From Mesorhizobium sp. M8A.F.Ca.ET.218.01.1.1 (GTDB lineage: Bacteria; Pseudomonadota; Alphaproteobacteria; Rhizobiales; Rhizobiaceae): a stretch of DNA of 64,000 bases. The stretch spans positions 1 through 64,000 of the forward strand of contig NZ_SRUZ01000005.1 in NCBI RefSeq assembly GCF_004791165.1. Direction: 5' to 3'. The position numbers and the translations under genes are program-made. The notes below the pieces were generated by a model that did no database searches, was not told the origin of the DNA, and saw nothing but the letters and a program-made list of their open reading frames with translations. Numbering within the stretch: the stretch's first letter is position 1; each line of letters opens with the position of its first letter. This document shows positions 1-64,000 of the stretch, piece by piece.

Positions 1-490
1 TCGGCACCTATGGCACGCTGCATCTCAACAGCGACGGCAGCTACAGCTATACGCTCGACAATGGCCTGGCCTCGGTGCAGCAGCTTGCCGAAGGCGCCAC
101 CGTCACCGACGTCTTCAGCTACACCAACTCGGACAACCACGGCGGCTCTTCGTCCGCCAACCTGACCATCACCATCACCGGCACCAACGATGCGCCGGTG
201 GCGGTGGCCGATGCGGCGGCGGTGAAGGAAGACACCAACACGCTGGCCGATCCCAATCCGGTGAGCGGCAATGTGCTTTCCAACGACACCGATGTCGACA
301 ATGGCGACACGCACAGCGTCAGCGCCGTCAACGGCTCGGCTGGCAATGTCGGCAACGACCTGGTCGGCACCTATGGCACGCTGCATCTCAACAGCGACGG
401 CAGCTACAGCTATACGCTCGACAATGGCCTGGCCTCGGTGCAGCAGCTTGCCGAAGGCGCCACCGTCACCGACGTCTTCAGCTACACCAA
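1..490 (+). repeat. Near-identical VCBS module repeat (1-127 = 364-490)
   Basis: Bases 1-127 and 364-490 are identical, giving a direct repeat with a 363-base (121-codon) period in frame. A third, diverged copy begins near 718, with a 351-base period because four codons are missing from its linker. The first copy is cut by the window edge, so more copies may lie upstream. Nucleotide identity over a whole subsegment suggests recent duplication or gene conversion. Confidence 0.9.
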
Positions 491-2705
491 TGCCGACAAT
501 CACGGCGGCACCTCGAGCTCCAGCCTGACCGTCACCATCAACGGCACCAATGACGGCCCGGTCGCGGTTGCCGACATCAATTCGGTGAAAGAGGACACCG
601 CGCCCAATCCGGTCAGCGGCAATGTGTTGACCAACGACACCGATGTCGACACCGGCGACACCCACAGCGTCACCGCCGTCAATGGCGTGACCGGCAATGT
701 CGGCACCGATGTCACGGGCACCTACGGCACGCTGCATCTCAACAGCAACGGCACCTACACCTACACGCTCAACAATAGCCTGGCCTCGGTGCAGGCGTTG
801 GCCCAGGGCGCCAGCGTCACCGACGTCTTCACCTACACCAATTCCGACAACCATGGCGGCTCATCGACCGCCAACCTGACCGTCACGGTGAACGGCACAG
901 ACGACGCCAGTGCAACGTTGATTTCCTCCGTCGTGGACGGCAAGCAGGGAAACAACGCCACGCCAAGCACCGTGACAATAACATTCACGTCGGCTGTCAC
1001 CGCGAATTTTGCAAATCTATCGGACGTGATGCACGTCACCGGTTTGCCGAATGTCAGCGTGATCGCGGGGTCGGGAAGCTTCAATGCAGCCCACACTCAG
1101 TATACGTTCCAAGTCGACAAAGGCGCGGGGAGCAACAACGGATCGTCCTACACGCTTAATATCGACAGCGGAGCATTCACGGACACCACAGGGCATACAA
1201 ACGCAGCGAAAACCACGTCAGGACTCAAACCCGCCGGCACCTCCGGCGAGCCCATCAACCTCGCCCTCACCGACCCCTCACATGAAGGCGCACTCATCAC
1301 CGTCACCGTGAAGGACGTTCCCTCAGGCTGGACCATCGACGGCGCGACGCACAACGCCGATGGATCCTGGACGGTGCAGACCAACGACCTGCACGGGCTG
1401 ACCGTGACCACCCCGGCAGACTTCACCGGGGCAGCCGTGCTCGACGTCCAGATGAGCTGGATCAACGCCGACGGGACCTTGGGCACTGCGTCGATCGCCG
1501 ATAATGTCGAGGCCTACGCTCCGGGATCGCCGATCTTTGCCTGGTCCGGCGACGACGTGCTGACCGGCTCGCACGGCAACGACCTCTTCGTCTTCTCGCA
1601 GCCGATCGGCGCCGACACCGTGCACAATTTCGACGCCGCGGCCGACCAGATCGACCTCATCGGCTACAGTGGATTGGCAGACTTTGCCGACCTCCAGACG
1701 CACATCGCCGACGATGCCAATGGCAATGCGGTGATCGCGCTCGGCGACGGACAGTCGATCACGCTGGACGGCGTGCATTCGGGCGCACTCACGGCAAGCA
1801 ATTTCGTCTTCGACCAGACACCGGTGGTCAACAATTCAGGCACCATGACGATCGGCGACGGCGCGTTGCTGCCGCTGAGCGGCATCATCAACAACAGCGG
1901 CCTGATCTCGCTCGGCTCGACCGGCAGCGATACGCTGCTGCAGGTTATCCAGCACGGCGTGACCTTGCAGGGAGGCGGGCAGATCCTGTTATCCGACAGC
2001 GCCGCCAACATGATTTCCGGCACCGGGCCGGATGTCACTCTCGTCAACGTCGACAACACGATCTCGGGCGCCGGCCAGCTGGGCGGCGGCATGCTCAGCC
2101 TCGACAATAGGGGGACCATCATCGCCTCCGGCTCGAATGCGCTGGTCATCGATACCGGAGGCAGTGTCGTCACCAACTCCGGAACGCTGGAAGCAACGGG
2201 TTCGGGCGGGCTGACGATCACCGGCGGCCTGGCGAATTCGGGCATGCTCTGGGCCAATGGCGGTGACATCGTAATCCATGGCCAAGTCACCGGCGACGGC
2301 GATGCCACCATCGGCAACTTGTCGAAGTTGGAGTTCGGCGGCGCCTCGTCGACGGACGTCACCTTCGGACACGACGCTGCCGGCACGCTGCAACTCGACG
2401 ATTCCTTCGACTACAGCGGACGCATCGGCGGCATCACCAATGATGACCGACTGGACCTCGGCGATATCCTGTTCGGTGCGGGAACGACGGCCGTCTATCA
2501 GGCAAACCAGGATGGCAGCGGCGGAACGCTGACCGTTTCGGACGGCACCCATGGCGCCGCATTGCATCTGGTCGGCAGCTATGATGCGAACGCCTTCAAG
2601 CTTGCCGACGATGGCCAGGGCCATACCGTCGTTTCGTACAGTCCGGCGGAATTCACGCTGACCGGCATCGGCAGTGGGGCGATTTCGAGCGACTTGGTGG
2701 TGTGA
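1..2705 (+). CDS. VCBS-repeat type I secretion adhesin (5' truncated by window edge)
   Basis: The reading frame is open from base 3, so the true start lies before the window. About 900 residues are visible. The first 300 or so are three VCBS-type modules of 117-121 residues, each with GTYGTLHLNSDG-like, FSYTNSDNHGG-like and NGTNDAPVAVAD-like segments. A bacterial Ig-like stretch follows (about bases 910-1200). Next comes a segment resembling the type I secretion target domain, including the motif GSHGNDLFVF near base 1570. An Asn/Gly-rich region follows with repeated NNSG-type motifs that look like a beta-helix, ending in DLVV. Known family role: large secreted or surface-held adhesins exported by type I systems. 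The next two genes encode such an exporter, which supports the call. Oddity: the secretion-like domain is not C-terminal; about 290 residues follow it. Confidence 0.85.
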   Translation, partial: GTYGTLHLNSDGSYSYTLDNGLASVQQLAEGATVTDVFSYTNSDNHGGSSSANLTITITGTNDAPVAVADAAAVKEDTNTLADPNPVSGNVLSNDTDVDNGDTHSVSAVNGSAGNVGNDLVGTYGTLHLNSDGSYSYTLDNGLASVQQLAEGATVTDVFSYTNADNHGGTSSSSLTVTINGTNDGPVAVADINSVKEDTAPNPVSGNVLTNDTDVDTGDTHSVTAVNGVTGNVGTDVTGTYGTLHLNSNGTYTYTLNNSLASVQALAQGASVTDVFTYTNSDNHGGSSTANLTVTVNGTDDASATLISSVVDGKQGNNATPSTVTITFTSAVTANFANLSDVMHVTGLPNVSVIAGSGSFNAAHTQYTFQVDKGAGSNNGSSYTLNIDSGAFTDTTGHTNAAKTTSGLKPAGTSGEPINLALTDPSHEGALITVTVKDVPSGWTIDGATHNADGSWTVQTNDLHGLTVTTPADFTGAAVLDVQMSWINADGTLGTASIADNVEAYAPGSPIFAWSGDDVLTGSHGNDLFVFSQPIGADTVHNFDAAADQIDLIGYSGLADFADLQTHIADDANGNAVIALGDGQSITLDGVHSGALTASNFVFDQTPVVNNSGTMTIGDGALLPLSGIINNSGLISLGSTGSDTLLQVIQHGVTLQGGGQILLSDSAANMISGTGPDVTLVNVDNTISGAGQLGGGMLSLDNRGTIIASGSNALVIDTGGSVVTNSGTLEATGSGGLTITGGLANSGMLWANGGDIVIHGQVTGDGDATIGNLSKLEFGGASSTDVTFGHDAAGTLQLDDSFDYSGRIGGITNDDRLDLGDILFGAGTTAVYQANQDGSGGTLTVSDGTHGAALHLVGSYDANAFKLADDGQGHTVVSYSPAEFTLTGIGSGAISSDLVV

Positions 2706-2710
2706 GCGAA

Positions 2711-2738
2711 AAGGGCCGCCGGCTGCGGCGGCTCCCTT
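2711..2738 (+). terminator. GC-rich hairpin between adhesin and exporter genes
   Basis: A 7-bp perfect stem (GCCGCCG/CGGCGGC) with loop GCTG is extended by AAGG/CCTT across a 2-base bulge. It starts 6 bases after the adhesin stop. No T-run follows, so it may be a partial terminator or an mRNA 3'-end stabiliser that lowers exporter expression relative to the adhesin. Confidence 0.45.
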
Positions 2739-2769
2739 GACCTGACGAGTATCGAGTGGGGTTCTGGAA

Positions 2770-4464
2770 GTGGATAGCAAGTCTCGAATTGTGAAGGATG
2801 CGCTTCGGGCATGCCGCCGCTATTTCCTGGTTGCGGCGGCATTCAGCCTGGCGATCAACCTGCTTTACCTCGCCTCCCCACTCTACATGCTGCAGATCTA
2901 CGACCGGGTTGTCACCAGCGGCAGCGAAACCACGCTGGTGATGCTGACCCTGGTGTTGCTGGCGGCGTTCCTTTCGCTGGCCGGTCTCGACCTTGTCCGC
3001 GCCTGGATCCTGACGCGTGCCAGCGCCCGGCTCGACCGGTTGCTCTCGGCAAGGATCCTCGCCGCGTCCGTGGAAACCCCATCGCCCGGCTCCTCGCCGA
3101 GCCAGCCGATCCGCGACTTCGATACGTTCAGGCAGGTCATCACCGGCAGCGGCATCCACGCCCTGTTCGATCTGCCATGGTCGCCCATCTACATCGGCAT
3201 CATCTTCCTGCTGCATCCTTGGCTCGGCTTCTTCGCGCTCGGCTGCTCGCTGCTCTTGATCGGCATGGCCGTGCTCAACGAGTATCTCGTGCGCTCGCCG
3301 CTGAAGCAGGCCAACGAGCTGGCGACGAACAACTATAACTTCACCGAGATGAGTCTCAGGAACTCGGAAGTCGTTCGCGCCATGGGGATGATCGACGGTC
3401 TCATCCGCCGCTGGGGGCGCGACCGCAACTTGGCGCTGCGGCGCCAGGCGGAGGCAAGCGACCGCGCCGCCCTGATGTCGGGCCTTATCCGGTTCCTGCG
3501 GCTCACCATGCAATCGCTGATCCTCGGCCTCGGCGCCTATCTGGTGATCGAACGGCAAATTACCGGCGGCACCATGTTCGCGGCGAGTCTCCTGCTGGGC
3601 AGGGGGCTGCAGCCTGTCGAGCAGATCGTCGGCCTCTGGCGCAGCCTGATCCTGGCGCGGGCTGCCTTGGCAAGGGTCGAGAAGCTGGTCGACGGCGGCG
3701 CGCGCACCGAAAGGGCGTTCAACCTGCCCAAGCCCAGTGGCACGATCTCCGTCGAACAGGTCAGCTTTGCAATTCTCAGCCAGCAGAAGGTGCTTCTGCG
3801 GGAGGTGTCGTTTCGGCTGGAGGCTGGCGAGGCGCTCGGGATCGTTGGCCCCTCCGGCGCCGGCAAGTCGACCCTGGCGCGCCACCTTGCCGGCGTCATG
3901 CAACCCAGCCGAGGCACGGTCAGGCTGGATGGCGCCGACCTGTCGCAATGGGGGCACGACGCGCTCGGCGATCACATCGGCTACCTGCCGCAGGATATCG
4001 AACTCTTCTCCGATACAGTCGCCGCCAACATTGGGCGCTTCAAGACCAATGTCGACCAGGAGGTGATCGAGGCCGCGCGGCTCGCCGGCGTACACGAGAT
4101 GATCATCCGCCTGCCGCAGGGCTACGAGACGCAGATCGGCGAGGGCGGCGCCGTGCTGTCGGGAGGATACCGGCAACGGATTGCTCTTGCCCGGGCGGTG
4201 TTTGGAACGCCGAAACTGATCATTCTCGACGAGCCGAGTTCCAACCTCGACGCCGATGGCGACCGCGCGCTGAGCGACTGCGCGATCGAGCTCAAGCGCC
4301 GCGGCAGCACGGTTATCATCGTCTCGCATCGTCCCTCGACCCTGGCGAATGTCGACAAGATACTTCTGTTGCGCGATGGCGCCGTCGAGGCGTTCGGCAT
4401 GAGAAACGAGATCGTGGCGCTGCTCAACCAGCGCGCGGCTCCAATGGCGGTGGCGACCCAATGA
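2770..4464 (+). CDS. Type I secretion system permease/ATPase (PrtD family)
   Basis: Inner-membrane ABC exporter of 564 residues that energises type I secretion. The N-terminal half has hydrophobic segments beginning around residues 18-40, with the family-typical SPLYMLQIYDRV motif. The C-terminal half is an ATPase: Walker A GPSGAGKST near residue 360, signature LSGGYRQR near 462 and Walker B LIILDEPSSNLD near 482. The start is GTG, 64 bases after the adhesin stop. The HlyD-type partner follows after 19 bases. No outer-membrane TolC gene is in the window, as is common for this class. Substrate by context: the VCBS protein directly upstream. Confidence 0.93.
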   Translation: MDSKSRIVKDALRACRRYFLVAAAFSLAINLLYLASPLYMLQIYDRVVTSGSETTLVMLTLVLLAAFLSLAGLDLVRAWILTRASARLDRLLSARILAASVETPSPGSSPSQPIRDFDTFRQVITGSGIHALFDLPWSPIYIGIIFLLHPWLGFFALGCSLLLIGMAVLNEYLVRSPLKQANELATNNYNFTEMSLRNSEVVRAMGMIDGLIRRWGRDRNLALRRQAEASDRAALMSGLIRFLRLTMQSLILGLGAYLVIERQITGGTMFAASLLLGRGLQPVEQIVGLWRSLILARAALARVEKLVDGGARTERAFNLPKPSGTISVEQVSFAILSQQKVLLREVSFRLEAGEALGIVGPSGAGKSTLARHLAGVMQPSRGTVRLDGADLSQWGHDALGDHIGYLPQDIELFSDTVAANIGRFKTNVDQEVIEAARLAGVHEMIIRLPQGYETQIGEGGAVLSGGYRQRIALARAVFGTPKLIILDEPSSNLDADGDRALSDCAIELKRRGSTVIIVSHRPSTLANVDKILLLRDGAVEAFGMRNEIVALLNQRAAPMAVATQ

Positions 4465-4483
4465 GCCGTGGTCGGAGAGATCG

Positions 4484-5821
4484 ATGAGCGACAGCGCCCT
4501 CACTTACCATAGCCTGCCCGGCGAGGCCGGCATCCTGGCTCCGGATTCCATCCGGGTGCCGGCCTATATCGGCCTGCTGATCATAATGGCCTTTTTCGGC
4601 ATTTTCGGCGGCTGGGCGGCCTTTGCCCCTCTGAACGGTGCCGTGCTCGCCGATGCCATCGTCAAGGTGGAAGGCAATCGCAAGAGCGTCCAGCATTTCG
4701 ACGGCGGCACGGTGAAGGAGATCCGCGTCAAGGATGGCGACGTCGTCAGGAAGGGCGACATAATGCTGAAGCTGGACGACACCAGGATTCGGTCCGAGTT
4801 CAATCTCTATGCCCAGCAATATGCGCTGTTGCGCGCAGCCGATGCCAGGATCCGTGCCGAACTGGACGGCAGCGAGGCTGTTGCCTTTCCCAAGGACATC
4901 CTCAAAGAGCACGAGGACTACCTCAAGGACGCAATGGCAAACCAGATCGCCGACCTGGAAAGCCAACGCGCCTCGATGGCCGGCGCCAAACAGATCCTTC
5001 AGCGGCGTATTGCCGAGCTCGAGGAGCAGATACGGGGCAAGCAGTCCCGAGTCGAATCCTACCAGGCCCAGCTCAAATCGACGATCGACGAGAAGGCCAG
5101 CCTGTCGAAGCTGCTCAAGGCCGGTTTGACGACCCGCCCACGCATCCTGGAACTGGAAAGGTCGGCCTCGGATTTGCAGGGCTTGATCGACGATAATCTC
5201 GGCGCCATCGGCGGCAGCCAACAGAGCAAAGCCGAACTCGAGAGCCAGATCGCACAATTGACCAATGAGCGCCGGACCAAGTTGTCGGCCATGTTGATCG
5301 ATACGCAATCGAACCTGTCCGACCTCATACCCAAGATGTTCGCCGCCCAGGCTGCCATGGACCGGGCCGAAGTGCGCGCGCCCTATGACGGCCAAGTGAT
5401 GGATCTAAGCGTTTTCTCGATCGGTGCGATCGTGGCGCCGGGCCAGACCATCCTCGACATCGTGCCGACCGAGAATTCGCTGATCGTCCAGGCACAGGTT
5501 CGCGTCGAGGATATATCGAACCTGCGTCCCGACATGGCCGCCGAAGTTCGTTTCACATCATACAAGCAGCGTTCGATACCCATCATTCATGGACGCGTCA
5601 CCCGCATTTCGGCGGATCGCATCACCGACACCAAGACCGGCTTTCCCTATTATCTCGCGGACGTGGCGGTCGATCCGGTGGAATTAGCCGCGGCCCCACA
5701 GATCGCGCTTTATCCGGGCATGCCGGCGTCGGTCATGATCGTTACCGAGCAACGCACGGCACTCGACTACATTTTAGGCCCGCTGGTTGTGTCGTTCCAC
5801 TCCGCGTTTCGCCAGAAATGA
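4484..5821 (+). CDS. HlyD-family type I secretion periplasmic adaptor
   Basis: Membrane-fusion protein of 445 residues. A single transmembrane segment lies at about residues 26-47, followed by a lipoyl-like half-domain (KVEGNRKSVQHFDGGTVKEI). A long Gln/Glu/Lys-rich coiled-coil hairpin spans about residues 130-290, then the second lipoyl half and beta-barrel with APYDGQVMDL near 302. This is the standard PrtE/HlyD layout linking the inner-membrane exporter to an outer-membrane channel. It is the last gene of the adhesin-secretion unit. Confidence 0.93.
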   Translation: MSDSALTYHSLPGEAGILAPDSIRVPAYIGLLIIMAFFGIFGGWAAFAPLNGAVLADAIVKVEGNRKSVQHFDGGTVKEIRVKDGDVVRKGDIMLKLDDTRIRSEFNLYAQQYALLRAADARIRAELDGSEAVAFPKDILKEHEDYLKDAMANQIADLESQRASMAGAKQILQRRIAELEEQIRGKQSRVESYQAQLKSTIDEKASLSKLLKAGLTTRPRILELERSASDLQGLIDDNLGAIGGSQQSKAELESQIAQLTNERRTKLSAMLIDTQSNLSDLIPKMFAAQAAMDRAEVRAPYDGQVMDLSVFSIGAIVAPGQTILDIVPTENSLIVQAQVRVEDISNLRPDMAAEVRFTSYKQRSIPIIHGRVTRISADRITDTKTGFPYYLADVAVDPVELAAAPQIALYPGMPASVMIVTEQRTALDYILGPLVVSFHSAFRQK

Positions 5822-5844
5822 CGGTTCAGTCCAACACCGCGCGT

Positions 5845-5876
5845 GGCGAGAACTCCCGACGCGGCGAGAACCCCCG
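5845..5876. repeat. Short direct repeat in convergent intergenic region
   Basis: GGCGAGAACTCCCG (5845-5858) and GGCGAGAACCCCCG (5863-5876) match at 13 of 14 positions with an 18-base period. They lie in the 166-bp gap between two convergent genes. No function can be assigned. No clear terminator hairpin with a T-run is visible in the gap. Confidence 0.4.
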
Positions 5877-5987
5877 CCGACCTATCGTGGAAAATGCTTC
5901 TCTCCGCGTTGCGGCGCGTCTGGCCGTCTGGTGAAGAATCCAAGAGACCGTCGGATATAAGCGTGGACGTGTGTATGCGTGCGCGGT

Positions 5988-6455
5988 TCAGCCGCTTACC
6001 AAGCTCCACATCGAGGGCTGCATGCTGTCCCGGGTGATGTCGACCGTCGCAAGGGTGACAGGCAGCTTAAACCGCCGTGGGCCAGCGCTGCCCGGATTCA
6101 AATAGAGCACGCCATCCACTGTCTCCATGCTTGGCACATGCGAGTGACCGGACACGATCAAATCGATGCCCTGGGCAACCGGGTCGATCTGCAGCGTCTT
6201 GAGATCATGAAGCACATAGATTGCTCGCCCGGCGAGGCGGACGAGCTCGGTTTCCGCGTATTCCACTGCCCACCCACCGGTGTCCACGTTTCCTCTGATT
6301 GCGGTAACCGGTGCGATACCGCGAAGCGCTGCGATGATCTCAGGGCGACCGATGTCTCCTCCATGAATGATGTGGTCGACCCCGGCCAAGCAGCGCAGCG
6401 CCTGCGGCCTCAGCAGACCGTGCGTGTCCGAGATGATGCCAATTCTGAATGTCAT
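5988..6455 (-). CDS. YfcE/MJ0936-type metallophosphoesterase
   Basis: Calcineurin-like phosphoesterase of 155 residues, a usual length for the small YfcE/MJ0936 family. All expected metal ligands are visible: D10 and H12 in SDTHG, D34 in HGGD, N56 in RGN, H83 and the pair H104/H106 in GHSH. Members are cytosolic phosphodiesterases with poorly defined natural substrates. It starts 10 bases downstream of the RNase Z-like gene on the same strand, and both proteins begin MTFR. Co-transcription is likely. Confidence 0.9.
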   Translation of the reverse strand: MTFRIGIISDTHGLLRPQALRCLAGVDHIIHGGDIGRPEIIAALRGIAPVTAIRGNVDTGGWAVEYAETELVRLAGRAIYVLHDLKTLQIDPVAQGIDLIVSGHSHVPSMETVDGVLYLNPGSAGPRRFKLPVTLATVDITRDSMQPSMWSLVSG

Positions 6456-6465
6456 GGCTCTGCCA

Positions 6466-7374
6466 TCAGACGGTGAGGGTGCTCAAATCCGTTGCGACAA
6501 GGCTGTTCGTAAACGTCCGGACGGCTTCCGCGAGAATTTCGTCGTCGGGATAGCGGCCGGAGATGTGCGTAAGAACGAGTTGCTTTACATCACTGGTCGC
6601 TGCCAGCGATGCTGCCTCCGCGGCTGTCAGGTGTCCGTAGTCGCGCGCCATCGTTGCATCTCGTTCCAGGAATGTGGCTTCGATGACAAGCAGATCGGCG
6701 CCGCTCACCTTGTCGGCCAATCCATCGGTGGTTTCGGTGTCACCTACAATGACCAGCTTCTTGCCAGCCTCGGGTGGTCCGAGAACTGCTTCGGGAGCAA
6801 TCGTCCTGCCGTCGGGGAGAGAAATTGAGCGGCCTTCGGCCAAGTCCTTCCGGATCGGGCCGTCTGGCACACCGAGAGCTGCCAAGCGGTCCGAAACGAG
6901 GTGACGACGCGCCGGCGTCTCGAAGACGAAGCCGTAGCTGTCGGTGTCGCGATGGCGAACTTGAAAGCAGTCGACCGTGAACTCATCCACGTCGAACACG
7001 CCTCCGGGCACAAGCGGCACCAGTTGCAGCGGGATCGGCGCGCGTCCCTCACCCCAAAGGCCAGCGAGCATGCGGGCGACGACCTCGAGAGTGTCGGCGC
7101 TGCCATGAATGGTCACAAGGTCCTCGCTCTGCCGGAGCCGCAGCGTCGAGAACAAGCCCGGAATTCCGAGCACGTGGTCGAAATGCGCGTGCGTGAGGAG
7201 CAGGCGATCAAGTCGCCTGAATCCGGCGCCGCTGCGCAGAAGCTGACGCTGGGTGCCTTCCCCGCAATCGACCAGCACCCGTTGACTGCCGGCTTCAACG
7301 AGCAGCGCCGGGTGGTTGCGCTCGGCCGAGGGCACGCTGGCCGAGGTGCCGAGGAAGATGAGCCTGAAGGTCAT
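6466..7374 (-). CDS. rnz: Ribonuclease Z-family metallo-beta-lactamase-fold hydrolase
   Basis: MBL-fold protein of 302 residues. The zinc motif THAHFDH carries H62, H64, D66 and H67; further ligands are H141, D212 in GDTETTD and H270 in LTHISGRY. This set and the length fit RNase Z (tRNA 3'-endonuclease) and its close hydrolase relatives. The start ATG has only a weak Shine-Dalgarno. RNase Z proper is usually a housekeeping gene; the setting next to accessory redox genes leaves room for a paralogue with another phosphodiesterase role. Confidence 0.85.
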   Translation of the reverse strand: MTFRLIFLGTSASVPSAERNHPALLVEAGSQRVLVDCGEGTQRQLLRSGAGFRRLDRLLLTHAHFDHVLGIPGLFSTLRLRQSEDLVTIHGSADTLEVVARMLAGLWGEGRAPIPLQLVPLVPGGVFDVDEFTVDCFQVRHRDTDSYGFVFETPARRHLVSDRLAALGVPDGPIRKDLAEGRSISLPDGRTIAPEAVLGPPEAGKKLVIVGDTETTDGLADKVSGADLLVIEATFLERDATMARDYGHLTAAEAASLAATSDVKQLVLTHISGRYPDDEILAEAVRTFTNSLVATDLSTLTV

Positions 7375-7424
7375 GCGAGCAGTCTACCTCGCGGGCAACG
7401 AGACCTCAAAGCCGGCGAAGGCCC

Positions 7425-7438
7425 CTAGACTAGTCTAG
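7425..7438. promoter_or_regulatory. CTAG-rich perfect palindrome upstream of the RNase Z-like gene
   Basis: CTAGACTAGTCTAG is a perfect 14-bp palindrome holding three CTAG tetramers. It lies between the stop of the SDR gene (7443) and the start of the RNase Z-like gene (7374). It could be an operator for the downstream gene or part of a terminator. There is no direct evidence for either. Confidence 0.35.
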
Positions 7439-7442
7439 ACGC

Positions 7443-8264
7443 TTAGGCGACGAAGCGGACCACGCCGCCATCCACGCGCAGAGCCGCGCCAGTGGTTGCG
7501 GAAGCCTGCTCTGAGCACACATAGACGATCATGTTGGCGACCTCGTCGGTCGTCGCGAAACGCTGGATGAGGGTGGTCGGACGCATAGCCCTCAAGAAGC
7601 CCTGCTCGGCTTCCTCTTGCATGATTCCGTTTGCCTCAGCCTGTTTCGCCATGAAGTCACCCAGGATCTCAGACCGGGTAGGCCCCGGCAGGACGGCGTT
7701 GACGGTGATACCCGTGCCCGCGACCGCCTCGGCAAGACCGCGCGAGACCGCCAGCTGTGCGGTCTTGGTCATGCCGTAGTCGAGCATCTCCTTGGGAATG
7801 TTGACCGCGGACTCGCTGCTCACGAACACGACGCGGCCCCAGCCCTTCGCCACCATCCGCGGCAGGTAGTGGCGCGTCATGCGCACGCCGCTCATCACGT
7901 TCAGCTGGAACAGGCCAAGCCAGTCGTCGTCGGGGATCTTCGCGATGTCCTCGATGCCGTTGTAGTTCCGGATGTGAGCCGTACCCACGTTGTTGACGAG
8001 GATATCGGCGTCGGGCGCCTGCGCGAAGAATGTCTCGGCGCCCTCCGCGGTCGAAAGATCGGCGGTGACGCCGGAGATCTCGCTGTCCGGGAAAGACTGG
8101 CGCATCTGCCGCACCGCCTCGTCGACCCGGGCATTCCCACGACCATTAATGACGACCGACGCCCCTGCACGAGCTAAACCTTCTGCGGTGGCGCGGCCGA
8201 TGCCTGCCGTCGACCCGGTGACGATCGCTGTGCGGCCCTTGAGTTCGATATTCATGTCATTCAT
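7443..8264 (-). CDS. SDR-family NAD(P)-dependent oxidoreductase
   Basis: Classical short-chain dehydrogenase/reductase of 273 residues. Cofactor motif TGSTAGIG at 16-23, NNVG at about 91-94, catalytic S150 in VSSESA, and Y163/K167 in YGMTK. A Shine-Dalgarno AGGAGATGA lies directly before the ATG. The substrate is unknown. It follows the SRPBCC gene by 107 bases on the same strand and is probably the last gene of the small redox cluster controlled from 10.3 kb. Confidence 0.9.
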   Translation of the reverse strand: MNDMNIELKGRTAIVTGSTAGIGRATAEGLARAGASVVINGRGNARVDEAVRQMRQSFPDSEISGVTADLSTAEGAETFFAQAPDADILVNNVGTAHIRNYNGIEDIAKIPDDDWLGLFQLNVMSGVRMTRHYLPRMVAKGWGRVVFVSSESAVNIPKEMLDYGMTKTAQLAVSRGLAEAVAGTGITVNAVLPGPTRSEILGDFMAKQAEANGIMQEEAEQGFLRAMRPTTLIQRFATTDEVANMIVYVCSEQASATTGAALRVDGGVVRFVA

Positions 8265-8371
8265 CTCCTATTGTGAGCAGCTAAGGCGATCGATGCGCCG
8301 AAGCGCATCGTTCCCCTCGACCGAGAGCCTTGAAACCTGGCCCGTGCGGCCCAAGCCTCAGGACAAATGCA

Positions 8372-8875
8372 CTAACCTGCCTTTTTCGCGACATCCGCCT
8401 CCGCCGCGCGGGCGAGGCTTTCGACCCATTTCTGGTGATAGCGGTAGAGCGCACCGGGATGCTTGTGTCCGAGCTCCTCGATGAACCAGGGCCCTTGTTG
8501 CGTTTCCTCGGTCAGCACATGGCAGCCGTTGGCCGTCGGTGTGATGACCCAGCCGTGGTACGCGCTCGAGCCGGTCTCGTCGCCATCGACGGTCGTCGAC
8601 CACGCAAGCCTGCGGAAGGGCGCGCATTCCGTCACGACCAGACTCATCGGGAATCCGACCGTCACCCGGCTGTATTTGGTTCCGAGCGCCAGTTCCGGCT
8701 CACCGGTCAGGATCTTGACCTGGTCTTCGGCAGGAAAGTAGCTCGACCAGTTCTCGGCGTCGGCCAGCAGCCTCCAAACCACTTGAGGGGGCGCCTTCAC
8801 GTCGATGTCATTGAGCGCATAGATGGCCGACGTTTTGGGATCGTACTTCTCGGGCCAGATCACACGTTCGTACAT
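8372..8875 (-). CDS. SRPBCC-family protein (START/Bet v1-like fold)
   Basis: Protein of 167 residues with the N-terminal pattern of SRPBCC ligand-binding proteins (IDVKAPPQVVWRLLADAENW at about 24-43). The family includes polyketide cyclases, aromatase-like and lipid-binding proteins, so no reaction can be assigned. Its start lies 3 bases after the stop of the F420-reductase-like gene, which suggests translational coupling. Context points to modification of a small hydrophobic molecule together with two SDRs. Confidence 0.85.
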   Translation of the reverse strand: MYERVIWPEKYDPKTSAIYALNDIDVKAPPQVVWRLLADAENWSSYFPAEDQVKILTGEPELALGTKYSRVTVGFPMSLVVTECAPFRRLAWSTTVDGDETGSSAYHGWVITPTANGCHVLTEETQQGPWFIEELGHKHPGALYRYHQKWVESLARAAEADVAKKAG

Positions 8876-8878
8876 CGA

Positions 8879-9478
8879 TCACTGCTCCTTCTTGAACAAA
8901 TCCTGGAAGATGAGCTGGCCCCAAATGCGGCCGCGTGCGTGCACCAGCGCGCCACCCTCGTCGAGCTTTCCCAGCTTGACGGGTGCGAACCCGAGTTGTT
9001 TGGCCAAGGCCGCCACGGGAGCGATCGCGTCCTCGTCGTCACCAGACAGAAACACGACCCGGTGGCCGCCCTCCACGGTTGGATCGGCAGCCAAAGTGGC
9101 CGCAATCAGGTGATTGAAACCTTTCACGAACTTGGCGCCGGAGAACGCCTTCGCGACGAAGGCGGAGGACAGGAGACCGTCCAACTCCTCAGGGGGGACT
9201 AACGCGTTCATCGCGTCGATGACCGTCTTGCCTTTCCAGCTCGGCAGGGCCCTCGCAACCTCGCGGTGCTCCCCGAACGGGACCGCCAGGATGATTGTGT
9301 CGGCCTCGAGTGCGTCCCGCAGCGACTTGGCGACGACCGTGGGTCCAATTGCCCCAGCCTGCGGCGCCAACGCCTCGGGCGGCCGGCGGCTCGCGACGGC
9401 AACCTTGATGTTTTTACGGGCGAAGGCGTGGGCGAGGGCCTGGCCTACCTTACCGAACCCTACAATTGCGTAGCTCAT
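8879..9478 (-). CDS. NADPH-dependent F420 reductase-like NAD(P)-binding protein
   Basis: Rossmann-fold protein of 199 residues, starting MSYAIVGFGKVGQ with the GxGxxG-type nucleotide site at about residues 7-12. It then shows IILAVPFGEHREV and VIDAMNAL, the pattern of the NADP-dependent F420 oxidoreductase-like family. I chose the ATG at 9478 because GGAGAA sits 5 bases upstream; an in-frame ATG six codons earlier lacks such a site. Bacterial relatives without F420 occur widely, so F420 use should not be assumed. Confidence 0.85.
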   Translation of the reverse strand: MSYAIVGFGKVGQALAHAFARKNIKVAVASRRPPEALAPQAGAIGPTVVAKSLRDALEADTIILAVPFGEHREVARALPSWKGKTVIDAMNALVPPEELDGLLSSAFVAKAFSGAKFVKGFNHLIAATLAADPTVEGGHRVVFLSGDDEDAIAPVAALAKQLGFAPVKLGKLDEGGALVHARGRIWGQLIFQDLFKKEQ

Positions 9479-9578
9479 AATATTTCTCCGATCCATGTTG
9501 ATATTGATTCCCGGGCCTTCAACGGCGCTGGGTTGTCCGTTCTCGCCGATCAGCCGTTTCCCGCTATCCGGCGCGATT

Positions 9579-10313
9579 TCAGATCGCCGAGAAGCCTCCG
9601 TCGACAGACAACTCCAGCCCGTTCACGAAGCTCGAATCGTCTGAAGCAAGAAACAGCGCGGCCGCCGCAATTTCTTCGGGACGCCCCATCTTTCCCCGCG
9701 GAATCAGGGATTCGAACATCCGCTTCGCCTCCTCGGTGAGAACCTGGTCCTGCATCGGTGTGGCGATCGGCCCGGGGTGCAGCACGTTCACCCGGATATT
9801 CCTGCTCTTCAGCTCGTTGAGCCACCCGCGTGCGAATGCGTGCAACGCCGCCTTGCTCGCCGCATACACGCTGTAACCAGGAAAACCTTTCACCGAAGCC
9901 ACTGATCCGGTCATGAAGATCGATCCGCCATCGTTGAACAGCGGCAACGCCTTTTGCACCGTGAACAGTGTGCCGCGCGTATTCAGGCCGAAGGTGGCAT
10001 CGAAATGCTGCTCGGTAATCTCGCCCAGTGGGACGGCTTCGCCCGTGCCGGCGCTCGCATACAGGACGTCGATCTTGCCCTTTTCCCGCTTGACTGTATC
10101 GAACAGGCGGTCGAGGTCGTCGAGATTGGCCGCATCGCCGCGCACGCCGGTCACGTTCCGGCCAACCAGCCTGATGGCCTCGTCGAGCGCCTCCTGCCTC
10201 CGGCCAGTGATGAAAACATACGCGCCTTCTTCAACGAACCGTTTGGCGGTCGCCAGCGCCATGCCGCTCGATCCACCCGTGATGACGGCAACCCTACCTT
10301 CGAGCTTTCCCAT
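9579..10313 (-). CDS. SDR-family oxidoreductase
   Basis: Classical SDR of 244 residues starting MGKLEGRVAVITGG. Cofactor motif TGGSSGMA at 12-19, S137 in TGSVAS, and Y150/K154 in YAASK. The last residues form the usual VDGGFSAI end. The start is supported by AGGA upstream; a longer in-frame extension to 10415 has no SDR character. It is first of the minus-strand cluster and divergent from the LysR gene, its likely regulator. Confidence 0.9.
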   Translation of the reverse strand: MGKLEGRVAVITGGSSGMALATAKRFVEEGAYVFITGRRQEALDEAIRLVGRNVTGVRGDAANLDDLDRLFDTVKREKGKIDVLYASAGTGEAVPLGEITEQHFDATFGLNTRGTLFTVQKALPLFNDGGSIFMTGSVASVKGFPGYSVYAASKAALHAFARGWLNELKSRNIRVNVLHPGPIATPMQDQVLTEEAKRMFESLIPRGKMGRPEEIAAAALFLASDDSSFVNGLELSVDGGFSAI

Positions 10314-10589
10314 GATTTTTCCTTTCAAACTCCAACTTTGGTCGTTCGGGGAGGCCCCCGAGAACCTCAAGATGGGTTCGCTGCAGCCAGGCGTTGAGTG
10401 CGGAAGGGCGCACATCGGTGGTGCAAAATCGATCCGGTTGAACGACTAATGCCAGCCACGGTGATCGGTGTCTGCCGTTCGAAAATTGGGCTGCGCTCAT
10501 CGACATAGGCTATGATGACGGCCGTACTGCTGTACGATGGCGTTAGATACGGGCTTTGGAAGGCGCACCGCGCGGTGCTGGATTGCACC

Positions 10590-11486
10590 ATGATCGACTG
10601 GGATGACATTCGCTATTTTCTCGCCGTCGCGCGCGGAGGCTCGGTGCGGGCAGCCGCCGAGGGCCTCGGGGTGTATCACTCGACCGTGCTGCGACGCATC
10701 GCACAGCTCGAGGAACGCCTCGGGGCGCAGATGTTCGAAAAGCTGCCTTCGGGCTACCGCCTGACGGCCGCGGGCGAAGAGGTCCTCGAGCTCGCGAACC
10801 AGATGGAAGCGTCCTCGCACCAGCTGGAGACCCGCGTCTTCGGTCGCGACCAGAGTGTGCGCGGGCCTCTTCGGGTGACGTTGGCACCGCCCCTCGCGAC
10901 ACACCTGCTCATGGCGGACTTCGCCGATTTCGCGCGTCTGCATCCCGACATCGAGATGGAAATCTTGTCGGTCGGCGAGCTGGCAAATCTGACCAACCGA
11001 GAGGCCGACGTGGCGATCCGCGTCGTCTACGACCGCAAAACCCTGCCGCTCAATCTTCACGGACTGAAGGGACCGGAGCTGTTCGGCGGCGTCTACATGT
11101 CCCGCGATCGACTGGCCGCGTGGCGTGCGGGCGCGCCGGATCCCATCCGGTGGATCGTCATAAGCATTCATGGAATACCGGACTGGGCCAGCGAGGGCGA
11201 GGTTCGCACAACCGGGGTTCCATTCAGGACCACGGACGGCGAGGCGCAGATCGTTGCCGTTCGGCAAGGGCTCGGGATCACGACGCTGCCGTGCTTCGTC
11301 GGAGATGCCGACCCCCTGCTGGTGAGGGTGCCAGGCACCGACCTGCACATGTACGGAACGCTCTGGCTTCTCACACAGGGGGACACACGCAAGACGAAGC
11401 GCGTGCGGCTCTTCACGGAGTTCGTATCCGGCAGGCTCGCCGCGTACGCTCCGCTTCTCACGGGGCTGTCCATGTCGCGCGACTGA
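10590..11486 (+). CDS. LysR-family transcriptional regulator
   Basis: Protein of 298 residues beginning MIDWDDIRYFLAVARGG, the usual LysR N-terminus. A winged helix-turn-helix covers about residues 1-60 (AAAEGLGVYHSTVLRRIAQLE), followed by a substrate-binding-like effector domain from about residue 90. The start is set by this family pattern; the in-frame upstream extension is unlike the family. It is transcribed away from the SDR/SRPBCC cluster with a 276-bp shared promoter region, the standard layout for a LysR regulator and its targets. Confidence 0.9.
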   Translation: MIDWDDIRYFLAVARGGSVRAAAEGLGVYHSTVLRRIAQLEERLGAQMFEKLPSGYRLTAAGEEVLELANQMEASSHQLETRVFGRDQSVRGPLRVTLAPPLATHLLMADFADFARLHPDIEMEILSVGELANLTNREADVAIRVVYDRKTLPLNLHGLKGPELFGGVYMSRDRLAAWRAGAPDPIRWIVISIHGIPDWASEGEVRTTGVPFRTTDGEAQIVAVRQGLGITTLPCFVGDADPLLVRVPGTDLHMYGTLWLLTQGDTRKTKRVRLFTEFVSGRLAAYAPLLTGLSMSRD

Positions 11487-11490
11487 CGCC

Positions 11491-11516
11491 CGGCAGGTCA
11501 CCGGCGACGCCTGCCG
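11491..11516. terminator. Hairpin between convergent LysR and LacI genes
   Basis: CGGCAGG (11491-11497) pairs with CCTGCCG (11510-11516) across a 12-base loop, 4 bases after the LysR stop. No T-run follows. It is a plausible terminator for the LysR gene. The rest of the gap to 11642 shows nothing recognisable. Confidence 0.4.
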
Positions 11517-11642
11517 TGATCCGGTGGAAGCCGAACCGCGATCGCTTGAAGCGGCATCGTTTCCGGGCCACGGACAATTGGTATCCGGCAAAGCTCCTCG
11601 TTCAGGCGGCCGCGGCCTCGATCCGAACCGGGATCTGGTACA

Positions 11643-12668
11643 TCAATCGCTATCGCGCGCAATTAGCTCCAGCGGCCAGACCTCGCGCAGGATACGTGGA
11701 CCCTCCGGGCCGGCGAAGGCAGGAAGCGACGCCAGCAGCATTTCGGCGAGCCGCCGTCCCATCGGCTGCAGCGCCGGGCGGAAAGCAGTCAGCGCCGGCG
11801 AGAAATAGCGGCAGAGCGGCGTATCGACGATGACGGTCACCGCCATGTCGTGACCCGGCTTGATCCCCATCTCGGCCAGCGCCTTGCATCCCCCTAGCGC
11901 CATTGCGTCATTGTTGAAGATGATGGCGGTCGGCGGGTCCTTGCGGCGCATCACCCGCGGGGTCACTTCGTAGCCACCGGCCTCGTTGATGAAGCCGTCG
12001 GCAATCAGGTGGGGATCGACCGCGATGCCATGCCGGCGCAAGGCCTTGCGGTAACCGTCGAGGAACAGATAGCCGAAATTCAGATCGAGCGATGGGCGGA
12101 TGGCAGCGATGCGGCGGTGGCCGCGCTCCACCAGCCGGTCGACCGCGTCGGCGCCTGCTTTTTCGAAATCGAGATCGAGCGAGGGGTAGGCCTTGTCGCC
12201 GGAGCGGCTACGGCCGAGCGTGGCGAAGGGGAAGCCGGCCTGGGTGAGATAGTCGATGCGCTCGTCCTCGCGCCGCGTCCAGGCCAGCACCACCGCATCG
12301 GCACGGCGCGTCTCGACGACACGCCGCAGGCGCTCCTGCTGATAGTCGCCCGGCGCGCCCATCACCACGATCAGGTCCAGTCCGCTTTCGGCGAGCCGGC
12401 CCTGCAACCCAGTCAGGAACGGAATGAAGAACGGCTCGCCATATTCCTGGTCGCCCGGATGCGGCTGCAGCATGAAGGCGATCGAGTGGGTAGCGCCTTG
12501 CCTGAGACTGCGGCCGGACTGGTTCGGCGAATAGTTGAGAGCCCTGGCCGCCTCGAGAACGCGCTGGCGCGTGTCGGCATTGACGTCGGCGCGGCCGTTC
12601 AGTGCCCGCGACACCGTGCCGATCGAAATGTTCAGGTGACGGGCAAGGTCGTGAATGCTGGACGCCAA
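11643..12668 (-). CDS. LacI-family transcriptional repressor
   Basis: Protein of 341 residues. The N-terminal LacI helix-turn-helix reads SIHDLARHLNISIGTVSRAL, then the hinge NYSPNQSGRSLRQG. A periplasmic-binding-protein-like effector domain follows. I chose a TTG start at 12668 because GGGGAGA lies 8 bases upstream; a GTG ten codons earlier has no Shine-Dalgarno. It is divergent from the sugar operon, and two AACGTT-centred operator-like sites lie between them. It therefore probably represses that operon in response to a sugar or derivative. Confidence 0.92.
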   Translation of the reverse strand: MASSIHDLARHLNISIGTVSRALNGRADVNADTRQRVLEAARALNYSPNQSGRSLRQGATHSIAFMLQPHPGDQEYGEPFFIPFLTGLQGRLAESGLDLIVVMGAPGDYQQERLRRVVETRRADAVVLAWTRREDERIDYLTQAGFPFATLGRSRSGDKAYPSLDLDFEKAGADAVDRLVERGHRRIAAIRPSLDLNFGYLFLDGYRKALRRHGIAVDPHLIADGFINEAGGYEVTPRVMRRKDPPTAIIFNNDAMALGGCKALAEMGIKPGHDMAVTVIVDTPLCRYFSPALTAFRPALQPMGRRLAEMLLASLPAFAGPEGPRILREVWPLELIARDSD

Positions 12669-12747
12669 GTGACTGTTCTCCCCTTGCTTGGCTAGCACCG
12701 GTGGCCGCCCGGGCCAAGGCGTAACGACGATTTTCGCCGGCGGCCGA

Positions 12748-12804
12748 TTGACATTCTACGCCTTCGGGTGTGTTCTCGTAAACGTTTACGGAAAAACGTT
12801 TACG
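12748..12804 (+). promoter_or_regulatory. Promoter with tandem LacI-type operators
   Basis: A perfect -35 box TTGACA (12748-12753) is followed after 17 bases by a weak -10-like TGTTCT (12771-12776). Immediately downstream lies the perfect palindrome CGTAAACGTTTACG (12777-12790), then a second site GAAAAACGTTTACG (12791-12804) whose centre is 14 bp away. AACGTT-centred palindromes are typical LacI/GalR-family operators. Placement over the expected transcription start implies repression by blocking RNA polymerase. It serves the plus-strand operon from 12862. Confidence 0.65.
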
Positions 12805-12861
12805 GTCACGCCGTGAATGCCGGAACGATCGGCCTGGAGGGGCCGAGAGGAGGAGAGCTGG

Positions 12862-13893
12862 ATGATCGACGCCGTTCTTGTCGGCTGCGGAGCGATGAGC
12901 AAGGCCTGGCTCGATGCCGCGCGGCAGATCGACGGGCTCGCCATTGTCGGCCTTGTCGACCTCGATGCCGACAGGGCGAAGGCGAGGGCGCGCGAATACG
13001 ATCTCGGTGGTGCCGTCATCGGCACCAGTCTCGACGCCGTGCTCGACCAGACCCGGCCGCAAGCGGTGTTCGATGTGGTGGTTCCCGCCGCCCGGCGCGA
13101 CGTTGCGTTTTCCGCCTTTGCCCATCATTGCCATCTGCTGACGGAAAAGCCGCTCGCCGATAGCCCGGAGAATGCCCGCGCCATCGTCGAGGCCGCCCGC
13201 CAGGCCGGGCGCATCCATGCCGTGGTCCAAAACCGCCGCTACGTCGCCAATGTCCGACGCATCCGGAGGTTTCTGGACTCCGGCGCCATCGGTGCCGCGA
13301 CCAGCATCCACGCCGACTTTTTCGTCGCACCACATTTCGGCGGTTTTCGCGAAGAGATGGCGCACGTGCTGCTGCTCGACATGGCGATCCACACGTTCGA
13401 CGCCGCCCGCTACATGGTCAATGGCGAGCCGGCCGCCGTCCATTGCCAGGAATGGGAACCGGCCAATTCCTGGTACCGACAGGGCTCATCGGCCAGCGCG
13501 GTCTTCGATCTCGGCGGCGGCAAGATCTTCACCTATGCGGGCAGCTGGTGCGCGGCCGGCTTCCGCACCAGTTGGGAGGGCAGCTGGCGCATCGTCGCCG
13601 AGCGCGGCAGCCTGATCTGGGACGGCCATGACGGGTTGAAGGCGGAAGTGGTGATGCCGGGCCGCGACGGCATGTTCGACAAGATCCAGCCAATCGAGGT
13701 GCCGGCGCTCGATCCCGCCGACCGCATCGACGGCCATCTCGGCATCATCAGGGATTTCATGCGCGCCATCGAGACCGGCACAGAACCGGAAACGCGCGGC
13801 GCCGACAACATCAAGAGCCTGGCCATGGTCTTTGGCGCCATCGAAAGCGCCGAAACCGGACGTCGCGTGATGATCGCAAAGAAAGCACAATGA
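12862..13893 (+). CDS. Gfo/Idh/MocA-family oxidoreductase
   Basis: NAD(P)-dependent sugar dehydrogenase-type protein of 343 residues. N-terminal Rossmann fold MIDAVLVGCGAMSKAW; conserved EKP motif (TEKPLAD) near residue 95; then the mixed alpha/beta substrate domain. AGGAGGAGA precedes the ATG at 12862, which decides the start over an ATG 15 codons earlier. First gene of the LacI-controlled operon; its stop overlaps the next start. The substrate is probably the sugar or cyclitol brought in by the importer downstream, but cannot be named. Confidence 0.9.
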   Translation: MIDAVLVGCGAMSKAWLDAARQIDGLAIVGLVDLDADRAKARAREYDLGGAVIGTSLDAVLDQTRPQAVFDVVVPAARRDVAFSAFAHHCHLLTEKPLADSPENARAIVEAARQAGRIHAVVQNRRYVANVRRIRRFLDSGAIGAATSIHADFFVAPHFGGFREEMAHVLLLDMAIHTFDAARYMVNGEPAAVHCQEWEPANSWYRQGSSASAVFDLGGGKIFTYAGSWCAAGFRTSWEGSWRIVAERGSLIWDGHDGLKAEVVMPGRDGMFDKIQPIEVPALDPADRIDGHLGIIRDFMRAIETGTEPETRGADNIKSLAMVFGAIESAETGRRVMIAKKAQ

Positions 13894-14798
13894 TGCCAAA
13901 CCCGCTTCTCGACATCAGGATCGGCACCATGGTGCGGGCCAACCTCGACGACCCGGCCGCCTACATCAAGGCAATCCTGCCGCTCGGCTTCGAGAGCATC
14001 CAACCCTTCTTCTGGCAGACCCTGGGTGGCAAGGACCTACCCCGGCTGGCCGGACAGATCCGCGAGGCGATCGGCGATGCCGATGTCACGGTGTCCTCGA
14101 TCGGCGTGTTCGGCAATCCGCTGGAGGGCGGCGATGTCGACCGTGGCGTGCTCCAGGCCTGGGAGACGGTCATCGACAATGCGCATTTGTTCGGCGCTTC
14201 GATGGTCTGCGGCTTTACCGGCCGGCTCCGCGGTAAGCCGCTGACAGACAGCCTGCCGCGCTTTCGCGAGGTGTGGGGGCCGCTGGCCAGGCGAGCCGCC
14301 GACAAGGGCGTTCGCATCGCCTTCGAGAACTGTGCGATGGACGGCAACTGGGCTGCCGGAGACTGGAACATCGCCCACAATCCGGACGCCTGGGAGCTGA
14401 TGTTCAACGAGTTGCCTGACGACAATCTCGGCCTCGAATGGGAGCCTTGCCACCAACTCGTCTATCTGATCGATCCGATGCCACAGATCCGCAAATGGGC
14501 GCCGCGCATCTTCCACGTCCATGGCAAGGACGCGACGGTGCGCTGGGACGTCATTCGCGAGCACGGCGTGTTCGGCCGGCTGCCATTCGTGCAGATGCGC
14601 ACGCCGGGCTTCGGCGACAGCGACTGGACGCGAGTGATCAGCGAATTGCGGCTGGCCGGGTACAAGGGCGCCATCGACATCGAAGGCTGGCACGATCCGG
14701 TCTATCGCGGCGACCTCGAGATCACGGGACAAGCACGCGCCCTGGAGTATCTCAAGCTATGCCGGGGAGGTGCGAGCTACCTGCCAAATCCGGCGTGA
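13890..14798 (+). CDS. Sugar phosphate isomerase/epimerase (AP-endonuclease-2-like TIM barrel)
   Basis: Protein of 302 residues of the xylose-isomerase-like TIM barrel family. Likely metal ligands are the Glu in IAFENC (about 151), acidic residues in LGLEWEPCH, the His in FHVHGKD and the Glu in AIDIEGWHDP near 266. It overlaps the dehydrogenase gene by 4 bases (ATGA type), so the two are translationally coupled. Dehydrogenase plus isomerase resembles inositol- or keto-sugar-type catabolic pairs. Substrate unknown. Confidence 0.85.
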   Translation: MMPNPLLDIRIGTMVRANLDDPAAYIKAILPLGFESIQPFFWQTLGGKDLPRLAGQIREAIGDADVTVSSIGVFGNPLEGGDVDRGVLQAWETVIDNAHLFGASMVCGFTGRLRGKPLTDSLPRFREVWGPLARRAADKGVRIAFENCAMDGNWAAGDWNIAHNPDAWELMFNELPDDNLGLEWEPCHQLVYLIDPMPQIRKWAPRIFHVHGKDATVRWDVIREHGVFGRLPFVQMRTPGFGDSDWTRVISELRLAGYKGAIDIEGWHDPVYRGDLEITGQARALEYLKLCRGGASYLPNPA

Positions 14799-14859
14799 GG
14801 ACCGGTCGGCGGGAGGAGCCGGCCGTAAGTGGTACTGCCAAGGCAATCGTTCGAAAAAC

Positions 14860-14876
14860 CCCTCGGCTGACGAGGG
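14860..14876 (+). promoter_or_regulatory. Intergenic hairpin before the binding-protein gene
   Basis: CCCTCG and CGAGGG form a perfect 6-bp stem with loop GCTGA, ending 5 bases before the binding-protein gene's GGGAGGA. A second, less perfect GC-rich hairpin lies at about 14802-14826. Such structures may act as processing or stabilising elements that raise binding-protein mRNA relative to the rest of an operon. Confidence 0.35.
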
Positions 14877-14896
14877 AAACAATGGGAGGAACGTGC

Positions 14897-15910
14897 ATGA
14901 GCATCGCGACCAGAACGACATTTCTGCGCACGACCGTCGTGGCGGCGGCCACGGCGCTTGCCGCCGCAATCTCCATCTTGCCGGCGCAGGCGCTCGACGC
15001 CCAATGGTGCAAGGACGTCCACATCCGCTTCTTCGTCGGCGGCGCCGAGGGCGACGCCTTCGGCACAATCGTCTACAATGGCGCCAAGCAGGCCGCGGCC
15101 GATCTCGGGCCGAAGGTCGACTACATCTTCTCCCAGTGGGACGCGGAGAAGATGGTGCAGCAATTGCGCGAAGCGGTCGCGGTCAAGCCCCAGGGCATCG
15201 CCATGATGGGCCATCCGGGCGACGCCGCGATCATGCCGCTCGCCGAAGAGGCTCATAAGGACGGCATCAAGATGATGTACCAGAACGTCCCGGTGCCGAA
15301 GGTGACGGCGGCGTTCGGTGGCGGCTATGTCGGCGCGCAGCAGGAACAGCAGGGCCGCGCGCTCGGCGCCGAAGCGTTCAAGCTCGGCAAGCTCAAGGCC
15401 GGCGACAAGGCAATCATGATCGGTCCGTTCGAGAACGAGAACCGCGGCGCGCGCGAGCGCGGCACGGTGGCGGCGTTGAAGGAAGCGGGGGTCGACGTCA
15501 TCCAGCTGTCCTCGCCGCCGAGCGGCGAATGGGCGTCCGACCCCAACCTCGCCATCCCGGTGATCACGGCGGCGCTCCTCAATCACCCCGACATCAAGGC
15601 GGTCGGCTATCCCGGCGGACAGATGCTCGGCAATGTCTCCACCTACATGCAGGCGGCGGGGCGCAAGCCCGGCGATATCTTCAATTTCGGCTTCGACACC
15701 AGCCCGCAGATCGTCGAGGGCTTCAAGGGCGGCTGGGTGCAGCTGACGGCCGACCAGCAGCCATTCCTGCAGGGCTATCTGCCGATCCTCAGCCTTTGCC
15801 AGCAAGTGGTGCTGGGTCTGGCGCCGATGAATGTCGACACCGGCGCCGGTTTCGTGACGCCCGAAAATTACGCGATCGTCGCAGAACTCGCCAAACAGGC
15901 GCTGCGCTGA
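14897..15910 (+). CDS. Sugar ABC transporter substrate-binding protein (CUT2 type)
   Basis: Periplasmic binding protein of 337 residues. A signal peptide covers about residues 1-33, ending in ILPAQA before LDAQWC. The mature protein has the type-1 fold pattern of ribose/fructose binding proteins (RFFVGGAEGDAF, then FNFGFDTSP). GGGAGGA precedes the ATG at 14897; a nearby in-frame ATG at 14882 is less well placed. It binds the ligand for the ATPase and permease encoded next. Confidence 0.9.
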   Translation: MSIATRTTFLRTTVVAAATALAAAISILPAQALDAQWCKDVHIRFFVGGAEGDAFGTIVYNGAKQAAADLGPKVDYIFSQWDAEKMVQQLREAVAVKPQGIAMMGHPGDAAIMPLAEEAHKDGIKMMYQNVPVPKVTAAFGGGYVGAQQEQQGRALGAEAFKLGKLKAGDKAIMIGPFENENRGARERGTVAALKEAGVDVIQLSSPPSGEWASDPNLAIPVITAALLNHPDIKAVGYPGGQMLGNVSTYMQAAGRKPGDIFNFGFDTSPQIVEGFKGGWVQLTADQQPFLQGYLPILSLCQQVVLGLAPMNVDTGAGFVTPENYAIVAELAKQALR

Positions 15911-15996
15911 CCTCCCAAGCCGCCGACCGGGATCAGGCCCCGGCCGGTGGCACCGCCGGCGAGAAGGCCGGTGCGAGACAATCAAGCGAGGATCCG

Positions 15997-16790
<794 letters not shown>

Positions 16791-16794
<4 letters not shown>

Positions 16795-17843
16795 GCAAGA
16801 CCATGGAGCCCGATCTGCACGAGCCGTCGGCCGGCATCTCCCGCCAAGGCAGTTCCCGGAACGAGTGGAAGCACCCATCCGACCACTGGCTGCGCGGCTT
16901 CGTCCTCGACAATCGGGCGTCGCTTGGCACGCTCGCCGTGTTCATCGTCATGATGGCGGTCTTCATGATCGCCAACCCGACGGTCTTCACAACCTGGTAT
17001 CTCTACAGCGCCGTGCTTACCACGCTTCCGGTGGCGCTGTTCGTGGTCGTGCCGCTGGTCTTCGTCGTCACCTGCGGCGAGATCGACCTGTCGTTTCCCG
17101 CGACGATGGGTTTCGCCTCCTGGGTCTTCGCGCTGGTGGTGCAGGCCGGCTATGATCCGTTCCTCGGCATTGCGGCAGCGCTGGTCACCGGCACGCTGCT
17201 CGGCTTCCTCGTCGGGTCGCTGGTGGTCTATGGCGGGCTGTCGTCGCTGATCGCCACGCTCGGCATGAATTTCCTGCTGCGCGGCCTGATCCAGATCATC
17301 AATGAGGGCAGATCGACCTCGCTGACCAGCCTTGCCGACAGCTGGGCCTACCGGATCTTCTCCAGCCAGATCTGGGGCATTCCGGTGCAGATTTTTTGGG
17401 CGATCGCCTTCGTCGTCTTTTCGGCGATGCTCTACAACCGTCACCGCTTCGGCGCGCAGGTGAGGGTGGTCGGTGACAATCCCGACAGTGCCCAGCAGAT
17501 GGGCATCGACGTCAAGCGCGTGCGGGTGAAAGTGTTCGTCTTCGTCGGCATCGGGGCCGCGATCGCCGGCACGTTCTCCGTAATGATTAACTTCACCTGG
17601 TGGCCAACGGCCGGCGACGGTTATCTCTTGCCGGTGCTGGCCTCGGTGTTCGTCGGCGGTACGCCGACCTGGGGCGGCATCGGCACGGTGGCCGGCGGCG
17701 CGATCGGCGCCGTCACGGTGTCGTTTATCCAAACCGGCGTCGTGGCGGCTGGCCTGAGCGGCTTCTACGTCCAGTTCTTCAACGGGCTGATCATCATCCT
17801 TTCGCTGCTTGGCCACAAATGGAACCAGGCACGGTATCGGTGA
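16791..17843 (+). CDS. Sugar ABC transporter permease (CUT2 type)
   Basis: Integral inner-membrane protein of 350 residues with about 8-10 hydrophobic segments after a roughly 40-residue polar N-terminus. It resembles RbsC/FrcC permeases, including the GTPTWGGIGTVAGGAIGA stretch near 285-303. It overlaps the ATPase gene by 4 bases. It completes the LacI-controlled importer and is the last gene of that operon, ending against a convergent gene. Confidence 0.9.
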
Positions 17844-17904
17844 CACGATCAGCTTGGTGCGAGAGCCGACGGCGCGGCAATAAGCCCGTGCCTGACAAGG
17901 CAAT

Positions 17905-17935
17905 GGACGACTGGGAGATACCCGTGACCTCGTCC
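17905..17935. terminator. Hairpin between convergent operons
   Basis: GGACGA (17905-17910) pairs with TCGTCC (17930-17935), and an inner GGG/CCC pairing (17913-17915/17921-17923) adds to it. It lies 5 bases from the stop of the minus-strand RraA-family gene and 61 bases from the permease stop, so it could end both transcripts. No T-run is visible. Confidence 0.35.
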
Positions 17936-17940
17936 GTCCA

Positions 17941-18681
17941 TCAAGATTTCGGGTTAGCCTTCCGCCAAGCCTCATACTCATCATTTGCACTTGGGTGCAG
18001 CGGATAATAGCGTTGCAACGACCCGCCCTGCATGAGTTTCTCTCGCGAGAACTCCTCCCAGTCGTGATGCTTCTGGGATTCCTCGATCACCTTTGCAGCC
18101 ATTGCAACGGGCAACACGACCACCCCGTCATCATCGGCGACGATGATGTCGCCGGGGATCACCGTGACGCCGCCGCAGGCAATCGGAACGTTGACGGCAT
18201 TGGGATAGATGCTGGTTTGCACATGGTAGTTGGGCGTCCAGCCGCGCAGCCATAGGGCCAGGTCGAGTTTTTCGACATTAGGCCGGTCGCGCATGCAGCC
18301 GTCGATGACGATACCCGCGCCGCCTCTGCCTTTGAAGTATGTCGACATCATATCGCCGAACACGCCCGAGCTCATGTCGCCGCGCGCGTCGACCACGACC
18401 ACATCCCCCTCTTGTGCGTGGTACAGCACATGCCGGTGGAGCTGTGTCTCCGGATCGGCATATTCTCCCTCGTTGAAAAGATCGGGCCGCTGCGGCAGGA
18501 ACTGCAGCGTCAGCGCCGGCCCGACGATCGACTTGCCGTGGTTCTGCGCCACCGGACCGACCATATGCGGATTGCGGAAACCCATATGACCAAGCGTGCC
18601 GGCAACCGTAGCGGTGCCGATCTCCTTTAGCGCGTCGATCAGATCTCTAGGCGGCCGCGTGATGTCGGAAGTATGCGTCAT
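17941..18681 (-). CDS. RraA-family protein (possible 2-keto acid aldolase/decarboxylase)
   Basis: Protein of 246 residues starting MTHTSDITRPPRDL. It carries the RraA/HMG-aldolase pattern: VVDARGDMSSGVFGD near 107, then GGAGIVIDGCMRD near 130, where the Asp, Arg and Asp residues bind Mg2+ and pyruvate-type ligands in characterised aldolases. GGAG precedes the ATG at 18681. It is the last gene after a CUT1 importer and a sugar-acid dehydratase. By context it may cleave or isomerise the 2-keto-3-deoxy acid made by that dehydratase, rather than regulate RNase E. Confidence 0.8.
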   Translation of the reverse strand: MTHTSDITRPPRDLIDALKEIGTATVAGTLGHMGFRNPHMVGPVAQNHGKSIVGPALTLQFLPQRPDLFNEGEYADPETQLHRHVLYHAQEGDVVVVDARGDMSSGVFGDMMSTYFKGRGGAGIVIDGCMRDRPNVEKLDLALWLRGWTPNYHVQTSIYPNAVNVPIACGGVTVIPGDIIVADDDGVVVLPVAMAAKVIEESQKHHDWEEFSREKLMQGGSLQRYYPLHPSANDEYEAWRKANPKS

Positions 18682-18704
18682 TGTGGACTCCGATTGAATG
18701 GGAA

Positions 18705-19868
18705 CTACCAGTTCGTGACAGAACCATCGCGGCGCTTGAGGTGGGGCGCTTCCCAGAAACGGAAGCTTTGCGCCTGGACCGCCTCTTCGTTGACCTCGAC
18801 GCCGAGCCCCGGCAGATCGGTGACGGGATAATCGGGGCCGTCGAGCCGTGGTTGCACCGGAAAGAAGTCGGAATTGTCGAAACCGAGCTTTGCTTCGGGC
18901 GCCCTGGTCTCGAGCCACGAGAAGTTGGGCACCGCGGCGGCGAGATGCACGGTCGCGGCCGTGCACACTGGGCCCAGCGGATTGTGTGGCATCAGGTCCA
19001 CATAGTGCGCCTCGCTCCAGCCGGCGACTTTCATCGCCTCGGTGAAGCCGCCGACATTGCAGATATCGAGCCGGTTGAACTGGTGGATGCCGCGCTCGAC
19101 ATAGGGCAGGAACTGCCACTTGCTGGCAAATTCCTCGCCGATGGCGAAGGGGATCTCGGTCATCTTGCGCAGGGATTCGTAGGCTTCCGGCGTCTCGTCG
19201 CGTATCGGCTCCTCGAGGAAATCGAGCACGCCGCGGTCGAGCTTGTTACAGAAGCTCGCCGCCTCCGCCACCGACAGGCGATGATGATAATCGATGCCGA
19301 GGACGACGTCGTCGCCCAGCGCCTGGCGCGCCTTGTTCAGCATCGTCGCTGTTGCGCCGATCGACTCGCGCGGCTCGAAGACATCCTTGCTGTTTTGTCC
19401 GACGGGAAAGAAGCGGATTGCCTGCCAGCCCTGCGCGTGCAGTTCGCGGGCCCGTTCGATGGCCACGTCGCCCTCGGCCTCGTCTCCGGTCGAGGCGAAA
19501 GTGGGGATCCGGTCGCGCTGCTTGCCGCCCAGCAACTCGTAGACCGGTACCCCCAGCGCCTTGCCCTTGATGTCGTGAAGGGCGATGTCGATGGCGGATA
19601 TCGCCGCCTGCAGAACGCGGCCGCCTTCGAAATACTGGCTGCGATAAAGCTCCTGCCAGATCCGCCCGATCCGCATGGGGTCGCGTCCGACCAGAAACTC
19701 GCGATAGTGCTCGACCGCGCCAGCCACGGCCTTCTCGCGGCCGCTCAGGCCGCTCTCGCCCCAGCCGAAGATGCCGTGGTCGGTCTCGACCTTGACCAGC
19801 ATCTGGTTGCGCGTTCCCACCCACACCGGATACGGCTTGATCGCGGTAATCTTAAGCTTCCTGGTCAT
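18705..19868 (-). CDS. Enolase-superfamily sugar-acid dehydratase A (galactonate dehydratase-like)
   Basis: Mandelate racemase/muconate lactonizing enzyme family protein of 387 residues. Metal ligands: Asp of GIDYHHRL (about 193), Glu of FLEEP (about 219) and Glu of IGEEF (about 245). Bases: His two residues after the first Asp and His of LMPHNPLGP (about 295). This D-x-H plus distal His set, and segments such as AISAIDIALHDIKGKALG, match the D-galactonate dehydratase branch. I use the ATG at 19868; a GTG two codons earlier is possible. It lies between the importer ATPase and the RraA-family gene. Confidence 0.88.
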   Translation of the reverse strand: MTRKLKITAIKPYPVWVGTRNQMLVKVETDHGIFGWGESGLSGREKAVAGAVEHYREFLVGRDPMRIGRIWQELYRSQYFEGGRVLQAAISAIDIALHDIKGKALGVPVYELLGGKQRDRIPTFASTGDEAEGDVAIERARELHAQGWQAIRFFPVGQNSKDVFEPRESIGATATMLNKARQALGDDVVLGIDYHHRLSVAEAASFCNKLDRGVLDFLEEPIRDETPEAYESLRKMTEIPFAIGEEFASKWQFLPYVERGIHQFNRLDICNVGGFTEAMKVAGWSEAHYVDLMPHNPLGPVCTAATVHLAAAVPNFSWLETRAPEAKLGFDNSDFFPVQPRLDGPDYPVTDLPGLGVEVNEEAVQAQSFRFWEAPHLKRRDGSVTNW

Positions 19869-19899
19869 CCACACCCACGTCCCACACGCATCCGCCTGC

Positions 19900-20997
19900 T
19901 CAGCTGGCCTCGAGGGCCATTTCGGTTTCGCCGTCGAACAGATGCATCCGCTCCTGGTCGAACTCGAGCCAGATCCGCTCGTCGGGCGTCACGGCAATGT
20001 TCGGTGGCACGCTGACGTTGACGATGGCACCGGACAGGAACGCCTGCACGAAGGTCACGTCTCCGGTTGGCTCCACGGTGTAGACCTTGGCCGGGATGCT
20101 GCCTGGCACTGCACTCTTGTGCAGCTTGATCGTCGAGTGGCGTGCGCCGAGCACGACTTTTTTGGTCGTTGCCTTCGTGACCTTCTGGACGTTGCGCGGC
20201 GAGAGCCCAAGGCTCCAGCCCTCCGCGCTGGTCAACACGGTGCCGCCGTTCGCTGTCGATATCTCCAGCGGAATGAGGCTCATCGCCGGGCTGCCGATGA
20301 AGCTGGCGACGAACATGTTCACCGGATGGGCAAAGACCTGCGCCGGCGAATCGTATTGCTGCAGGAAGCCACCGTTCATCACCGCCATCTTGTCGGCCAT
20401 CGTCACGGCTTCGAGCTGGTCGTGCGTCACATAGATGATCGTCGCCTTGAGGTCCTGGTGGAAGCGCTTGATCTCGGACCGCATCTGTACGCGCAGTTTG
20501 GCGTCGAGGTTGGAGAGCGGCTCGTCCATGAGGAACACGGCGGGATCGCGCACAAGGGCGCGGCCGAGGGCCACACGCTGCTGTTGGCCTCCCGAAAGTT
20601 CGCGTGGCTTGCGCTCGAGCAGGTGCGTCATGTCGAGCACCCGCGCCGCCTCCTTGACCTTCTTGTCGATCTCGTCCCTTGGCAGTTTGCGCATCTGCAG
20701 CGGGAACGCCAGGTTCATGTAAACCGACTTTTGCGGGTAGAGCGCATAGTTTTGAAACACCATTGCGATGTCCCGGTCCTTGGGGTCGAGGTCGTTGACC
20801 ACCCGGTCGCCGATGACGATGTCGCCCGAGGTGATCGGGGTCAGCCCCGCGACGAGATTGAGAGTGGTTGTCTTGCCGCAGCCTGAAGGGCCGACGAGCG
20901 CAACGAACTCGCCGTCGTTGACCGTCAGCGAAACGTCGTTGACGGCCTTGAAATTGCCGTAGGTCTTGACGAGATCTTTGAGGACCACGTGGGCCAT
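19900..20997 (-). CDS. CUT1 sugar ABC transporter ATP-binding protein (UgpC/MalK type)
   Basis: ATPase of 365 residues: Walker A GPSGCGKTT near residue 38, signature LSGGQQQR near 135, Walker B VFLMDEPLSNLD near 154 and switch His in YVTHDQ. A TOBE-type C-terminal domain follows from about residue 240. Start ATG at 20997 with GGGAG upstream. It energises the two permeases encoded just upstream. The gene order binding protein, two permeases, ATPase, dehydratase, RraA suggests one transcript. Confidence 0.93.
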   Translation of the reverse strand: MAHVVLKDLVKTYGNFKAVNDVSLTVNDGEFVALVGPSGCGKTTTLNLVAGLTPITSGDIVIGDRVVNDLDPKDRDIAMVFQNYALYPQKSVYMNLAFPLQMRKLPRDEIDKKVKEAARVLDMTHLLERKPRELSGGQQQRVALGRALVRDPAVFLMDEPLSNLDAKLRVQMRSEIKRFHQDLKATIIYVTHDQLEAVTMADKMAVMNGGFLQQYDSPAQVFAHPVNMFVASFIGSPAMSLIPLEISTANGGTVLTSAEGWSLGLSPRNVQKVTKATTKKVVLGARHSTIKLHKSAVPGSIPAKVYTVEPTGDVTFVQAFLSGAIVNVSVPPNIAVTPDERIWLEFDQERMHLFDGETEMALEAS

Positions 20998-21007
20998 CGG
21001 CAACTCC

Positions 21008-21898
21008 CTAATGCTTGACCGCGCCTTCTGTCAGGGCGCGTACGAAGTATCGTTGCAGGACGAGGAACAGCACCACGACGGGCACGCTCATCATGAAGCT
21101 CGCCGCCATCAGGCCCGGAAAGTCCGTCGTGTTTTCCGAGAAGAAGCGCTGGATGCCGACCGGCAGCGTCAGCTGCTCGTTCTTGGAGAGGAAGGTGTAG
21201 GCGTAGATGTACTCGTTCCAGGCGCCGATGAAGGAGTAGATCGCGGTGGCGATGATCCCCGGCGTCGAAAGCGGCATCACGATCATGATGAAGGCCTGGA
21301 ACCGTGTTGCGCCATCGATGCGCGCCGCCTGCTCGAGCTGCACCGGAATGTTGTCGTAGAAACCCTTGAGTAGCCAGATTGCCAGTGGCAGGCCGAAGGT
21401 GAGGTAGGTGAGAACAAGCGAGCCATGCGTGTTCACCAGCCCGATCGCGCGCATCAGGATGAAGAGCGGCACGAGAAAGATCACCGCCGGGAACATGTTG
21501 CGCAGCAGCACTGCGAAGAACAGGAAGTTGCGGCCCGGGAAGGTGAAGCGCGAAAACGCGTAGGCCGCGGGGACAGCCACGATCACCGAGAGGATTGTCG
21601 TGACGGTCGACACGAACAGGCTGTTCCAGAAGAAGCGCAGGAAGTCCTGGCCGACGCTGTTCTGCGGATCGAGCAGCTTCTGGTAGCTGGCAAGCGTAGG
21701 CTCGTCCGGCCACCATTGCGGCGGGAATTGCGTCGCCGCGAAGCCGGACTTGATCGAGGTGATCAGCATCCAGATCATCGGCAGCGCGGTGTAGAGCAGC
21801 ATGAACAGAAGAAAGATGCGCCCGGCCCACCGCCATCCGTCCAAGCGCATACGGCGACGGGTCTGGCCTCGAGAGGCTGTCTCGGCGATCGTGCTCAT
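21008..21898 (-). CDS. CUT1 sugar ABC transporter permease (MalG type)
   Basis: Inner-membrane protein of 296 residues with six predicted hydrophobic segments. The EAA-loop-like stretch EQAARIDGATRFQAF lies near residue 192 and contacts the ATPase. Start ATG at 21898 overlaps the stop of the first permease gene by 4 bases, which rules out a longer upstream extension. The ATPase gene follows after 10 bases. Confidence 0.92.
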   Translation of the reverse strand: MSTIAETASRGQTRRRMRLDGWRWAGRIFLLFMLLYTALPMIWMLITSIKSGFAATQFPPQWWPDEPTLASYQKLLDPQNSVGQDFLRFFWNSLFVSTVTTILSVIVAVPAAYAFSRFTFPGRNFLFFAVLLRNMFPAVIFLVPLFILMRAIGLVNTHGSLVLTYLTFGLPLAIWLLKGFYDNIPVQLEQAARIDGATRFQAFIMIVMPLSTPGIIATAIYSFIGAWNEYIYAYTFLSKNEQLTLPVGIQRFFSENTTDFPGLMAASFMMSVPVVVLFLVLQRYFVRALTEGAVKH

Positions 21899-22854
21899 GC
21901 GCCACCCTCTTTTCTCTCGTTGCCGCTCAGCGCACGGACGTAGAAATAGCCGAGGGTCATCAGGATGAGGAACAGGAGCACCGAATAGGCCGATGCCACA
22001 CCCCAGCGTTGCCGGCCGAAGGCGAGCTCGTAAATATGGGTTATCCAGATATGCGATGCGTTCGACGGCCCGCCTGCGGTCATGATCCAGGGGATGATGA
22101 AGGAATTGAAATTGGCCACCGCAAGCAGCAGGATCGTCACCACCGAGACGTTGCGCAAGTGCGGAAAGGTGACGTGCCAGAAGCGCTGCCATGCATTGGC
22201 CCCGTCGACCTTGGCGGCGCGCAACAACTGGTCGGGAACTGTCTGCAGGCCGGCCATCATCATGATCATGGCAAACGGGAACTCGCGCCAGATATTGACG
22301 ACGATCAGGGAGGGCAGCACCGTGCTGACGTTGTCGATGAAATTGGGCGGCCGGTCGGTCAATCCGAGGCCGACCAGTACCGCGCCTATGATGCCGAAAT
22401 CCGAATGGTAGATCCACTTCCAGATATAGGAGGCGGCGACGGCGCTGATCACCCAGGGAATGATCAGGATGGCACGCAGGACGCCGCGACCGATAAAATC
22501 TCGATGCAGCGCCAGCGCCGTCGCAAAACCCAGGACAAAGGAGATGAAAGTCGATCCGAATGTCCAGACCAGGGTGTTCCAGGTGACTTTCCAGAACACC
22601 TCACTGGTCAGGATGGTGGTGTAGTTGTCGAAGCCGATGAAGGTCTTGTCGCGGAGTTGCAGGCCGGGCGGCGTCTTATAGAACGACAGCTCGATCGTGT
22701 AGTAGATCGGATAGGCGATGACGACGAGCATCACGGCGATTGCCGGAAGCACGTATGCGTAGTCGGCGCGATGAGCCCAGATGTTCCGCAATACGCCGGA
22801 CCTGCCGGGTTGCAATTTTCGGCGAGCCTCGGCCTTGCCGGTCACGATCGTCAC
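21895..22854 (-). CDS. CUT1 sugar ABC transporter permease (MalF type)
   Basis: Inner-membrane protein of 319 residues with six main hydrophobic segments after an N-terminal polar tail. It carries the EAA-type loop LRAAKVDGANAWQRF near residue 214. It overlaps the second permease gene by 4 bases. A strong hairpin separates it from the binding-protein gene upstream, a common arrangement giving more binding protein than permease. Confidence 0.92.
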   Translation of the reverse strand: MTIVTGKAEARRKLQPGRSGVLRNIWAHRADYAYVLPAIAVMLVVIAYPIYYTIELSFYKTPPGLQLRDKTFIGFDNYTTILTSEVFWKVTWNTLVWTFGSTFISFVLGFATALALHRDFIGRGVLRAILIIPWVISAVAASYIWKWIYHSDFGIIGAVLVGLGLTDRPPNFIDNVSTVLPSLIVVNIWREFPFAMIMMMAGLQTVPDQLLRAAKVDGANAWQRFWHVTFPHLRNVSVVTILLLAVANFNSFIIPWIMTAGGPSNASHIWITHIYELAFGRQRWGVASAYSVLLFLILMTLGYFYVRALSGNERKEGGA

Positions 22855-22883
22855 TGTGGCGTGCCCTTGTTCTTCGGAACGAA

Positions 22884-22908
22884 CCGGCTGCGCTCTCGGC
22901 GCAGCCGG
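22884..22908 (-). promoter_or_regulatory. Strong intergenic hairpin after the binding-protein gene
   Basis: CCGGCTGCGC (22884-22893) and GCGCAGCCGG (22899-22908) form a perfect 10-bp stem with a 5-base loop, lying between the binding-protein stop (22932) and first permease start (22854). No T-run follows in the direction of transcription. It probably protects the 3' end of the binding-protein mRNA or attenuates read-through into the permease genes. Confidence 0.7.
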
Positions 22909-22931
22909 CCAGATCGGAGGTCAGGTCCGGA

Positions 22932-24410
22932 CTAGAGTCCGCCCATCAGGTCTTTGACCTTCTTGGCCGCGTCGTCCGCTGCCTGATCGACGGTCATAGC
23001 TCCGGTCAGGGCATTCTGCAGCATGTCCGGGACGATGATGTTCATGATCTCGGGGGACTCCGGCAGCGCCGGGAACGGGATGCCATACGGCAGCATCGAG
23101 GTCGTGACATCGAGGAACTTGATATGGTCCAGGCGTTCCTTCATCCATTTGGTCTTGAAGCCGTTGAGATTGCCCGGGTTGGAGCCGGCATAGGCCATTT
23201 TCAGCGACCATTCAGGGCTAGCCCACATACAGATCATCGCCTTCGCGGCCGGCTCGTCCACCTTGCCGCCCTCTACATATTCGGGCTTCAGGATGTGAAT
23301 GTTCGAGCCGCCGAACACGACGGCGCGCTTGCCGTCGGGGCCGGTCGGGATCAGGCCGTAGCGCATGTTGTCGATGACGGTCTGCGCCTTATCCTTGTCG
23401 GTCCCGGTCGCCTTTGCCTGGAGGTCGAGCATGACGTTGTAGTCGGATGGGTGGGAGACCATCATGCCCAATTGGCCGGCGACGAACAGAGGCTGGTTGT
23501 CGGCCTGCTGGTTGGTAAGTGCAGAGACCGGAACCGACTTGTCGCGGACGTACATGTCATATGAGGCTTGCAGCGCCGCCTTGCTCTGCGGGCTGTCGAG
23601 CTCCACCTGCTTGTAGGTCGGGTTCGCGGTGGCCTCGTCGAAGACGCCGCCGCCATAGGCCCACAGCTGCGGCATGAAGCGATAGGGCGTATTGCCGGCA
23701 TTCTTGCGAGCCACGAGGCCGTAGCCGGCAATGCCGAGCTTGTCGTGGATCTGCTTGGAATATTTGACGACGTCGTCCCAGGTTGCCGGAGCCTTGTCCG
23801 GATCGAGGCCCGCACGCTTGAAGATGTCGGCGTTCCAGATGAACGCCATCGTCTCGTTGTTCGTTGGAACGCCGTAGGTCACCCCATCCCAGGTCACCGC
23901 CTTCATGGCGCCCGGCCAGAAATCCTCGGTCGAATAGCCAACATCCTCAGGTTTGAGCGGCTGCAGATAGCCCTTCGAGGCGAATTCGGTACCGCCCAGG
24001 ATCTGCAGACGGACCGCCATCGGCGCGGCATTGCCCAGCAGTGCCGTGCGGAATTTGTCGAGAAGGTCGTTATAGGTGAGGGCCTGTTCCTCGAGCTGGA
24101 TGTTCGGATAGGTCTTGCGGAAAGTCTCGAAGAAATCCTTGTAGTACTGGCGCAGGAGGTCGGGATCGCCCTCGAACACGCCCTGATACCAGAAAGTCAG
24201 TCGCCCCTTGTAATCGAGCGGGGTGACCTTGGCGCAATCGCCGGCCGTGTCGAAATCCTGTGTTCCGGCGATCGAGCGCACATATTCAGGCGACCATTTG
24301 CTCAGGTCGACCGGCGGCGCACCCAGCGCCGATGTGGACATAAGCGATGCCGCCAAAACACCGACGACAGTGCCGCGCAGGACCGCACTGCCGAGCATGA
24401 TCCTCGTCAT
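22932..24410 (-). CDS. CUT1 extracellular solute-binding protein (family 1)
   Basis: Periplasmic binding protein of 492 residues, longer than the usual 410-430. A signal peptide covers about 1-30 (ending STSALG before APPVDL). The mature part shows family-1 motifs such as GVTYGVPTNNETMAFIWNAD and an AYGGGVFDE segment. It is the first gene of the CUT1 operon and is divergent from a GntR regulator. The ligand is probably a sugar acid or an oligomer containing one, given the dehydratase gene in the operon. Confidence 0.9.
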   Translation of the reverse strand: MTRIMLGSAVLRGTVVGVLAASLMSTSALGAPPVDLSKWSPEYVRSIAGTQDFDTAGDCAKVTPLDYKGRLTFWYQGVFEGDPDLLRQYYKDFFETFRKTYPNIQLEEQALTYNDLLDKFRTALLGNAAPMAVRLQILGGTEFASKGYLQPLKPEDVGYSTEDFWPGAMKAVTWDGVTYGVPTNNETMAFIWNADIFKRAGLDPDKAPATWDDVVKYSKQIHDKLGIAGYGLVARKNAGNTPYRFMPQLWAYGGGVFDEATANPTYKQVELDSPQSKAALQASYDMYVRDKSVPVSALTNQQADNQPLFVAGQLGMMVSHPSDYNVMLDLQAKATGTDKDKAQTVIDNMRYGLIPTGPDGKRAVVFGGSNIHILKPEYVEGGKVDEPAAKAMICMWASPEWSLKMAYAGSNPGNLNGFKTKWMKERLDHIKFLDVTTSMLPYGIPFPALPESPEIMNIIVPDMLQNALTGAMTVDQAADDAAKKVKDLMGGL

Positions 24411-24593
24411 AGGTATCCTCCCTGGTTCTCCGCCCTGCGATCGCGAGGATGGTTTTTTCAGTACGGTGTATCCTCTCGATCACTTAGTACGTTTTCAGAT
24501 CACGGATTGCCTGTCAACGCGTCAGATCGTACATTGTTTATGGAAACCGTGCATGATATCGGACTGACTGTGTATTAATTTGGGGAGCCGGCC
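24411..24593. promoter_or_regulatory. Divergent promoter region between CUT1 operon and GntR gene
   Basis: This 183-bp AT-richer gap separates two divergent starts. A perfect TTGACA lies on the minus strand at 24517-24512, pointing toward the importer operon, though no good -10 is visible at standard spacing. Three GTAC-containing motifs (about 24460-24466, 24485-24491 and 24527-24533) could be GntR half-sites. This is a candidate region only. Confidence 0.35.
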
Positions 24594-25304
24594 TTGGCCG
24601 AAACAAACGATTTTAAAGCAAAACCACCTCCGGGGATCGACGCTATCGGGGCCTCCAGCGAGGGCGCTTCCCTTTACGAGCTGATAAGGGAAGACATCAT
24701 CGAGGGACGGCTCGCCGCCAACGAACGGCTTGTTGTCACCGATCTCGCCCGCCGCCACGGCACTTCCACCAATCCCGTGCGCGAGGCCCTGCAGCTGTTG
24801 CGGGGCGAGGGATTCGTCATCTTCTCACCCAACCGCGGAGCTCGTGTAAGGCCCATCGATCAGGACTTCGTCCGCGATATCTACGAGATCGGTGTGCTGA
24901 TCGAGCCGGCCCTGACGCGATGGTTCGTAAATATGGCTACAGGCGAGGACATCGCCGAGCTCGAACGTATTCAGGCGCTGATTGAAGAGAACAATTTCGC
25001 CGACACCTTCAGGCACAGTGAACTGGACACCGCCTTTCACACCGTGATGTACCAGCGGCACTATAACCGCCATGCCGCTGAGCTCTGGTGGAAGCATCGC
25101 GAAGTGCTGCGGGCGGTGAGCCGGCGCTTCAATTTCACGCTGGCGCGGCGTGCGGCGATCATTCGCGAGCACCGCGAACTCATCGCGCTCATCAAGGCGG
25201 GAGAGGCAGACAAGGCAGCCGAACTCATTTCCCGTCATGTCGAGGGTTCCGGCCGGCATGTTCTCGAACAGATGCGTGCGCGCAACGCCGCTCGCGCCGG
25301 ATAG
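24594..25304 (+). CDS. GntR-family transcriptional regulator (FadR subfamily)
   Basis: Protein of 236 residues. The N-terminal winged helix-turn-helix spans about residues 30-95 (LIREDIIEGRLAANERL, then NPVREALQLLRGEGF). An all-helical FCD-type effector domain follows, with likely metal-binding residues in DTAFHTVMY near 144 and in the final helices (IREHRELIALIKAGE, then ISRHVEGS). The start is TTG with GGGGAG 8 bases upstream. It is divergent from the CUT1 operon and upstream of three dehydratase-type genes, so it may control both. Confidence 0.9.
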   Translation: MAETNDFKAKPPPGIDAIGASSEGASLYELIREDIIEGRLAANERLVVTDLARRHGTSTNPVREALQLLRGEGFVIFSPNRGARVRPIDQDFVRDIYEIGVLIEPALTRWFVNMATGEDIAELERIQALIEENNFADTFRHSELDTAFHTVMYQRHYNRHAAELWWKHREVLRAVSRRFNFTLARRAAIIREHRELIALIKAGEADKAAELISRHVEGSGRHVLEQMRARNAARAG

Positions 25305-25361
25305 GACCAGGGGTCAAGTCTGGAACATCGCGGCTGACCATTGCTGACAAAGGTATTGAAA

Positions 25362-26528
25362 ATGAAAATCACGAGCGTTCGGCCGTGGCTGATCAAGTCT
25401 GGTGCTTCTTATTGGGGGGAATTCCTGTTCGTCGAGGTGACGACGGACGAGGGGGTGAGTGGCTGGGGAGAGATCACCACCACCACCAAGCTCGCCAACC
25501 GCGCGCTCTGCACGATCCTTCGACAGATCGGAGCCGCGGTGACAGGAGAGGACCCGGCGCGCATCGAATACCTCTGGCACAAGATATTCCGCAGCTTCAC
25601 CTATATGGGCAGCCGTGGCGCCGCGGTCGAATGCGTGAGCGCGATCGACATAGCTCTCTGGGATCTCAGGGGCAAAGTCCTCGGCAAGCCGATCTACGAA
25701 CTGTTGGGCGGGCCGGTCCGCGATGAAATCGCGCTCTATACCCATCCCAACCAGGCCAAATTCACCAGCAAGGATGCTGTGGTCCGCGAGATCCTGGACA
25801 TTGTCGAGTCCGGGCACACAGCTCTCAAGTTCGATCCTTTCCCCCACCAGGGTCGCGGTGCCGACGGCGTGTCGCGTGAACAGCGGGACGGCTACCTCGA
25901 TGGCGGCATGACCCGCAAGGACGAGCGCGAGGCGGCCGAACTCACGGCTCTGATCCGCGAAACGGCAGGCCCCGATGTCGACATCCTTATCGATGCGCAT
26001 GGCCGCTTCGACGTCCCCACCGCCATTCGCCTCTGTCGCAGCCTCGAGGAAGCCGGCCAGATCGACTGGTTCGAGGAACCTTGCCCGCCCGAGAGCCTTA
26101 ACGCCCTCAAGCAGGTGCGCGACAAGGTCAGCGCCGCTATCTCGTGGGGCGAGCGCGGCCACACCAAGTGGGATTTCATCCCGGTACTCGAGAACAAGCT
26201 CGCCGACTACATCATGCCCGACGTCACCTGGACCGGCGGCATAACCGAACTCAAAAAGATTTCCGCTCTGTGCGAAGCCTACTACATCCCGGTCTCACCC
26301 CATGACGCCGCGGGACCGATCAACGTGGTTGCGGGAGCGCAGGTGATGATGACCGTTCCCAATTTCTACAAGCTCGAAACGTCGGAGTGGAATTTGGGCA
26401 AGTACGATCATCTTATCGACAGGCCGCTCGACGTTTCGAACGGCAGCCTCAAGCTTTCGTTGAGGCCAGGTCTCGGCATCGAGATGAACCGCGATTACCT
26501 GCAAGCCCATGAGATCCAACTGGGCTAG
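25362..26528 (+). CDS. Enolase-superfamily sugar-acid dehydratase B (DAHGRF type)
   Basis: Mandelate racemase/muconate lactonizing-family protein of 388 residues. It shows KFDPFP near 163, metal ligands Asp in LIDAHGRFD (about 210), Glu in WFEEP (about 236) and Glu in SWGER (about 262), and His in VSPHDAAGP (about 314). The D-x-H motif and second His are those of galactonate/arabinonate-type acid-sugar dehydratases. I use the ATG at 25362 with AAAGG upstream rather than a TTG seven codons earlier. The exact substrate cannot be read from sequence. Confidence 0.9.
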   Translation: MKITSVRPWLIKSGASYWGEFLFVEVTTDEGVSGWGEITTTTKLANRALCTILRQIGAAVTGEDPARIEYLWHKIFRSFTYMGSRGAAVECVSAIDIALWDLRGKVLGKPIYELLGGPVRDEIALYTHPNQAKFTSKDAVVREILDIVESGHTALKFDPFPHQGRGADGVSREQRDGYLDGGMTRKDEREAAELTALIRETAGPDVDILIDAHGRFDVPTAIRLCRSLEEAGQIDWFEEPCPPESLNALKQVRDKVSAAISWGERGHTKWDFIPVLENKLADYIMPDVTWTGGITELKKISALCEAYYIPVSPHDAAGPINVVAGAQVMMTVPNFYKLETSEWNLGKYDHLIDRPLDVSNGSLKLSLRPGLGIEMNRDYLQAHEIQLG

Positions 26529-26546
26529 CAACGTCATCGGCAGCAT

Positions 26547-26565
26547 GCGGGGCGACAGGCCCCGC
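26547..26565 (+). promoter_or_regulatory. Hairpin between dehydratase genes B and C
   Basis: GCGGGGC (26547-26553) and GCCCCGC (26559-26565) form a perfect 7-bp stem with loop GACAG in the 58-bp gap, before the AACGAGGATAAGTC ribosome-binding region of the next gene. No T-run follows, so read-through with attenuation or mRNA processing is more likely than full termination. Confidence 0.45.
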
Positions 26566-26586
26566 CGACCAGAACGAGGATAAGTC

Positions 26587-27945
26587 ATGCCAAAAACGGA
26601 TGGAGCCGACGAGGCCCTCAACCGGGTCAACACCAACTCGAAGCCGTCCGAGCTTCGCATCACCGACATGCGGGTGGCCGAAATCGTCGGCGCGCCGTTC
26701 ACCTCGGCGCTGCTCAAGATCTACACCAACCAGGGCATCGTCGGACTTGGCGAGGTGCGCGACGGCGCCAGCGCCATCTACGCGCTGATGCTGAAGAGCC
26801 GGCTGCTTGGCGAGAACCCTTGCGACATCGACCGCCTGTTTCGCCGGATCAAGCAGTTCGGTGGGCATGGCCGGCAGGGCGGCGGCGTCTCGGCAGTCGA
26901 AATCGCCCTCTGGGATCTCGCCGGCAAGGCCTATGGCGTCCCCATCTACCAGATGCTTGGGGGACGGTTCCGCGACAAGGTACGTGTCTACTGCGATACC
27001 GACGCCGAGAAACCGAGCGGCACCGAAACCGGAAAGCGCCTCAAGCAGCGCATGGACCGGGGTTTCAGCTTCCTCAAGATGGACCTGGGCTTGATGCAGA
27101 TCGCCCATGTCCCGGGCGCCGTGGCCGCGCCTGCCGGCGCGCTCGAAGGGTTTCATGCCAATCCGCGCGGCCGTGGCGGCACGCTCGAGGAGCGCAAGGC
27201 CCGCAATCTCGCTTATGACGCGCAGAACGTGCAGCACCCGTTCACGGGCCTGCATTTCACCGAAAAGGGGATCGACCTGCTCGAGCAGTACATCCACGAG
27301 GTTCGCGAGGTGATCGGATACGAGATCCCGCTCGCCATCGACCATGTCGGCCACATCTCGCTGCAGGATGGCATCCGCCTGTCGCGCCGTATCGAGAAAT
27401 ACGTTCCGGCCTGGCTGGAGGACGTGATCCCCTGGCAATACACCGAGCAGTACCGGCAATTGCAGCAGGCTACCACGGTGCCGATCTGCACCGGCGAGGA
27501 CATCTACCTCAAGGAAGGCTTCGAGCCGCTGCTCAAGAGCGGCGGCCTCTCGGTCATCCACCCGGATCTGCTCACCAGCGGGGGCATTCTCGAGACCAAG
27601 AAGATCGGCGATATGGCGCAGGATCACGGTGTCGCCATGGCGATCCATATGGCCGAAAGTCCGATTGCCGCGATGGCCGCCGCGCATGTCGCCACCGCGA
27701 CCGAGAACTTCCTGGCGCTCGAATACCACTCCGCCGATGTCGACTGGTGGGACGATATCGTCACCGGCCTGCCCAAGCCGCTCGTCAAGGACGGCTTCAT
27801 CACCGTGCCCGACAAGCCGGGGCTGGGCATAGACGATGTGGTCGACGACGTGATCAGCCAGCGTCTGCAGCCCGGTGTCACGGGGATATGGCAATCCACC
27901 GAGCATTGGGACAATGAATATAGCTGGGACCGGACCTGGAGTTAG
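26587..27945 (+). CDS. Enolase-superfamily protein C (mandelate racemase/MLE family, long form)
   Basis: Protein of 452 residues, about 60 longer than A and B. Candidate active-site residues: Lys of LKMD (about 164), Asp of AIDHVGH (about 256), Glu of WLEDVIP (about 281), Glu of TGEDIY (about 305) and His of AIHMAES (about 355). The extra length is an N-terminal tail of about 20 residues and an insert between the Lys and first metal Asp. It shares the C-terminal pattern [17 protein letters not shown] with enzyme D, so the two are relatives. It is probably a dehydratase or epimerase of a carboxylic acid. Confidence 0.87.
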
Positions 27946-28050
27946 CCCGGACCCTTTGCCGTCATTCCCCCCAAGGCTCACAGGGCCAACGACCGACCAT
28001 TGGTGTCGACCTCTCCCAAGGGCGAGGCCAGGAAAGAAACGGACGAAACC

Positions 28051-28377
28051 ATGATCTACGAACTGCGTATCTATGACTGCCTGCCGGGCAGGCTGCCGGC
28101 TTTGCTCAAGCGCTTTTCCGACCAAACGCTGGCCATCTGGGAGAGGCATGGCATCCGCCAAGCCGGGTTTTTCACCACGGCGATCGGCGAAAACAGCAAT
28201 CGCCTCACCTATTTCCTCGCTTGGGAATCGCTGGCCGAGCGTGAGGCGAAATGGGCAGCTTTCGTCACCGATCCGGCATGGCACAGGGCCCGGGACGAGT
28301 CTGAGCGCGACGGGCAGATCGTTGCCAATATCAGCAGCCAGATGCTCACGCCGACAGCTTTCTCGTCTGTGAAATAG
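28051..28377 (+). CDS. NIPSNAP-family protein
   Basis: Small protein of 108 residues beginning MIYELRIYDCLPGRL, the conserved NIPSNAP opening, with a dimeric ferredoxin-like fold expected. I start at this ATG because upstream in-frame sequence is unlike the family. It sits 9 bases before enzyme D and 105 bases after enzyme C, so it looks like an operon member. Function in this setting is unknown; members near catabolic enzymes may be small accessory enzymes. Confidence 0.85.
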   Translation: MIYELRIYDCLPGRLPALLKRFSDQTLAIWERHGIRQAGFFTTAIGENSNRLTYFLAWESLAEREAKWAAFVTDPAWHRARDESERDGQIVANISSQMLTPTAFSSVK

Positions 28378-28386
28378 GACTGCGCC

Positions 28387-29586
28387 ATGAAGATCACCGA
28401 CCTTCGCTGTGCCGTTATCGGCAAGCATCCCATCGTTCGCGTCGTAACTGACGAGGGCCTCTATGGACTGGGAGAAGTCGAGTTCACCAAGACCTATCTC
28501 AAGCCTTGGGTGCTGCATTTCCGCGAAGCGCTGATCGGCGAGGATCCGACCGACGTCGAGCGGGTCATGTTGAAGATCCGCCAGCGCGGCTCGTTCAAGC
28601 CTTATGGCGCGGCGGTCAGTGCTATCGAGCATGCGCTTTGGGACATTGCCGGCAAGGCCGCGGGCGTGCCGGCATACAAACTGCTCGGCGGCAAGGTGCG
28701 CGACAAGGTGCGCGTCTATAACGGCTCGATCCGCCAGAAACGCACGGGCGATCGGCCGGAGGACTACGCCGCCGACGTAAAATGGATGATGGAGCAGCCG
28801 CAGAACTTCTTCATGGTCAAGCAGGGAATCTCGTTCCATTCCAACATGAAGGACACCGTCGAGGACTTCCATTACGGTGTGACGCAAAAGAAGGCCGGCT
28901 ATCACGGTGCCATGGATCAGGGCATGATCAGTGAGCGCGGTTTCAACCACATGCTCGACTGCGTGATCGCGATGAAGGAAGTGCTGGGGGACAAGGTCAG
29001 CCTGGCGCTCGACTGCGGCCCGGGCTGGATGCTGCCCGACGCGATCAAGTTCGCCCGCGCGGTCGAGAAGTACAATTTGATGTGGCTCGAGGACATGCTG
29101 ACCGGCGATTACGTGCCGTGGGTCAATCCGCAAGCCTATCGGGAACTGACCACCTCGACCTCGACGCCGATTCATACCGGCGAGCAGATTTACCTCAGGC
29201 ACAATTTCAAGGAACTGATCGAGACCCAGGCCGTGCGCGTCATCGGCCCGGATCCTGCCGACATCGGCGGCATTGCCGAGCTCAAATGGGTCGCCGAGCA
29301 CGCCTATATGCACTCGATCCTGATGGCGCCGCACGGCACCGCGAACGGCCTGCTGGGCCTCGGCGCGCTGATCAATGTCTGCGCCACCTTGCCCGCCAAC
29401 TACGTGGCGTTCGAATATCCCAGCGCCTCGGACCCCTGGTGGAACGACATCGTCATCGGCCTGCCCAAGCAGATCGTGAAGGACAGCATGGTCGATCTGC
29501 TGGAGGCACCGGGGCTCGGCCTCGATATCGATGCCGAAGGGGCCAGGAAGTATTTGCTGGCGGAGGATGCCGGCTTCTTCGATTGA
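28387..29586 (+). CDS. Enolase-superfamily protein D (mandelate racemase/MLE family)
   Basis: Protein of 399 residues. Candidate active-site residues: Lys of FFMVKQGIS (about 145), Asp of LALDCGPGW (about 206), Glu of WLEDML (about 232), Glu of HTGEQIY (about 260) and His of MAPHGTANG (about 315). An insert of about 45 residues lies between the Lys and first metal Asp, as in enzyme C. The C-terminal WWNDIVIGLPKQIVKDS matches C's. It is last gene of the plus-strand unit and is followed by two hairpins. Substrate unknown. Confidence 0.87.
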   Translation: MKITDLRCAVIGKHPIVRVVTDEGLYGLGEVEFTKTYLKPWVLHFREALIGEDPTDVERVMLKIRQRGSFKPYGAAVSAIEHALWDIAGKAAGVPAYKLLGGKVRDKVRVYNGSIRQKRTGDRPEDYAADVKWMMEQPQNFFMVKQGISFHSNMKDTVEDFHYGVTQKKAGYHGAMDQGMISERGFNHMLDCVIAMKEVLGDKVSLALDCGPGWMLPDAIKFARAVEKYNLMWLEDMLTGDYVPWVNPQAYRELTTSTSTPIHTGEQIYLRHNFKELIETQAVRVIGPDPADIGGIAELKWVAEHAYMHSILMAPHGTANGLLGLGALINVCATLPANYVAFEYPSASDPWWNDIVIGLPKQIVKDSMVDLLEAPGLGLDIDAEGARKYLLAEDAGFFD

Positions 29587-29597
29587 TTGGTAGGGCG

Positions 29598-29622
29598 GCC
29601 CTCGATCTCATCGACCGAGGGC
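29598..29622 (+). terminator. Hairpin downstream of enzyme D
   Basis: GCCCTCG (29598-29604) pairs with CGAGGGC (29616-29622), followed by TTGCTTC. It begins 11 bases after the enzyme D stop. It is a plausible terminator of the plus-strand dehydratase unit. Confidence 0.5.
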
Positions 29623-29664
29623 TTGCTTCAAAGAAGCGTGGATGCACATCTTGCCGCAACGCAA

Positions 29665-29691
29665 ATCGGCGCATTGTTGAAATGCGCCGAT
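29665..29691. terminator. Strong bidirectional hairpin between convergent genes
   Basis: ATCGGCGCATT (29665-29675) and AATGCGCCGAT (29681-29691) form a perfect 11-bp stem with a 5-base loop. It lies 5 bases past the stop of the minus-strand DJ-1 gene and 78 bases past the enzyme D stop, so it can serve both strands. Flanking T content is low. Confidence 0.65.
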
Positions 29692-29696
29692 CGAGT

Positions 29697-30290
29697 CTAG
29701 AGATGGCGGATCTCGGTCCCGAGAACCTTCAGACACTCGCGAATGAAGGCGGCTAACGCTGTCCAACCCTTGGCCGACACCATGGTTCCGTCGACATAGG
29801 CCTCCGTCGGCGAGAGGTCGATGTAAGTGCCGCCGGCCAACGTCACTTCCGGTTCGCAGGCGGCGAGCGCGCCAACCTTCTTGCCGCGCACGACGCCGTC
29901 CACGGCAATCAGGATCTGAACCCCATGGCAGATCGTGAAAATCGGCTTCTGGGTATCGTGGAAGTGGCGCACCATGGCTTGCACCCGTTTGTCGGTGCGG
30001 ATGTATTCCGGGCCGCGGCCGCCAGCGCAATATACGGCGTGGTATTGATCGAGCTGCTTTTCCGCCTCGGCGAACGTCTTGTTGATCACCTGAAAATGGC
30101 CGAGCTTTTCTGTGTAGGTCTGGTCGCCTTCGAAGTCGTGCAGGGAGGTCTTGATGAGGTCTCCGGCCTTCTTGTCCGGGCAGACCACGTGGACGGTGTG
30201 GCCGACGGCTTCCATCGCCTGCTGGTATACGAAGATCTCGTACTCCTCGGTGAACTCGCCGGTGAGCATCAATATTTTCTTGCCTGACAT
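29697..30290 (-). CDS. DJ-1/PfpI-family protein
   Basis: Protein of 197 residues starting MSGKKILMLTGEFTEEYE. The nucleophile-elbow Cys lies in FTICHGVQIL near residue 121, with acidic Glu of LTGEFTEEYE near the N-terminus, the usual DJ-1/PfpI arrangement. I use the ATG at 30290 because AGAGGAC lies about 9 bases upstream; the ATG two codons earlier is too close to it. It follows the CUT2 binding-protein gene, which is unusual company. A role as hydrolase, deglycase or chaperone cannot be settled. Confidence 0.88.
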   Translation of the reverse strand: MSGKKILMLTGEFTEEYEIFVYQQAMEAVGHTVHVVCPDKKAGDLIKTSLHDFEGDQTYTEKLGHFQVINKTFAEAEKQLDQYHAVYCAGGRGPEYIRTDKRVQAMVRHFHDTQKPIFTICHGVQILIAVDGVVRGKKVGALAACEPEVTLAGGTYIDLSPTEAYVDGTMVSAKGWTALAAFIRECLKVLGTEIRHL

Positions 30291-30358
30291 GATCATGTCC
30301 TCTGTCGCGTTAAAGGAGTGGGCGAGCATGGCTGCGCCCCGCATTGACTGCGTTCGTC

Positions 30359-31309
30359 TCAGAACGGGGAGTCGGGGAAATAATATTCCTTGGCGTTGTC
30401 CTTGGTGATCAGCGGCGCGTCCAGCTTGACGGCGCCGCGAACCGGGGCCTGGCCAACCAGGTTGGCCATGGTCATGTAGATGGCCGTCTTGATCATGGAC
30501 GGCGGGTAGGGCGTCTCGACGGGGGTCACGGTGTCGCCGTCGATGACCTTCTTGACGATATCCTTCATGCCGTTACCGCCCAGCGCCAGCTTGATGTCCG
30601 TACGGCCCGACTGCTTGACCGCCTCGAGCACGCCCAGCAGCATGTCGTCGTCGTTCGCCCACACCGCGTCGATATGGGGATATTTGGCGAGATAGTCCTG
30701 CATCAGCTTGAAGGCTTCGTCGCTGTTCCAGTGGGCGTACTGGATGTCGAGAACCTTGAGGCCGGTGCCGGCGATGGCGTCCTGGAAGCCTTTGATGCGC
30801 TCGTCGTCGATCACGGTCGGAATGCCGCGCAGGACCACCACGTCACCCTTGCCGCCAAGCTTGTCGATCATGTATTTCGCCGTGTTGCGGCCGACGGCGA
30901 TGTTGTCGCCGGCCACATAAAGGCTCTGGACGGTCGGGTCGGTCAGGCCTCGGTCGACGACCGTGATGAAGGTGCCCTTCTCCTTGATGGCCTTGACCGG
31001 CTCGGTCAATTCTTCCGACGAGTAGGGCAGGATCACCAGCGCATCGATCTTGCGGGAGGCCGAGAGATCCTCGATCGCCGACACCTGCTCGGCCGCAGAG
31101 GGCGATGTCTTCACGATGACCTCGACACCGGGGAAGGCCGCGTTGATTTCCTTGGCCGCCGTCTGCGCGTGATAGACGACGCCGGCGGTCCAGCCATGGT
31201 CGGCGGCCGGTATCGAAACGGCGATGACTTTCTTGTCCTCGGCCATGGCATGGCCCGTGAGGAGCAGCGAGCCGAGCGCGGCCGCAGCCATCCATTTTCT
31301 ACTGAACAT
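30359..31309 (-). CDS. Sugar ABC transporter substrate-binding protein (CUT2 type)
   Basis: Periplasmic binding protein of 316 residues starting MFSRKWMAAAALGSLLLTG, with a signal peptide ending in GHAMA before EDKKVIAV. The mature part has RbsB-like segments (VIAVSIPAADHGWTAG, then VWANDDDMLLGVLEAV). GGGAGAAG precedes the ATG at 31309. In this operon it follows the ATPase and permease genes rather than leading. Ligand probably a monosaccharide or derivative. Confidence 0.9.
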   Translation of the reverse strand: MFSRKWMAAAALGSLLLTGHAMAEDKKVIAVSIPAADHGWTAGVVYHAQTAAKEINAAFPGVEVIVKTSPSAAEQVSAIEDLSASRKIDALVILPYSSEELTEPVKAIKEKGTFITVVDRGLTDPTVQSLYVAGDNIAVGRNTAKYMIDKLGGKGDVVVLRGIPTVIDDERIKGFQDAIAGTGLKVLDIQYAHWNSDEAFKLMQDYLAKYPHIDAVWANDDDMLLGVLEAVKQSGRTDIKLALGGNGMKDIVKKVIDGDTVTPVETPYPPSMIKTAIYMTMANLVGQAPVRGAVKLDAPLITKDNAKEYYFPDSPF

Positions 31310-31342
31310 TTTCTTCTCCCAGATTGGACCCACAACTACGCA

Positions 31343-31363
31343 CCCGTGTGGTCCGGACACGGG
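31343..31363 (-). promoter_or_regulatory. Hairpin between permease and binding-protein genes
   Basis: CCCGTGT (31343-31349) and ACACGGG (31357-31363) form a perfect 7-bp stem with a 7-base loop, beginning 1 base after the permease stop. It may be an mRNA processing or stabilising element giving the binding-protein message its own 5' end. Confidence 0.45.
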
Positions 31364-31364
31364 G

Positions 31365-32363
31365 CTATTTCGAATTCGAAAACCTCTGAATGAGCATCGC
31401 GATGATGATGATGACGCCCTGGACCGCTGCGACCAGATACTCGGAGACGAAATCCGACAGCACCATGAGGTTGGCGATCAGCTCCAGAATGACAGCGCCG
31501 GCGACGGTTCCCCAGACATGACCCTTGCCGCCGCGCAGCGCCGTGCCGCCGATCACCACGGCGGTGATCACCTGCAGTTCCCAGAGCTGTCCGGTGGTCG
31601 GCGTTGCGGCGCCCAGACGCGGCACGTAACAGATCGCGGCGATGGCCACGCAGACGCCCTGGACGATGTAAGCGATGGTGCGCGTCTTGATGATGGAGAT
31701 TCCGGAATAGCGCGCGACGTCCTCGTTTGCGCCCACCGCGGCGCATTTGCGCCCATACTTCATCTTGTAGAGGACGAACGATGCAATCGCGGCGACGGCG
31801 ACCGATATCAGGATCGGAATCGGTATACCGCCGACGGTGCCGAAATAGACCGGCCGATAGGCTTCGCGCAGCGACCGGTCGATCGGAATCGTGCCGCCAT
31901 CGGTCAGATAGGTGATCAACGCGCGGAAAATGCCCATTGTGCCGAGCGTCGCAATGAACGGTTCGATCCGGCCTATGGTGACGATCAGCCCGTTGGCGAG
32001 GCCACACAGCAGGCCGACCAGGATCGCCACGAGCATTCCAGCCGGTATCGCCCACAGGCCAGCGTGTGGCGCCACGGCGTTCATGAACATGATGGTGATG
32101 CCGGTGACGAAGGCGGCCATCGAGCCGACGGAGAGATCGAGCCCTCCCGACGAGATTACGAACGTCGCACCGACCGCGATGATGGCGATGAAGGCGCTGC
32201 GGGTGATGACGTTGGCGAGATTGGTCGCGGAGAGGAAGTCCGGATTGATGAGGAAGCCGGCCACCAGCAGGGCGGCCAATGCCAGGAAGGGACCCACGTC
32301 GGTCCAGGTGATGTTCAAATCGCCGGCGCGATGCGTGGATGGGGATCCGGTTATGACAGCCAT
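31365..32363 (-). CDS. Sugar ABC transporter permease (CUT2 type)
   Basis: Inner-membrane protein of 332 residues with 8-10 hydrophobic segments, RbsC-like. It has the conserved SSGGLDLSVGSMAAFV near residue 70 and GTALRGGKGHVWGTVAGAV near 275. Its start overlaps the end of the ATPase gene by 13 bases, implying coupled translation. It forms the channel for the double-domain ATPase encoded upstream. Confidence 0.92.
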   Translation of the reverse strand: MAVITGSPSTHRAGDLNITWTDVGPFLALAALLVAGFLINPDFLSATNLANVITRSAFIAIIAVGATFVISSGGLDLSVGSMAAFVTGITIMFMNAVAPHAGLWAIPAGMLVAILVGLLCGLANGLIVTIGRIEPFIATLGTMGIFRALITYLTDGGTIPIDRSLREAYRPVYFGTVGGIPIPILISVAVAAIASFVLYKMKYGRKCAAVGANEDVARYSGISIIKTRTIAYIVQGVCVAIAAICYVPRLGAATPTTGQLWELQVITAVVIGGTALRGGKGHVWGTVAGAVILELIANLMVLSDFVSEYLVAAVQGVIIIIAMLIQRFSNSK

Positions 32364-33943
32364 TCTGTTCCTCCCTTGGCCATTGGCCTCGGTTTCGGGC
32401 CGCTTGTCGCCAGCAGCGCCACATTGCTTTCGGTCATCTCGGCGCCCTGGAGTTCGCCGGTCAGACGGCCCTCACGCATGACGAGGATGCGATTGCAGAT
32501 GCCGATCAGCTCCTGCATTTCCGACGAGATGACGATGCAGGCTTTGCCGCTGCCAACGATGGCGTGAATGAAGGCGTAGATTTGAGCCTTGTTGGCGATA
32601 TCGATGCCACGGGTCGGCTCATCGATGATGACCACCGAGGGATTGGTAAGCAGCACCTTGGCGAGCAGCAGTTTCTGCTGGTTGCCGCCGGAAAGTTGCC
32701 CCGCCTTGACACCAAGGGTCTTGAGCCGGATGTCGTAGCTCCGGACGGCCTCCGCCAGTGCGGCCGCTTCGCGGCTTCTGCCGAGAACCAGTGTGGGATG
32801 AAACCGCTCCAATGCCGAAAGCGTCAGGTTGGGCGCCAGGCGCTCATCGAGGAGCAGGCCTTTGCTTTTTCGATCCTCGGTCAGATAGCCGATGCCTGCG
32901 TCGATCGCTTCGCGTTGCGAGTGGATCCGGACGGGTCGTCCCCGGAGTTCGATCTCCGCATGGGCCGGCCGCAGGCCTACCAGCCCTTCGAACAGTTCCG
33001 TGCGGCCCGCGCCGATCATGCCGGCAAAGCCAAGAATTTCGCCCTTGTGGAGGGTGAAAGAGACATCCTCGGCGTAGCCCGGGACGGTGGCGTTTTTTAC
33101 GCTCAGCATAGGCTCGCTGGACGGTGTGCTCTTCTGCGGATAGAGGGCTGCAAGCTCGCGGCCGACCATCAGCCGCGCCATGTCCATCTGCGTCAGGGCG
33201 GTGCCCGGATAGGTACCGACCATCCTGCCGTCGCGCAGCACGGTTACCTTGTCGGCAAGCTGCCGCACTTCGTCCAGCCGATGGCTGATGTAGAGGACGG
33301 CTGTGCCGTGGGCTCTCAATTGCAGGACGATTTCGAGGAGCCGATCCACTTCCGCGCCGGTCAGCACGGCGGTCGGCTCGTCGAAGATCACGACCTTGTA
33401 ATCGTCGAGCAGGGCACGGGCAATTTGGACCAGTTGGCGGTCAGCCAGAGAGATGTCGCGCACCAGCGCGGTCGGCGAGACCGGGCAGCCGATCTGCGCC
33501 AGCTTTTCGGCTGCCAGCCCCCGCATGGCGCGGTCGTCCATGACATGGCGGCGCGAAAGCTCGCGGCCGAGAAACAGGTTGTCCGTCACCGTAAGTGCTT
33601 CGGCGAGCAGGATCTCTTGGTGGACGAGGGCAATGCCGGCTTCCTGGGCCTGGTCGGGCTTGGCGAACGTCACCGGCCGACCGGCCATGGACAAGGTGCC
33701 ACGGGTTGGCTCGGCATAGCCGGACAGCAGCCGCATCAGTGTGGATTTTCCGGCGCCGTTCTCGCCGATAATGGCATGGATCTCGCCCGGCAGGATGTCG
33801 AGCGTCACGTCGGAGAGCACGGTGACCGGCCCATATTGTTTCGAGAGACCCTGAGCGCGTAGCACCGGCTCCGCGGCCGCGGGCGCGTTGCCGCCAGGCA
33901 GCGCACGTCCTCGCTCTGCGGCAATATTGGCGGTAATGGACAT
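32351..33943 (-). CDS. Sugar ABC transporter ATP-binding protein, double domain (RbsA type)
   Basis: ATPase of 530 residues with two nucleotide-binding domains. Domain 1: Walker A GENGAGKST near residue 64. Domain 2: it keeps LSGGNQQKLLLAKVL near 415 and VIIDEPTRGID near 437, with the degenerate Walker A typical of RbsA second domains (GFAGMIGAGRTEL). I use ATG at 33943 rather than a TTG five codons earlier. It lies 11 bases after the GntR gene stop, so regulator and importer are probably co-transcribed. Confidence 0.93.
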   Translation of the reverse strand: MSITANIAAERGRALPGGNAPAAAEPVLRAQGLSKQYGPVTVLSDVTLDILPGEIHAIIGENGAGKSTLMRLLSGYAEPTRGTLSMAGRPVTFAKPDQAQEAGIALVHQEILLAEALTVTDNLFLGRELSRRHVMDDRAMRGLAAEKLAQIGCPVSPTALVRDISLADRQLVQIARALLDDYKVVIFDEPTAVLTGAEVDRLLEIVLQLRAHGTAVLYISHRLDEVRQLADKVTVLRDGRMVGTYPGTALTQMDMARLMVGRELAALYPQKSTPSSEPMLSVKNATVPGYAEDVSFTLHKGEILGFAGMIGAGRTELFEGLVGLRPAHAEIELRGRPVRIHSQREAIDAGIGYLTEDRKSKGLLLDERLAPNLTLSALERFHPTLVLGRSREAAALAEAVRSYDIRLKTLGVKAGQLSGGNQQKLLLAKVLLTNPSVVIIDEPTRGIDIANKAQIYAFIHAIVGSGKACIVISSEMQELIGICNRILVMREGRLTGELQGAEMTESNVALLATSGPKPRPMAKGGTEWLS

Positions 33944-33954
33944 TCGTTCAGGCC

Positions 33955-34656
33955 TCAATCGAAGGCCGGCAGCAGGCGATCGCGCGAGTGCTCGATGTGG
34001 GCGCGCATTGCTTTCGCGGCGGCATCGGGATCGGCTGAGCCGAACGCGGCGAGGATCGCCTCATGCTCGTCCAGCGCCTCCTCGGTGACGCGGGAGTGGT
34101 ACATCAGGCGGAATATGTGGAAGTGGGTGTGTTGATAACCCAGCGTCTCGCGAATGAGCTCGTTTTCGGCATATTCCATGATCTTGTCGTGGAAAATCGC
34201 GTCTTGCCGGGCGAAGTTTGAATAACGCAGGCGCTCGTCCTTGCCTTCGCGGCGCGACATCACGCCTGCCGCCTCAAGCAGTGTGCCGAGTTTGGCCTCG
34301 TCCATCGCGGCGGCGGCCTTCGCCGCGCCGTGCGGTTCGAGCAGGAGACGCATTTCGTACAATTCGTCGAAACGGCGCCGGGTGATCTGCGGTGCGGCGC
34401 GGTATCCGATCAGATGCGTTTTCAGAACCAGGCCTTCGCCTTCCAGACGCCCGAGCGCCTCGCGGATCGGCGTATGGGAAACGTCGAATTCCTTGACCAG
34501 ATTGTCGACGGTGATGCGTGAACCGGGCGCGATCTTCAGCGACATCAGCTGCGCGAAGATGGCCTCGTAAACGTCCTCGGCCAGGCTGCTCGCGCGCTGG
34601 ATGCGACCCGCTCCCGTGGGCGCCTCACCATTATTGCTCAAACTGACAGGTTGCAT
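33955..34656 (-). CDS. GntR-family transcriptional regulator (FadR subfamily)
   Basis: Protein of 233 residues. Winged helix-turn-helix over about residues 20-85 (VDNLVKEFDVSHTPIREALG), then an FCD-type helical effector domain with candidate metal residues in RQDAIFHDKIMEYA near 145 and IEHSRDRLLPAFD at the end. I use ATG at 34656 with AGAGG upstream; a GTG 11 codons earlier is possible. It heads the importer operon and is divergent from the Fe-ADH operon, so it may control both. Confidence 0.9.
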   Translation of the reverse strand: MQPVSLSNNGEAPTGAGRIQRASSLAEDVYEAIFAQLMSLKIAPGSRITVDNLVKEFDVSHTPIREALGRLEGEGLVLKTHLIGYRAAPQITRRRFDELYEMRLLLEPHGAAKAAAAMDEAKLGTLLEAAGVMSRREGKDERLRYSNFARQDAIFHDKIMEYAENELIRETLGYQHTHFHIFRLMYHSRVTEEALDEHEAILAAFGSADPDAAAKAMRAHIEHSRDRLLPAFD

Positions 34657-34695
34657 CTTTCGCCTCTCGACAGGGGAGACTGCTAACACGAGGGT

Positions 34696-34726
34696 TTGAC
34701 CGATGCAATACTATATCCTATACGAT
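34696..34726 (+). promoter_or_regulatory. Promoter with embedded GntR-like pseudo-palindrome
   Basis: TTGACC (34696-34701) and TATACG (34719-34724) are separated by 17 bases, giving a near-consensus promoter for the plus-strand operon. Within it lies ATACTATA-TCC-TATACGAT (34708-34726), whose two arms match at 6 of 8 positions when folded. It lies in the promoter shared with the divergent GntR gene, so a GntR operator is the natural reading. Confidence 0.5.
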
Positions 34727-34807
34727 TTTATCGGCGCCGTTCAGTTCCCTTCGGTGCGGATTTTGCAATGCGAGTTTCTCCGACACCCCTCAAGGATGCA
34801 GCCTGTC

Positions 34808-36034
34808 ATGAGCCTTCTCACAGCCCTCCGGCTCCCACGCGAAATTCTATTCGGAAAGGGGCAACGTCATGCACTGCCAGCCGTGGCCTGTCGCCATGGC
34901 CGACGCGCCCTGGTCTGCACCGACGAGCGTTTCGCCGGCACGGCGGTGTTTGCCGAAATCATGGAATCCTTGCAGTCAGCGTCGGTCGACGTGCTGGTTC
35001 ACGACGGTGTCCTCCCTGACGTGCCGCGCGACTCGGTGGCGGTCTGCGTCGAGGAAGCGAGGGGCTTCCGGCCCGACATGGTGATCGGCATCGGCGGCGG
35101 CAGCTGTCTCGATTTCGCCAAATGCGCCGCCTTGCTGATCAGCCACGGTGGCGAGCTGCAGGACTACTATGGCGAGTTCAAAGTCCCGGGACCAACGCTG
35201 CCGCTCATCGCCATACCGACCACGGCCGGCACAGGATCGGAGGTGACGCCCGTCGCGGTGATATCCGATCCGGACCGGACGCTCAAAGTAGGCATATCGA
35301 GCCCCCATCTCATTGCCGCAGTTGCCATCTGCGACCCCGAACTGACAATGACCTGTCCGCGGGGCCTGACCGCGATCGCCGGTGCCGACGCGCTCACCCA
35401 TGCGATCGAGGCCTTCACGGCCATGCATCGGGACGGTGACTTCAGCCTGCCGCAGCGCCACGTTTTCATCGGCAAGACGCCGTTGACCGATCATTTCGCG
35501 CTGCTGGCCGTCAAACTGCTCGGCCGCAGTCTGGAGAAGGCGTGCACCGACGGCGATGACGCCGAGGCGCGCGCCGACGTGATGATGGGAGCGCTGGCTG
35601 CGGGTTGCGCCTTCGGCACTGCTGGCACGGCGGCGGCGCACGCGGTGCAATACCCGGCCGGCGCGCTCACGCACACGCCGCATGGGCTGGGGGTGGCGAC
35701 GATGATGCCTTATGTCATGAGCTACAACAGCCGTGTGGCCGCGGCGGAAATCGCCGAGATAGGGATTGCTCTCGGCCTTGAGGCGAACGGTCGTGGCGCC
35801 GACGAAATGGCGGAAGCGACCATCGAGGAGATCAGACGCTTGTTCGCCGCGATCGGTATCACTCCGACGCTGGCCGGTCTGGGGCTTCCGGCCGACAGGC
35901 TCGACTGGACCGCCGAGCAGGCGCTTGGCATCGATCGTCTGATCAAGAACAACCCGCGCCCATTCGACCTCGCCGCCATGCGCCGCCTTGTCCAGGCGGC
36001 CTATGACGGCGATCTCACCGCCTGCGCCATGTGA
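34808..36034 (+). CDS. Iron-containing (group III) alcohol dehydrogenase
   Basis: Protein of 408 residues. NAD-binding motif GIGGGSCLDFAK near 97-108, then IPTTAGTGSEVTP near 138. Metal ligands are the Asp and His of GADALTHAIEAF near 198-202 and the two His residues of HTPHGLG region near 287. An ATG 4 codons earlier is too close to the AAGGA site, so I use 34808. It is first gene of an operon with an aldehyde dehydrogenase and an alpha/beta hydrolase. It probably interconverts a hydroxy acid or alcohol and an aldehyde. Confidence 0.92.
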   Translation: MSLLTALRLPREILFGKGQRHALPAVACRHGRRALVCTDERFAGTAVFAEIMESLQSASVDVLVHDGVLPDVPRDSVAVCVEEARGFRPDMVIGIGGGSCLDFAKCAALLISHGGELQDYYGEFKVPGPTLPLIAIPTTAGTGSEVTPVAVISDPDRTLKVGISSPHLIAAVAICDPELTMTCPRGLTAIAGADALTHAIEAFTAMHRDGDFSLPQRHVFIGKTPLTDHFALLAVKLLGRSLEKACTDGDDAEARADVMMGALAAGCAFGTAGTAAAHAVQYPAGALTHTPHGLGVATMMPYVMSYNSRVAAAEIAEIGIALGLEANGRGADEMAEATIEEIRRLFAAIGITPTLAGLGLPADRLDWTAEQALGIDRLIKNNPRPFDLAAMRRLVQAAYDGDLTACAM

Positions 36035-36051
36035 ACGTCAGGAACAAGACG

Positions 36052-37539
36052 ATGAACCTTCCTTACAATGCCTTCCAGCTCGATCAGGATCCCTACGATG
36101 TGCGAGGTTTCCCGCACCGGCTCTATATCGGCGGACAATGGCTGCCGTCTGCCGACGGCAGGCTCATCGAGGTCACCGATCCATCCTCCGGGGCGGTGAT
36201 CGCGGCGGTTCCCGATGCGACCCTGGAGGACGCCACCGCTGCGGTCGAGGCAGCGGCCAAAGCCGCCAAGGGGTGGCGTGAGACCGCGCCACGCAAACGC
36301 TCCGAGATTCTCAGGCGCTGTTTCGAACTGATGGTCGAGCGGTCGGAGACGCTTGCCATGCTGATTTCGCTGGAGAACGGCAAGGCCCTGCGCGACGCGC
36401 GCGGCGAGGTGGCTTACGCGGCCGAATTCTTCCGCTGGAACGCCGAAGAAGCTGTTCGCATCACCGGTGAGTTTGGCACCGCTCCGTCCGGGACCAACCG
36501 GATCGTGGTCGACTACCAGCCGATCGGCATCTGCGTCCTCATCACACCTTGGAATTTCCCTGCCGCGATGGCGACACGCAAGATCGCACCGGCCCTCGCG
36601 GCGGGCTGCACGGTCATTTTGAAGCCGGCCAGCGAGACGCCGCTGACGGCCTATGCGCTGGCCGCGCTCTACAGCGAAGCCGGCGTTCCGGACGGTGTCG
36701 TGAACGTGCTGACGACGTCGACCCCAGGCCCCCTGACGTCGGCCATGCTGGCCGATCCGCGCGTCAGGAAGCTCTCCTTCACCGGTTCGACCGGGGTCGG
36801 CCGGGCCTTGCTCGCCGAGGCCGCCAAACATGTGATTTCTTGTTCCATGGAACTCGGCGGCAATGCACCCTTCATTGTCTTCGACGATGCTGATCTCGGT
36901 GCGGCCCTCGATGGCGCCATGATCGCCAAAATGCGCAATGCCGGCGAAGCCTGTACGGCCGCCAATCGCATCTACGTCCAGTCGGGCATCCACGATGCGT
37001 TCGCCGACGGCCTGTCCCGGCGCATGGCCGCGCTCAAGATCGGCGCCGGCACCAAGGCGGACACCGAATGTGGACCCATGATCACCAAGAAAGCGGTCGA
37101 CAAGATCGACCGGTTGGTCAAGGACGCGGTCAATCGGGGTGCCAAGGTGCTGTGCGGCGGCTCGGTGCTTGAGGGAGATGGTTTTTTCTATCCTCCGACC
37201 GTCTTGTCCGAAGTCTCGCCGGACGCTGACATGGCGCATGAAGAAATCTTCGGACCGGTGGCGCCCATCACCCGCTTCGAGAGCGAGGCACAGGCCATCC
37301 TCCACGCCAACGACACCGAATACGGCCTTGCCGCTTACCTCTACACCCGCGATGTGGCGCGCGGCATGCGGGTTGCTTCGGAGATCGAGGCCGGCATGAT
37401 CGGCCTCAACCGCGGCTTGATGTCGGATCCCGCCGCGCCCTTTGGCGGAGTCAAGCAGAGCGGCCTAGGACGGGAAGGGGGCCAGCACCACGGTACCTCC
37501 GAGTTCATGGAGGCCAAATACATCGCTGTAACCTTTTGA
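36052..37539 (+). CDS. Aldehyde dehydrogenase (succinate-semialdehyde dehydrogenase-like)
   Basis: NAD(P)-dependent ALDH of 495 residues. Active-site Asn in TPWNFP near 166, catalytic Glu in MELGGN near 266 and catalytic Cys in GEACTAANR near 300. The C-terminal APFGGVKQSGLGREGG is typical of the GabD-like branch. AGGAA precedes the ATG at 36052, 17 bases after the Fe-ADH stop. Together with Fe-ADH it can oxidise an alcohol to an acid through an aldehyde. Natural substrate not determined. Confidence 0.92.
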   Translation: MNLPYNAFQLDQDPYDVRGFPHRLYIGGQWLPSADGRLIEVTDPSSGAVIAAVPDATLEDATAAVEAAAKAAKGWRETAPRKRSEILRRCFELMVERSETLAMLISLENGKALRDARGEVAYAAEFFRWNAEEAVRITGEFGTAPSGTNRIVVDYQPIGICVLITPWNFPAAMATRKIAPALAAGCTVILKPASETPLTAYALAALYSEAGVPDGVVNVLTTSTPGPLTSAMLADPRVRKLSFTGSTGVGRALLAEAAKHVISCSMELGGNAPFIVFDDADLGAALDGAMIAKMRNAGEACTAANRIYVQSGIHDAFADGLSRRMAALKIGAGTKADTECGPMITKKAVDKIDRLVKDAVNRGAKVLCGGSVLEGDGFFYPPTVLSEVSPDADMAHEEIFGPVAPITRFESEAQAILHANDTEYGLAAYLYTRDVARGMRVASEIEAGMIGLNRGLMSDPAAPFGGVKQSGLGREGGQHHGTSEFMEAKYIAVTF

Positions 37540-37548
37540 GCGGACGCC

Positions 37549-38364
37549 ATGTCGAAGGATCCTTTTCGCACCCGCGACCACGTTGCCGATTTCGATGACA
37601 TCGTGGCCGATATCGTCGCCCGCAGCGCTGCGACGCGGGCTTCGCTGCCTATGCTGGCGGATGTCGCCTATGGTTCGCACGAGGCCGAGCGACTCGACCT
37701 GTTCTTTCCGGAGGGACCGCGCAAGGACCTCCCGGTGCACATCTTCATCCATGGCGGCTATTGGCGCATGTTCACCAAAAGCGATTATTCCTACGTTGCC
37801 GAAACGGTCACGAGCGCAGGGGCAATCGCGGTCGTGATCGACTATGCGCTGATGCCTGCCGTCAGGATGGCGGCAATCGTCGACCAGGTCCGGCGCGCGA
37901 GGCAATGGGTGCAGGATAATATCGCCAGCCATGGCGGCGATCCCGGTCGGCTAAGCGTCAGTGGCCATTCCGCCGGCGCGCATCTGGCGACCTTTTTGTT
38001 CAACGAGGATTCGACACATCCCCCCTCGGCGGCACTTCTGCTCGGCGGCCTGTATGATTTGAAGCCTCTTCAGCATTCCTTCCTCGAGCCTTTGATAGGC
38101 TTGACCGACGCGGAAGTTGCGGCATTTTCGCCGATAAGCAAATCCCACTCTTCGCGGACAAAAGTCAGGATGTTGGTCGGCGAGCGGGAAACACAGCCGT
38201 TTCACCTGCAAGCCAGATTGTTTGCTGATCGTCTGATAGGGCAGGACCTGAGTGTATCGATGGGCGTGCTCACGGCGCGCAACCACATGGACAGCGTACG
38301 TGATTTAGGGCTGCGCGGGACAATCGCGGGCGACTGGCTTCACCACGTCGTCGTGGCCGCATAA
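37549..38364 (+). CDS. Alpha/beta hydrolase (kynurenine formamidase/carboxylesterase-like)
   Basis: Protein of 271 residues. Oxyanion motif HGGYW near residue 67, nucleophile Ser in SGHSAG near 143 and probable catalytic His in ARNHMDSV near 246. HGGYW is the signature seen in bacterial kynurenine formamidase-like and related esterases. It starts 9 bases after the ALDH stop and so belongs to the same operon, suggesting ester, lactone or amide hydrolysis before or after the oxidation steps. Confidence 0.88.
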   Translation: MSKDPFRTRDHVADFDDIVADIVARSAATRASLPMLADVAYGSHEAERLDLFFPEGPRKDLPVHIFIHGGYWRMFTKSDYSYVAETVTSAGAIAVVIDYALMPAVRMAAIVDQVRRARQWVQDNIASHGGDPGRLSVSGHSAGAHLATFLFNEDSTHPPSAALLLGGLYDLKPLQHSFLEPLIGLTDAEVAAFSPISKSHSSRTKVRMLVGERETQPFHLQARLFADRLIGQDLSVSMGVLTARNHMDSVRDLGLRGTIAGDWLHHVVVAA

Positions 38365-38375
38365 ATTCGACACGC

Positions 38376-38398
38376 GGCCCGCGAGAACATCACGGGCC
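38376..38398. terminator. Hairpin between convergent hydrolase and O-antigen ligase genes
   Basis: GGCCCG (38376-38381) pairs with CGGGCC (38393-38398) across an 11-base loop, 11 bases after the hydrolase stop in a 51-bp convergent gap. It is a plausible shared terminator and marks the edge between the catabolic block and the polysaccharide locus. Confidence 0.4.
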
Positions 38399-38415
38399 TG
38401 CCGTCGCGGCAGCCG

Positions 38416-39699
38416 TTATGTCGTCTGACTTTCACGGATCGGCGAAACGGTTCGTCCGCAAGCCAGGTATGTGCCCGAAATCAGGAAGATCATTAGCGTT
38501 GAATCGAGAATGTCGTGGCCGACAAGGATGCCTGTTAGGCCACCAACAAGGTATACGATGACGGCGACCACTATCATGGTCGCCCCGAACCTCTCTAACG
38601 GATCGGCACTGAAGCGAAGAACCCTCGTTGCGTTCCAGATCGCGACGATGAAGATCGCCGCCAATGATAACGCGCCAACAAGTCCGGCCTGCACCAAGGC
38701 TGTCAGAAAGCCGTTGTGAAAATGGTTGAAGCCCTGGCTCACCCCAAATTGCTTTTTGAAACCCTGCTGTGAAATCGCCCGGCTGGCGGATATGCCGTGG
38801 CCGAAAAATGGCGCTTCGCGAAATGCATCCATCCCAATGTCCCAGAGCCCAACGCGTAGCCCGAGCGGAGTGGAATGATCATCCTTGGTGGCGAGGGCGT
38901 TCCAGTCATCGAACAGAAAATGAGTGCGACCTACGATGATTGGAGAGGTGATTGCCGCGGTGAGCAGGCAGCAGGCGCCCGCAATCACCAGCAACCGCCT
39001 CATATTCGATCGCGTGAATCTCTGGCGATTGATCACAAGGACGGCGACAATGGCGATCAGCAAGGCTACCCAGATCATGCGCGAGCCGGAATAGACGGTC
39101 GCTACGGCGCCGGCGAGTACGGCGACGGTGAGTGTCTTCCAGGCTTTCTCTATTCCCGACACAGCGCCCGCAAGGCACATCATCACGGCGAGGCAGGTGA
39201 CCGTCGCGAACACGATCGGATTTCCAGCCCCTCCTTCGGCTCTCAGCATCCCGATCCAGTAATATTGGACAATGGTCAGCACCAGCGCTCCGGCACATGC
39301 TGCCGCGCTGGCCCGCACAGCAATGCGTGCAAGCGTCGCCTTGTCGGTGATGCTCCAGGTCGAATAGGAGATCGGGAACACCAACAAGGTGATCAGCGGC
39401 AGGAAGTGCGTGACATCAGCCCGCAGGGTGCCGTTGACGATCGATGCCAGGACCATCGCCGCGCAATAGGCATAGATCGCAAGGGTCATGGCGAGCATCG
39501 GCCGGTCGATGTTCAAGCGGCGTCGCCTGGCGACCAGCAACACCACCGACCAGAGCGCTCCACCATGAAATACGAAGCTCACCACCGACCCGAGCACTGG
39601 CGGCGAAAAGAAGCAGATGATCGAGAAGCCACGGTTGACCTGTTCTGCCGTCAGGTGGCGCCGCAGCGATGTAAACGAGTTCAATGCCTTGCTTCGCAA
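38416..39699 (-). CDS. O-antigen ligase/polymerase-family membrane protein 1
   Basis: Integral membrane protein of 427 residues with 10-12 hydrophobic segments. The Wzy_C-type periplasmic loop holds APFFGHGISAS, then FNHFHNGFLTALVQAGLVGA near residue 325-345, the usual His-containing motif of O-antigen ligases and exopolysaccharide polymerases. The start appears to be TTG at 39699, since no in-frame ATG or GTG fits, and its Shine-Dalgarno is weak. It either polymerises repeat units or ligates glycan to an acceptor. Confidence 0.85.
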   Translation of the reverse strand: MRSKALNSFTSLRRHLTAEQVNRGFSIICFFSPPVLGSVVSFVFHGGALWSVVLLVARRRRLNIDRPMLAMTLAIYAYCAAMVLASIVNGTLRADVTHFLPLITLLVFPISYSTWSITDKATLARIAVRASAAACAGALVLTIVQYYWIGMLRAEGGAGNPIVFATVTCLAVMMCLAGAVSGIEKAWKTLTVAVLAGAVATVYSGSRMIWVALLIAIVAVLVINRQRFTRSNMRRLLVIAGACCLLTAAITSPIIVGRTHFLFDDWNALATKDDHSTPLGLRVGLWDIGMDAFREAPFFGHGISASRAISQQGFKKQFGVSQGFNHFHNGFLTALVQAGLVGALSLAAIFIVAIWNATRVLRFSADPLERFGATMIVVAVIVYLVGGLTGILVGHDILDSTLMIFLISGTYLACGRTVSPIRESQTT

Positions 39700-39720
39700 T
39701 GTTCCGGGTCGCGTGCGAAT

Positions 39721-39732
39721 CGTTCGAACGAT
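39721..39732. promoter_or_regulatory. 12-bp perfect palindrome upstream of O-antigen ligase 1
   Basis: TCGTTCGAACGA is a perfect palindrome 21 bases before the TTG start of the ligase gene, in the 161-bp gap after the asparagine-synthase gene. It is a candidate operator only; such a palindrome may also arise by chance. Nothing else is recognisable in the gap. Confidence 0.25.
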
Positions 39733-39860
39733 CCTTGCTCACCCGTGCTTCGCCCCTGTCCTCGAACCCGTATAGCTGCTTGCTCAGGTATCTGATAGTG
39801 CGGGACCGTCTCGCTCCCGATCCGGCTGCGCGAGTGAAAAAACCTGGCCCTGATGCCTGT

Positions 39861-41831
39861 TCAGGCCGCGACCGCCGATGAAGCTCCCTGGGTTCCTTCC
39901 TGCCAGGATTGGAACATCAAGACGTCCCAAAGCAGATACTGATTGTTACGGTGTCCGGAGAGGTGTTCAGACCACGCGCGCCGGATTGCATCGGCTCGAA
40001 AGAACCCGTCTTCCCGCAATCGGCGCTCGTCGAGCAGCGCCTCCGCCCATTCGCGAAGCGCGCCGCGCAGCCAGGTGTCGATGGGCACGCCGAAGCCCAT
40101 TTTCGGACGTTCGACGAGCGCTTTCGGAACATGTCGATAAAGCAGTTGCCTGAGCGGCCACTTTGTCTGGTCGCCGGCTCGCAGGATGGAAAGCGGCAGC
40201 GAAAGTGCAAAGCCTATCAGCCGGTGGTCAAGCAGCGGCACGCGGGTCTCGAGGCTGACTGCCATTGCCGCGCGATCAACCTTTACCAGGATGTCGTCCG
40301 GCAAATAGCTCATCATATCGATGTACATCATCCGCTCGACGTTGCCCGGCAGCGCTGGAAGCGCCTCCAATCCGGTCAGCATGGTGGGCGGCTCGTCCGC
40401 ATCCGGGATGATTTCGGTCGCTTCCCAGTGCGAGCAGAGGCGGCGGTAGACATCGTCCATTGTTCGCAATGAAAGAACCGATGCCGCCTTGTGGATCTTG
40501 TCGCCGACGCGCTCGCGGCGCAGGCGCTGCGGCAGAAGCGGCATGATCCCACCCGCGACATTGTTGTAGAGACCGGGCGAGGGCAGTGTCGCCAGGCTGG
40601 CCGACGCGCGGCGCAGCCCCATCGGGATGCGGGAAAGCTTGTTCCATAACGCATCGGCGAGTGCGTAGCGCGTGTAGCCGGAGAACAGCTCGTCGCCGCC
40701 ATCGCCCGACAACGCCACGGTAACGCTGCCACGCGCCAGTTTGGAGACGAGGAATGTCGGGATTTGCGAGGAGTCGGAGAAGGGCTCACAATAAATGCCG
40801 GGCAGATGGGGCACAACCTCTAGCGCGTCCCGCTCGCTGAGATAAAGTTCCGTATGGTCGGTGCCAAGGTGGCGCGCGACTTCCTTGGCATGGCCCGCCT
40901 CGTTGTAGCCGACTTCGTCAAATCCGATCGTGAAGGTCCGTACCGGTCGCGAACTGATCGACTGCATGACCGCCACGATGGCGGAAGAATCGATGCCGCC
41001 CGAGAGGAAGGCGCCGAGCGGCACGTCAGCGATCATCTGCCCTTCGAGGGCGCGGCGAAGATGACGTTCGAGTTCGTCGACCGCCTCTTCGGGGCTCCCT
41101 TGAAAAGGGTCGCGCTGGCCTTGTTCAGCGGCTTCCCTGGCGCTCCAATAGCTCTCGACATGTGGCTCACGCATCGGGTCGGAAAGGACGAGGAGATGGC
41201 CGGGTCTTAATTTCCGAATGCCTTGGTAAATGCTGTAAGGCGCGGGGATGTAATTGTGGCGCATCAGCAAAGCCAGCGCATTCCGGTCAATGTCCGGGCG
41301 CCAATCCGGCAGCGGTTGAAAGGCCTTGAGTTCCGAGGCAAACGCGAAGGCCTTGCCGATCCGGCCATAATATAACGGCTTTTCCCCCAGGCGATCACGT
41401 CCGAGAACGAGCGTTCTCTCCTTGCGGTCCCACAAGCCGAAAGCAAACATGCCGACAGCCAGTCCAAGCGCTTTGTTGGTTCCAAGCTCCTCGATTGCAG
41501 CCAGAAAGGTCTCGGTGTCGGAATGACCGCGCCATGCATGAGCGCCGAAGTCCCGATCGAGATGCGTCCGCATCTCGCCGTGATTGTAGATTTCTCCATT
41601 GAAGACGATGACATAGCGACCGCTGTGCGAAATCATCGGCTGCGCGCCGGCCGATGACAGGTCGATGATTGCCAGTCGGCGCTGACTGAGCGCGACCCCG
41701 GCCTCGGCGTCAGTCCAGATGCCGTCGCCGTCCGGTCCGCGATGCCGGATCATGTCCGCCATGCGGCGCACGCTTGAGGGGCCGCTGCTTGTCGCGGCCA
41801 CTCCACCCACAATGCCGACGATACCGCACAT
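39861..41831 (-). CDS. asnB: Asparagine synthase (glutamine-hydrolysing) family amidotransferase
   Basis: Protein of 656 residues. It starts MCGIVGIVGG, giving the catalytic Cys2 of the class II glutaminase domain. The C-terminal synthetase domain has the PP-loop LSGGIDSS near residue 276. The length is typical of AsnB enzymes found in polysaccharide clusters. Such copies often amidate a sugar carboxyl group, as reported for O-antigen uronic acids (WbpS/WbtH-type), rather than making asparagine. A TviB-type dehydrogenase two genes upstream supports that reading, which is inference. Confidence 0.9.
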   Translation of the reverse strand: MCGIVGIVGGVAATSSGPSSVRRMADMIRHRGPDGDGIWTDAEAGVALSQRRLAIIDLSSAGAQPMISHSGRYVIVFNGEIYNHGEMRTHLDRDFGAHAWRGHSDTETFLAAIEELGTNKALGLAVGMFAFGLWDRKERTLVLGRDRLGEKPLYYGRIGKAFAFASELKAFQPLPDWRPDIDRNALALLMRHNYIPAPYSIYQGIRKLRPGHLLVLSDPMREPHVESYWSAREAAEQGQRDPFQGSPEEAVDELERHLRRALEGQMIADVPLGAFLSGGIDSSAIVAVMQSISSRPVRTFTIGFDEVGYNEAGHAKEVARHLGTDHTELYLSERDALEVVPHLPGIYCEPFSDSSQIPTFLVSKLARGSVTVALSGDGGDELFSGYTRYALADALWNKLSRIPMGLRRASASLATLPSPGLYNNVAGGIMPLLPQRLRRERVGDKIHKAASVLSLRTMDDVYRRLCSHWEATEIIPDADEPPTMLTGLEALPALPGNVERMMYIDMMSYLPDDILVKVDRAAMAVSLETRVPLLDHRLIGFALSLPLSILRAGDQTKWPLRQLLYRHVPKALVERPKMGFGVPIDTWLRGALREWAEALLDERRLREDGFFRADAIRRAWSEHLSGHRNNQYLLWDVLMFQSWQEGTQGASSAVAA

Positions 41832-41906
41832 CCGGCGTTACTCTCCACAATGACCAGGCTCGGTTCTTTCTCTCTCTGCCGCGAAATCAGAGGAGGAAAC
41901 CAGCGG

Positions 41907-42701
41907 CTATAAATCCATTCGCTCGAAACACCATTCACCACAGCCGGTGCCGAAGAGGCCAATTCCAGGCACTGCATTGAAGCGCCGCTTCGTGCGAAAC
42001 CCAAGTTTTTCGACTGACGTCTCCAACTCTTCGGCCGAGGTGGATTGATAGGGATAGCCGCCTAGCCAGTCGTCGACATCCGCCAGGAATTCCATGCCTC
42101 GGCGCGCGCGATAGTTCTTTACAAACGAGATCGTGTCCCGATGGCGCAGCGTTCTCGCCGACATGTAGGCCGAGACAAACAGCGCTTTGACCGGAGGCCG
42201 CAGCCAGCGATGAGAGGAGTAGAGCCTTTTTTCGACCGTCCACAGTCCGCAAAGTGGCGTTTTCAGGTAGATCGCAATGCCAAATCTTCCGCCGTGACCA
42301 ACGAGGCCGGCTGCGTTGCTGATCGCCGCCCACATGTCGCCCGTGTGATGCAGGACGCCCCACGAGTAGACGACATCGAACGTCCCGGTCGGAAGCGACG
42401 CCCTGTCGAGGATATCGGCACGCTCCACGCTCCATTCGGCTTCCGGCGCGAAGCGAGAAAGCACGGCCTTGGTCGTTTCGACACAACCCGGATCATAGTC
42501 AACGGCGTGAACCTTCGCTGCCCCCAGCCGAAGAGCGGCCGCTGAATGCAGGCCCGATCCGCAGCCCATGTCGAGAAATGTCTTCCCCTCCAGATCGCCC
42601 ACCAGGCGGCGAAGATCCTCGCAAGCCCGATCCAGATGCTCGTCCTCGAAGCGCGCGGCAAGCTCGGACCAGTTGCGGCCGAAATCATAACGCGCGTTCA
42701 T
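41907..42701 (-). CDS. Class I SAM-dependent methyltransferase 1
   Basis: Protein of 264 residues starting MNARYDFGRNW. SAM motif I FLDMGCGSGLHS near 42-53, then VVYSWGVLHHTG near 110-121. A family-specific C-terminal motif RGM-x4-D-x2-DWLGG-x-P lies near 205. GGGAAG sits 6 bases before the ATG at 42701. It is clearly paralogous to the methyltransferase at 45.5 kb. Its likely role is O-methylation of a sugar, lipid carrier or glycan terminus in this locus. Confidence 0.88.
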   Translation of the reverse strand: MNARYDFGRNWSELAARFEDEHLDRACEDLRRLVGDLEGKTFLDMGCGSGLHSAAALRLGAAKVHAVDYDPGCVETTKAVLSRFAPEAEWSVERADILDRASLPTGTFDVVYSWGVLHHTGDMWAAISNAAGLVGHGGRFGIAIYLKTPLCGLWTVEKRLYSSHRWLRPPVKALFVSAYMSARTLRHRDTISFVKNYRARRGMEFLADVDDWLGGYPYQSTSAEELETSVEKLGFRTKRRFNAVPGIGLFGTGCGEWCFERMDL

Positions 42702-42900
42702 AAGCTTCCCACCGTCGCCCTTTCCGAATGACCGAAGCCTTAGCTGATGCCAGATAGAAGTCCCGAAACGAATGCGTTCAGCCTGTCGAGCCACGCCCGC
42801 CTCTTGTGGAGATGGAATCCTCTAAGACCGGCTGCGTCGGTGGTCAGAATCGGCCTGCTTAACCTCACGGTAGATCCCAGTGTTGAATTCAGGCCGAGCC

Positions 42901-44181
42901 TTACAGACTCCAATACTTTAAATTGTCAGGGATTTCATTCGGCTTGATGGCAGACTTGATGTCGAACAGCGTCCCGCCCTGCTTGATCATTTGAAAAAGA
43001 CGCGCTCTCTCACTGGTGAGATAGACGTTGTGCGGTACCGCCAAGACAAGCGCCTGCAAATCGCTTATCTCATCGAGCGGCAGGATCGTTTCGCCGTGAT
43101 CGCGTCGAGCGGATTCGGCGTCGGCAAGGGGATCGTGAAGCTTGGGCACGATGCCGAACTGTCTCAGTTCCTTGACCATGTCGAACACACGGCTGTTGCG
43201 CAAATCCGGAACGTCCTCCTTGAAGGTCAGTCCGAGAATGCCGACGGAAGCTCCTTTGACTGATATGTCCGAGCGGATCAACTGTTTGACGACTTGCTGG
43301 GCAACGAAGGCTCCCATGCCGTCGTTGATGCGGCGTCCGGCGAGGATAATCTGCGGATGGTAGCCTTCGGCCTCCGCCTTGGCAGTCAGATAATACGGAT
43401 CGACGCTGATGCAGTGACCGCCGACGAAGCCCGGCTTGAAGGGGAGGAAGTTCCATTTTGTCGATGCGGCATCAATGACATCCTGCGTGCGGATCTCAAG
43501 CCGTTCAAAGATCATTGCCAGTTCATTCATCAGCGCGATGTTGAGGTCGCGCTGTGTGTTCTCGATGACCTTCGCCGCTTCGGCCACCTTGATCGACGGC
43601 GCGCGGTAGACGCCGGCATCGATGATGCTCCCATAGACGCTGGCTACGCGCTCCAGCGTCTCTGCGTTCTCACCGGAGACGACTTTGATGATCCGCCGCA
43701 GCGAGTGTTCCCGATCGCCTGGGTTCGCCCTTTCAGGCGAATAGCCGAGCGCGAAGTCATGAGGATGCCGCAGGCCGGATATATGCTCGATGATCGGCCC
43801 GCAAAATTCCTCGGTCACGCCTGGATAGACCGTCGATTCGAAAACGACGACGGCGCCTTTGCTCACCGCTTCACCGACAAGCTCCGATGCCAGTTTCAAA
43901 GGCGAAAGATCGGGAGCACGGTTGATGTCGATAGGCGTTGGCACGGCAACGATGAAGAAAGTCGCGCCTTTCAACATCTCTCGGTCGGTCGTAAGCGCGA
44001 TCGAGGATTCCTTGATCGCCGCCGTGTCGACCTCTCCGGTGCGATCGACGCCGCGACGCAATTCCTCAATCCGGCTTTCGCTTATATCGAAAGCAATGGT
44101 GCCCGGGAAAACCTTCCCAAACGCGACGGCTACCGGCAGGCCGACATATCCCAGACCGATAACGGCGATGCGTTCGGACAT
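42901..44181 (-). CDS. tviB: Nucleotide sugar dehydrogenase (TviB/WbpO-like UDP-HexNAc 6-dehydrogenase)
   Basis: Protein of 426 residues, the length of Vi-antigen TviB. NAD-binding GLGYVGLPVAVAFG near residue 8, middle-domain EVIENTQRD-like motif AAKVIENTQRDLNIALMNE near 215, and catalytic Cys in GGHCISVDPYYL near 262. It oxidises C6 of a UDP-sugar to a carboxylate using 2 NAD+. The TviB/WbpO branch usually acts on UDP-GlcNAc or UDP-GalNAc; exact specificity is inferred. AGGA precedes the ATG at 44181. It is divergent from the first glycosyltransferase gene. Confidence 0.88.
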   Translation of the reverse strand: MSERIAVIGLGYVGLPVAVAFGKVFPGTIAFDISESRIEELRRGVDRTGEVDTAAIKESSIALTTDREMLKGATFFIVAVPTPIDINRAPDLSPLKLASELVGEAVSKGAVVVFESTVYPGVTEEFCGPIIEHISGLRHPHDFALGYSPERANPGDREHSLRRIIKVVSGENAETLERVASVYGSIIDAGVYRAPSIKVAEAAKVIENTQRDLNIALMNELAMIFERLEIRTQDVIDAASTKWNFLPFKPGFVGGHCISVDPYYLTAKAEAEGYHPQIILAGRRINDGMGAFVAQQVVKQLIRSDISVKGASVGILGLTFKEDVPDLRNSRVFDMVKELRQFGIVPKLHDPLADAESARRDHGETILPLDEISDLQALVLAVPHNVYLTSERARLFQMIKQGGTLFDIKSAIKPNEIPDNLKYWSL

Positions 44182-44419
44182 CGGCGGAGTTCCTAAGTCA
44201 CTTATGTCCAGCGCTTGTATGGCAGGCTGCACGCCAATTCAACGATGTGTAGTTGCGAAGTGGGAACTCTCCACTCAAAATAGCGCCTGATCGATGCGCG
44301 TGCCGCCATCGTCTCGTGGCGCTCGATGTTGTGGATAAGATGCGGCAGGATTGGGTTTCGAGCCTCAAGACCCTACAAGAGCCGAATGGTCTGGACCAGT
44401 CAGCCAAGAACCTGAATGC

Positions 44420-45550
44420 ATGGATCGCATCGTTGTTGTCGTAAGCGAACCAAGATCCCTTGCAACCACGCGGGGACATCTTCTGCTTGCGCTGCGCGCC
44501 GCCGGATACGAAGTACATGCCCTGGCGCCAGTCGATGCCATGACCGTTCGTTGGCTGACCGAGAACGGCATCCGTTTTCATCCATTGCCCATGGAGCGTG
44601 CGGCTATTGCGCCATTCGGCGATACGCTTTTGGCTTTTCGTCTTTGCAGGAAGCTACGAGAGCTCAAACCCCAGGCCGTGCTGACCTGTGCGATCAAGCC
44701 GATCGTCTATGGCATACCCGCGGCGCTGATTGCGGGGGTACCGCGCCGGCACGCGCTTGTCACGGGCCTCGGCTATGCGTTCACGGACCGTCACAAATCT
44801 CTACGGTGGAGGATGGTCAATGCGGTGGCCCGGCTTCTTTATGCCGCGAGCCTGCGTGTTGCCACCACGGCCACCTTCCAGAACGACGATGACCGCAATG
44901 ACTTCGGTCGTCTGGGACTGCTCGGACGTACACCAGCCAATGTAGCCAACGGTTCAGGGGTAGATCTCGATCGATTCAAGGTTGCGCCATTACCAGAGAA
45001 GCCGCGATTTCTTATGATCGCACGCCTGCTTCGCGACAAAGGCCTCGGCGAATATCTGGGTGCGGCAAGGCTGGTTAAGGCAATTCGACCTGAAGCCCGT
45101 TTCGACCTGGTCGGCGATACGGATCCAAATCCCGCGGGATTTCCGGTATCGGAAGTTGAGGCAGCGGTCGCGGACGGAACCATCCGCTATCACGGGCCTG
45201 TGGAAGACGTCCGCGGGGTGATCGCCGATTCGCGTATCTTCGTGCTTCCATCCTACCGCGAGGGTACGTCGCGATCTGTCCTGGAGGCGATGGCAATGGG
45301 GCGCCCGGTGATCACGACAGATGCGCCGGGTTGTCGCGCGCCGATCGTTCCCGGCGTGAGCGGCCTGCTGGTGCCGGTCGGCGCCGCGCCCCGCTTGGCG
45401 GAAGCCATGATCCGCTTGATCGACAACCCAGGTGAAGCCGAATGCATGGGCAAAAACAGTCGATCGATCGCGGAAGAGCGCTATGATATTCGGAAAGTTA
45501 CCGCTCATATGATGGAAATCATCGAAGCCCGGCACCGAGCCACAGAATGA
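44420..45550 (+). CDS. Glycosyltransferase family 4 protein 1
   Basis: GT-B-fold retaining glycosyltransferase of 376 residues starting MDRIVVVVSEPRSLATTRGH. It carries the GT4 E-x7-E motif in EGTSRSVLEAMAMGRPVITT near residue 285, which binds the nucleotide sugar. The start has only a weak Shine-Dalgarno; longer in-frame sequence does not look coding. Cytosolic, probably membrane-associated, adding a sugar to the lipid-linked unit. Its stop overlaps the next start by 4 bases. Confidence 0.88.
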   Translation: MDRIVVVVSEPRSLATTRGHLLLALRAAGYEVHALAPVDAMTVRWLTENGIRFHPLPMERAAIAPFGDTLLAFRLCRKLRELKPQAVLTCAIKPIVYGIPAALIAGVPRRHALVTGLGYAFTDRHKSLRWRMVNAVARLLYAASLRVATTATFQNDDDRNDFGRLGLLGRTPANVANGSGVDLDRFKVAPLPEKPRFLMIARLLRDKGLGEYLGAARLVKAIRPEARFDLVGDTDPNPAGFPVSEVEAAVADGTIRYHGPVEDVRGVIADSRIFVLPSYREGTSRSVLEAMAMGRPVITTDAPGCRAPIVPGVSGLLVPVGAAPRLAEAMIRLIDNPGEAECMGKNSRSIAEERYDIRKVTAHMMEIIEARHRATE

Positions 45551-46395
45551 CGTTCGCGGGAAATCCATCGTCGAACCGATACGAGTTCGGAGCCAATTGG
45601 GCGTCGTTCATCGACAAGCACTACTCGGCGGAACGCCGCCGCATGGCGGCGGAGAAGCTCTTGTCCTTCCTCGGCAAGCAGACCCTCGAAGGCTTCGACT
45701 TCCTCGATATCGGCAGCGGCAGCGGGCTGCACTCGCTTGCCGCCTTCGATGCAAAAGCGGATAGGATACAGTCCTTCGACTTTGACCCGCTCTCGGTAAG
45801 CACAACCGGCAAGTTGCGGCAATTGGCGGGTGAGCCGACGAACTGGATCGTCGAACGCGGCGACGTGCTCGACGCCGACTATATGGAGAAGCTAGGCACC
45901 TGGAACCTCGTCTATTCCTGGGGCGTGCTCCACCACACCGGCGCGATGTGGCAGGCGATCGAAAATGCGGCGCGCACGGTTGCCCCCGGCGGTCTATTCT
46001 TCATCGCTCTCTATTCGTCGAATGTCGTGAAGCCGTCCGCGCAATTCTGGCTCGACGTGAAACGGCGATACAACGGCGCCAACCCTCGCCAAAGGCGGTG
46101 GATGGAGTACTGGTACATCTGGCGCTTCGGGCTCGGTCGCAATCCACTTCAACTGCCCTTGCTCGTGAAGCAGATCTATCAAAAGAAAAAAGGTCGCGGC
46201 ATGAGCTACATGACCGACATCCGCGACTGGCTGGGCGGCTGGCCTATGGAGTTTGCCGACGACCAGGCGGTGATCGATTTCCTGAAGAAACGGTTCGATT
46301 TCGAGCTCGTCAGGATATCTACGGGTGAGGCATGCACGGAGTTCCTTTTCCGGAGCCCGAACAGTCGGCCGCCCAAACGGAGCAAGTCGCTTTAA
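45547..46395 (+). CDS. Class I SAM-dependent methyltransferase 2
   Basis: Protein of 282 residues, paralogue of the 41.9-kb methyltransferase. It shares the RYEFGANW opening, SAM motif FLDIGSGSGLHS near 52-63, LVYSWGVLHHTG and RGMSYMTDIRDWLGGWP near 218-234. It overlaps the glycosyltransferase gene by 4 bases (ATGA), so the two are translated together; it may methylate the sugar that enzyme transfers. Its 3' end overlaps the convergent ABC gene by 4 bases. Confidence 0.88.
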   Translation: MTFAGNPSSNRYEFGANWASFIDKHYSAERRRMAAEKLLSFLGKQTLEGFDFLDIGSGSGLHSLAAFDAKADRIQSFDFDPLSVSTTGKLRQLAGEPTNWIVERGDVLDADYMEKLGTWNLVYSWGVLHHTGAMWQAIENAARTVAPGGLFFIALYSSNVVKPSAQFWLDVKRRYNGANPRQRRWMEYWYIWRFGLGRNPLQLPLLVKQIYQKKKGRGMSYMTDIRDWLGGWPMEFADDQAVIDFLKKRFDFELVRISTGEACTEFLFRSPNSRPPKRSKSL

Positions 46396-48221
46396 GCGGT
46401 CTGTCCGCCGGCTCTCGTCCAGATATGTGGCCGGCCGTTTTCGAGGGTGACGATCTCGTCGCAATTTTCGACTGTTGTGAGCCGGTGCGCGATGATCAGC
46501 ACCGTCAGGCCGGCGGGCAGCTCGCGGATCGCCTCCATGACCGCGGCCTCGGTCTCCGTGTCGAGCGCGCTCGTGGCTTCGTCGAAGACGAGCACGGAAG
46601 CCTGTCTGTACAACGCCCGGGCGATGCCGATGCGCTGGCGCTGACCACCCGATAGACGGACTCCACGCTCGCCGACCCGCGTCTCATAGCCTTGCGGCAA
46701 ACTTTCGATGAAATCCGCCAGTGCGGCCTGCTGCGCTGCATTGCGCACGCGGTCGCGGTCGATGTTGGCGGGATCGATGCCGAAGGCGATATTGTCGGCG
46801 ATCGAGGCGTCCGCCAGGAAGATGCTTTGCGGCACATGGGCAATCTGTCTTTGCCAGGCACGCCGTGTGGTTCCGTCCAGCCGCTGCCCGTCGATCTCGA
46901 TCACTCCGCCAGTCGGCTCGAGCAGACCCATTATCAGATCGACCGTCGTGCTCTTGCCGCTGCCCGTCTTGCCGATGAACCCGACCTTGCTTCCTTTCGA
47001 GATCGTGAGATTGAATCGCTCGAGTATCGGCGCTTGGTCAGAAGCGTAACGGAACGACACATCCTTGAGCATGATCGCTCGATCGAATGGGAGACGCTTA
47101 GGTGGCGGCTGGTTCCACTCTGGGCCGAGTGGTGCCTCGAGCGCCTGGAGCACGACTTCGGCGCCGGCAAGATTGCTCAGTATCAGGGCCCAATTGCCGT
47201 ATACAAGCTGCATGGATGGGAGCAGACGCTGCGCTCCAAGGACAAATGTTCCAAGTATCGGCAGAACCTGGCCGGCATCGTTCGAGCGGGTGATGAGGAA
47301 ATAAGCAAGCGCCGCGATGATCACCATACCCGCAGCTTCGATCGCGAAACGCGGAGCGCCCGCGGCAAGTGCGTTCATTGCATTCGCGCGCTGCAGGCGT
47401 AAATCGAGTTCGGTGTACCGCAACAGAAAATACGGTTGGGTGTCGTTGATGATAACATCGCGGATGCCACCCAGTCCCTCTTGGACAGATCGGATGCCTT
47501 CCGCCTGCGCGCTGGCGATAATTTGCGCATTCTTCTTGAGGTGCTTGCGGATGACGAGCGACATGGCGAGGTAGACCGCCCCAAAGCCCGCGAAGATAAC
47601 GAAGGTGATGAAAGAACTCAGAGCAAAAAGGGCAGCGACGATGAAGACGCCGATGACTATGCCGCTGATCGATTGCAACAGGGGCAGCATTACACCCGCG
47701 GTAATGGCTTGAACCTGGCGAAGCGCGGCCAACACCGAACTGGAATTGCGCGAAACGTGGTAGCTGTAGGGTTGGCGGAGTACTTGGTCATAGACCTTCA
47801 CGCCCACCTCATGTCCCAGCGAGAAGACATAAGAGTTCGTGGCCCAGGCAAGGAATATGCGCACGGCGCCGGCTATGATCGCCACCACCGAAAACAGAAT
47901 CGTCAAATCGAGAAGGCTGTCTGAAGAGCTGGTCAGCCGAAAGCCGGCAAGCTGGCGAGCGAGGAACGACTGGCCGCCAACCGCCTCGGGATTGGCGATG
48001 CGCGCAAGAAACGGCAGCAAGGCACCAAGCGTAGCGGCTTCCGCAAGTGCTCCGAACATCATCAAGACAAGGAGGCCGAAAAACTGCCTTTGTCTAGGCT
48101 TCGATACCTGCCGCCACAAGCGTCGCAGTGTGTCGAGAGTGCTGCCCGAGTTTCGGTTTCCGCTCAATGCCAAATCGATGTCCGCATTCAGAGCGCTCAA
48201 TGCACACGTTCGGCGCTCCAC
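46392..48221 (-). CDS. ABC transporter permease/ATPase (PglK/MsbA-type flippase or exporter)
   Basis: Half-size ABC exporter of 609 residues. The N-terminal membrane domain has about six hydrophobic segments (about residues 40-330). The ATPase has Walker A GKTGSGKST near 417, LSGGQRQR near 518 and FDEATSALD near 548. In a polysaccharide locus the likely role is flipping lipid-linked oligosaccharide, as PglK does; no Wzx-type flippase is present in the window. The start seems to be GTG at 48221 but lacks a Shine-Dalgarno, so a slightly shorter form is possible. Confidence 0.87.
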   Translation of the reverse strand: MERRTCALSALNADIDLALSGNRNSGSTLDTLRRLWRQVSKPRQRQFFGLLVLMMFGALAEAATLGALLPFLARIANPEAVGGQSFLARQLAGFRLTSSSDSLLDLTILFSVVAIIAGAVRIFLAWATNSYVFSLGHEVGVKVYDQVLRQPYSYHVSRNSSSVLAALRQVQAITAGVMLPLLQSISGIVIGVFIVAALFALSSFITFVIFAGFGAVYLAMSLVIRKHLKKNAQIIASAQAEGIRSVQEGLGGIRDVIINDTQPYFLLRYTELDLRLQRANAMNALAAGAPRFAIEAAGMVIIAALAYFLITRSNDAGQVLPILGTFVLGAQRLLPSMQLVYGNWALILSNLAGAEVVLQALEAPLGPEWNQPPPKRLPFDRAIMLKDVSFRYASDQAPILERFNLTISKGSKVGFIGKTGSGKSTTVDLIMGLLEPTGGVIEIDGQRLDGTTRRAWQRQIAHVPQSIFLADASIADNIAFGIDPANIDRDRVRNAAQQAALADFIESLPQGYETRVGERGVRLSGGQRQRIGIARALYRQASVLVFDEATSALDTETEAAVMEAIRELPAGLTVLIIAHRLTTVENCDEIVTLENGRPHIWTRAGGQTA

Positions 48222-48338
48222 GACAAGTCACAACAGATGCCCGCTGGCAACTTTATCACAGAAGCGCGAAGGTGACCTGTCCACAACTGCGCGTATGGGC
48301 CAGAGACCGTGATTGCGGTGAGGTGATATGCTTCAATC

Positions 48339-49250
48339 ATGGGTGACGCTATAAAGATTCGGGATCGAAGGCAGCGGCTGGCCTTAATTGCGGCATTGCT
48401 TCGTGCACTCGGCGTGTTCTCGGCAGGGGTGGGGACGGCATTTCTGTTCTTTGTGTCGGCATACCCGCTCGGATTGGTCAGCGCCTACCCGGCACCACCT
48501 GCTTCGGCAATTGAGGGGCCACTGGGGTTTGCACAGAGAGTTGCGGACGTTGATGATCTCTATCGCCGCACGGGTGAGCCGATGCAGCCATATCTTGAGC
48601 GTCTGACAACGGCGGTCGCGCGTGGAATGGTACACTATTGGACAGAAGGTGACCGCTGGTCGGAGGCCGATGCGTCCTACACCCGGATCGGGGTTTTCGA
48701 CAATTACTTGCTCTGGATGCTCAGCTTTCTTTCGGAATATCGGGAAAACCTGGGGAACTATGAATTTGTAACTCCCCGAAAGGCACTGGATCGGGGCTAT
48801 GGGTTCTGTTCCCAGGTTTCGAAGATCGTCTACTCTGTCCTTGCCGATCAGGGCATCGAAGCGACGATCTACAGTGCCCCCGAGCACACTGTAGTTGAGT
48901 CAAATGGCAACATTCTCGATTCCGACTATGGTGTCTTCGTTCCTCACTCGCTTGAGGATGTACAACAAGACCCGTCGATCATCGACACGTACTACGCGCA
49001 ATTCGGGCCGATGCTGCCTTTGCTAAGAAGGGCGTATGGTCAGGACTGGCAACCGCTCGGAACTGCCGAAGACTTCAACGGCGTGCGTGCGTACGAGGCA
49101 AAGTTCGAACGCCTGAAATGGGCTCCGCCGCTTGCGTTCCTTGCCATTGGTATTTTACTCGTCACCATCGGCATTCTGCTCCAGTATCTTCTTTTAGGAC
49201 GCGGCCGGCTTGTGCTGCAGCGGGTTCGCGGAATTGCTCGGTCCTCTTGA
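48339..49250 (+). CDS. Membrane-anchored transglutaminase-like protein
   Basis: Protein of 303 residues with one transmembrane segment at each end (about 13-40 and 262-287), placing the 220-residue middle domain in the periplasm if the basic N-terminus is inside. The middle has Cys157 in GYGFCSQ, His183 in PEHTVVES and Asp194/Asp196 in ILDSDYG. This order and spacing match the Cys-His-Asp triad of transglutaminase/papain-like folds. I do not recognise a named family. It stands among glycan assembly genes, so it may cross-link, cleave or attach something in the envelope. Function unknown. Confidence 0.7.
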   Translation: MGDAIKIRDRRQRLALIAALLRALGVFSAGVGTAFLFFVSAYPLGLVSAYPAPPASAIEGPLGFAQRVADVDDLYRRTGEPMQPYLERLTTAVARGMVHYWTEGDRWSEADASYTRIGVFDNYLLWMLSFLSEYRENLGNYEFVTPRKALDRGYGFCSQVSKIVYSVLADQGIEATIYSAPEHTVVESNGNILDSDYGVFVPHSLEDVQQDPSIIDTYYAQFGPMLPLLRRAYGQDWQPLGTAEDFNGVRAYEAKFERLKWAPPLAFLAIGILLVTIGILLQYLLLGRGRLVLQRVRGIARSS

Positions 49251-49361
49251 TTTCGTTTGCTCGTGACCATTTCTATAAGCCATCGCCTCGCAGAGGCTTC
49301 CGCTTGCAAGCGGCTGCGCCTAGCGGCAACCGGCGACCAATGAGGAAAGGCGGCGGAGCGG

Positions 49362-50645
49362 ATGACGCTGCGAGAGAAATTTCCGATGACTGATGCTGAA
49401 GGCCAACAGTCGGCTGCCGGGCCTTCTGCCGCACTGGCTAGAAAGCCTCGTCGCAAAGTACTCTTTGTCATCGGAACGCTTGACCTGGGCGGCACCGAGA
49501 GCCAGCTCGTGCTGCTTGCCAAGGAATTGAAGCAGCGCGGCTGGAAGGTAGAAGTCTTTGCGCTTTCACAAGGAGGTGTTCTCTCGGAGACGCTGAATCG
49601 CGCCGGGATCCGGGTATTGTACGGACTTCATCGGCCGAATCCCCTACCTGCGTCGCCGACAGTGGCCAAAGTGGGTGCCAAGTCGGGCGCGGCGCCGACG
49701 AGGCGCCCGAGTGTGAAGGCGATGCTGGTTCTCGGCGCAGCCGTCACTTCGCTTGTCCTGCGCATCGTCTTGACCCGGCCGCGCGTGGTCCACGCCTTCC
49801 TGCCGCTGACCAATTTCCTGGGCGCCTTGGCGGGGCGGGTTGCGCTGGCGCCATTTGTCATCACGTCGCGACGCGGTCTCGGCAACCATCAGGAACGGTG
49901 GCCCAGGCTCAAGCGAATGGACCGGATCGCCAATCGGCTTTCCCATGTGGTGGTCGCGAATTCGCATGCGGTCGCGGCCGATATGGCGGCTCGCGACGCC
50001 TATGATATCGACAGAATAAGGGTGATCCCGAACGGTCTCGATCTCAGCCGCTTCGATGACATCGTCCATCGCCGGGACGAAACCCGGCGGCGGCTCGGCC
50101 TCAGCCAGGACGAAGTCGGCATCATCATAGTCGCGAATTTAATCCCATACAAAGGGCACAGGGATCTCATTCAAGCATTCGCTCTTGCGAGCGAAAGCCG
50201 GCCGAATCTGAAGCTGTTCATGGCGGGACAGGACCGAGGCATCGGGCCGGGCCTGGCGGAAGAGGCACGGCGGCTCGGCGTCGGATCGAAAGTCCATGCA
50301 TTGGGATCACAGAGCGAGGTGCCGGAATTGCTCGCCGGCATGGATGTTGGCGTGATCGCCTCCCATGAGGAAGGTTTTTGCAATGCCCTGATGGAAAAGC
50401 TCGCGGCGGGTCTTCCTGTTGTCGCCACCAATGTCGGCGGAAATCCGGAGGCTATCTCCGGTATGCCGGGTTGTGTATTGGTGAAACCTCGTGACCCTGC
50501 CGATCTGGCTCGCGGGCTTCTAGCCGTTCTCGACCGATTGCCGGAGCCGACAGCCGACCGGGAATTTAGGCAACGGATGATGCGCGAGCGGTATTCGACA
50601 GGAGCTATGGTCGACGCATATGAACGCCTCTATCTCGTGGGCTGA
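49362..50645 (+). CDS. Glycosyltransferase family 4 protein 2
   Basis: GT-B-fold glycosyltransferase of 427 residues. N-terminal RKVLFVIGTLDLGGTESQL after a 25-residue polar tail, a short hydrophobic stretch near 125-145, and the E-x7-E motif in EEGFCNALMEKLAAGLPVVA near 342. The start at 49362 has GGAG close upstream; an ATG eight codons later is also possible. It is followed after 3 bases by the second polymerase/ligase gene, so the pair is co-transcribed. Confidence 0.9.
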   Translation: MTLREKFPMTDAEGQQSAAGPSAALARKPRRKVLFVIGTLDLGGTESQLVLLAKELKQRGWKVEVFALSQGGVLSETLNRAGIRVLYGLHRPNPLPASPTVAKVGAKSGAAPTRRPSVKAMLVLGAAVTSLVLRIVLTRPRVVHAFLPLTNFLGALAGRVALAPFVITSRRGLGNHQERWPRLKRMDRIANRLSHVVVANSHAVAADMAARDAYDIDRIRVIPNGLDLSRFDDIVHRRDETRRRLGLSQDEVGIIIVANLIPYKGHRDLIQAFALASESRPNLKLFMAGQDRGIGPGLAEEARRLGVGSKVHALGSQSEVPELLAGMDVGVIASHEEGFCNALMEKLAAGLPVVATNVGGNPEAISGMPGCVLVKPRDPADLARGLLAVLDRLPEPTADREFRQRMMRERYSTGAMVDAYERLYLVG

Positions 50646-50648
50646 CGA

Positions 50649-52676
50649 ATGAGCGGGATTGCCCACTCGGAACGCTCGGCGAGCTCAACGCATCCGCTGC
50701 GGGCGGTCCTGACGAACATTTCGGCCGGACTCTGTGCGTTCCTCATCGTCATCTGCCAGTCCTGGTTCTTGCCATACTTTATGCCGTTCTTCACCGGACG
50801 GGACGAGTTCGCCAGGCTGGTGTTCCATGCGCTCTATGGCGGAGTGCTGATTGTTTCGGTGGCCGTTCTTGTGACGCGTCGAGACGTGCGTAGCGCGATC
50901 CTTCTGCTTGCTATCACCGCCGCCATGGCAGTCGTCCCGGTTGCGCTTCATCCGATCGGGATCGTCGCCAAGTGTTACCTGATCACACTTTTCCTCGGCG
51001 GCGCGGCGATTGTGCTCATGCTTGCCTCAGCTCCCGCAATCGTGTTGCGCCTCTCGGCGTCAGTCACAGCGCTCAATGCGGTGGTTTGCTTGCTCGACCT
51101 CCTCTTTGCCAGCGGCTTCACCAACACGCCTGGCCGGGCCGCCGGTTTGGCGGTCAATCCCAATGTCGCAGCGGCCGGACTTCTGCTTGGGGCTGCGGCG
51201 AGCTACCGCGCCGTCGCACAAAAGTGGCGTGCAAGCTTCCTCGTGCTCGTAGCCATAACGCTTCTCGCGACGCTTTCTCGCTCGACCCTTCTTGCCGCCC
51301 TTGCAACGGTGGCGGTTCCGATTGTCGTCCGCATTTGGCAACAATTTCGCAGCGGCCGTCGTTTTCAGATCGATCTTGGGGGCTTGGGCCGTGCGGTCGT
51401 CGTCGCTTTTGCACTGCTGGGGGCGATCGGCATCGCGTTGACCACAAATGCTTCCTTCCGTATTGCCACGGACGAATCCTATGCCGGAATTTTGTCTGTA
51501 AGCACGGCGCTCAACGAAGCATCGAAGGCTGTCGATCGATCTCCGCCAGCCGCTACGGTGTCAATTGCGCCACCGCCTGAAGGGGCGTCGGCAAATCAAC
51601 CGGCTCCGCCTCGGGCAAGTTCTGCTGACACTACCACGCCCCTCGCCGTCGAACCCCCGAGCGGTTCGGCCGCCGCTAAGGGCGGTGCATCCGCGGACGC
51701 CGTAAATTCGTCTCCTCTGCCATCCGGCCCCGCGCCCGCGGCTAACCAATCCACGAACGTCGCCAAGATGCAGGCGCTCGGCGAACGCCTGACCGATGAA
51801 GGCAAGAGGAACTCGATTTCGGCAAGGGCTCTCTTTCTCGAGCGCGGCCTGCTCGCCTATCGAGAAGGCGGTTTTTTCGGTCGCGGACTTGAACAGGCGC
51901 AAGCCCTTGCGCCGCACAACACCTTCGTCCTGTTTGCAATCGCTTTCGGTCACCTCGGCTGGCTGATTCCGATTGGCTTGGTCTGCTTCGCCTTTTGCTT
52001 TGCCCGGAACGCCGGTGATCTTGCCCTTGGTGTCGCGGTTCTAGGGGTGATGCTGACCTCGCATGACCTCTTGCTGACACCAAGTCTCTTTCTTCCAATC
52101 GCGCTCGGAATTGGCGGCATGCTCGCCGCACGAAAAGTGGCTGCCTCAAAGTCGTCGCCGACAGAGAAAGGCGAGCCTTGGAGCTTTGCTTGCGGAACAG
52201 TGGCAGGCGTCGTCGCCTTCGGGGCCGGCTGCATCGCGATACTGCTCGTCACACCACCGCTTATTACCGGGCGGCTGCAGAACGAAACCATGTTTGCCGC
52301 CCGAGGCGGATACGAAACGCTGCTTCCGCGGCCACCATTTCCCGGCCTTTTCCAGTTAGGCAACCTGTCTGACATTCCGCCTTTGCAAGCATCCAATCTG
52401 CGCGAAAACGGAACATCGCTACATCGCGTCGGCTGGTCTTCTCACGCATGGCCTGCCGTCAGGCAGGGCGAGTATACTTTTCGCCGGCCGGATGCTGTGC
52501 TGTTCGCGCCCACGGATTCGAGCGACCCTCGCAGCAATGACCGAACCTACGAGGTCGCCGTTCCGCTGTCGGTCAGTGCACTATGCTTCATTCTTCTGGG
52601 CACGATCATTGCATGGTCGATTGCAACTGTGGCTGCCGTGACGCCACTAACAAGTCGGTCTAAAGCCTCCGGATGA
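50649..52676 (+). CDS. O-antigen ligase/polymerase-family membrane protein 2 (large, atypical)
   Basis: Integral membrane protein of 675 residues, longer than the usual 400-450. About ten hydrophobic segments; the Wzy_C-type motif GRGLEQAQALAPHNTFVLFA lies near residues 415-435. Two unusual parts stand out: a Pro/Ala/Ser-rich stretch at about 295-372, probably an extended periplasmic linker, and a non-membrane domain at about 540-640 before a last transmembrane segment. A second ligase-family protein at 38.4 kb suggests one polymerase and one ligase, but which is which is unclear. Confidence 0.85.
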   Translation: MSGIAHSERSASSTHPLRAVLTNISAGLCAFLIVICQSWFLPYFMPFFTGRDEFARLVFHALYGGVLIVSVAVLVTRRDVRSAILLLAITAAMAVVPVALHPIGIVAKCYLITLFLGGAAIVLMLASAPAIVLRLSASVTALNAVVCLLDLLFASGFTNTPGRAAGLAVNPNVAAAGLLLGAAASYRAVAQKWRASFLVLVAITLLATLSRSTLLAALATVAVPIVVRIWQQFRSGRRFQIDLGGLGRAVVVAFALLGAIGIALTTNASFRIATDESYAGILSVSTALNEASKAVDRSPPAATVSIAPPPEGASANQPAPPRASSADTTTPLAVEPPSGSAAAKGGASADAVNSSPLPSGPAPAANQSTNVAKMQALGERLTDEGKRNSISARALFLERGLLAYREGGFFGRGLEQAQALAPHNTFVLFAIAFGHLGWLIPIGLVCFAFCFARNAGDLALGVAVLGVMLTSHDLLLTPSLFLPIALGIGGMLAARKVAASKSSPTEKGEPWSFACGTVAGVVAFGAGCIAILLVTPPLITGRLQNETMFAARGGYETLLPRPPFPGLFQLGNLSDIPPLQASNLRENGTSLHRVGWSSHAWPAVRQGEYTFRRPDAVLFAPTDSSDPRSNDRTYEVAVPLSVSALCFILLGTIIAWSIATVAAVTPLTSRSKASG

Positions 52677-52776
52677 TTTTCGGAACAATAAGCCTCGCGC
52701 CGAAGATCGACAGGTGATGATCTTCGACGTAGAGGCTATGTCCGGCGCTGTCGTCGCATGGCACAGAGCTGCGGGC

Positions 52777-54792
52777 TCAATTGCTCATGCTGGTTGTCGA
52801 AGGCTGCATGGCGTTCGCTGTCGATACACGAGTTCGCCCGTCGGCTGCGGCTAGGGCCTGGTGGAGACCGATCGTTCGCGCAAGGCCGACGTCGGTCTCC
52901 GGTGTCAAGTTTCGGCGCAGGTGAGCTTTGTCGCGGTAAATGAACTCGCCATTGATGTAGGTGGCGCAATGCCTGTCCGGACACATGCCTTTGAGTGGAT
53001 CGACGAAGAACACCCCATTTTCATCCGCAAGCGACTCTAACGCGGTCACCACCGGCGACCAACGCCGTAGGATTTGCTCGCTATCCATGTCTGTCGGACA
53101 ACGTCTCAGCATGCCGCTTTCGCGCATTGCCGCGCAGGACGTCAGATCCACGCCTGGCACAGGCACCTGTCCAATGATTCCGATGCGTCGTTGCCGAGCG
53201 GTGATTTCTTTTACGAGGCTGAGCAAGCCATCGCGCAACAGCAGGACCCTGTCCGCCTGCCGGCCGTCATCGGCGACGACATTGGTGTCAGCAAGGTTTG
53301 TCCAGGCGGAAGACAGGACCACGAGGTCGATATCTTTTCGCTGTCTCAGCATATGGACGACCGCCTTTCGGGAAGACGCGCAGCTTTCCTGGTAGTCGGG
53401 GTGCTCTGGAAAATCGCGATGGACACCTTCTCCGAATGCGGCCGGGCACGCGCGATAAAGAAAGAAGGCGGTATTCTCGTGCTGGCCGGCAGCATCGAAC
53501 AGCGGGGCGAGGTGTTCGGCGTGGCTATCGCCCCACAGGACGGCGTGATGTCTCGCTTTGCCCCAGGGGGCCCCAAACGCGCAAAACGTGCTGCCCAGCT
53601 CAGGAATGACGACCGTCTGTGGACACGGCCAGTCCCACATCACCTCGAGGCTGCGCATTGCCTCGGCTTCTTTCGGAATCCTGCTGGTGAAACCGCCGGC
53701 TTCGAAGATCGCATTGCCGCTCAGGCAAACTGTCACCGCGGCGGCAACACCGGCGGCAAATGCCCTGGATGGAGGCGCCCGCGGACGGCGAACGGGTTCC
53801 TCGACGAACCGCCAAGAGAAATACGCCGCCAGCCCTGCCACGGCGACAAGGACAGACGCTTCGGCCGCCGTCGGCATTTCGGTGCCTGCATAGTGACGGA
53901 AGAAAACCAGGATCGGCCAATGCCAGAGATAAAGGCTATAAGAAATCTTGCCCGTCGATCGCAAAGGTGCGCTCGCAAGCAGCGCCGAGATCATTGACTG
54001 CGAACGCGGCCAGATGAGCAGGCCAGCGCCGATCACCGGGAAGAGAGCGCTCAGCCCCGGAAACGGTTGGTTCGGCGACAGCCAGATGGTGCTGGCGGCG
54101 ACCAGGCAAAGGCCGACCAGTCCGAAAGCTTCGGAAGTGCCTCGGTGGCGAACGGGCGCCGCAAAGACCAGCAGGCCGCCGAGAGCCAGTTCCCAGGCTC
54201 GGCCGAAGGGAAGATAGAACGCCTGTTTTGGATCGATCGCCACCAGATGGAGGGCAATCGAGAAACTAATCAGTGCGACGGCACCGATGAGCGCGATGAC
54301 CGGCAGATGGCGGCCCCGCGCCAACCGGTTCGCGGCCAGAAGCAAAACCGGCCATGCCAGGTAGAATTGCTCTTCGACGCCCAGCGACCAGAGATGGAGC
54401 AGCGGCAGAAGCGCCGACTCGCGATCGAAATAGCCCGTGTTCCAGAGAAAGTAGTAGTTCCCCAGCCCGAACGTCGAATAGGTGGCACTGCGCCCCAAGT
54501 CGGCATAGTCCCCGGGGAGCAACAGAAACCATCCCGCAATGAGCGAGAAGCAGATCGTTACCAGCATCGCCGGCAGAATGCGGCGCATGCGCCTGGCGTA
54601 GAACTCGATCAGGGACAGTTCGCCGCCTTCAGCCACCAAAAGGCGGGTGATCAAATAGCCAGAAATGACAAAGAAGATATCGACGCCGACGAAGCCGCCT
54701 CGAAAGCCGGGCACGTCAAAATGGAAAAGAATGACGGCGACCACTGCGATTGCGCGCAATCCGTCGATATCTGGCCGATAGTCGGACTTCAC
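52777..54792 (-). CDS. OafA/YrhL-type acyltransferase with C-terminal SGNH domain
   Basis: Membrane O-acetyltransferase of 671 residues. The acyltransferase-3 domain begins YRPDIDGLRAIAVVAVILFHF and has about ten hydrophobic segments to residue 370. The periplasmic SGNH-hydrolase-like domain carries VLWGDSHAEHL near 415 and a late RDKAHL that may hold the catalytic His. Such two-domain enzymes O-acetylate surface glycans. I use a GTG start at 54792 because GGAGGG lies 4-5 bases upstream; an ATG 16 codons earlier has no Shine-Dalgarno. Confidence 0.9.
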   Translation of the reverse strand: MKSDYRPDIDGLRAIAVVAVILFHFDVPGFRGGFVGVDIFFVISGYLITRLLVAEGGELSLIEFYARRMRRILPAMLVTICFSLIAGWFLLLPGDYADLGRSATYSTFGLGNYYFLWNTGYFDRESALLPLLHLWSLGVEEQFYLAWPVLLLAANRLARGRHLPVIALIGAVALISFSIALHLVAIDPKQAFYLPFGRAWELALGGLLVFAAPVRHRGTSEAFGLVGLCLVAASTIWLSPNQPFPGLSALFPVIGAGLLIWPRSQSMISALLASAPLRSTGKISYSLYLWHWPILVFFRHYAGTEMPTAAEASVLVAVAGLAAYFSWRFVEEPVRRPRAPPSRAFAAGVAAAVTVCLSGNAIFEAGGFTSRIPKEAEAMRSLEVMWDWPCPQTVVIPELGSTFCAFGAPWGKARHHAVLWGDSHAEHLAPLFDAAGQHENTAFFLYRACPAAFGEGVHRDFPEHPDYQESCASSRKAVVHMLRQRKDIDLVVLSSAWTNLADTNVVADDGRQADRVLLLRDGLLSLVKEITARQRRIGIIGQVPVPGVDLTSCAAMRESGMLRRCPTDMDSEQILRRWSPVVTALESLADENGVFFVDPLKGMCPDRHCATYINGEFIYRDKAHLRRNLTPETDVGLARTIGLHQALAAADGRTRVSTANAMQPSTTSMSN

Positions 54793-55172
54793 GGCTCCCT
54801 CCGGGTTATTTCCCGGCCTCACAGCCCAATTGCGTATCATGAGTCGATGGCCGGACATATGCAACGGCGGCACCCGCGATTCGACTTACAAGTCGCATTT
54901 CGAGAAACGTGGGGATACCCTCACAATTTGTTTCGCGCTGGAGCGACGAAAACCTAAACATTGGTGCGCGTGTGCCAGAATCAGTCCTGCTCCTGGACCG
55001 GGGCATCGGACCAGTGGCGGCTTTTCGGAGGGAGTATTCATTCGTTAATGATATCGGGGCGATGAAAACTTGCTCGCTTGATAGAAAAACGGGTTGTTCG
55101 TCCCGTCCCTGACTGTATAGAAGATTGTCCCGTGCGTTGCGAGGCCACGGGTCGTTCTGGAGGCTGTCAACG
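54793..55172. other. 380-bp divergent intergenic region in the polysaccharide locus
   Basis: This is the longest gene-free stretch of the window. It separates the acyltransferase gene from the epimerase operon and is richer in A+T than its surroundings. It holds an imperfect inverted repeat TCATT-CGTT-AATGA at 55038-55051. Short open frames occur on both strands but none has a convincing start and codon use. Promoters for both sides and a regulator site are expected here; I cannot identify them firmly. Confidence 0.5.
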
Positions 55173-56186
55173 TTGGACAACCATAGCGCGGACATGGTTG
55201 AATTCGGCCAGCACGGACATGTGTTGGTTACTGGTGGCGCAGGCTTCGTAGGTTCGGCACTGGTCGATATGTTGCTTGCGCGCAATTGCACCGTGACCGT
55301 TGTCGATGATCTTTCGAACGGCCTGCTTCGCAATCTGCCGACTGGTGACCCTCGCCTGACGATCCGTACCTTCAGGGTCGGCGATCCGGCATATAATGGG
55401 GCGGTCCAGGATGAGGTTGGCCTTGCCGATGCCGTCTTCCATCTGGCGAGTCCGATCGGCGTTGAGCGTGCTCACAAGGAACGCTTCGCCGTCACCAGCG
55501 GCATTCTCGAATCAGGTTGTTCAATCGTCGAAGCATGCCGGCTGCACAGGCGCCCGCTTCTTTATACGTCGAGTTCAGAAGTTTACGGCTCCGGTCGGGA
55601 CCGGCCAATCACAGAGTCCGATCCAGTTATGACGGATCTCCGACCGCGATGGGGTTATGCCGCTGCCAAGGCAGCCGTTGAGCATCTGGTTGCTGGACTG
55701 TTTTTCGATTTGGGCATCCCTAGCTGGATCGTTCGACCATTCAACATGGCCGGACCGCGCCAGCGCTCGGCGACCGGCCTCGTATTGCCAGTGTTTGTCA
55801 ACGCGGCGTTGCGGGGCGAACCGCTTGTGGTTCACGACGATGGCGAGCAGAGGCGCGCGTTTCTCCACGTAGCCGATGCCGCCGAGGGGTTGCTTCTGGT
55901 GATGCAGTGCCGGTCGTTGCGAGGCCGGCCAGTCAACCTGGGCGGCAGCGAGGCGGTTCAGATTGGAAATCTCGCCAAGATGGTCGTAGACGCCACCAGG
56001 ACGAGTGCGCCCATCGTTATGAAACCTTCCAGTGCGGTCTTTGGTGAGCGGTTTGCCGTGACGCATGACCGCGTGCCTGACACAAGTCTGTTGACCTCCA
56101 TGACCGGATGGCGACCACTGCGAAGCACCAAACAGACAGTGGTCGACTGCATCGAGCACATGCGTGCCGAACGAGCAATGGCTTGA
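55173..56186 (+). CDS. NAD-dependent epimerase/dehydratase family protein
   Basis: Extended SDR of 337 residues. Rossmann motif VTGGAGFVGS near residue 18, SSSEVYGS near 130 and catalytic YAAAK near 159. The segment FNMAGPRQRSATG, then GEQRRAFLHVADA, resembles UDP-sugar epimerases and UDP-glucuronate decarboxylases. I choose TTG at 55173 since GGAGG lies 9 bases upstream; further upstream sequence has no domain. It makes a nucleotide-sugar precursor for the locus. Specific reaction not assignable. Confidence 0.88.
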   Translation: MDNHSADMVEFGQHGHVLVTGGAGFVGSALVDMLLARNCTVTVVDDLSNGLLRNLPTGDPRLTIRTFRVGDPAYNGAVQDEVGLADAVFHLASPIGVERAHKERFAVTSGILESGCSIVEACRLHRRPLLYTSSSEVYGSGRDRPITESDPVMTDLRPRWGYAAAKAAVEHLVAGLFFDLGIPSWIVRPFNMAGPRQRSATGLVLPVFVNAALRGEPLVVHDDGEQRRAFLHVADAAEGLLLVMQCRSLRGRPVNLGGSEAVQIGNLAKMVVDATRTSAPIVMKPSSAVFGERFAVTHDRVPDTSLLTSMTGWRPLRSTKQTVVDCIEHMRAERAMA

Positions 56187-56971
56187 CACCTGGTCCATTG
56201 GTCCCGTTCATCGGGGCTCTGCTCATATCGGCCGTTTGTGTGTGGCTGTTTGCGCGTCTGGCGATACGCATCGGAGCGGTCTCAAAGGTTAAGAGCGACC
56301 GATGGCACACATCGGGCGAGGTTCCCCGGCTGGCAGGGCCGGCCATGCTGATCGCGATGTCTCCGTGGCTTCCGGTTGAGTATATTCTTCTGCTGGCTGT
56401 TTTCTGCCTGATCGGCGCGCTGGATGACGTCCGATCCCTTTCCGCCGGTGTCAAGGCAGCGGCATTGGCCGCTGCCGCGATTTTAGCTGGCATCATTACA
56501 GGTCTGTGGTGGGTCCCGATCGTCATTTGGATAGCTTGCAACGCGGTCAACATGCTCGACCATGCGGATGGTCTTGCCGCGAGTGCAATCACGGCCGCCT
56601 TCCTGGGGCTCGGCGGCGATATCGGGATGGCCGGCGCGGGTGCGTGTGTCGGGTTCCTTTGCTTCAACTATCCGCCCGCCCGCGTTTTCATGGGCGACAG
56701 CGGCAGCCTTCTCCTCGGGGCGGCAATCGTGCTTCTTGCCTCGAAAAGAGGTTTTGACGCCTCGTTGGCGTGGATTGCCGTCCCGCTGATTGATGCAATA
56801 TTCGTAACGACTCGCCGCTTGCTACAGGGGCGCAGGCCCTGGATGGGCGGCACGGATCACCTTGGTCATAGCTTGCTTCGGATTGGTGTGAACCGTCAGG
56901 TTTTGCCGGCTATCTACGCAGTGACGGCACTGGCGATAGGGCTGACATTTTCTGCTTTGGCTAATCCTTAG
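56183..56971 (+). CDS. WecA/MraY-type phosphoglycosyl transferase (glycosyltransferase 4 family)
   Basis: Polytopic membrane protein of about 262 residues. Family motifs: DDVRS near residue 81, NAVNMLDHADGLA near 118-130 (catalytic Asp residues), FMGDSGSLLLG near 168 and HLGHSLLRIGV near 227. These enzymes transfer a sugar-1-phosphate to undecaprenyl phosphate and start glycan assembly. It is about 80-100 residues shorter than WecA, lacking N-terminal helices. The likely TTG start at 56183 overlaps the epimerase stop by 4 bases. Confidence 0.85.
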   Translation: MTPGPLVPFIGALLISAVCVWLFARLAIRIGAVSKVKSDRWHTSGEVPRLAGPAMLIAMSPWLPVEYILLLAVFCLIGALDDVRSLSAGVKAAALAAAAILAGIITGLWWVPIVIWIACNAVNMLDHADGLAASAITAAFLGLGGDIGMAGAGACVGFLCFNYPPARVFMGDSGSLLLGAAIVLLASKRGFDASLAWIAVPLIDAIFVTTRRLLQGRRPWMGGTDHLGHSLLRIGVNRQVLPAIYAVTALAIGLTFSALANP

Positions 56972-57244
56972 GCCGCTCTTCGCGATACCGATGGATCAGA
57001 CTCGGCGGCTCCGCTCATTGTCCGCTACGAACGCCTGCCGGACCCACATCAGCGGCTCGCTGGCTGCCGAGCTCACGCAGATTTGCAGAATCGGCTTGAG
57101 GGCGGAGACGCGAGGCCGTCGTGGCACGGGTGGGCCCCGACACTGATCGCTACGGGCAGACGCTGTTGATTTGGCAAGCAAAACGCACCGTTAAGCTTCG
57201 TGCAATCTATGCAGCATAGACTGCCCGCCAGATTGCGAGGCACC

Positions 57245-57781
57245 ATGAAGCGCAAACCATTATTGCTTTTCGCCTTCCCGGCCTTTGTCCTGCTGATCCT
57301 GGCGGCGGAGCGGATAGCCACGATCCTGCTCGGGACCTATCCCGCAAGCCCCGGTATGTGGAAGGTCTGGCTCACCTTGCACCCATCGTCCGGAATGGTC
57401 TGGCAGCAGGTCGATGTCTATCTGGGAGGGGCGATGGTCCTGGATTTCGCCCTGCTGGGTGCGGCGCTGGGGATCTGCTGGATGGCAAGTCAGGCCAGAA
57501 GGTCGGCCGCTTTCTTTCTTGCCAACCATGGCACCTTGATCCTCGCGGCGTTGATGATTTTGATCGGCGGCCACTCGCAGACCGCCAGCACCATTGCCGG
57601 GTTCTCGGCGCCGAGCGGCTTTCAGTTCTCACTGACGATGGACTTCACCTGGCTGAACTGCCTGCTGGCGGTCATCGGGGTTACGGCGTGCGCCTATTGC
57701 CATTTTGCCTATATGCGTGAACTCGGCATGCGCGTTGAACCGATGCGTGTCCGGCTCATGGCACTGCAGAGAGATTTCTAG
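57245..57781 (+). CDS. Hypothetical four-helix membrane protein
   Basis: Protein of 178 residues starting MKRKPLLLFAFPAFVLLIL, with GAGG 5 bases upstream. Four hydrophobic segments lie at about 5-27, 58-80, 95-115 and 133-155. It has no recognisable domain. It ends convergent with the Tad-associated operon. The 273 bases before it hold no clear gene; they may carry its promoter. Whether it belongs to the glycan locus is unknown. Confidence 0.75.
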   Translation: MKRKPLLLFAFPAFVLLILAAERIATILLGTYPASPGMWKVWLTLHPSSGMVWQQVDVYLGGAMVLDFALLGAALGICWMASQARRSAAFFLANHGTLILAALMILIGGHSQTASTIAGFSAPSGFQFSLTMDFTWLNCLLAVIGVTACAYCHFAYMRELGMRVEPMRVRLMALQRDF

Positions 57782-57803
57782 CGCAGCGTGGCCGAGGCCA
57801 AAG

Positions 57804-58367
57804 CTAGTTTATCTTGTGATAGGTGACCTTGCCTTCCGGGGATACGATCCGCTGGTAGTTGGAACTTGGCGGGGGAGGCGCTGCCGGAGCCGGCCTCCGT
57901 CGCGTTGTGCGCGGCATATCCTCGGTGGCCGGTTCCGCCTCGGTGGCGCTGGCAACCGCCGCCGTATCTTCGGCGGGCGGGGGGAGCTCCACGACGCGCG
58001 GCTCGTCGCCACCGTGATTTCCCGACATTTCCGGTGCCTGCTTGGCGATGCTGGCGTTGACCTCGCCGAAGCTCGCCCGCAACCGGTCGTCCAGCGCCTC
58101 GAACCGGCTTTGAAATCCGTTGTTGACCGTGTCCAGCCGCGCGCTCATTCGCTGCTCGAACTGGCCGAGGTCCTCCAGCCGCGCCTCGATCGTACGCAGG
58201 TCGTTGATGCCACGGTAGAGATAGACGGCAGCGGTGGCGTTCAGAAGGGCAAACAGCGCCAGGCCGACGCAGACGGCAACGGCCACTCTGAACCGGCTCT
58301 TCTCCTTGTCGAGCAACGGCGGCTCGACCGCCGCCACCAGTTCGTCGGGATCGCTGATCGTTGTCAT
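57804..58367 (-). CDS. Hypothetical membrane protein with coiled coil and Pro-rich tail
   Basis: Protein of 187 residues. A transmembrane segment lies at about 29-51, a heptad-like region at about 55-110 (RTIEARLEDLGQFEQRMSAR), then an acidic and Pro/Ala-rich linker and a short conserved-looking end (YQRIVSPEGKVTYHKIN). It overlaps the L,D-transpeptidase gene by 4 bases and so is translationally coupled to it. By layout it could be a periplasmic partner or anchor for that enzyme or the pilus. Confidence 0.75.
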   Translation of the reverse strand: MTTISDPDELVAAVEPPLLDKEKSRFRVAVAVCVGLALFALLNATAAVYLYRGINDLRTIEARLEDLGQFEQRMSARLDTVNNGFQSRFEALDDRLRASFGEVNASIAKQAPEMSGNHGGDEPRVVELPPPAEDTAAVASATEAEPATEDMPRTTRRRPAPAAPPPPSSNYQRIVSPEGKVTYHKIN

Positions 58368-58936
58368 TGGACCACCACCTTGGTGCCGACAGGCACGCGC
58401 CTGAAAAGATCGATGACATCGGTATTGGTCAAGCGAAAACAGCCCGACGTGCCGTCGAAACCCACGCCCGAAGGGTCGTTGGTGCCATGGATGCGATAGA
58501 GCGTGTCGCGACCGTCCCGAAGCAGATAGAGCGCCCTTGCGCCGAGCGGATTGTACGGCCCCGAGGGAACCATCTCAGGCAACTCCGGCCGGCGGGCGCG
58601 CATTTCCTTGGGCGGGCGCCAAGCCGGCCATTCCGTCTTTGACCCCACCTGGACCGTACCCGTCCAGCCAAACCCATCGCGTCCGACGCTGATCCGGTAG
58701 CGCAGGGCCTCGCCCTTGCCGGTCACCAGGTAGAGCGCTTTTTCCTGCTTGCGGATGATTATGGTTCCAATCTTCTCGGCCGTGGGAAACGCCACTATCT
58801 TGCGCAGGCTGGGACCCATCGCCGGCAAAGGCGGGCGGCTGTCCGCCCACGCGCTCTGTCCGGCTGGAAGAGCCAGCGCCAGGCCGAGGAGGCAGGCGGC
58901 CGTCAGTCGAAAGCGATGGCCGCTAGCGGGCCGCAT
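58364..58936 (-). CDS. L,D-transpeptidase (YkuD domain), secreted
   Basis: Protein of 190 residues. A signal peptide covers about 1-31 (ending GQSAWA). The YkuD domain has His150 in YRIHGTND and catalytic Cys166 with Arg168 in TSGCFRLTN, the H-x(n)-S-x-GC-x-R pattern. Such enzymes make 3-3 peptidoglycan cross-links or attach proteins to peptidoglycan. It overlaps the cpaE gene by 14 bases and the next gene by 4, so it appears to be an integral part of the Tad operon here. Confidence 0.9.
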   Translation of the reverse strand: MRPASGHRFRLTAACLLGLALALPAGQSAWADSRPPLPAMGPSLRKIVAFPTAEKIGTIIIRKQEKALYLVTGKGEALRYRISVGRDGFGWTGTVQVGSKTEWPAWRPPKEMRARRPELPEMVPSGPYNPLGARALYLLRDGRDTLYRIHGTNDPSGVGFDGTSGCFRLTNTDVIDLFRRVPVGTKVVVQ

Positions 58937-60086
58937 CGTCGAGCCGCTCGCGGAACATCTTCTTCAGATCCTTGTTGAAGCGGGCCCGGCCATCCACTTC
59001 GGACGGCAGCATCGCGCGGTTCAGGGCGTCGGCAAGCAGGGCATTGTCGAGGCTGACCGATTTGATGTTCGGCGCCTTGAAGATCTTTTCCAGCTCGCCG
59101 CGCGAGAAGTGGTTGCCGAACCATTTGCGCTTGTGCTTGTTGGCCACCAGCGTGATGCTGACGTTATTGCCGCGCAGCTCGCGGATCTTCTTGTACAGCC
59201 GTTTGCCTTGCCGCAGCGAAGCGACATTGAGCTCGAAGACGATGAAGATCTCGTCGCTCGTCGACAGCACGGAATTTTGCCAGGGCGTTTCGATGTTCGG
59301 CAGGTCGATGACGATGTCGTCGAAACGGTAGGCGACAAGATCGAGCAGCCGGAAGACGAAATCGGCGCCCTGCCGCTCGAACGGCAACTGCGGCCGCTCG
59401 AAGGCATAGAGCGTCAGGCCGGAAGGCCGCGACAGCTTGATGACATCCATCAGTTCGACATCGAGCCGTTCCGGCTGGCCGATGATGCCGGCAAGGTCGA
59501 ACTGGTTGAACAGGTTGAGATAGGCGCCGCAATTGGCACTCTGGAAGTCGAGGTCGACCAGGCAGGTCGAGGCCGCGCGCTCGGTCGATTTCGAGGCCAG
59601 GAATTCAGCTGCCGACAACGCCAGCGTCGTGGCGCCGGCGCCGCCGCTGGCGCCGACGAAGGTGATGATGCGGCTTTTGGTACCCTGGTTGCCGCTGTCG
59701 TGGAAGGTGACGGCGTTGAGCAGTTCCTTGCCGTCGAGCGGCTTGTGCAGCCAGTCGGAGGCGTTCATGCGCACCAGCACGCGCGTCTGTTCGGACGTCA
59801 GCTCGTCCGAAACCGCGATCAGCGGCACGGTTGCCCACAGTCCACGCGCCTCGACGATGCCTGGATTGCCAAGCAATTCGCCATTGCCGAGATCGAGGAT
59901 GACGATGCCCGGGCGCGTCTCGGCCGGTGGGCCTTTGAGGAAGTCGCCCGTCTCGGCAACCCGCACGTCATAGATCGCCAGCGCATCGAGCCGGGTCGCC
60001 ACATCGCGCTTGAAATTCGGATCGGAGGAAAACAGCGCGACCTGCTTTCGCTTGGTGGGCAGGACCTTGGTGTTGATGGCGTTCAT
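58923..60086 (-). CDS. cpaE: CpaE/TadZ-family pilus assembly ATPase
   Basis: Protein of 387 residues. An N-terminal receiver-like domain spans about 14-125 (VALFSSDPNFKRDVA, GIVILDLGNG). A MinD/ParA-like domain follows with an atypical Walker A GASGGAGATT at 145-154, in which the usual lysine is replaced, as is known for CpaE/TadZ proteins. It positions the Tad pilus machinery at the pole. Its start overlaps the second TadE-like gene by 4 bases. Confidence 0.92.
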   Translation of the reverse strand: MNAINTKVLPTKRKQVALFSSDPNFKRDVATRLDALAIYDVRVAETGDFLKGPPAETRPGIVILDLGNGELLGNPGIVEARGLWATVPLIAVSDELTSEQTRVLVRMNASDWLHKPLDGKELLNAVTFHDSGNQGTKSRIITFVGASGGAGATTLALSAAEFLASKSTERAASTCLVDLDFQSANCGAYLNLFNQFDLAGIIGQPERLDVELMDVIKLSRPSGLTLYAFERPQLPFERQGADFVFRLLDLVAYRFDDIVIDLPNIETPWQNSVLSTSDEIFIVFELNVASLRQGKRLYKKIRELRGNNVSITLVANKHKRKWFGNHFSRGELEKIFKAPNIKSVSLDNALLADALNRAMLPSEVDGRARFNKDLKKMFRERLDDAAR

Positions 60087-60712
60087 GGATACGTGCTCTT
60101 CATGTCTTCGCCCGTGACCGTGCTCAGCATGGAGGGCATGGTGATGGTTCCGAATCCGAGAAACCCGGCCAGAAAGAAGAACTGGAAGGGATGATTGACG
60201 ATGCTGACGGTGATCGTTGGCACCGGCCCGCTGGGGCGAGTCCAGTAACCGAGGCCTGAAGCCTGATATTGGATCTGGACCTCGGATTTCAGAAGGGTTG
60301 GCAGGAATGTCAGCATGCCCGGCCGGGAGCTGCTGCCGCTAAAGATAAAGTCGAAAGCGGCTTGGCTCACATTGAGGTTCTGGCACGTGGCGCCTGTTCC
60401 GCAGCTGCAAGATACTGCTCCGGCGGCACTGGCGGTACAGATGTAGCTGTAAGTGTTGGCTGGAACCGCCTTTCCCACGTCCAGTGGGTCGCTGGGGGTT
60501 TTTGCCTCCAGCAGAAGTCCGCTGGCGATCGGAGCGGAAATCTGCGCCAGCCTGGCGCCAGCCTGCACCGCCTTGTTTCCGGCATTCCATTGGTAGAAGG
60601 CGTAACCGAAGTCGACGAAACCAAGCAGCAGAGTGAGCAGCACGGGCATTGCGATGGCCGCCTCCACCATTGTCGCGCCGGATTGGTTTCTCCAGAACGT
60701 GCCGCCCGACAT
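60083..60712 (-). CDS. TadE-like pilus assembly protein 2
   Basis: Protein of 209 residues. N-terminal MSGGTFWRNQSGATMVEAAIAMPVLLTLLL with the Glu of the pseudopilin-type cleavage region and one transmembrane helix, typical of TadE domains. The rest is periplasmic and includes four closely spaced Cys (YICTASAAGAVSCSCG, then TCQN). The TGATG overlap with the stop of the upstream tadE gene supports the start at 60712; an ATG two codons earlier is possible. Confidence 0.85.
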   Translation of the reverse strand: MSGGTFWRNQSGATMVEAAIAMPVLLTLLLGFVDFGYAFYQWNAGNKAVQAGARLAQISAPIASGLLLEAKTPSDPLDVGKAVPANTYSYICTASAAGAVSCSCGTGATCQNLNVSQAAFDFIFSGSSSRPGMLTFLPTLLKSEVQIQYQASGLGYWTRPSGPVPTITVSIVNHPFQFFFLAGFLGFGTITMPSMLSTVTGEDMKSTYP

Positions 60713-61206
60713 CACCATCCCAAGACACGCTCCTGATGGAAAACATTGAGCGTAAGGGCACCAAAGCCAAGATAAGACCAGAGGCCCAGAGTGGGATACG
60801 GATATGCGGTGCTGACCTTCACCACAATGACCGTGCCGGTGCTGCTGAGATAGAGCTCGGTGCCGGTCGAATCGATCGCCTGGATCGATTTTGCTTTGGT
60901 GATGGAGACTTGACCCGTGGTCCACCCGGTAACCCTAGCGCTACCGTTCGTGACGGCCCCGTTCACGGCCAGGTTTGTTGCCAACGCGGAACAAGTATCC
61001 CAGTCGCTGCTGCAGCGCGCCATATAGCGAGCGGCATCCTCGACGCCAGCTGCGAGAAGCAGACGCGTGTTGAAGATGTTCGAGAATTCGAAGACGCCGG
61101 CCGACAGCAGCAACACGAGTGGCATGACGATCGCTATCTCGACCAAGGCAGAGCCTTGTTCGTCATGGTGGAACCGCTGGAGGAACTGCCTTAGTTTGAT
61201 GAACAT
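60712..61206 (-). CDS. TadE-like pilus assembly protein 1
   Basis: Protein of 164 residues. N-terminal DEQGSALVEIAIVMPLVLLL with a transmembrane helix at about 20-44, the TadE domain signature, and a periplasmic remainder with paired Cys (RCSSDWDTC). The start at 61206 follows the TadG-like stop by 4 bases. TadE-like minor pseudopilins are processed by the TadV peptidase and needed for Flp pilus assembly. Confidence 0.87.
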   Translation of the reverse strand: MFIKLRQFLQRFHHDEQGSALVEIAIVMPLVLLLSAGVFEFSNIFNTRLLLAAGVEDAARYMARCSSDWDTCSALATNLAVNGAVTNGSARVTGWTTGQVSITKAKSIQAIDSTGTELYLSSTGTVIVVKVSTAYPYPTLGLWSYLGFGALTLNVFHQERVLGW

Positions 61207-61210
61207 GGCG

Positions 61211-62725
61211 CTACCGGTACAGTTGCGCTTCGTTGCGAAACGCCTTGTCGACAAGGGTATTATTGGCAAAGGCGCCATCCACGTCGACGATCTCCAGACT
61301 GATGGGTTTCTCGCCTGCGGAAGGATCGTCTGGATCCTTCGTGTTGTCCTGCTTCTGAACCGGCGTGTTAATGAACACGCTGACATAGCCGTCCGGCTTG
61401 ATCGAGACGTGACCGTTTAGCTTGTCCTCGTTGGCGAGGCAGTTGACGATCGCCATGTTGAGCAGCCGGCGATCTGGATCGAGTGTCGGGTTAGGACCCT
61501 TGTAGCAGGATGGATCGCCGCTTTCCTTGGTCGGATTCAGCGACTTGTCACCGACAAGGCTTTTGGCGATCTCGTACTTGTAGACGTCATATCTTGATGC
61601 GGGAGCGCTCGTGGAGCCGGTCGGGTTGGTGGTGCTGGGGACGTTCGGATACGCCGTCCCGTGGTTGACCTGCCAGTAGCTTGTCCAGAAGCTCTGCGAT
61701 CCGATCGCGTCGGACATTCCCTTCGCATCGACGTAGTTGGTGCCCGGAGGCAAAGGCAACGCGGTGTTGTCCGTCACGGGATCGTACTTGCTGCAGCCGG
61801 TCTTCTGGCCCTTGCGAACGTTGGTCGCCGGCCTGTAATTGAAGTCCTTGCTGTCGTTGTTCAACGAGCCGCTGTAGAGATCGAATCGGGTGTTGAGGCC
61901 AGTGTTGACCTGGCCAAGGGTGACGCCGGTCTTCGTGGTCAGTGCGTTGCGATTGTAACAGGTTCCCGAGGTGCCGATCGCAATGGCATCTCGCAGCGAG
62001 CTGAGATTGTTGTCGATCAGGCCGAAATTGCCGGGGCCAGGATTGGAATCGACTTTCAAAATACGGAACTCTCGCCCGTAAGTATCGCCCGAGGCAAAGG
62101 CTTGCTGGATCGTCTTGCTGGTCGAAGAATCCGCTGTCTCGAACGGGTTGCACATGAACAGGGGAACGGTTTCGCAGATTGATTGAACGAACCCGGCCAC
62201 CGCCTGCGGCTGGATATCCATGGTGTCCCTGCTGCCGACCAGACTTGCCGGAAAGATCGTCGCGAAGGCACCTGCGCCAGCCGCAACGCCGGAAGCGTTG
62301 ATCGTGACTTCAGCGAATGAAACAGCCTTGGGATCGATGCTTGCCCAGTTTGTGCCATCGGCATCGACGCCGGCAGCACTCAATGCGGTTTCGTCGCTGG
62401 CGGGGATGCCGGTCAGATAGGTGACGGTCATATCGGCTAAAACCAGCGGATGATCCCCCGATGTCGAAAACAGGGTGTTGTTGGTGACGAGGGTTGTCAC
62501 GGCCAAGTTGGCCCGGGTGATGGAATCCGATCTGCCGTCGAGTTCCGCCGCGGCGGCAAGCGCCATCGCGTCGACGCCCTTCTGCAGATCGTTGTGGAGC
62601 CCGTTGACCCGGCTCATGTCGATGGCAAGCACCGAGAAGCCGATGAGCACAGGTATCATAATTGCCACGAGGATCATCGCTATGCCGCGTTGATCGTTCC
62701 AGAAGGCTCGAATGGTCCCCAACAT
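61211..62725 (-). CDS. TadG-like pilus assembly protein
   Basis: Protein of 504 residues. N-terminal DQRGIAMILVAIMIPVLIGFSVLAIDMSRV gives the TadG-type transmembrane anchor, followed by DLQKGVDAMALAAAAELDGR, the usual helical signature. The large periplasmic region is Asn/Thr/Ser-rich with six or so Cys and no MIDAS-type von Willebrand motif that I can see. Start ATG at 62725 with AAGG upstream. Envelope-spanning accessory of the Tad pilus. Confidence 0.85.
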   Translation of the reverse strand: MLGTIRAFWNDQRGIAMILVAIMIPVLIGFSVLAIDMSRVNGLHNDLQKGVDAMALAAAAELDGRSDSITRANLAVTTLVTNNTLFSTSGDHPLVLADMTVTYLTGIPASDETALSAAGVDADGTNWASIDPKAVSFAEVTINASGVAAGAGAFATIFPASLVGSRDTMDIQPQAVAGFVQSICETVPLFMCNPFETADSSTSKTIQQAFASGDTYGREFRILKVDSNPGPGNFGLIDNNLSSLRDAIAIGTSGTCYNRNALTTKTGVTLGQVNTGLNTRFDLYSGSLNNDSKDFNYRPATNVRKGQKTGCSKYDPVTDNTALPLPPGTNYVDAKGMSDAIGSQSFWTSYWQVNHGTAYPNVPSTTNPTGSTSAPASRYDVYKYEIAKSLVGDKSLNPTKESGDPSCYKGPNPTLDPDRRLLNMAIVNCLANEDKLNGHVSIKPDGYVSVFINTPVQKQDNTKDPDDPSAGEKPISLEIVDVDGAFANNTLVDKAFRNEAQLYR

Positions 62726-62796
62726 GACCTTACTCTCTGCTCTCTCGCGCAAGGGCCCCTCGCATGCCCAGCGCCCTCCGCATCCTTCCGTTCAGT

Positions 62797-63090
62797 TCAC
62801 GGCGTCGTCACACCCGATCCACCGACATTGACCGTGATGGCCGGCGGTGGCGGGGGTGGCGGCGGAAATTTGTAGTTGTGCGCGATAGCGGCGGCGCGCG
62901 TGCCGTCGCCTTCGATATGCGTGTTCCTGGAGGCCGGATTGAGCGGGTCGACCGTCTGAAGCATCGAGTTGAACTTCTGCGTGTCGCCGGCGGCCAAGGT
63001 CACCGTGTCGTAGTGGTTCAGATAGTCCGCGGCGCAGCCCGAAAGCGACCCGGCGCACAGAATGAGGATCAAGGCGCTATTTCTTGACAT
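62797..63090 (-). CDS. Small outer-membrane lipoprotein in Tad operon (CpaD position)
   Basis: Protein of 97 residues starting MSRNSALILILCAGSLSGC, with lipobox LSGC and lipidated Cys19. The middle has YDTVTLAAGDTQKFNSML, the end a run of eight Pro before AITVNVGGSGV. Its start overlaps the secretin gene's end by 14 bases. It occupies the place where CpaD, a longer pilotin-like lipoprotein of about 220-240 residues, is usually encoded, and may be its reduced counterpart. Confidence 0.75.
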   Translation of the reverse strand: MSRNSALILILCAGSLSGCAADYLNHYDTVTLAAGDTQKFNSMLQTVDPLNPASRNTHIEGDGTRAAAIAHNYKFPPPPPPPPAITVNVGGSGVTTP

Positions 63091-64000
63091 AGAGCATCTT
63101 GTCCTTCGATTTGAAGTCCAGCATGTGGCCGTACGGGCCGGTGACGCCGTCGCCTTTTTCATATTTGCGGATCATGTCCTTGTTCACTTCGAGCTGCCCG
63201 AGCAGGAAGAGCTCCGGGTCGTTGGCGGGCCGGGTCTTGTCGAAAGGCGTCGCCAGCTGTTCGCCGGGCTTCACCGGCCGCACGAGGTGCGGCGTGACGA
63301 TGACGACCAGTTCGGTCTCTTCCTTCTGGCTGCTCGAGTTGCGGAACAGTGTGCCGATGACCGGCACCTGACCGAGCCACGGCACCTGCTCCTGCAGCCT
63401 GGTGATCTTGCTGGACAGCAGCCCGCCAACGGCAAAGCTCTGACCATCGCGCAACTCGACCACGGTTGACAGTTTGCGGTTGGTGAAGATCGGATCGCCG
63501 GCGCTGGTGAAGCCGGTCAGGTCGCTGACCTCAGGGGCAAGGCTGATATGGATTTTGTCGTCGTCGAGCACGACCGGCGTGAACAGAAGATTGACGCCGA
63601 ATTGCTTGTACTCGATCTGGACCTCGCCATTGGCGTCGACGCTTCGGATGGGGACCTGGCCGCCGGCGTTGAAGCTAGCTTGCTCACCGGAAAGCGTGGT
63701 GAGGTTCGGATTAGCGAGCGTCCGCACGACGCCCTTCTCTTCGAGCGCTTCAATAATCAGGTCGACCTTGATGTTGCTGTCGATGATCTGGGTGATCAGT
63801 GTCGCGAAAGGATTGCTTTTCGACAGCAAACCCGTGAGCAGGGTCCCTGGGGCCGTTCCTGTTGGCGTGGTAGCTGCGATGCCCGTTCCAAAATGAGTTG
63901 CATTGCTGTCCCTGCTTCTGAACGACACACCGAGATCGCGGCCGGCGTTGCGCTTGGCTTCCAGCACACGCACTTCGAGATTGACCTGCTGGCTGTCGTC
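63077..64000 (-). CDS. cpaC: CpaC/RcpA-type pilus secretin (N-terminus beyond window)
   Basis: The frame stays open to base 64000, giving about 307 C-terminal residues. It has the secretin-domain features QQVNLEVRVLEAKRNAGRDL, VRTLANPNLTTLSGEQASF, VPIRSVDANGEVQIEYKQFG and VPWLGQVPVIGTLFRN. It forms the outer-membrane channel of the Tad secretion system. The last residues form a polar tail after the barrel segment. Earlier tad genes (pilin, prepilin peptidase, cpaB) are expected just outside the window. Confidence 0.92.
   Translation of the reverse strand, partial: DDSQQVNLEVRVLEAKRNAGRDLGVSFRSRDSNATHFGTGIAATTPTGTAPGTLLTGLLSKSNPFATLITQIIDSNIKVDLIIEALEEKGVVRTLANPNLTTLSGEQASFNAGGQVPIRSVDANGEVQIEYKQFGVNLLFTPVVLDDDKIHISLAPEVSDLTGFTSAGDPIFTNRKLSTVVELRDGQSFAVGGLLSSKITRLQEQVPWLGQVPVIGTLFRNSSSQKEETELVVIVTPHLVRPVKPGEQLATPFDKTRPANDPELFLLGQLEVNKDMIRKYEKGDGVTGPYGHMLDFKSKDKMLYVKK

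Follow-up and report, generated by a model that had tools for sequence, protein, structure and literature searches.

The window analysed here, a 64,000-nucleotide stretch of the Mesorhizobium sp. M8A.F.Ca.ET.218.01.1.1 genome, holds a surface-polysaccharide locus in which a small gene for a putative membrane-held transglutaminase-like protein lies between the gene for an ABC flippase, divergently oriented upstream, and a downstream pair of genes encoding a GT4 family glycosyltransferase (GT4b) and a Wzy-like protein (Table 1). The ABC protein scored 298 bits with HepA, 294 bits with MsbA and 281 bits with PglK, all below cut-off. The Wzy-like protein contains a Pro/Ala/Ser/Thr-rich stretch, in which these residues make up 53 of the 80 positions at 285-364. 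A second, clear Wzy_C protein (E 4.8e-23) is encoded at 38416-39699, across the locus from the first; polymerase and ligase roles may therefore be divided between the two Wzy_C proteins. At 75-5821 of the window, a repeat-rich adhesin-like frame is followed by ABC-like and HlyD-like frames, a set that by eye resembles one for type I secretion.

Table 1. Positions in the window of the transglutaminase-like gene, the parts of its product and the surrounding polysaccharide genes
Feature	Position	Strand	Basis or remark
Double-anchored transglutaminase-fold protein	48339..49250	+	303 aa from ATG; fold predicted
First membrane helix, residues ~14-49	48378..48485	+	hydropathy, predicted helix; basic residues ahead (N-in)
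Predicted periplasmic transglutaminase-like domain, residues 50-261	48486..49121	+	trimmed model, fold matches; membrane side inferred from charges
Cys157, start of predicted helix 157-170	48807..48809	+	sequence, model, alignment
His183, first residue of predicted strand 183-188	48885..48887	+	sequence, model, alignment
Asp194, last residue of predicted strand 191-194	48918..48920	+	sequence, model, alignment
Second membrane helix, residues ~262-287, directly after conserved Lys260-Trp261	49122..49199	+	hydropathy, predicted helix
ABC flippase/exporter	46392..48221	-	closest HepA, MsbA, PglK, all below cut-off
GT4 family glycosyltransferase (GT4b)	49362..50645	+	Pfam, synteny, dS
Wzy/O-antigen-ligase-like protein	50649..52676	+	Wzy_C 20.8 bits, under 31.7 cut-off
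AT3-SGNH acyltransferase	52777..54873	-	relatives beside or near transglutaminase-like gene in two phage contigs
GT4 family glycosyltransferase (GT4a), same locus	44351..45550	+	Pfam, synteny
Nucleotide sugar dehydrogenase (uronic acid supply)	42901..44232	-	family matches
Asparagine-synthase-family amidotransferase	39861..41831	-	family matches
Approximate extent of block putatively exchanged between Mesorhizobium lineages	47000..52700	.	identity profile, dS

The 303-residue protein has a sole cysteine, Cys157, within a GYGFCSQ motif, and histidines at positions 99, 183 and 203, of which His183 lies in EHTVVE, while an LDSDYG motif beginning at residue 193 supplies the acidic residues Asp194 and Asp196. 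Hydropathy analysis revealed hydrophobic stretches at residues 14-49 and 268-286, and in the predicted structure helices 2-49 and 262-302 flank a mixed core, in agreement with the original prediction of a transmembrane helix at each end. As basic residues precede the first hydrophobic stretch and follow the second, the middle of the protein should be periplasmic. Prediction supports a protein that is anchored by both ends in the inner membrane and exposes its catalytic domain to the periplasm; the description 'double-membrane-anchored' is better worded as held in the inner membrane by an anchor at either end. Whole-gene dN/dS was low in seven pairwise comparisons (0.12-0.24), indicating that 48339-49250 is coding and under purifying selection. 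The gene ends evolve faster than the core in every pair for which both values were computable, one core and one end value being saturated.

To characterise the fold, we used a full-length structure model (15 sequences, mean pLDDT 79.9) and, because many of its matches were merely to long helices in proteins of no relation, a model of the domain alone (residues 50-261; 17 sequences, pLDDT 75.3, pTM 0.79). Foldseek alone returned no match at E <= 0.001, the best being 6.6e-3 for the domain model and 0.066 for the full model. A second look placed 4u65 chain E, which we take to be LapG (144 residues at 3.7 Å), first for the full-length model, ahead of LapG and Ceg10, with Z scores of 9.4, 9.0 and 8.4, and gave the domain model Z scores of 8.8 with LapG (132 residues at 3.7 Å), 8.3 with Ceg10, 7.6 with transglutaminase 2 (143 residues at 4.0 Å), 7.4 with vasohibins, 6.9 with both the geldanamycin amide synthase ShGdmF and TglA, and 6.8 with both arylamine N-acetyltransferase and PNGase; single Z values of this kind are middling, 7-9 being a range in which chance matches occur. 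Of the 50 matches listed for the domain model, 44 were by name LapG, Ceg10, transglutaminase, vasohibin, GdmF, TglA, arylamine N-acetyltransferase or PNGase, all presumably kin of the transglutaminase fold. Moreover, the order of the predicted elements, a helix bearing the cysteine followed by strands with the histidine and the aspartate, is that of the transglutaminase-like superfamily. The modelled fold is therefore almost certainly transglutaminase-like, as was first proposed; neither outcome named at the outset as refuting the proposal, an unrelated fold or homologues without the cysteine and histidine, was seen.

In sequence searches, the protein had no match in Pfam or NCBIfam at E <= 10, in PHROGs at E <= 0.001 or among PDB sequences at E <= 10. 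This includes the Pfam family Transglut_core (PF01841), which did not match the window protein at E <= 10 and scored 18.5 and 17.1 bits, under its cut-off of 23, with distant relatives from two other genomes (G830 and G848). Membership of the BTLCP family (Peptidase_C93, PF06035) was rejected (hhalign probability 3.3%, best hmmsearch E 27), a profile comparison yielding a weak 20-column match around the His...Asp region and no more. When the window's genome was searched with PF06035, five other proteins were found (contigs C185, C88 and C207), without the transglutaminase-like protein among them; the window's contig encodes two of the five (467840-468322 and 512442-512765). Of the traits of BTLCP proteins, a LapG-like fold is present in the predicted model (Z 8.8-9.4), while in place of a signal sequence and a soluble periplasmic form there is an anchor helix at each end.

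We then assessed how far the family extends, counting the window's own genome in each sample. The gene was present in 13 of 146 Mesorhizobium genomes and in 1 of 394 genomes of the family sample. A single-sequence query of the class sample gave matches in 6 of 289 genomes, namely the window's own, G400, G634 and three left out as weak (L007, L008 and L009, E 0.003-0.008), whose frames were by eye short or unlike. With profile A1, 3 of 299 genomes in the phylum sample were positive, adding G830 and G848. Profile A2 was positive in 2 of 48 genomes of the order to which these two belong and in 4 of 385 of the class (the own genome, G400, G634 and a partial match in G615). The last of these (L053, E 5e-6) spans 50 model positions only and, its frame having been read, was not counted. 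The order of G400 is represented by one genome, which has the gene. No match was obtained with P0001 among plasmid records or with P0002 or P0003 among plasmid and phage records, and the G848 relative had one plasmid match (40 bits, E 0.09).

Together with relatives on two phage contigs, this gave a set of 19 sequences: 13 from Mesorhizobium, including the window's own, four from other bacteria and two from phage. Cys157, His183 and Asp194 are kept in all 19, down to about 20% identity, and stand in the order of the superfamily throughout, from which a catalytic role is predicted. The original prediction had named Cys157, His183 and Asp194 or Asp196 as the triad and had expected homologues to keep the cysteine and histidine; Asp196 is retained in 18 sequences and is Ser in that of G848, making Asp194 the likelier third catalytic residue. 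Asn122, Glu142, Gln159 and Trp261 are conserved in all except the second phage sequence, the most diverged member. Taken together, a transglutaminase-like fold with a Cys-His-Asp triad is well supported by prediction and conservation. Among the members scanned, none scored over cut-off with a Pfam, NCBIfam or PHROGs model, yet the family is spread over several groups of bacteria and two contigs of phage origin.

In all 13 Mesorhizobium loci the gene lies between the ABC flippase gene and the GT4-Wzy pair, and the window's arrangement, with the ABC gene divergently upstream and GT4b downstream, recurs in 12 of 12 relatives with flanks. Of the 146 genomes, these 13 and no others carry the Wzy-like gene, its start falling 1.37-1.46 kb past the transglutaminase-like match in each. 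The idea of a glycan assembly locus therefore holds in every Mesorhizobium carrier found, with the polymerase-like gene alongside. The dehydrogenase, GT4a, asparagine-synthase-like and AT3-SGNH genes were present in all seven longer stretches (L002-L004 and L029-L032), some of them cut by the stretch end. In L029 and L030, the diverged loci of G794 and G756, the site next to the ABC gene lacks the methyltransferase gene MT2. Between the Wzy-like gene and the first AT3-SGNH gene, L002, L030, L031 and L032 (and, by eye, L029) carry a second AT3-like gene, which shares about 30% identity with the first.

Relatives in other bacteria adjoin different genes. In G830 the neighbour is a GT4 gene; in G634 it is a GT2 gene together with one for a PMT_2-like protein (below cut-off); and in G400 an XrtA-type polysaccharide export protein (TIGR03027) and an HprK-related kinase A, both over cut-off, are encoded nearby. 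Also near the relative in G830 (L025 13613-18459) are matches to exosortase-A-associated ligase and decarboxylase models, below cut-off, and one to methylaspartate mutase subunit E, over cut-off. In G848 the gene adjoins that of a 709-residue multi-helix protein without a Pfam match (L026 7030-9159), which carries a DGSNP..NGR.Y motif near its N-terminus similar to the TDSSDPR.N.R.Y motif of the Wzy-like C-terminal region. A region common to the two proteins was considered from a blastp match (E 0.002 over 20 aa) and was not supported by profile search, in which the G848 protein ranked second among noise (E 0.34), so that it serves as a lead only; the motif likeness is likewise non-significant by profile. 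The same C-terminal region is unmatched in 4 of the 13 Mesorhizobium relatives (G756, G794, G682 and G757). No relative of the window's AT3 was found around the genes of G830, G848 and G634 (19.5 kb each) or G400 (4.5 kb).

Compared with G794 and G756, the window shows a DNA identity mostly in the range 76-88% as far as position 47,000 or so, of 59-74% from there to about 52,700 and of 73-86% beyond. Against these two genomes respectively, dS was 1.6 and 2.6 for the ABC membrane domain, 2.4 and 2.3 for the transglutaminase-like gene, 1.6 and 1.2 for GT4b and 2.8 and 1.7 for the Wzy-like gene, values above about 1.5 being near saturation and imprecise, as against 0.6-1.0 for the asparagine-synthase-like, dehydrogenase, GT4a, AT3 and SDR genes and the ABC nucleotide-binding domain. 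The membrane domain of the ABC protein lies inside the diverged block and its nucleotide-binding domain outside. The nearer genomes G686 and G705 showed no such block, dS being 0.30-0.87 throughout and highest for GT4b in G686. A merely fast-evolving protein is not favoured as an explanation, since synonymous divergence is raised too. The parts of the locus expected to meet the glycan, the transglutaminase-like gene among them, moved or diverged together, and we read the block as a putative exchange by recombination between Mesorhizobium lineages.

The two phage contigs place the gene in a further setting. The first, IMGVR_UViG_3300012974_000010, encodes a relative at 37% identity; immediately after it, in the same orientation, comes an AT3-SGNH gene whose product is 45% identical to that of the window over 662 aligned positions. 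Beyond this, on the opposite strand, are genes for an 889-residue protein without known function, a tail fibre (GP38-like region) and a tape measure. In the other direction, two frames without Pfam or PHROGs match are followed by E1-E2 ATPase, VIT1 and SDR genes, bacterial-type genes such as might be met at a prophage edge. This AT3 has 120 viral relatives, of which we scanned the neighbourhoods of the best 80 (flanks up to 3 kb); a transglutaminase-like gene was found near two, the first contig included, and none within the flanks of the other 78. The second case, IMGVR_UViG_3300048924_000297 (E 2e-13), was found in this way; here the two genes share a strand, lie 0.87 kb apart with opposite-strand frames between them, and adjoin tail-fibre and baseplate-wedge genes. 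Both phage AT3-SGNH proteins match phrog_6705, an O-antigen acetylase (E 5.7e-148 and 3.4e-145), and are 42-45% identical to the window's AT3, compared with 28-35% to the second AT3 of the four Mesorhizobium loci compared. In a tree with long branches, the first phage sequence groups with Mesorhizobium sequences (89/95) and the second is unplaced. Phage-borne Oac, the O-antigen acetylase to which these AT3-SGNH proteins are related, acetylates O-antigen and blocks superinfection, excluding further phage (PMC9558356); this is a similar setting of phage-carried glycan alteration, although the likeness concerns the AT3-SGNH partner, the nearby transglutaminase-like gene having no PHROGs match.

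These pairings with AT3-SGNH point to surface-glycan modification by the transglutaminase-like protein, and the data as a whole suggest that it chemically alters the cell's sugar coat. The original prediction had left the choice between cross-linking, trimming and covalent attachment; given the phage pairings, decoration of a glycan is the likeliest of such roles. It is also the simplest role for a membrane-held periplasmic thiol enzyme that accompanies an acyltransferase in phages as well as in a coat locus. We consider it just probable that the protein is a double-anchored, transglutaminase-fold enzyme of periplasmic acyl or amide transfer that decorates a surface glycan beside AT3-SGNH. Such an inner-membrane enzyme, held by both ends, would bring its periplasmic Cys-His-Asp domain to surface-polysaccharide modification. 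Cys157 would take up an acyl group, from a primary carboxamide, an ester or an acyl donor, as a thioester and pass it to an amine or hydroxyl of a lipid-linked or nascent glycan. Both the glycan substrate and the transfer chemistry are what we infer, and the chemistry could alternatively be hydrolysis of an amide or of an acyl group. One candidate donor is a carboxamide (an asparagine-synthase-like amidotransferase and a nucleotide sugar dehydrogenase are encoded in the locus); another, speculatively, is a group that AT3 brings out.

Chief among the alternatives is a regulatory role: as a cysteine protease or transamidase of the periplasm, the protein would act on an assembly protein, such as the Wzy-like protein or the flippase, and so set the amount or export of the glycan. 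A possible model is HvyA of Caulobacter crescentus, a BTLCP protein encoded in a capsule locus, which prevents capsulation during G1 and depends on C192, H226 and D241, although the D241N variant remains functional (PMC4241560). On that account HvyA resembles our protein in being transglutaminase-like and periplasmic, with Cys-His-Asp and a polysaccharide export locus that includes a polymerase/ligase gene, and is its closest functional precedent; it differs in being soluble, with a signal sequence (PMC4241560), and, by the profile searches above, in its sequence family. As a point against decoration, this nearest precedent reduces capsulation, and modification of a glycan is not among its known activities. 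The earlier remark of knowing no named family with this layout in a polysaccharide locus is qualified by the HvyA precedent, although HvyA is soluble and of another sequence family. Also in favour of a regulator, LapG, an adhesin protease of the BTLCP family (PMC4241560), is likewise periplasmic and is the top structural match, at 15-18% identity in structural alignments; and the diverged block unites the transglutaminase-like gene with those of the Wzy-like protein and the flippase membrane domain, as fitted partners would. Against a regulator, the protein lies outside HvyA's sequence family, other bacterial relatives adjoin differing protein types (G830, G634 and G848) rather than a single protein target, and the parts of the phage contigs that were read (17.6 of 49.1 kb and 7.0 of 43.8 kb) showed no recognisable gene for a Wzy protein, a glycosyltransferase or a flippase, though several of their frames have no family match. 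We regard this alternative as rather unlikely.

Less probable still is a linker of glycan to protein or of protein to protein, in which the flippase and the Wzy_C-family protein would form an O-glycosylation system and the enzyme would cross-link a periplasmic protein or attach the glycan to it. Wzy_C proteins include O-oligosaccharyltransferases, classical transglutaminases cross-link proteins, and the ABC protein scored about as well with PglK as with MsbA and HepA; against this, the conserved block showed no recognisable acceptor protein, and a glycan is what the pairing with an O-antigen acetylase in phages points to. That the fold is a non-catalytic scaffold merely holding flippase, transferase and Wzy-like proteins together would accommodate the two membrane anchors and the co-divergence with the machinery, but is very improbable, since a scaffold has no need of a Cys157-His183-Asp194 set kept in 19 of 19 sequences.

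Glycan decoration, the reading we prefer, also has to be set beside other known enzymes. TgpA-type membrane transglutaminases are membrane-bound with an extracytoplasmic transglutaminase-like domain, but have several N-terminal helices and other Pfam domains; the protein described here has no Pfam match. ShGdmF and arylamine N-acetyltransferases, which share its fold class by structural match, form amide bonds through a catalytic cysteine, though on small molecules, in the cytoplasm and without membrane anchors. Among the open-licence papers listed, HvyA was the sole relevant precedent, with nothing on a transglutaminase in joint connection with exosortase and exopolysaccharide or with prophage, O-antigen and lysogenic conversion, and, by titles and the start of abstracts, nothing on such a gene in Mesorhizobium.

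As a tentative and rather doubtful extension, the family might represent a class of glycan-conversion enzymes, double-anchored transamidases that place an amide-linked group on a surface polysaccharide, paired with AT3-SGNH; in Mesorhizobium they would belong to a coat-type cassette that can be exchanged, and in temperate phages they would be a means of changing the host coat. With a single-cysteine protein, an exchangeable cassette and a compact phage pair, the proposal is directly testable. The tailoring of glycans in the periplasm is for the most part ascribed to acyltransferases, glycosyltransferases and ethanolamine or phosphate transferases; if decoration by this protein is true, an enzyme with a transglutaminase fold would extend that repertoire by an amide or acyl chemistry.
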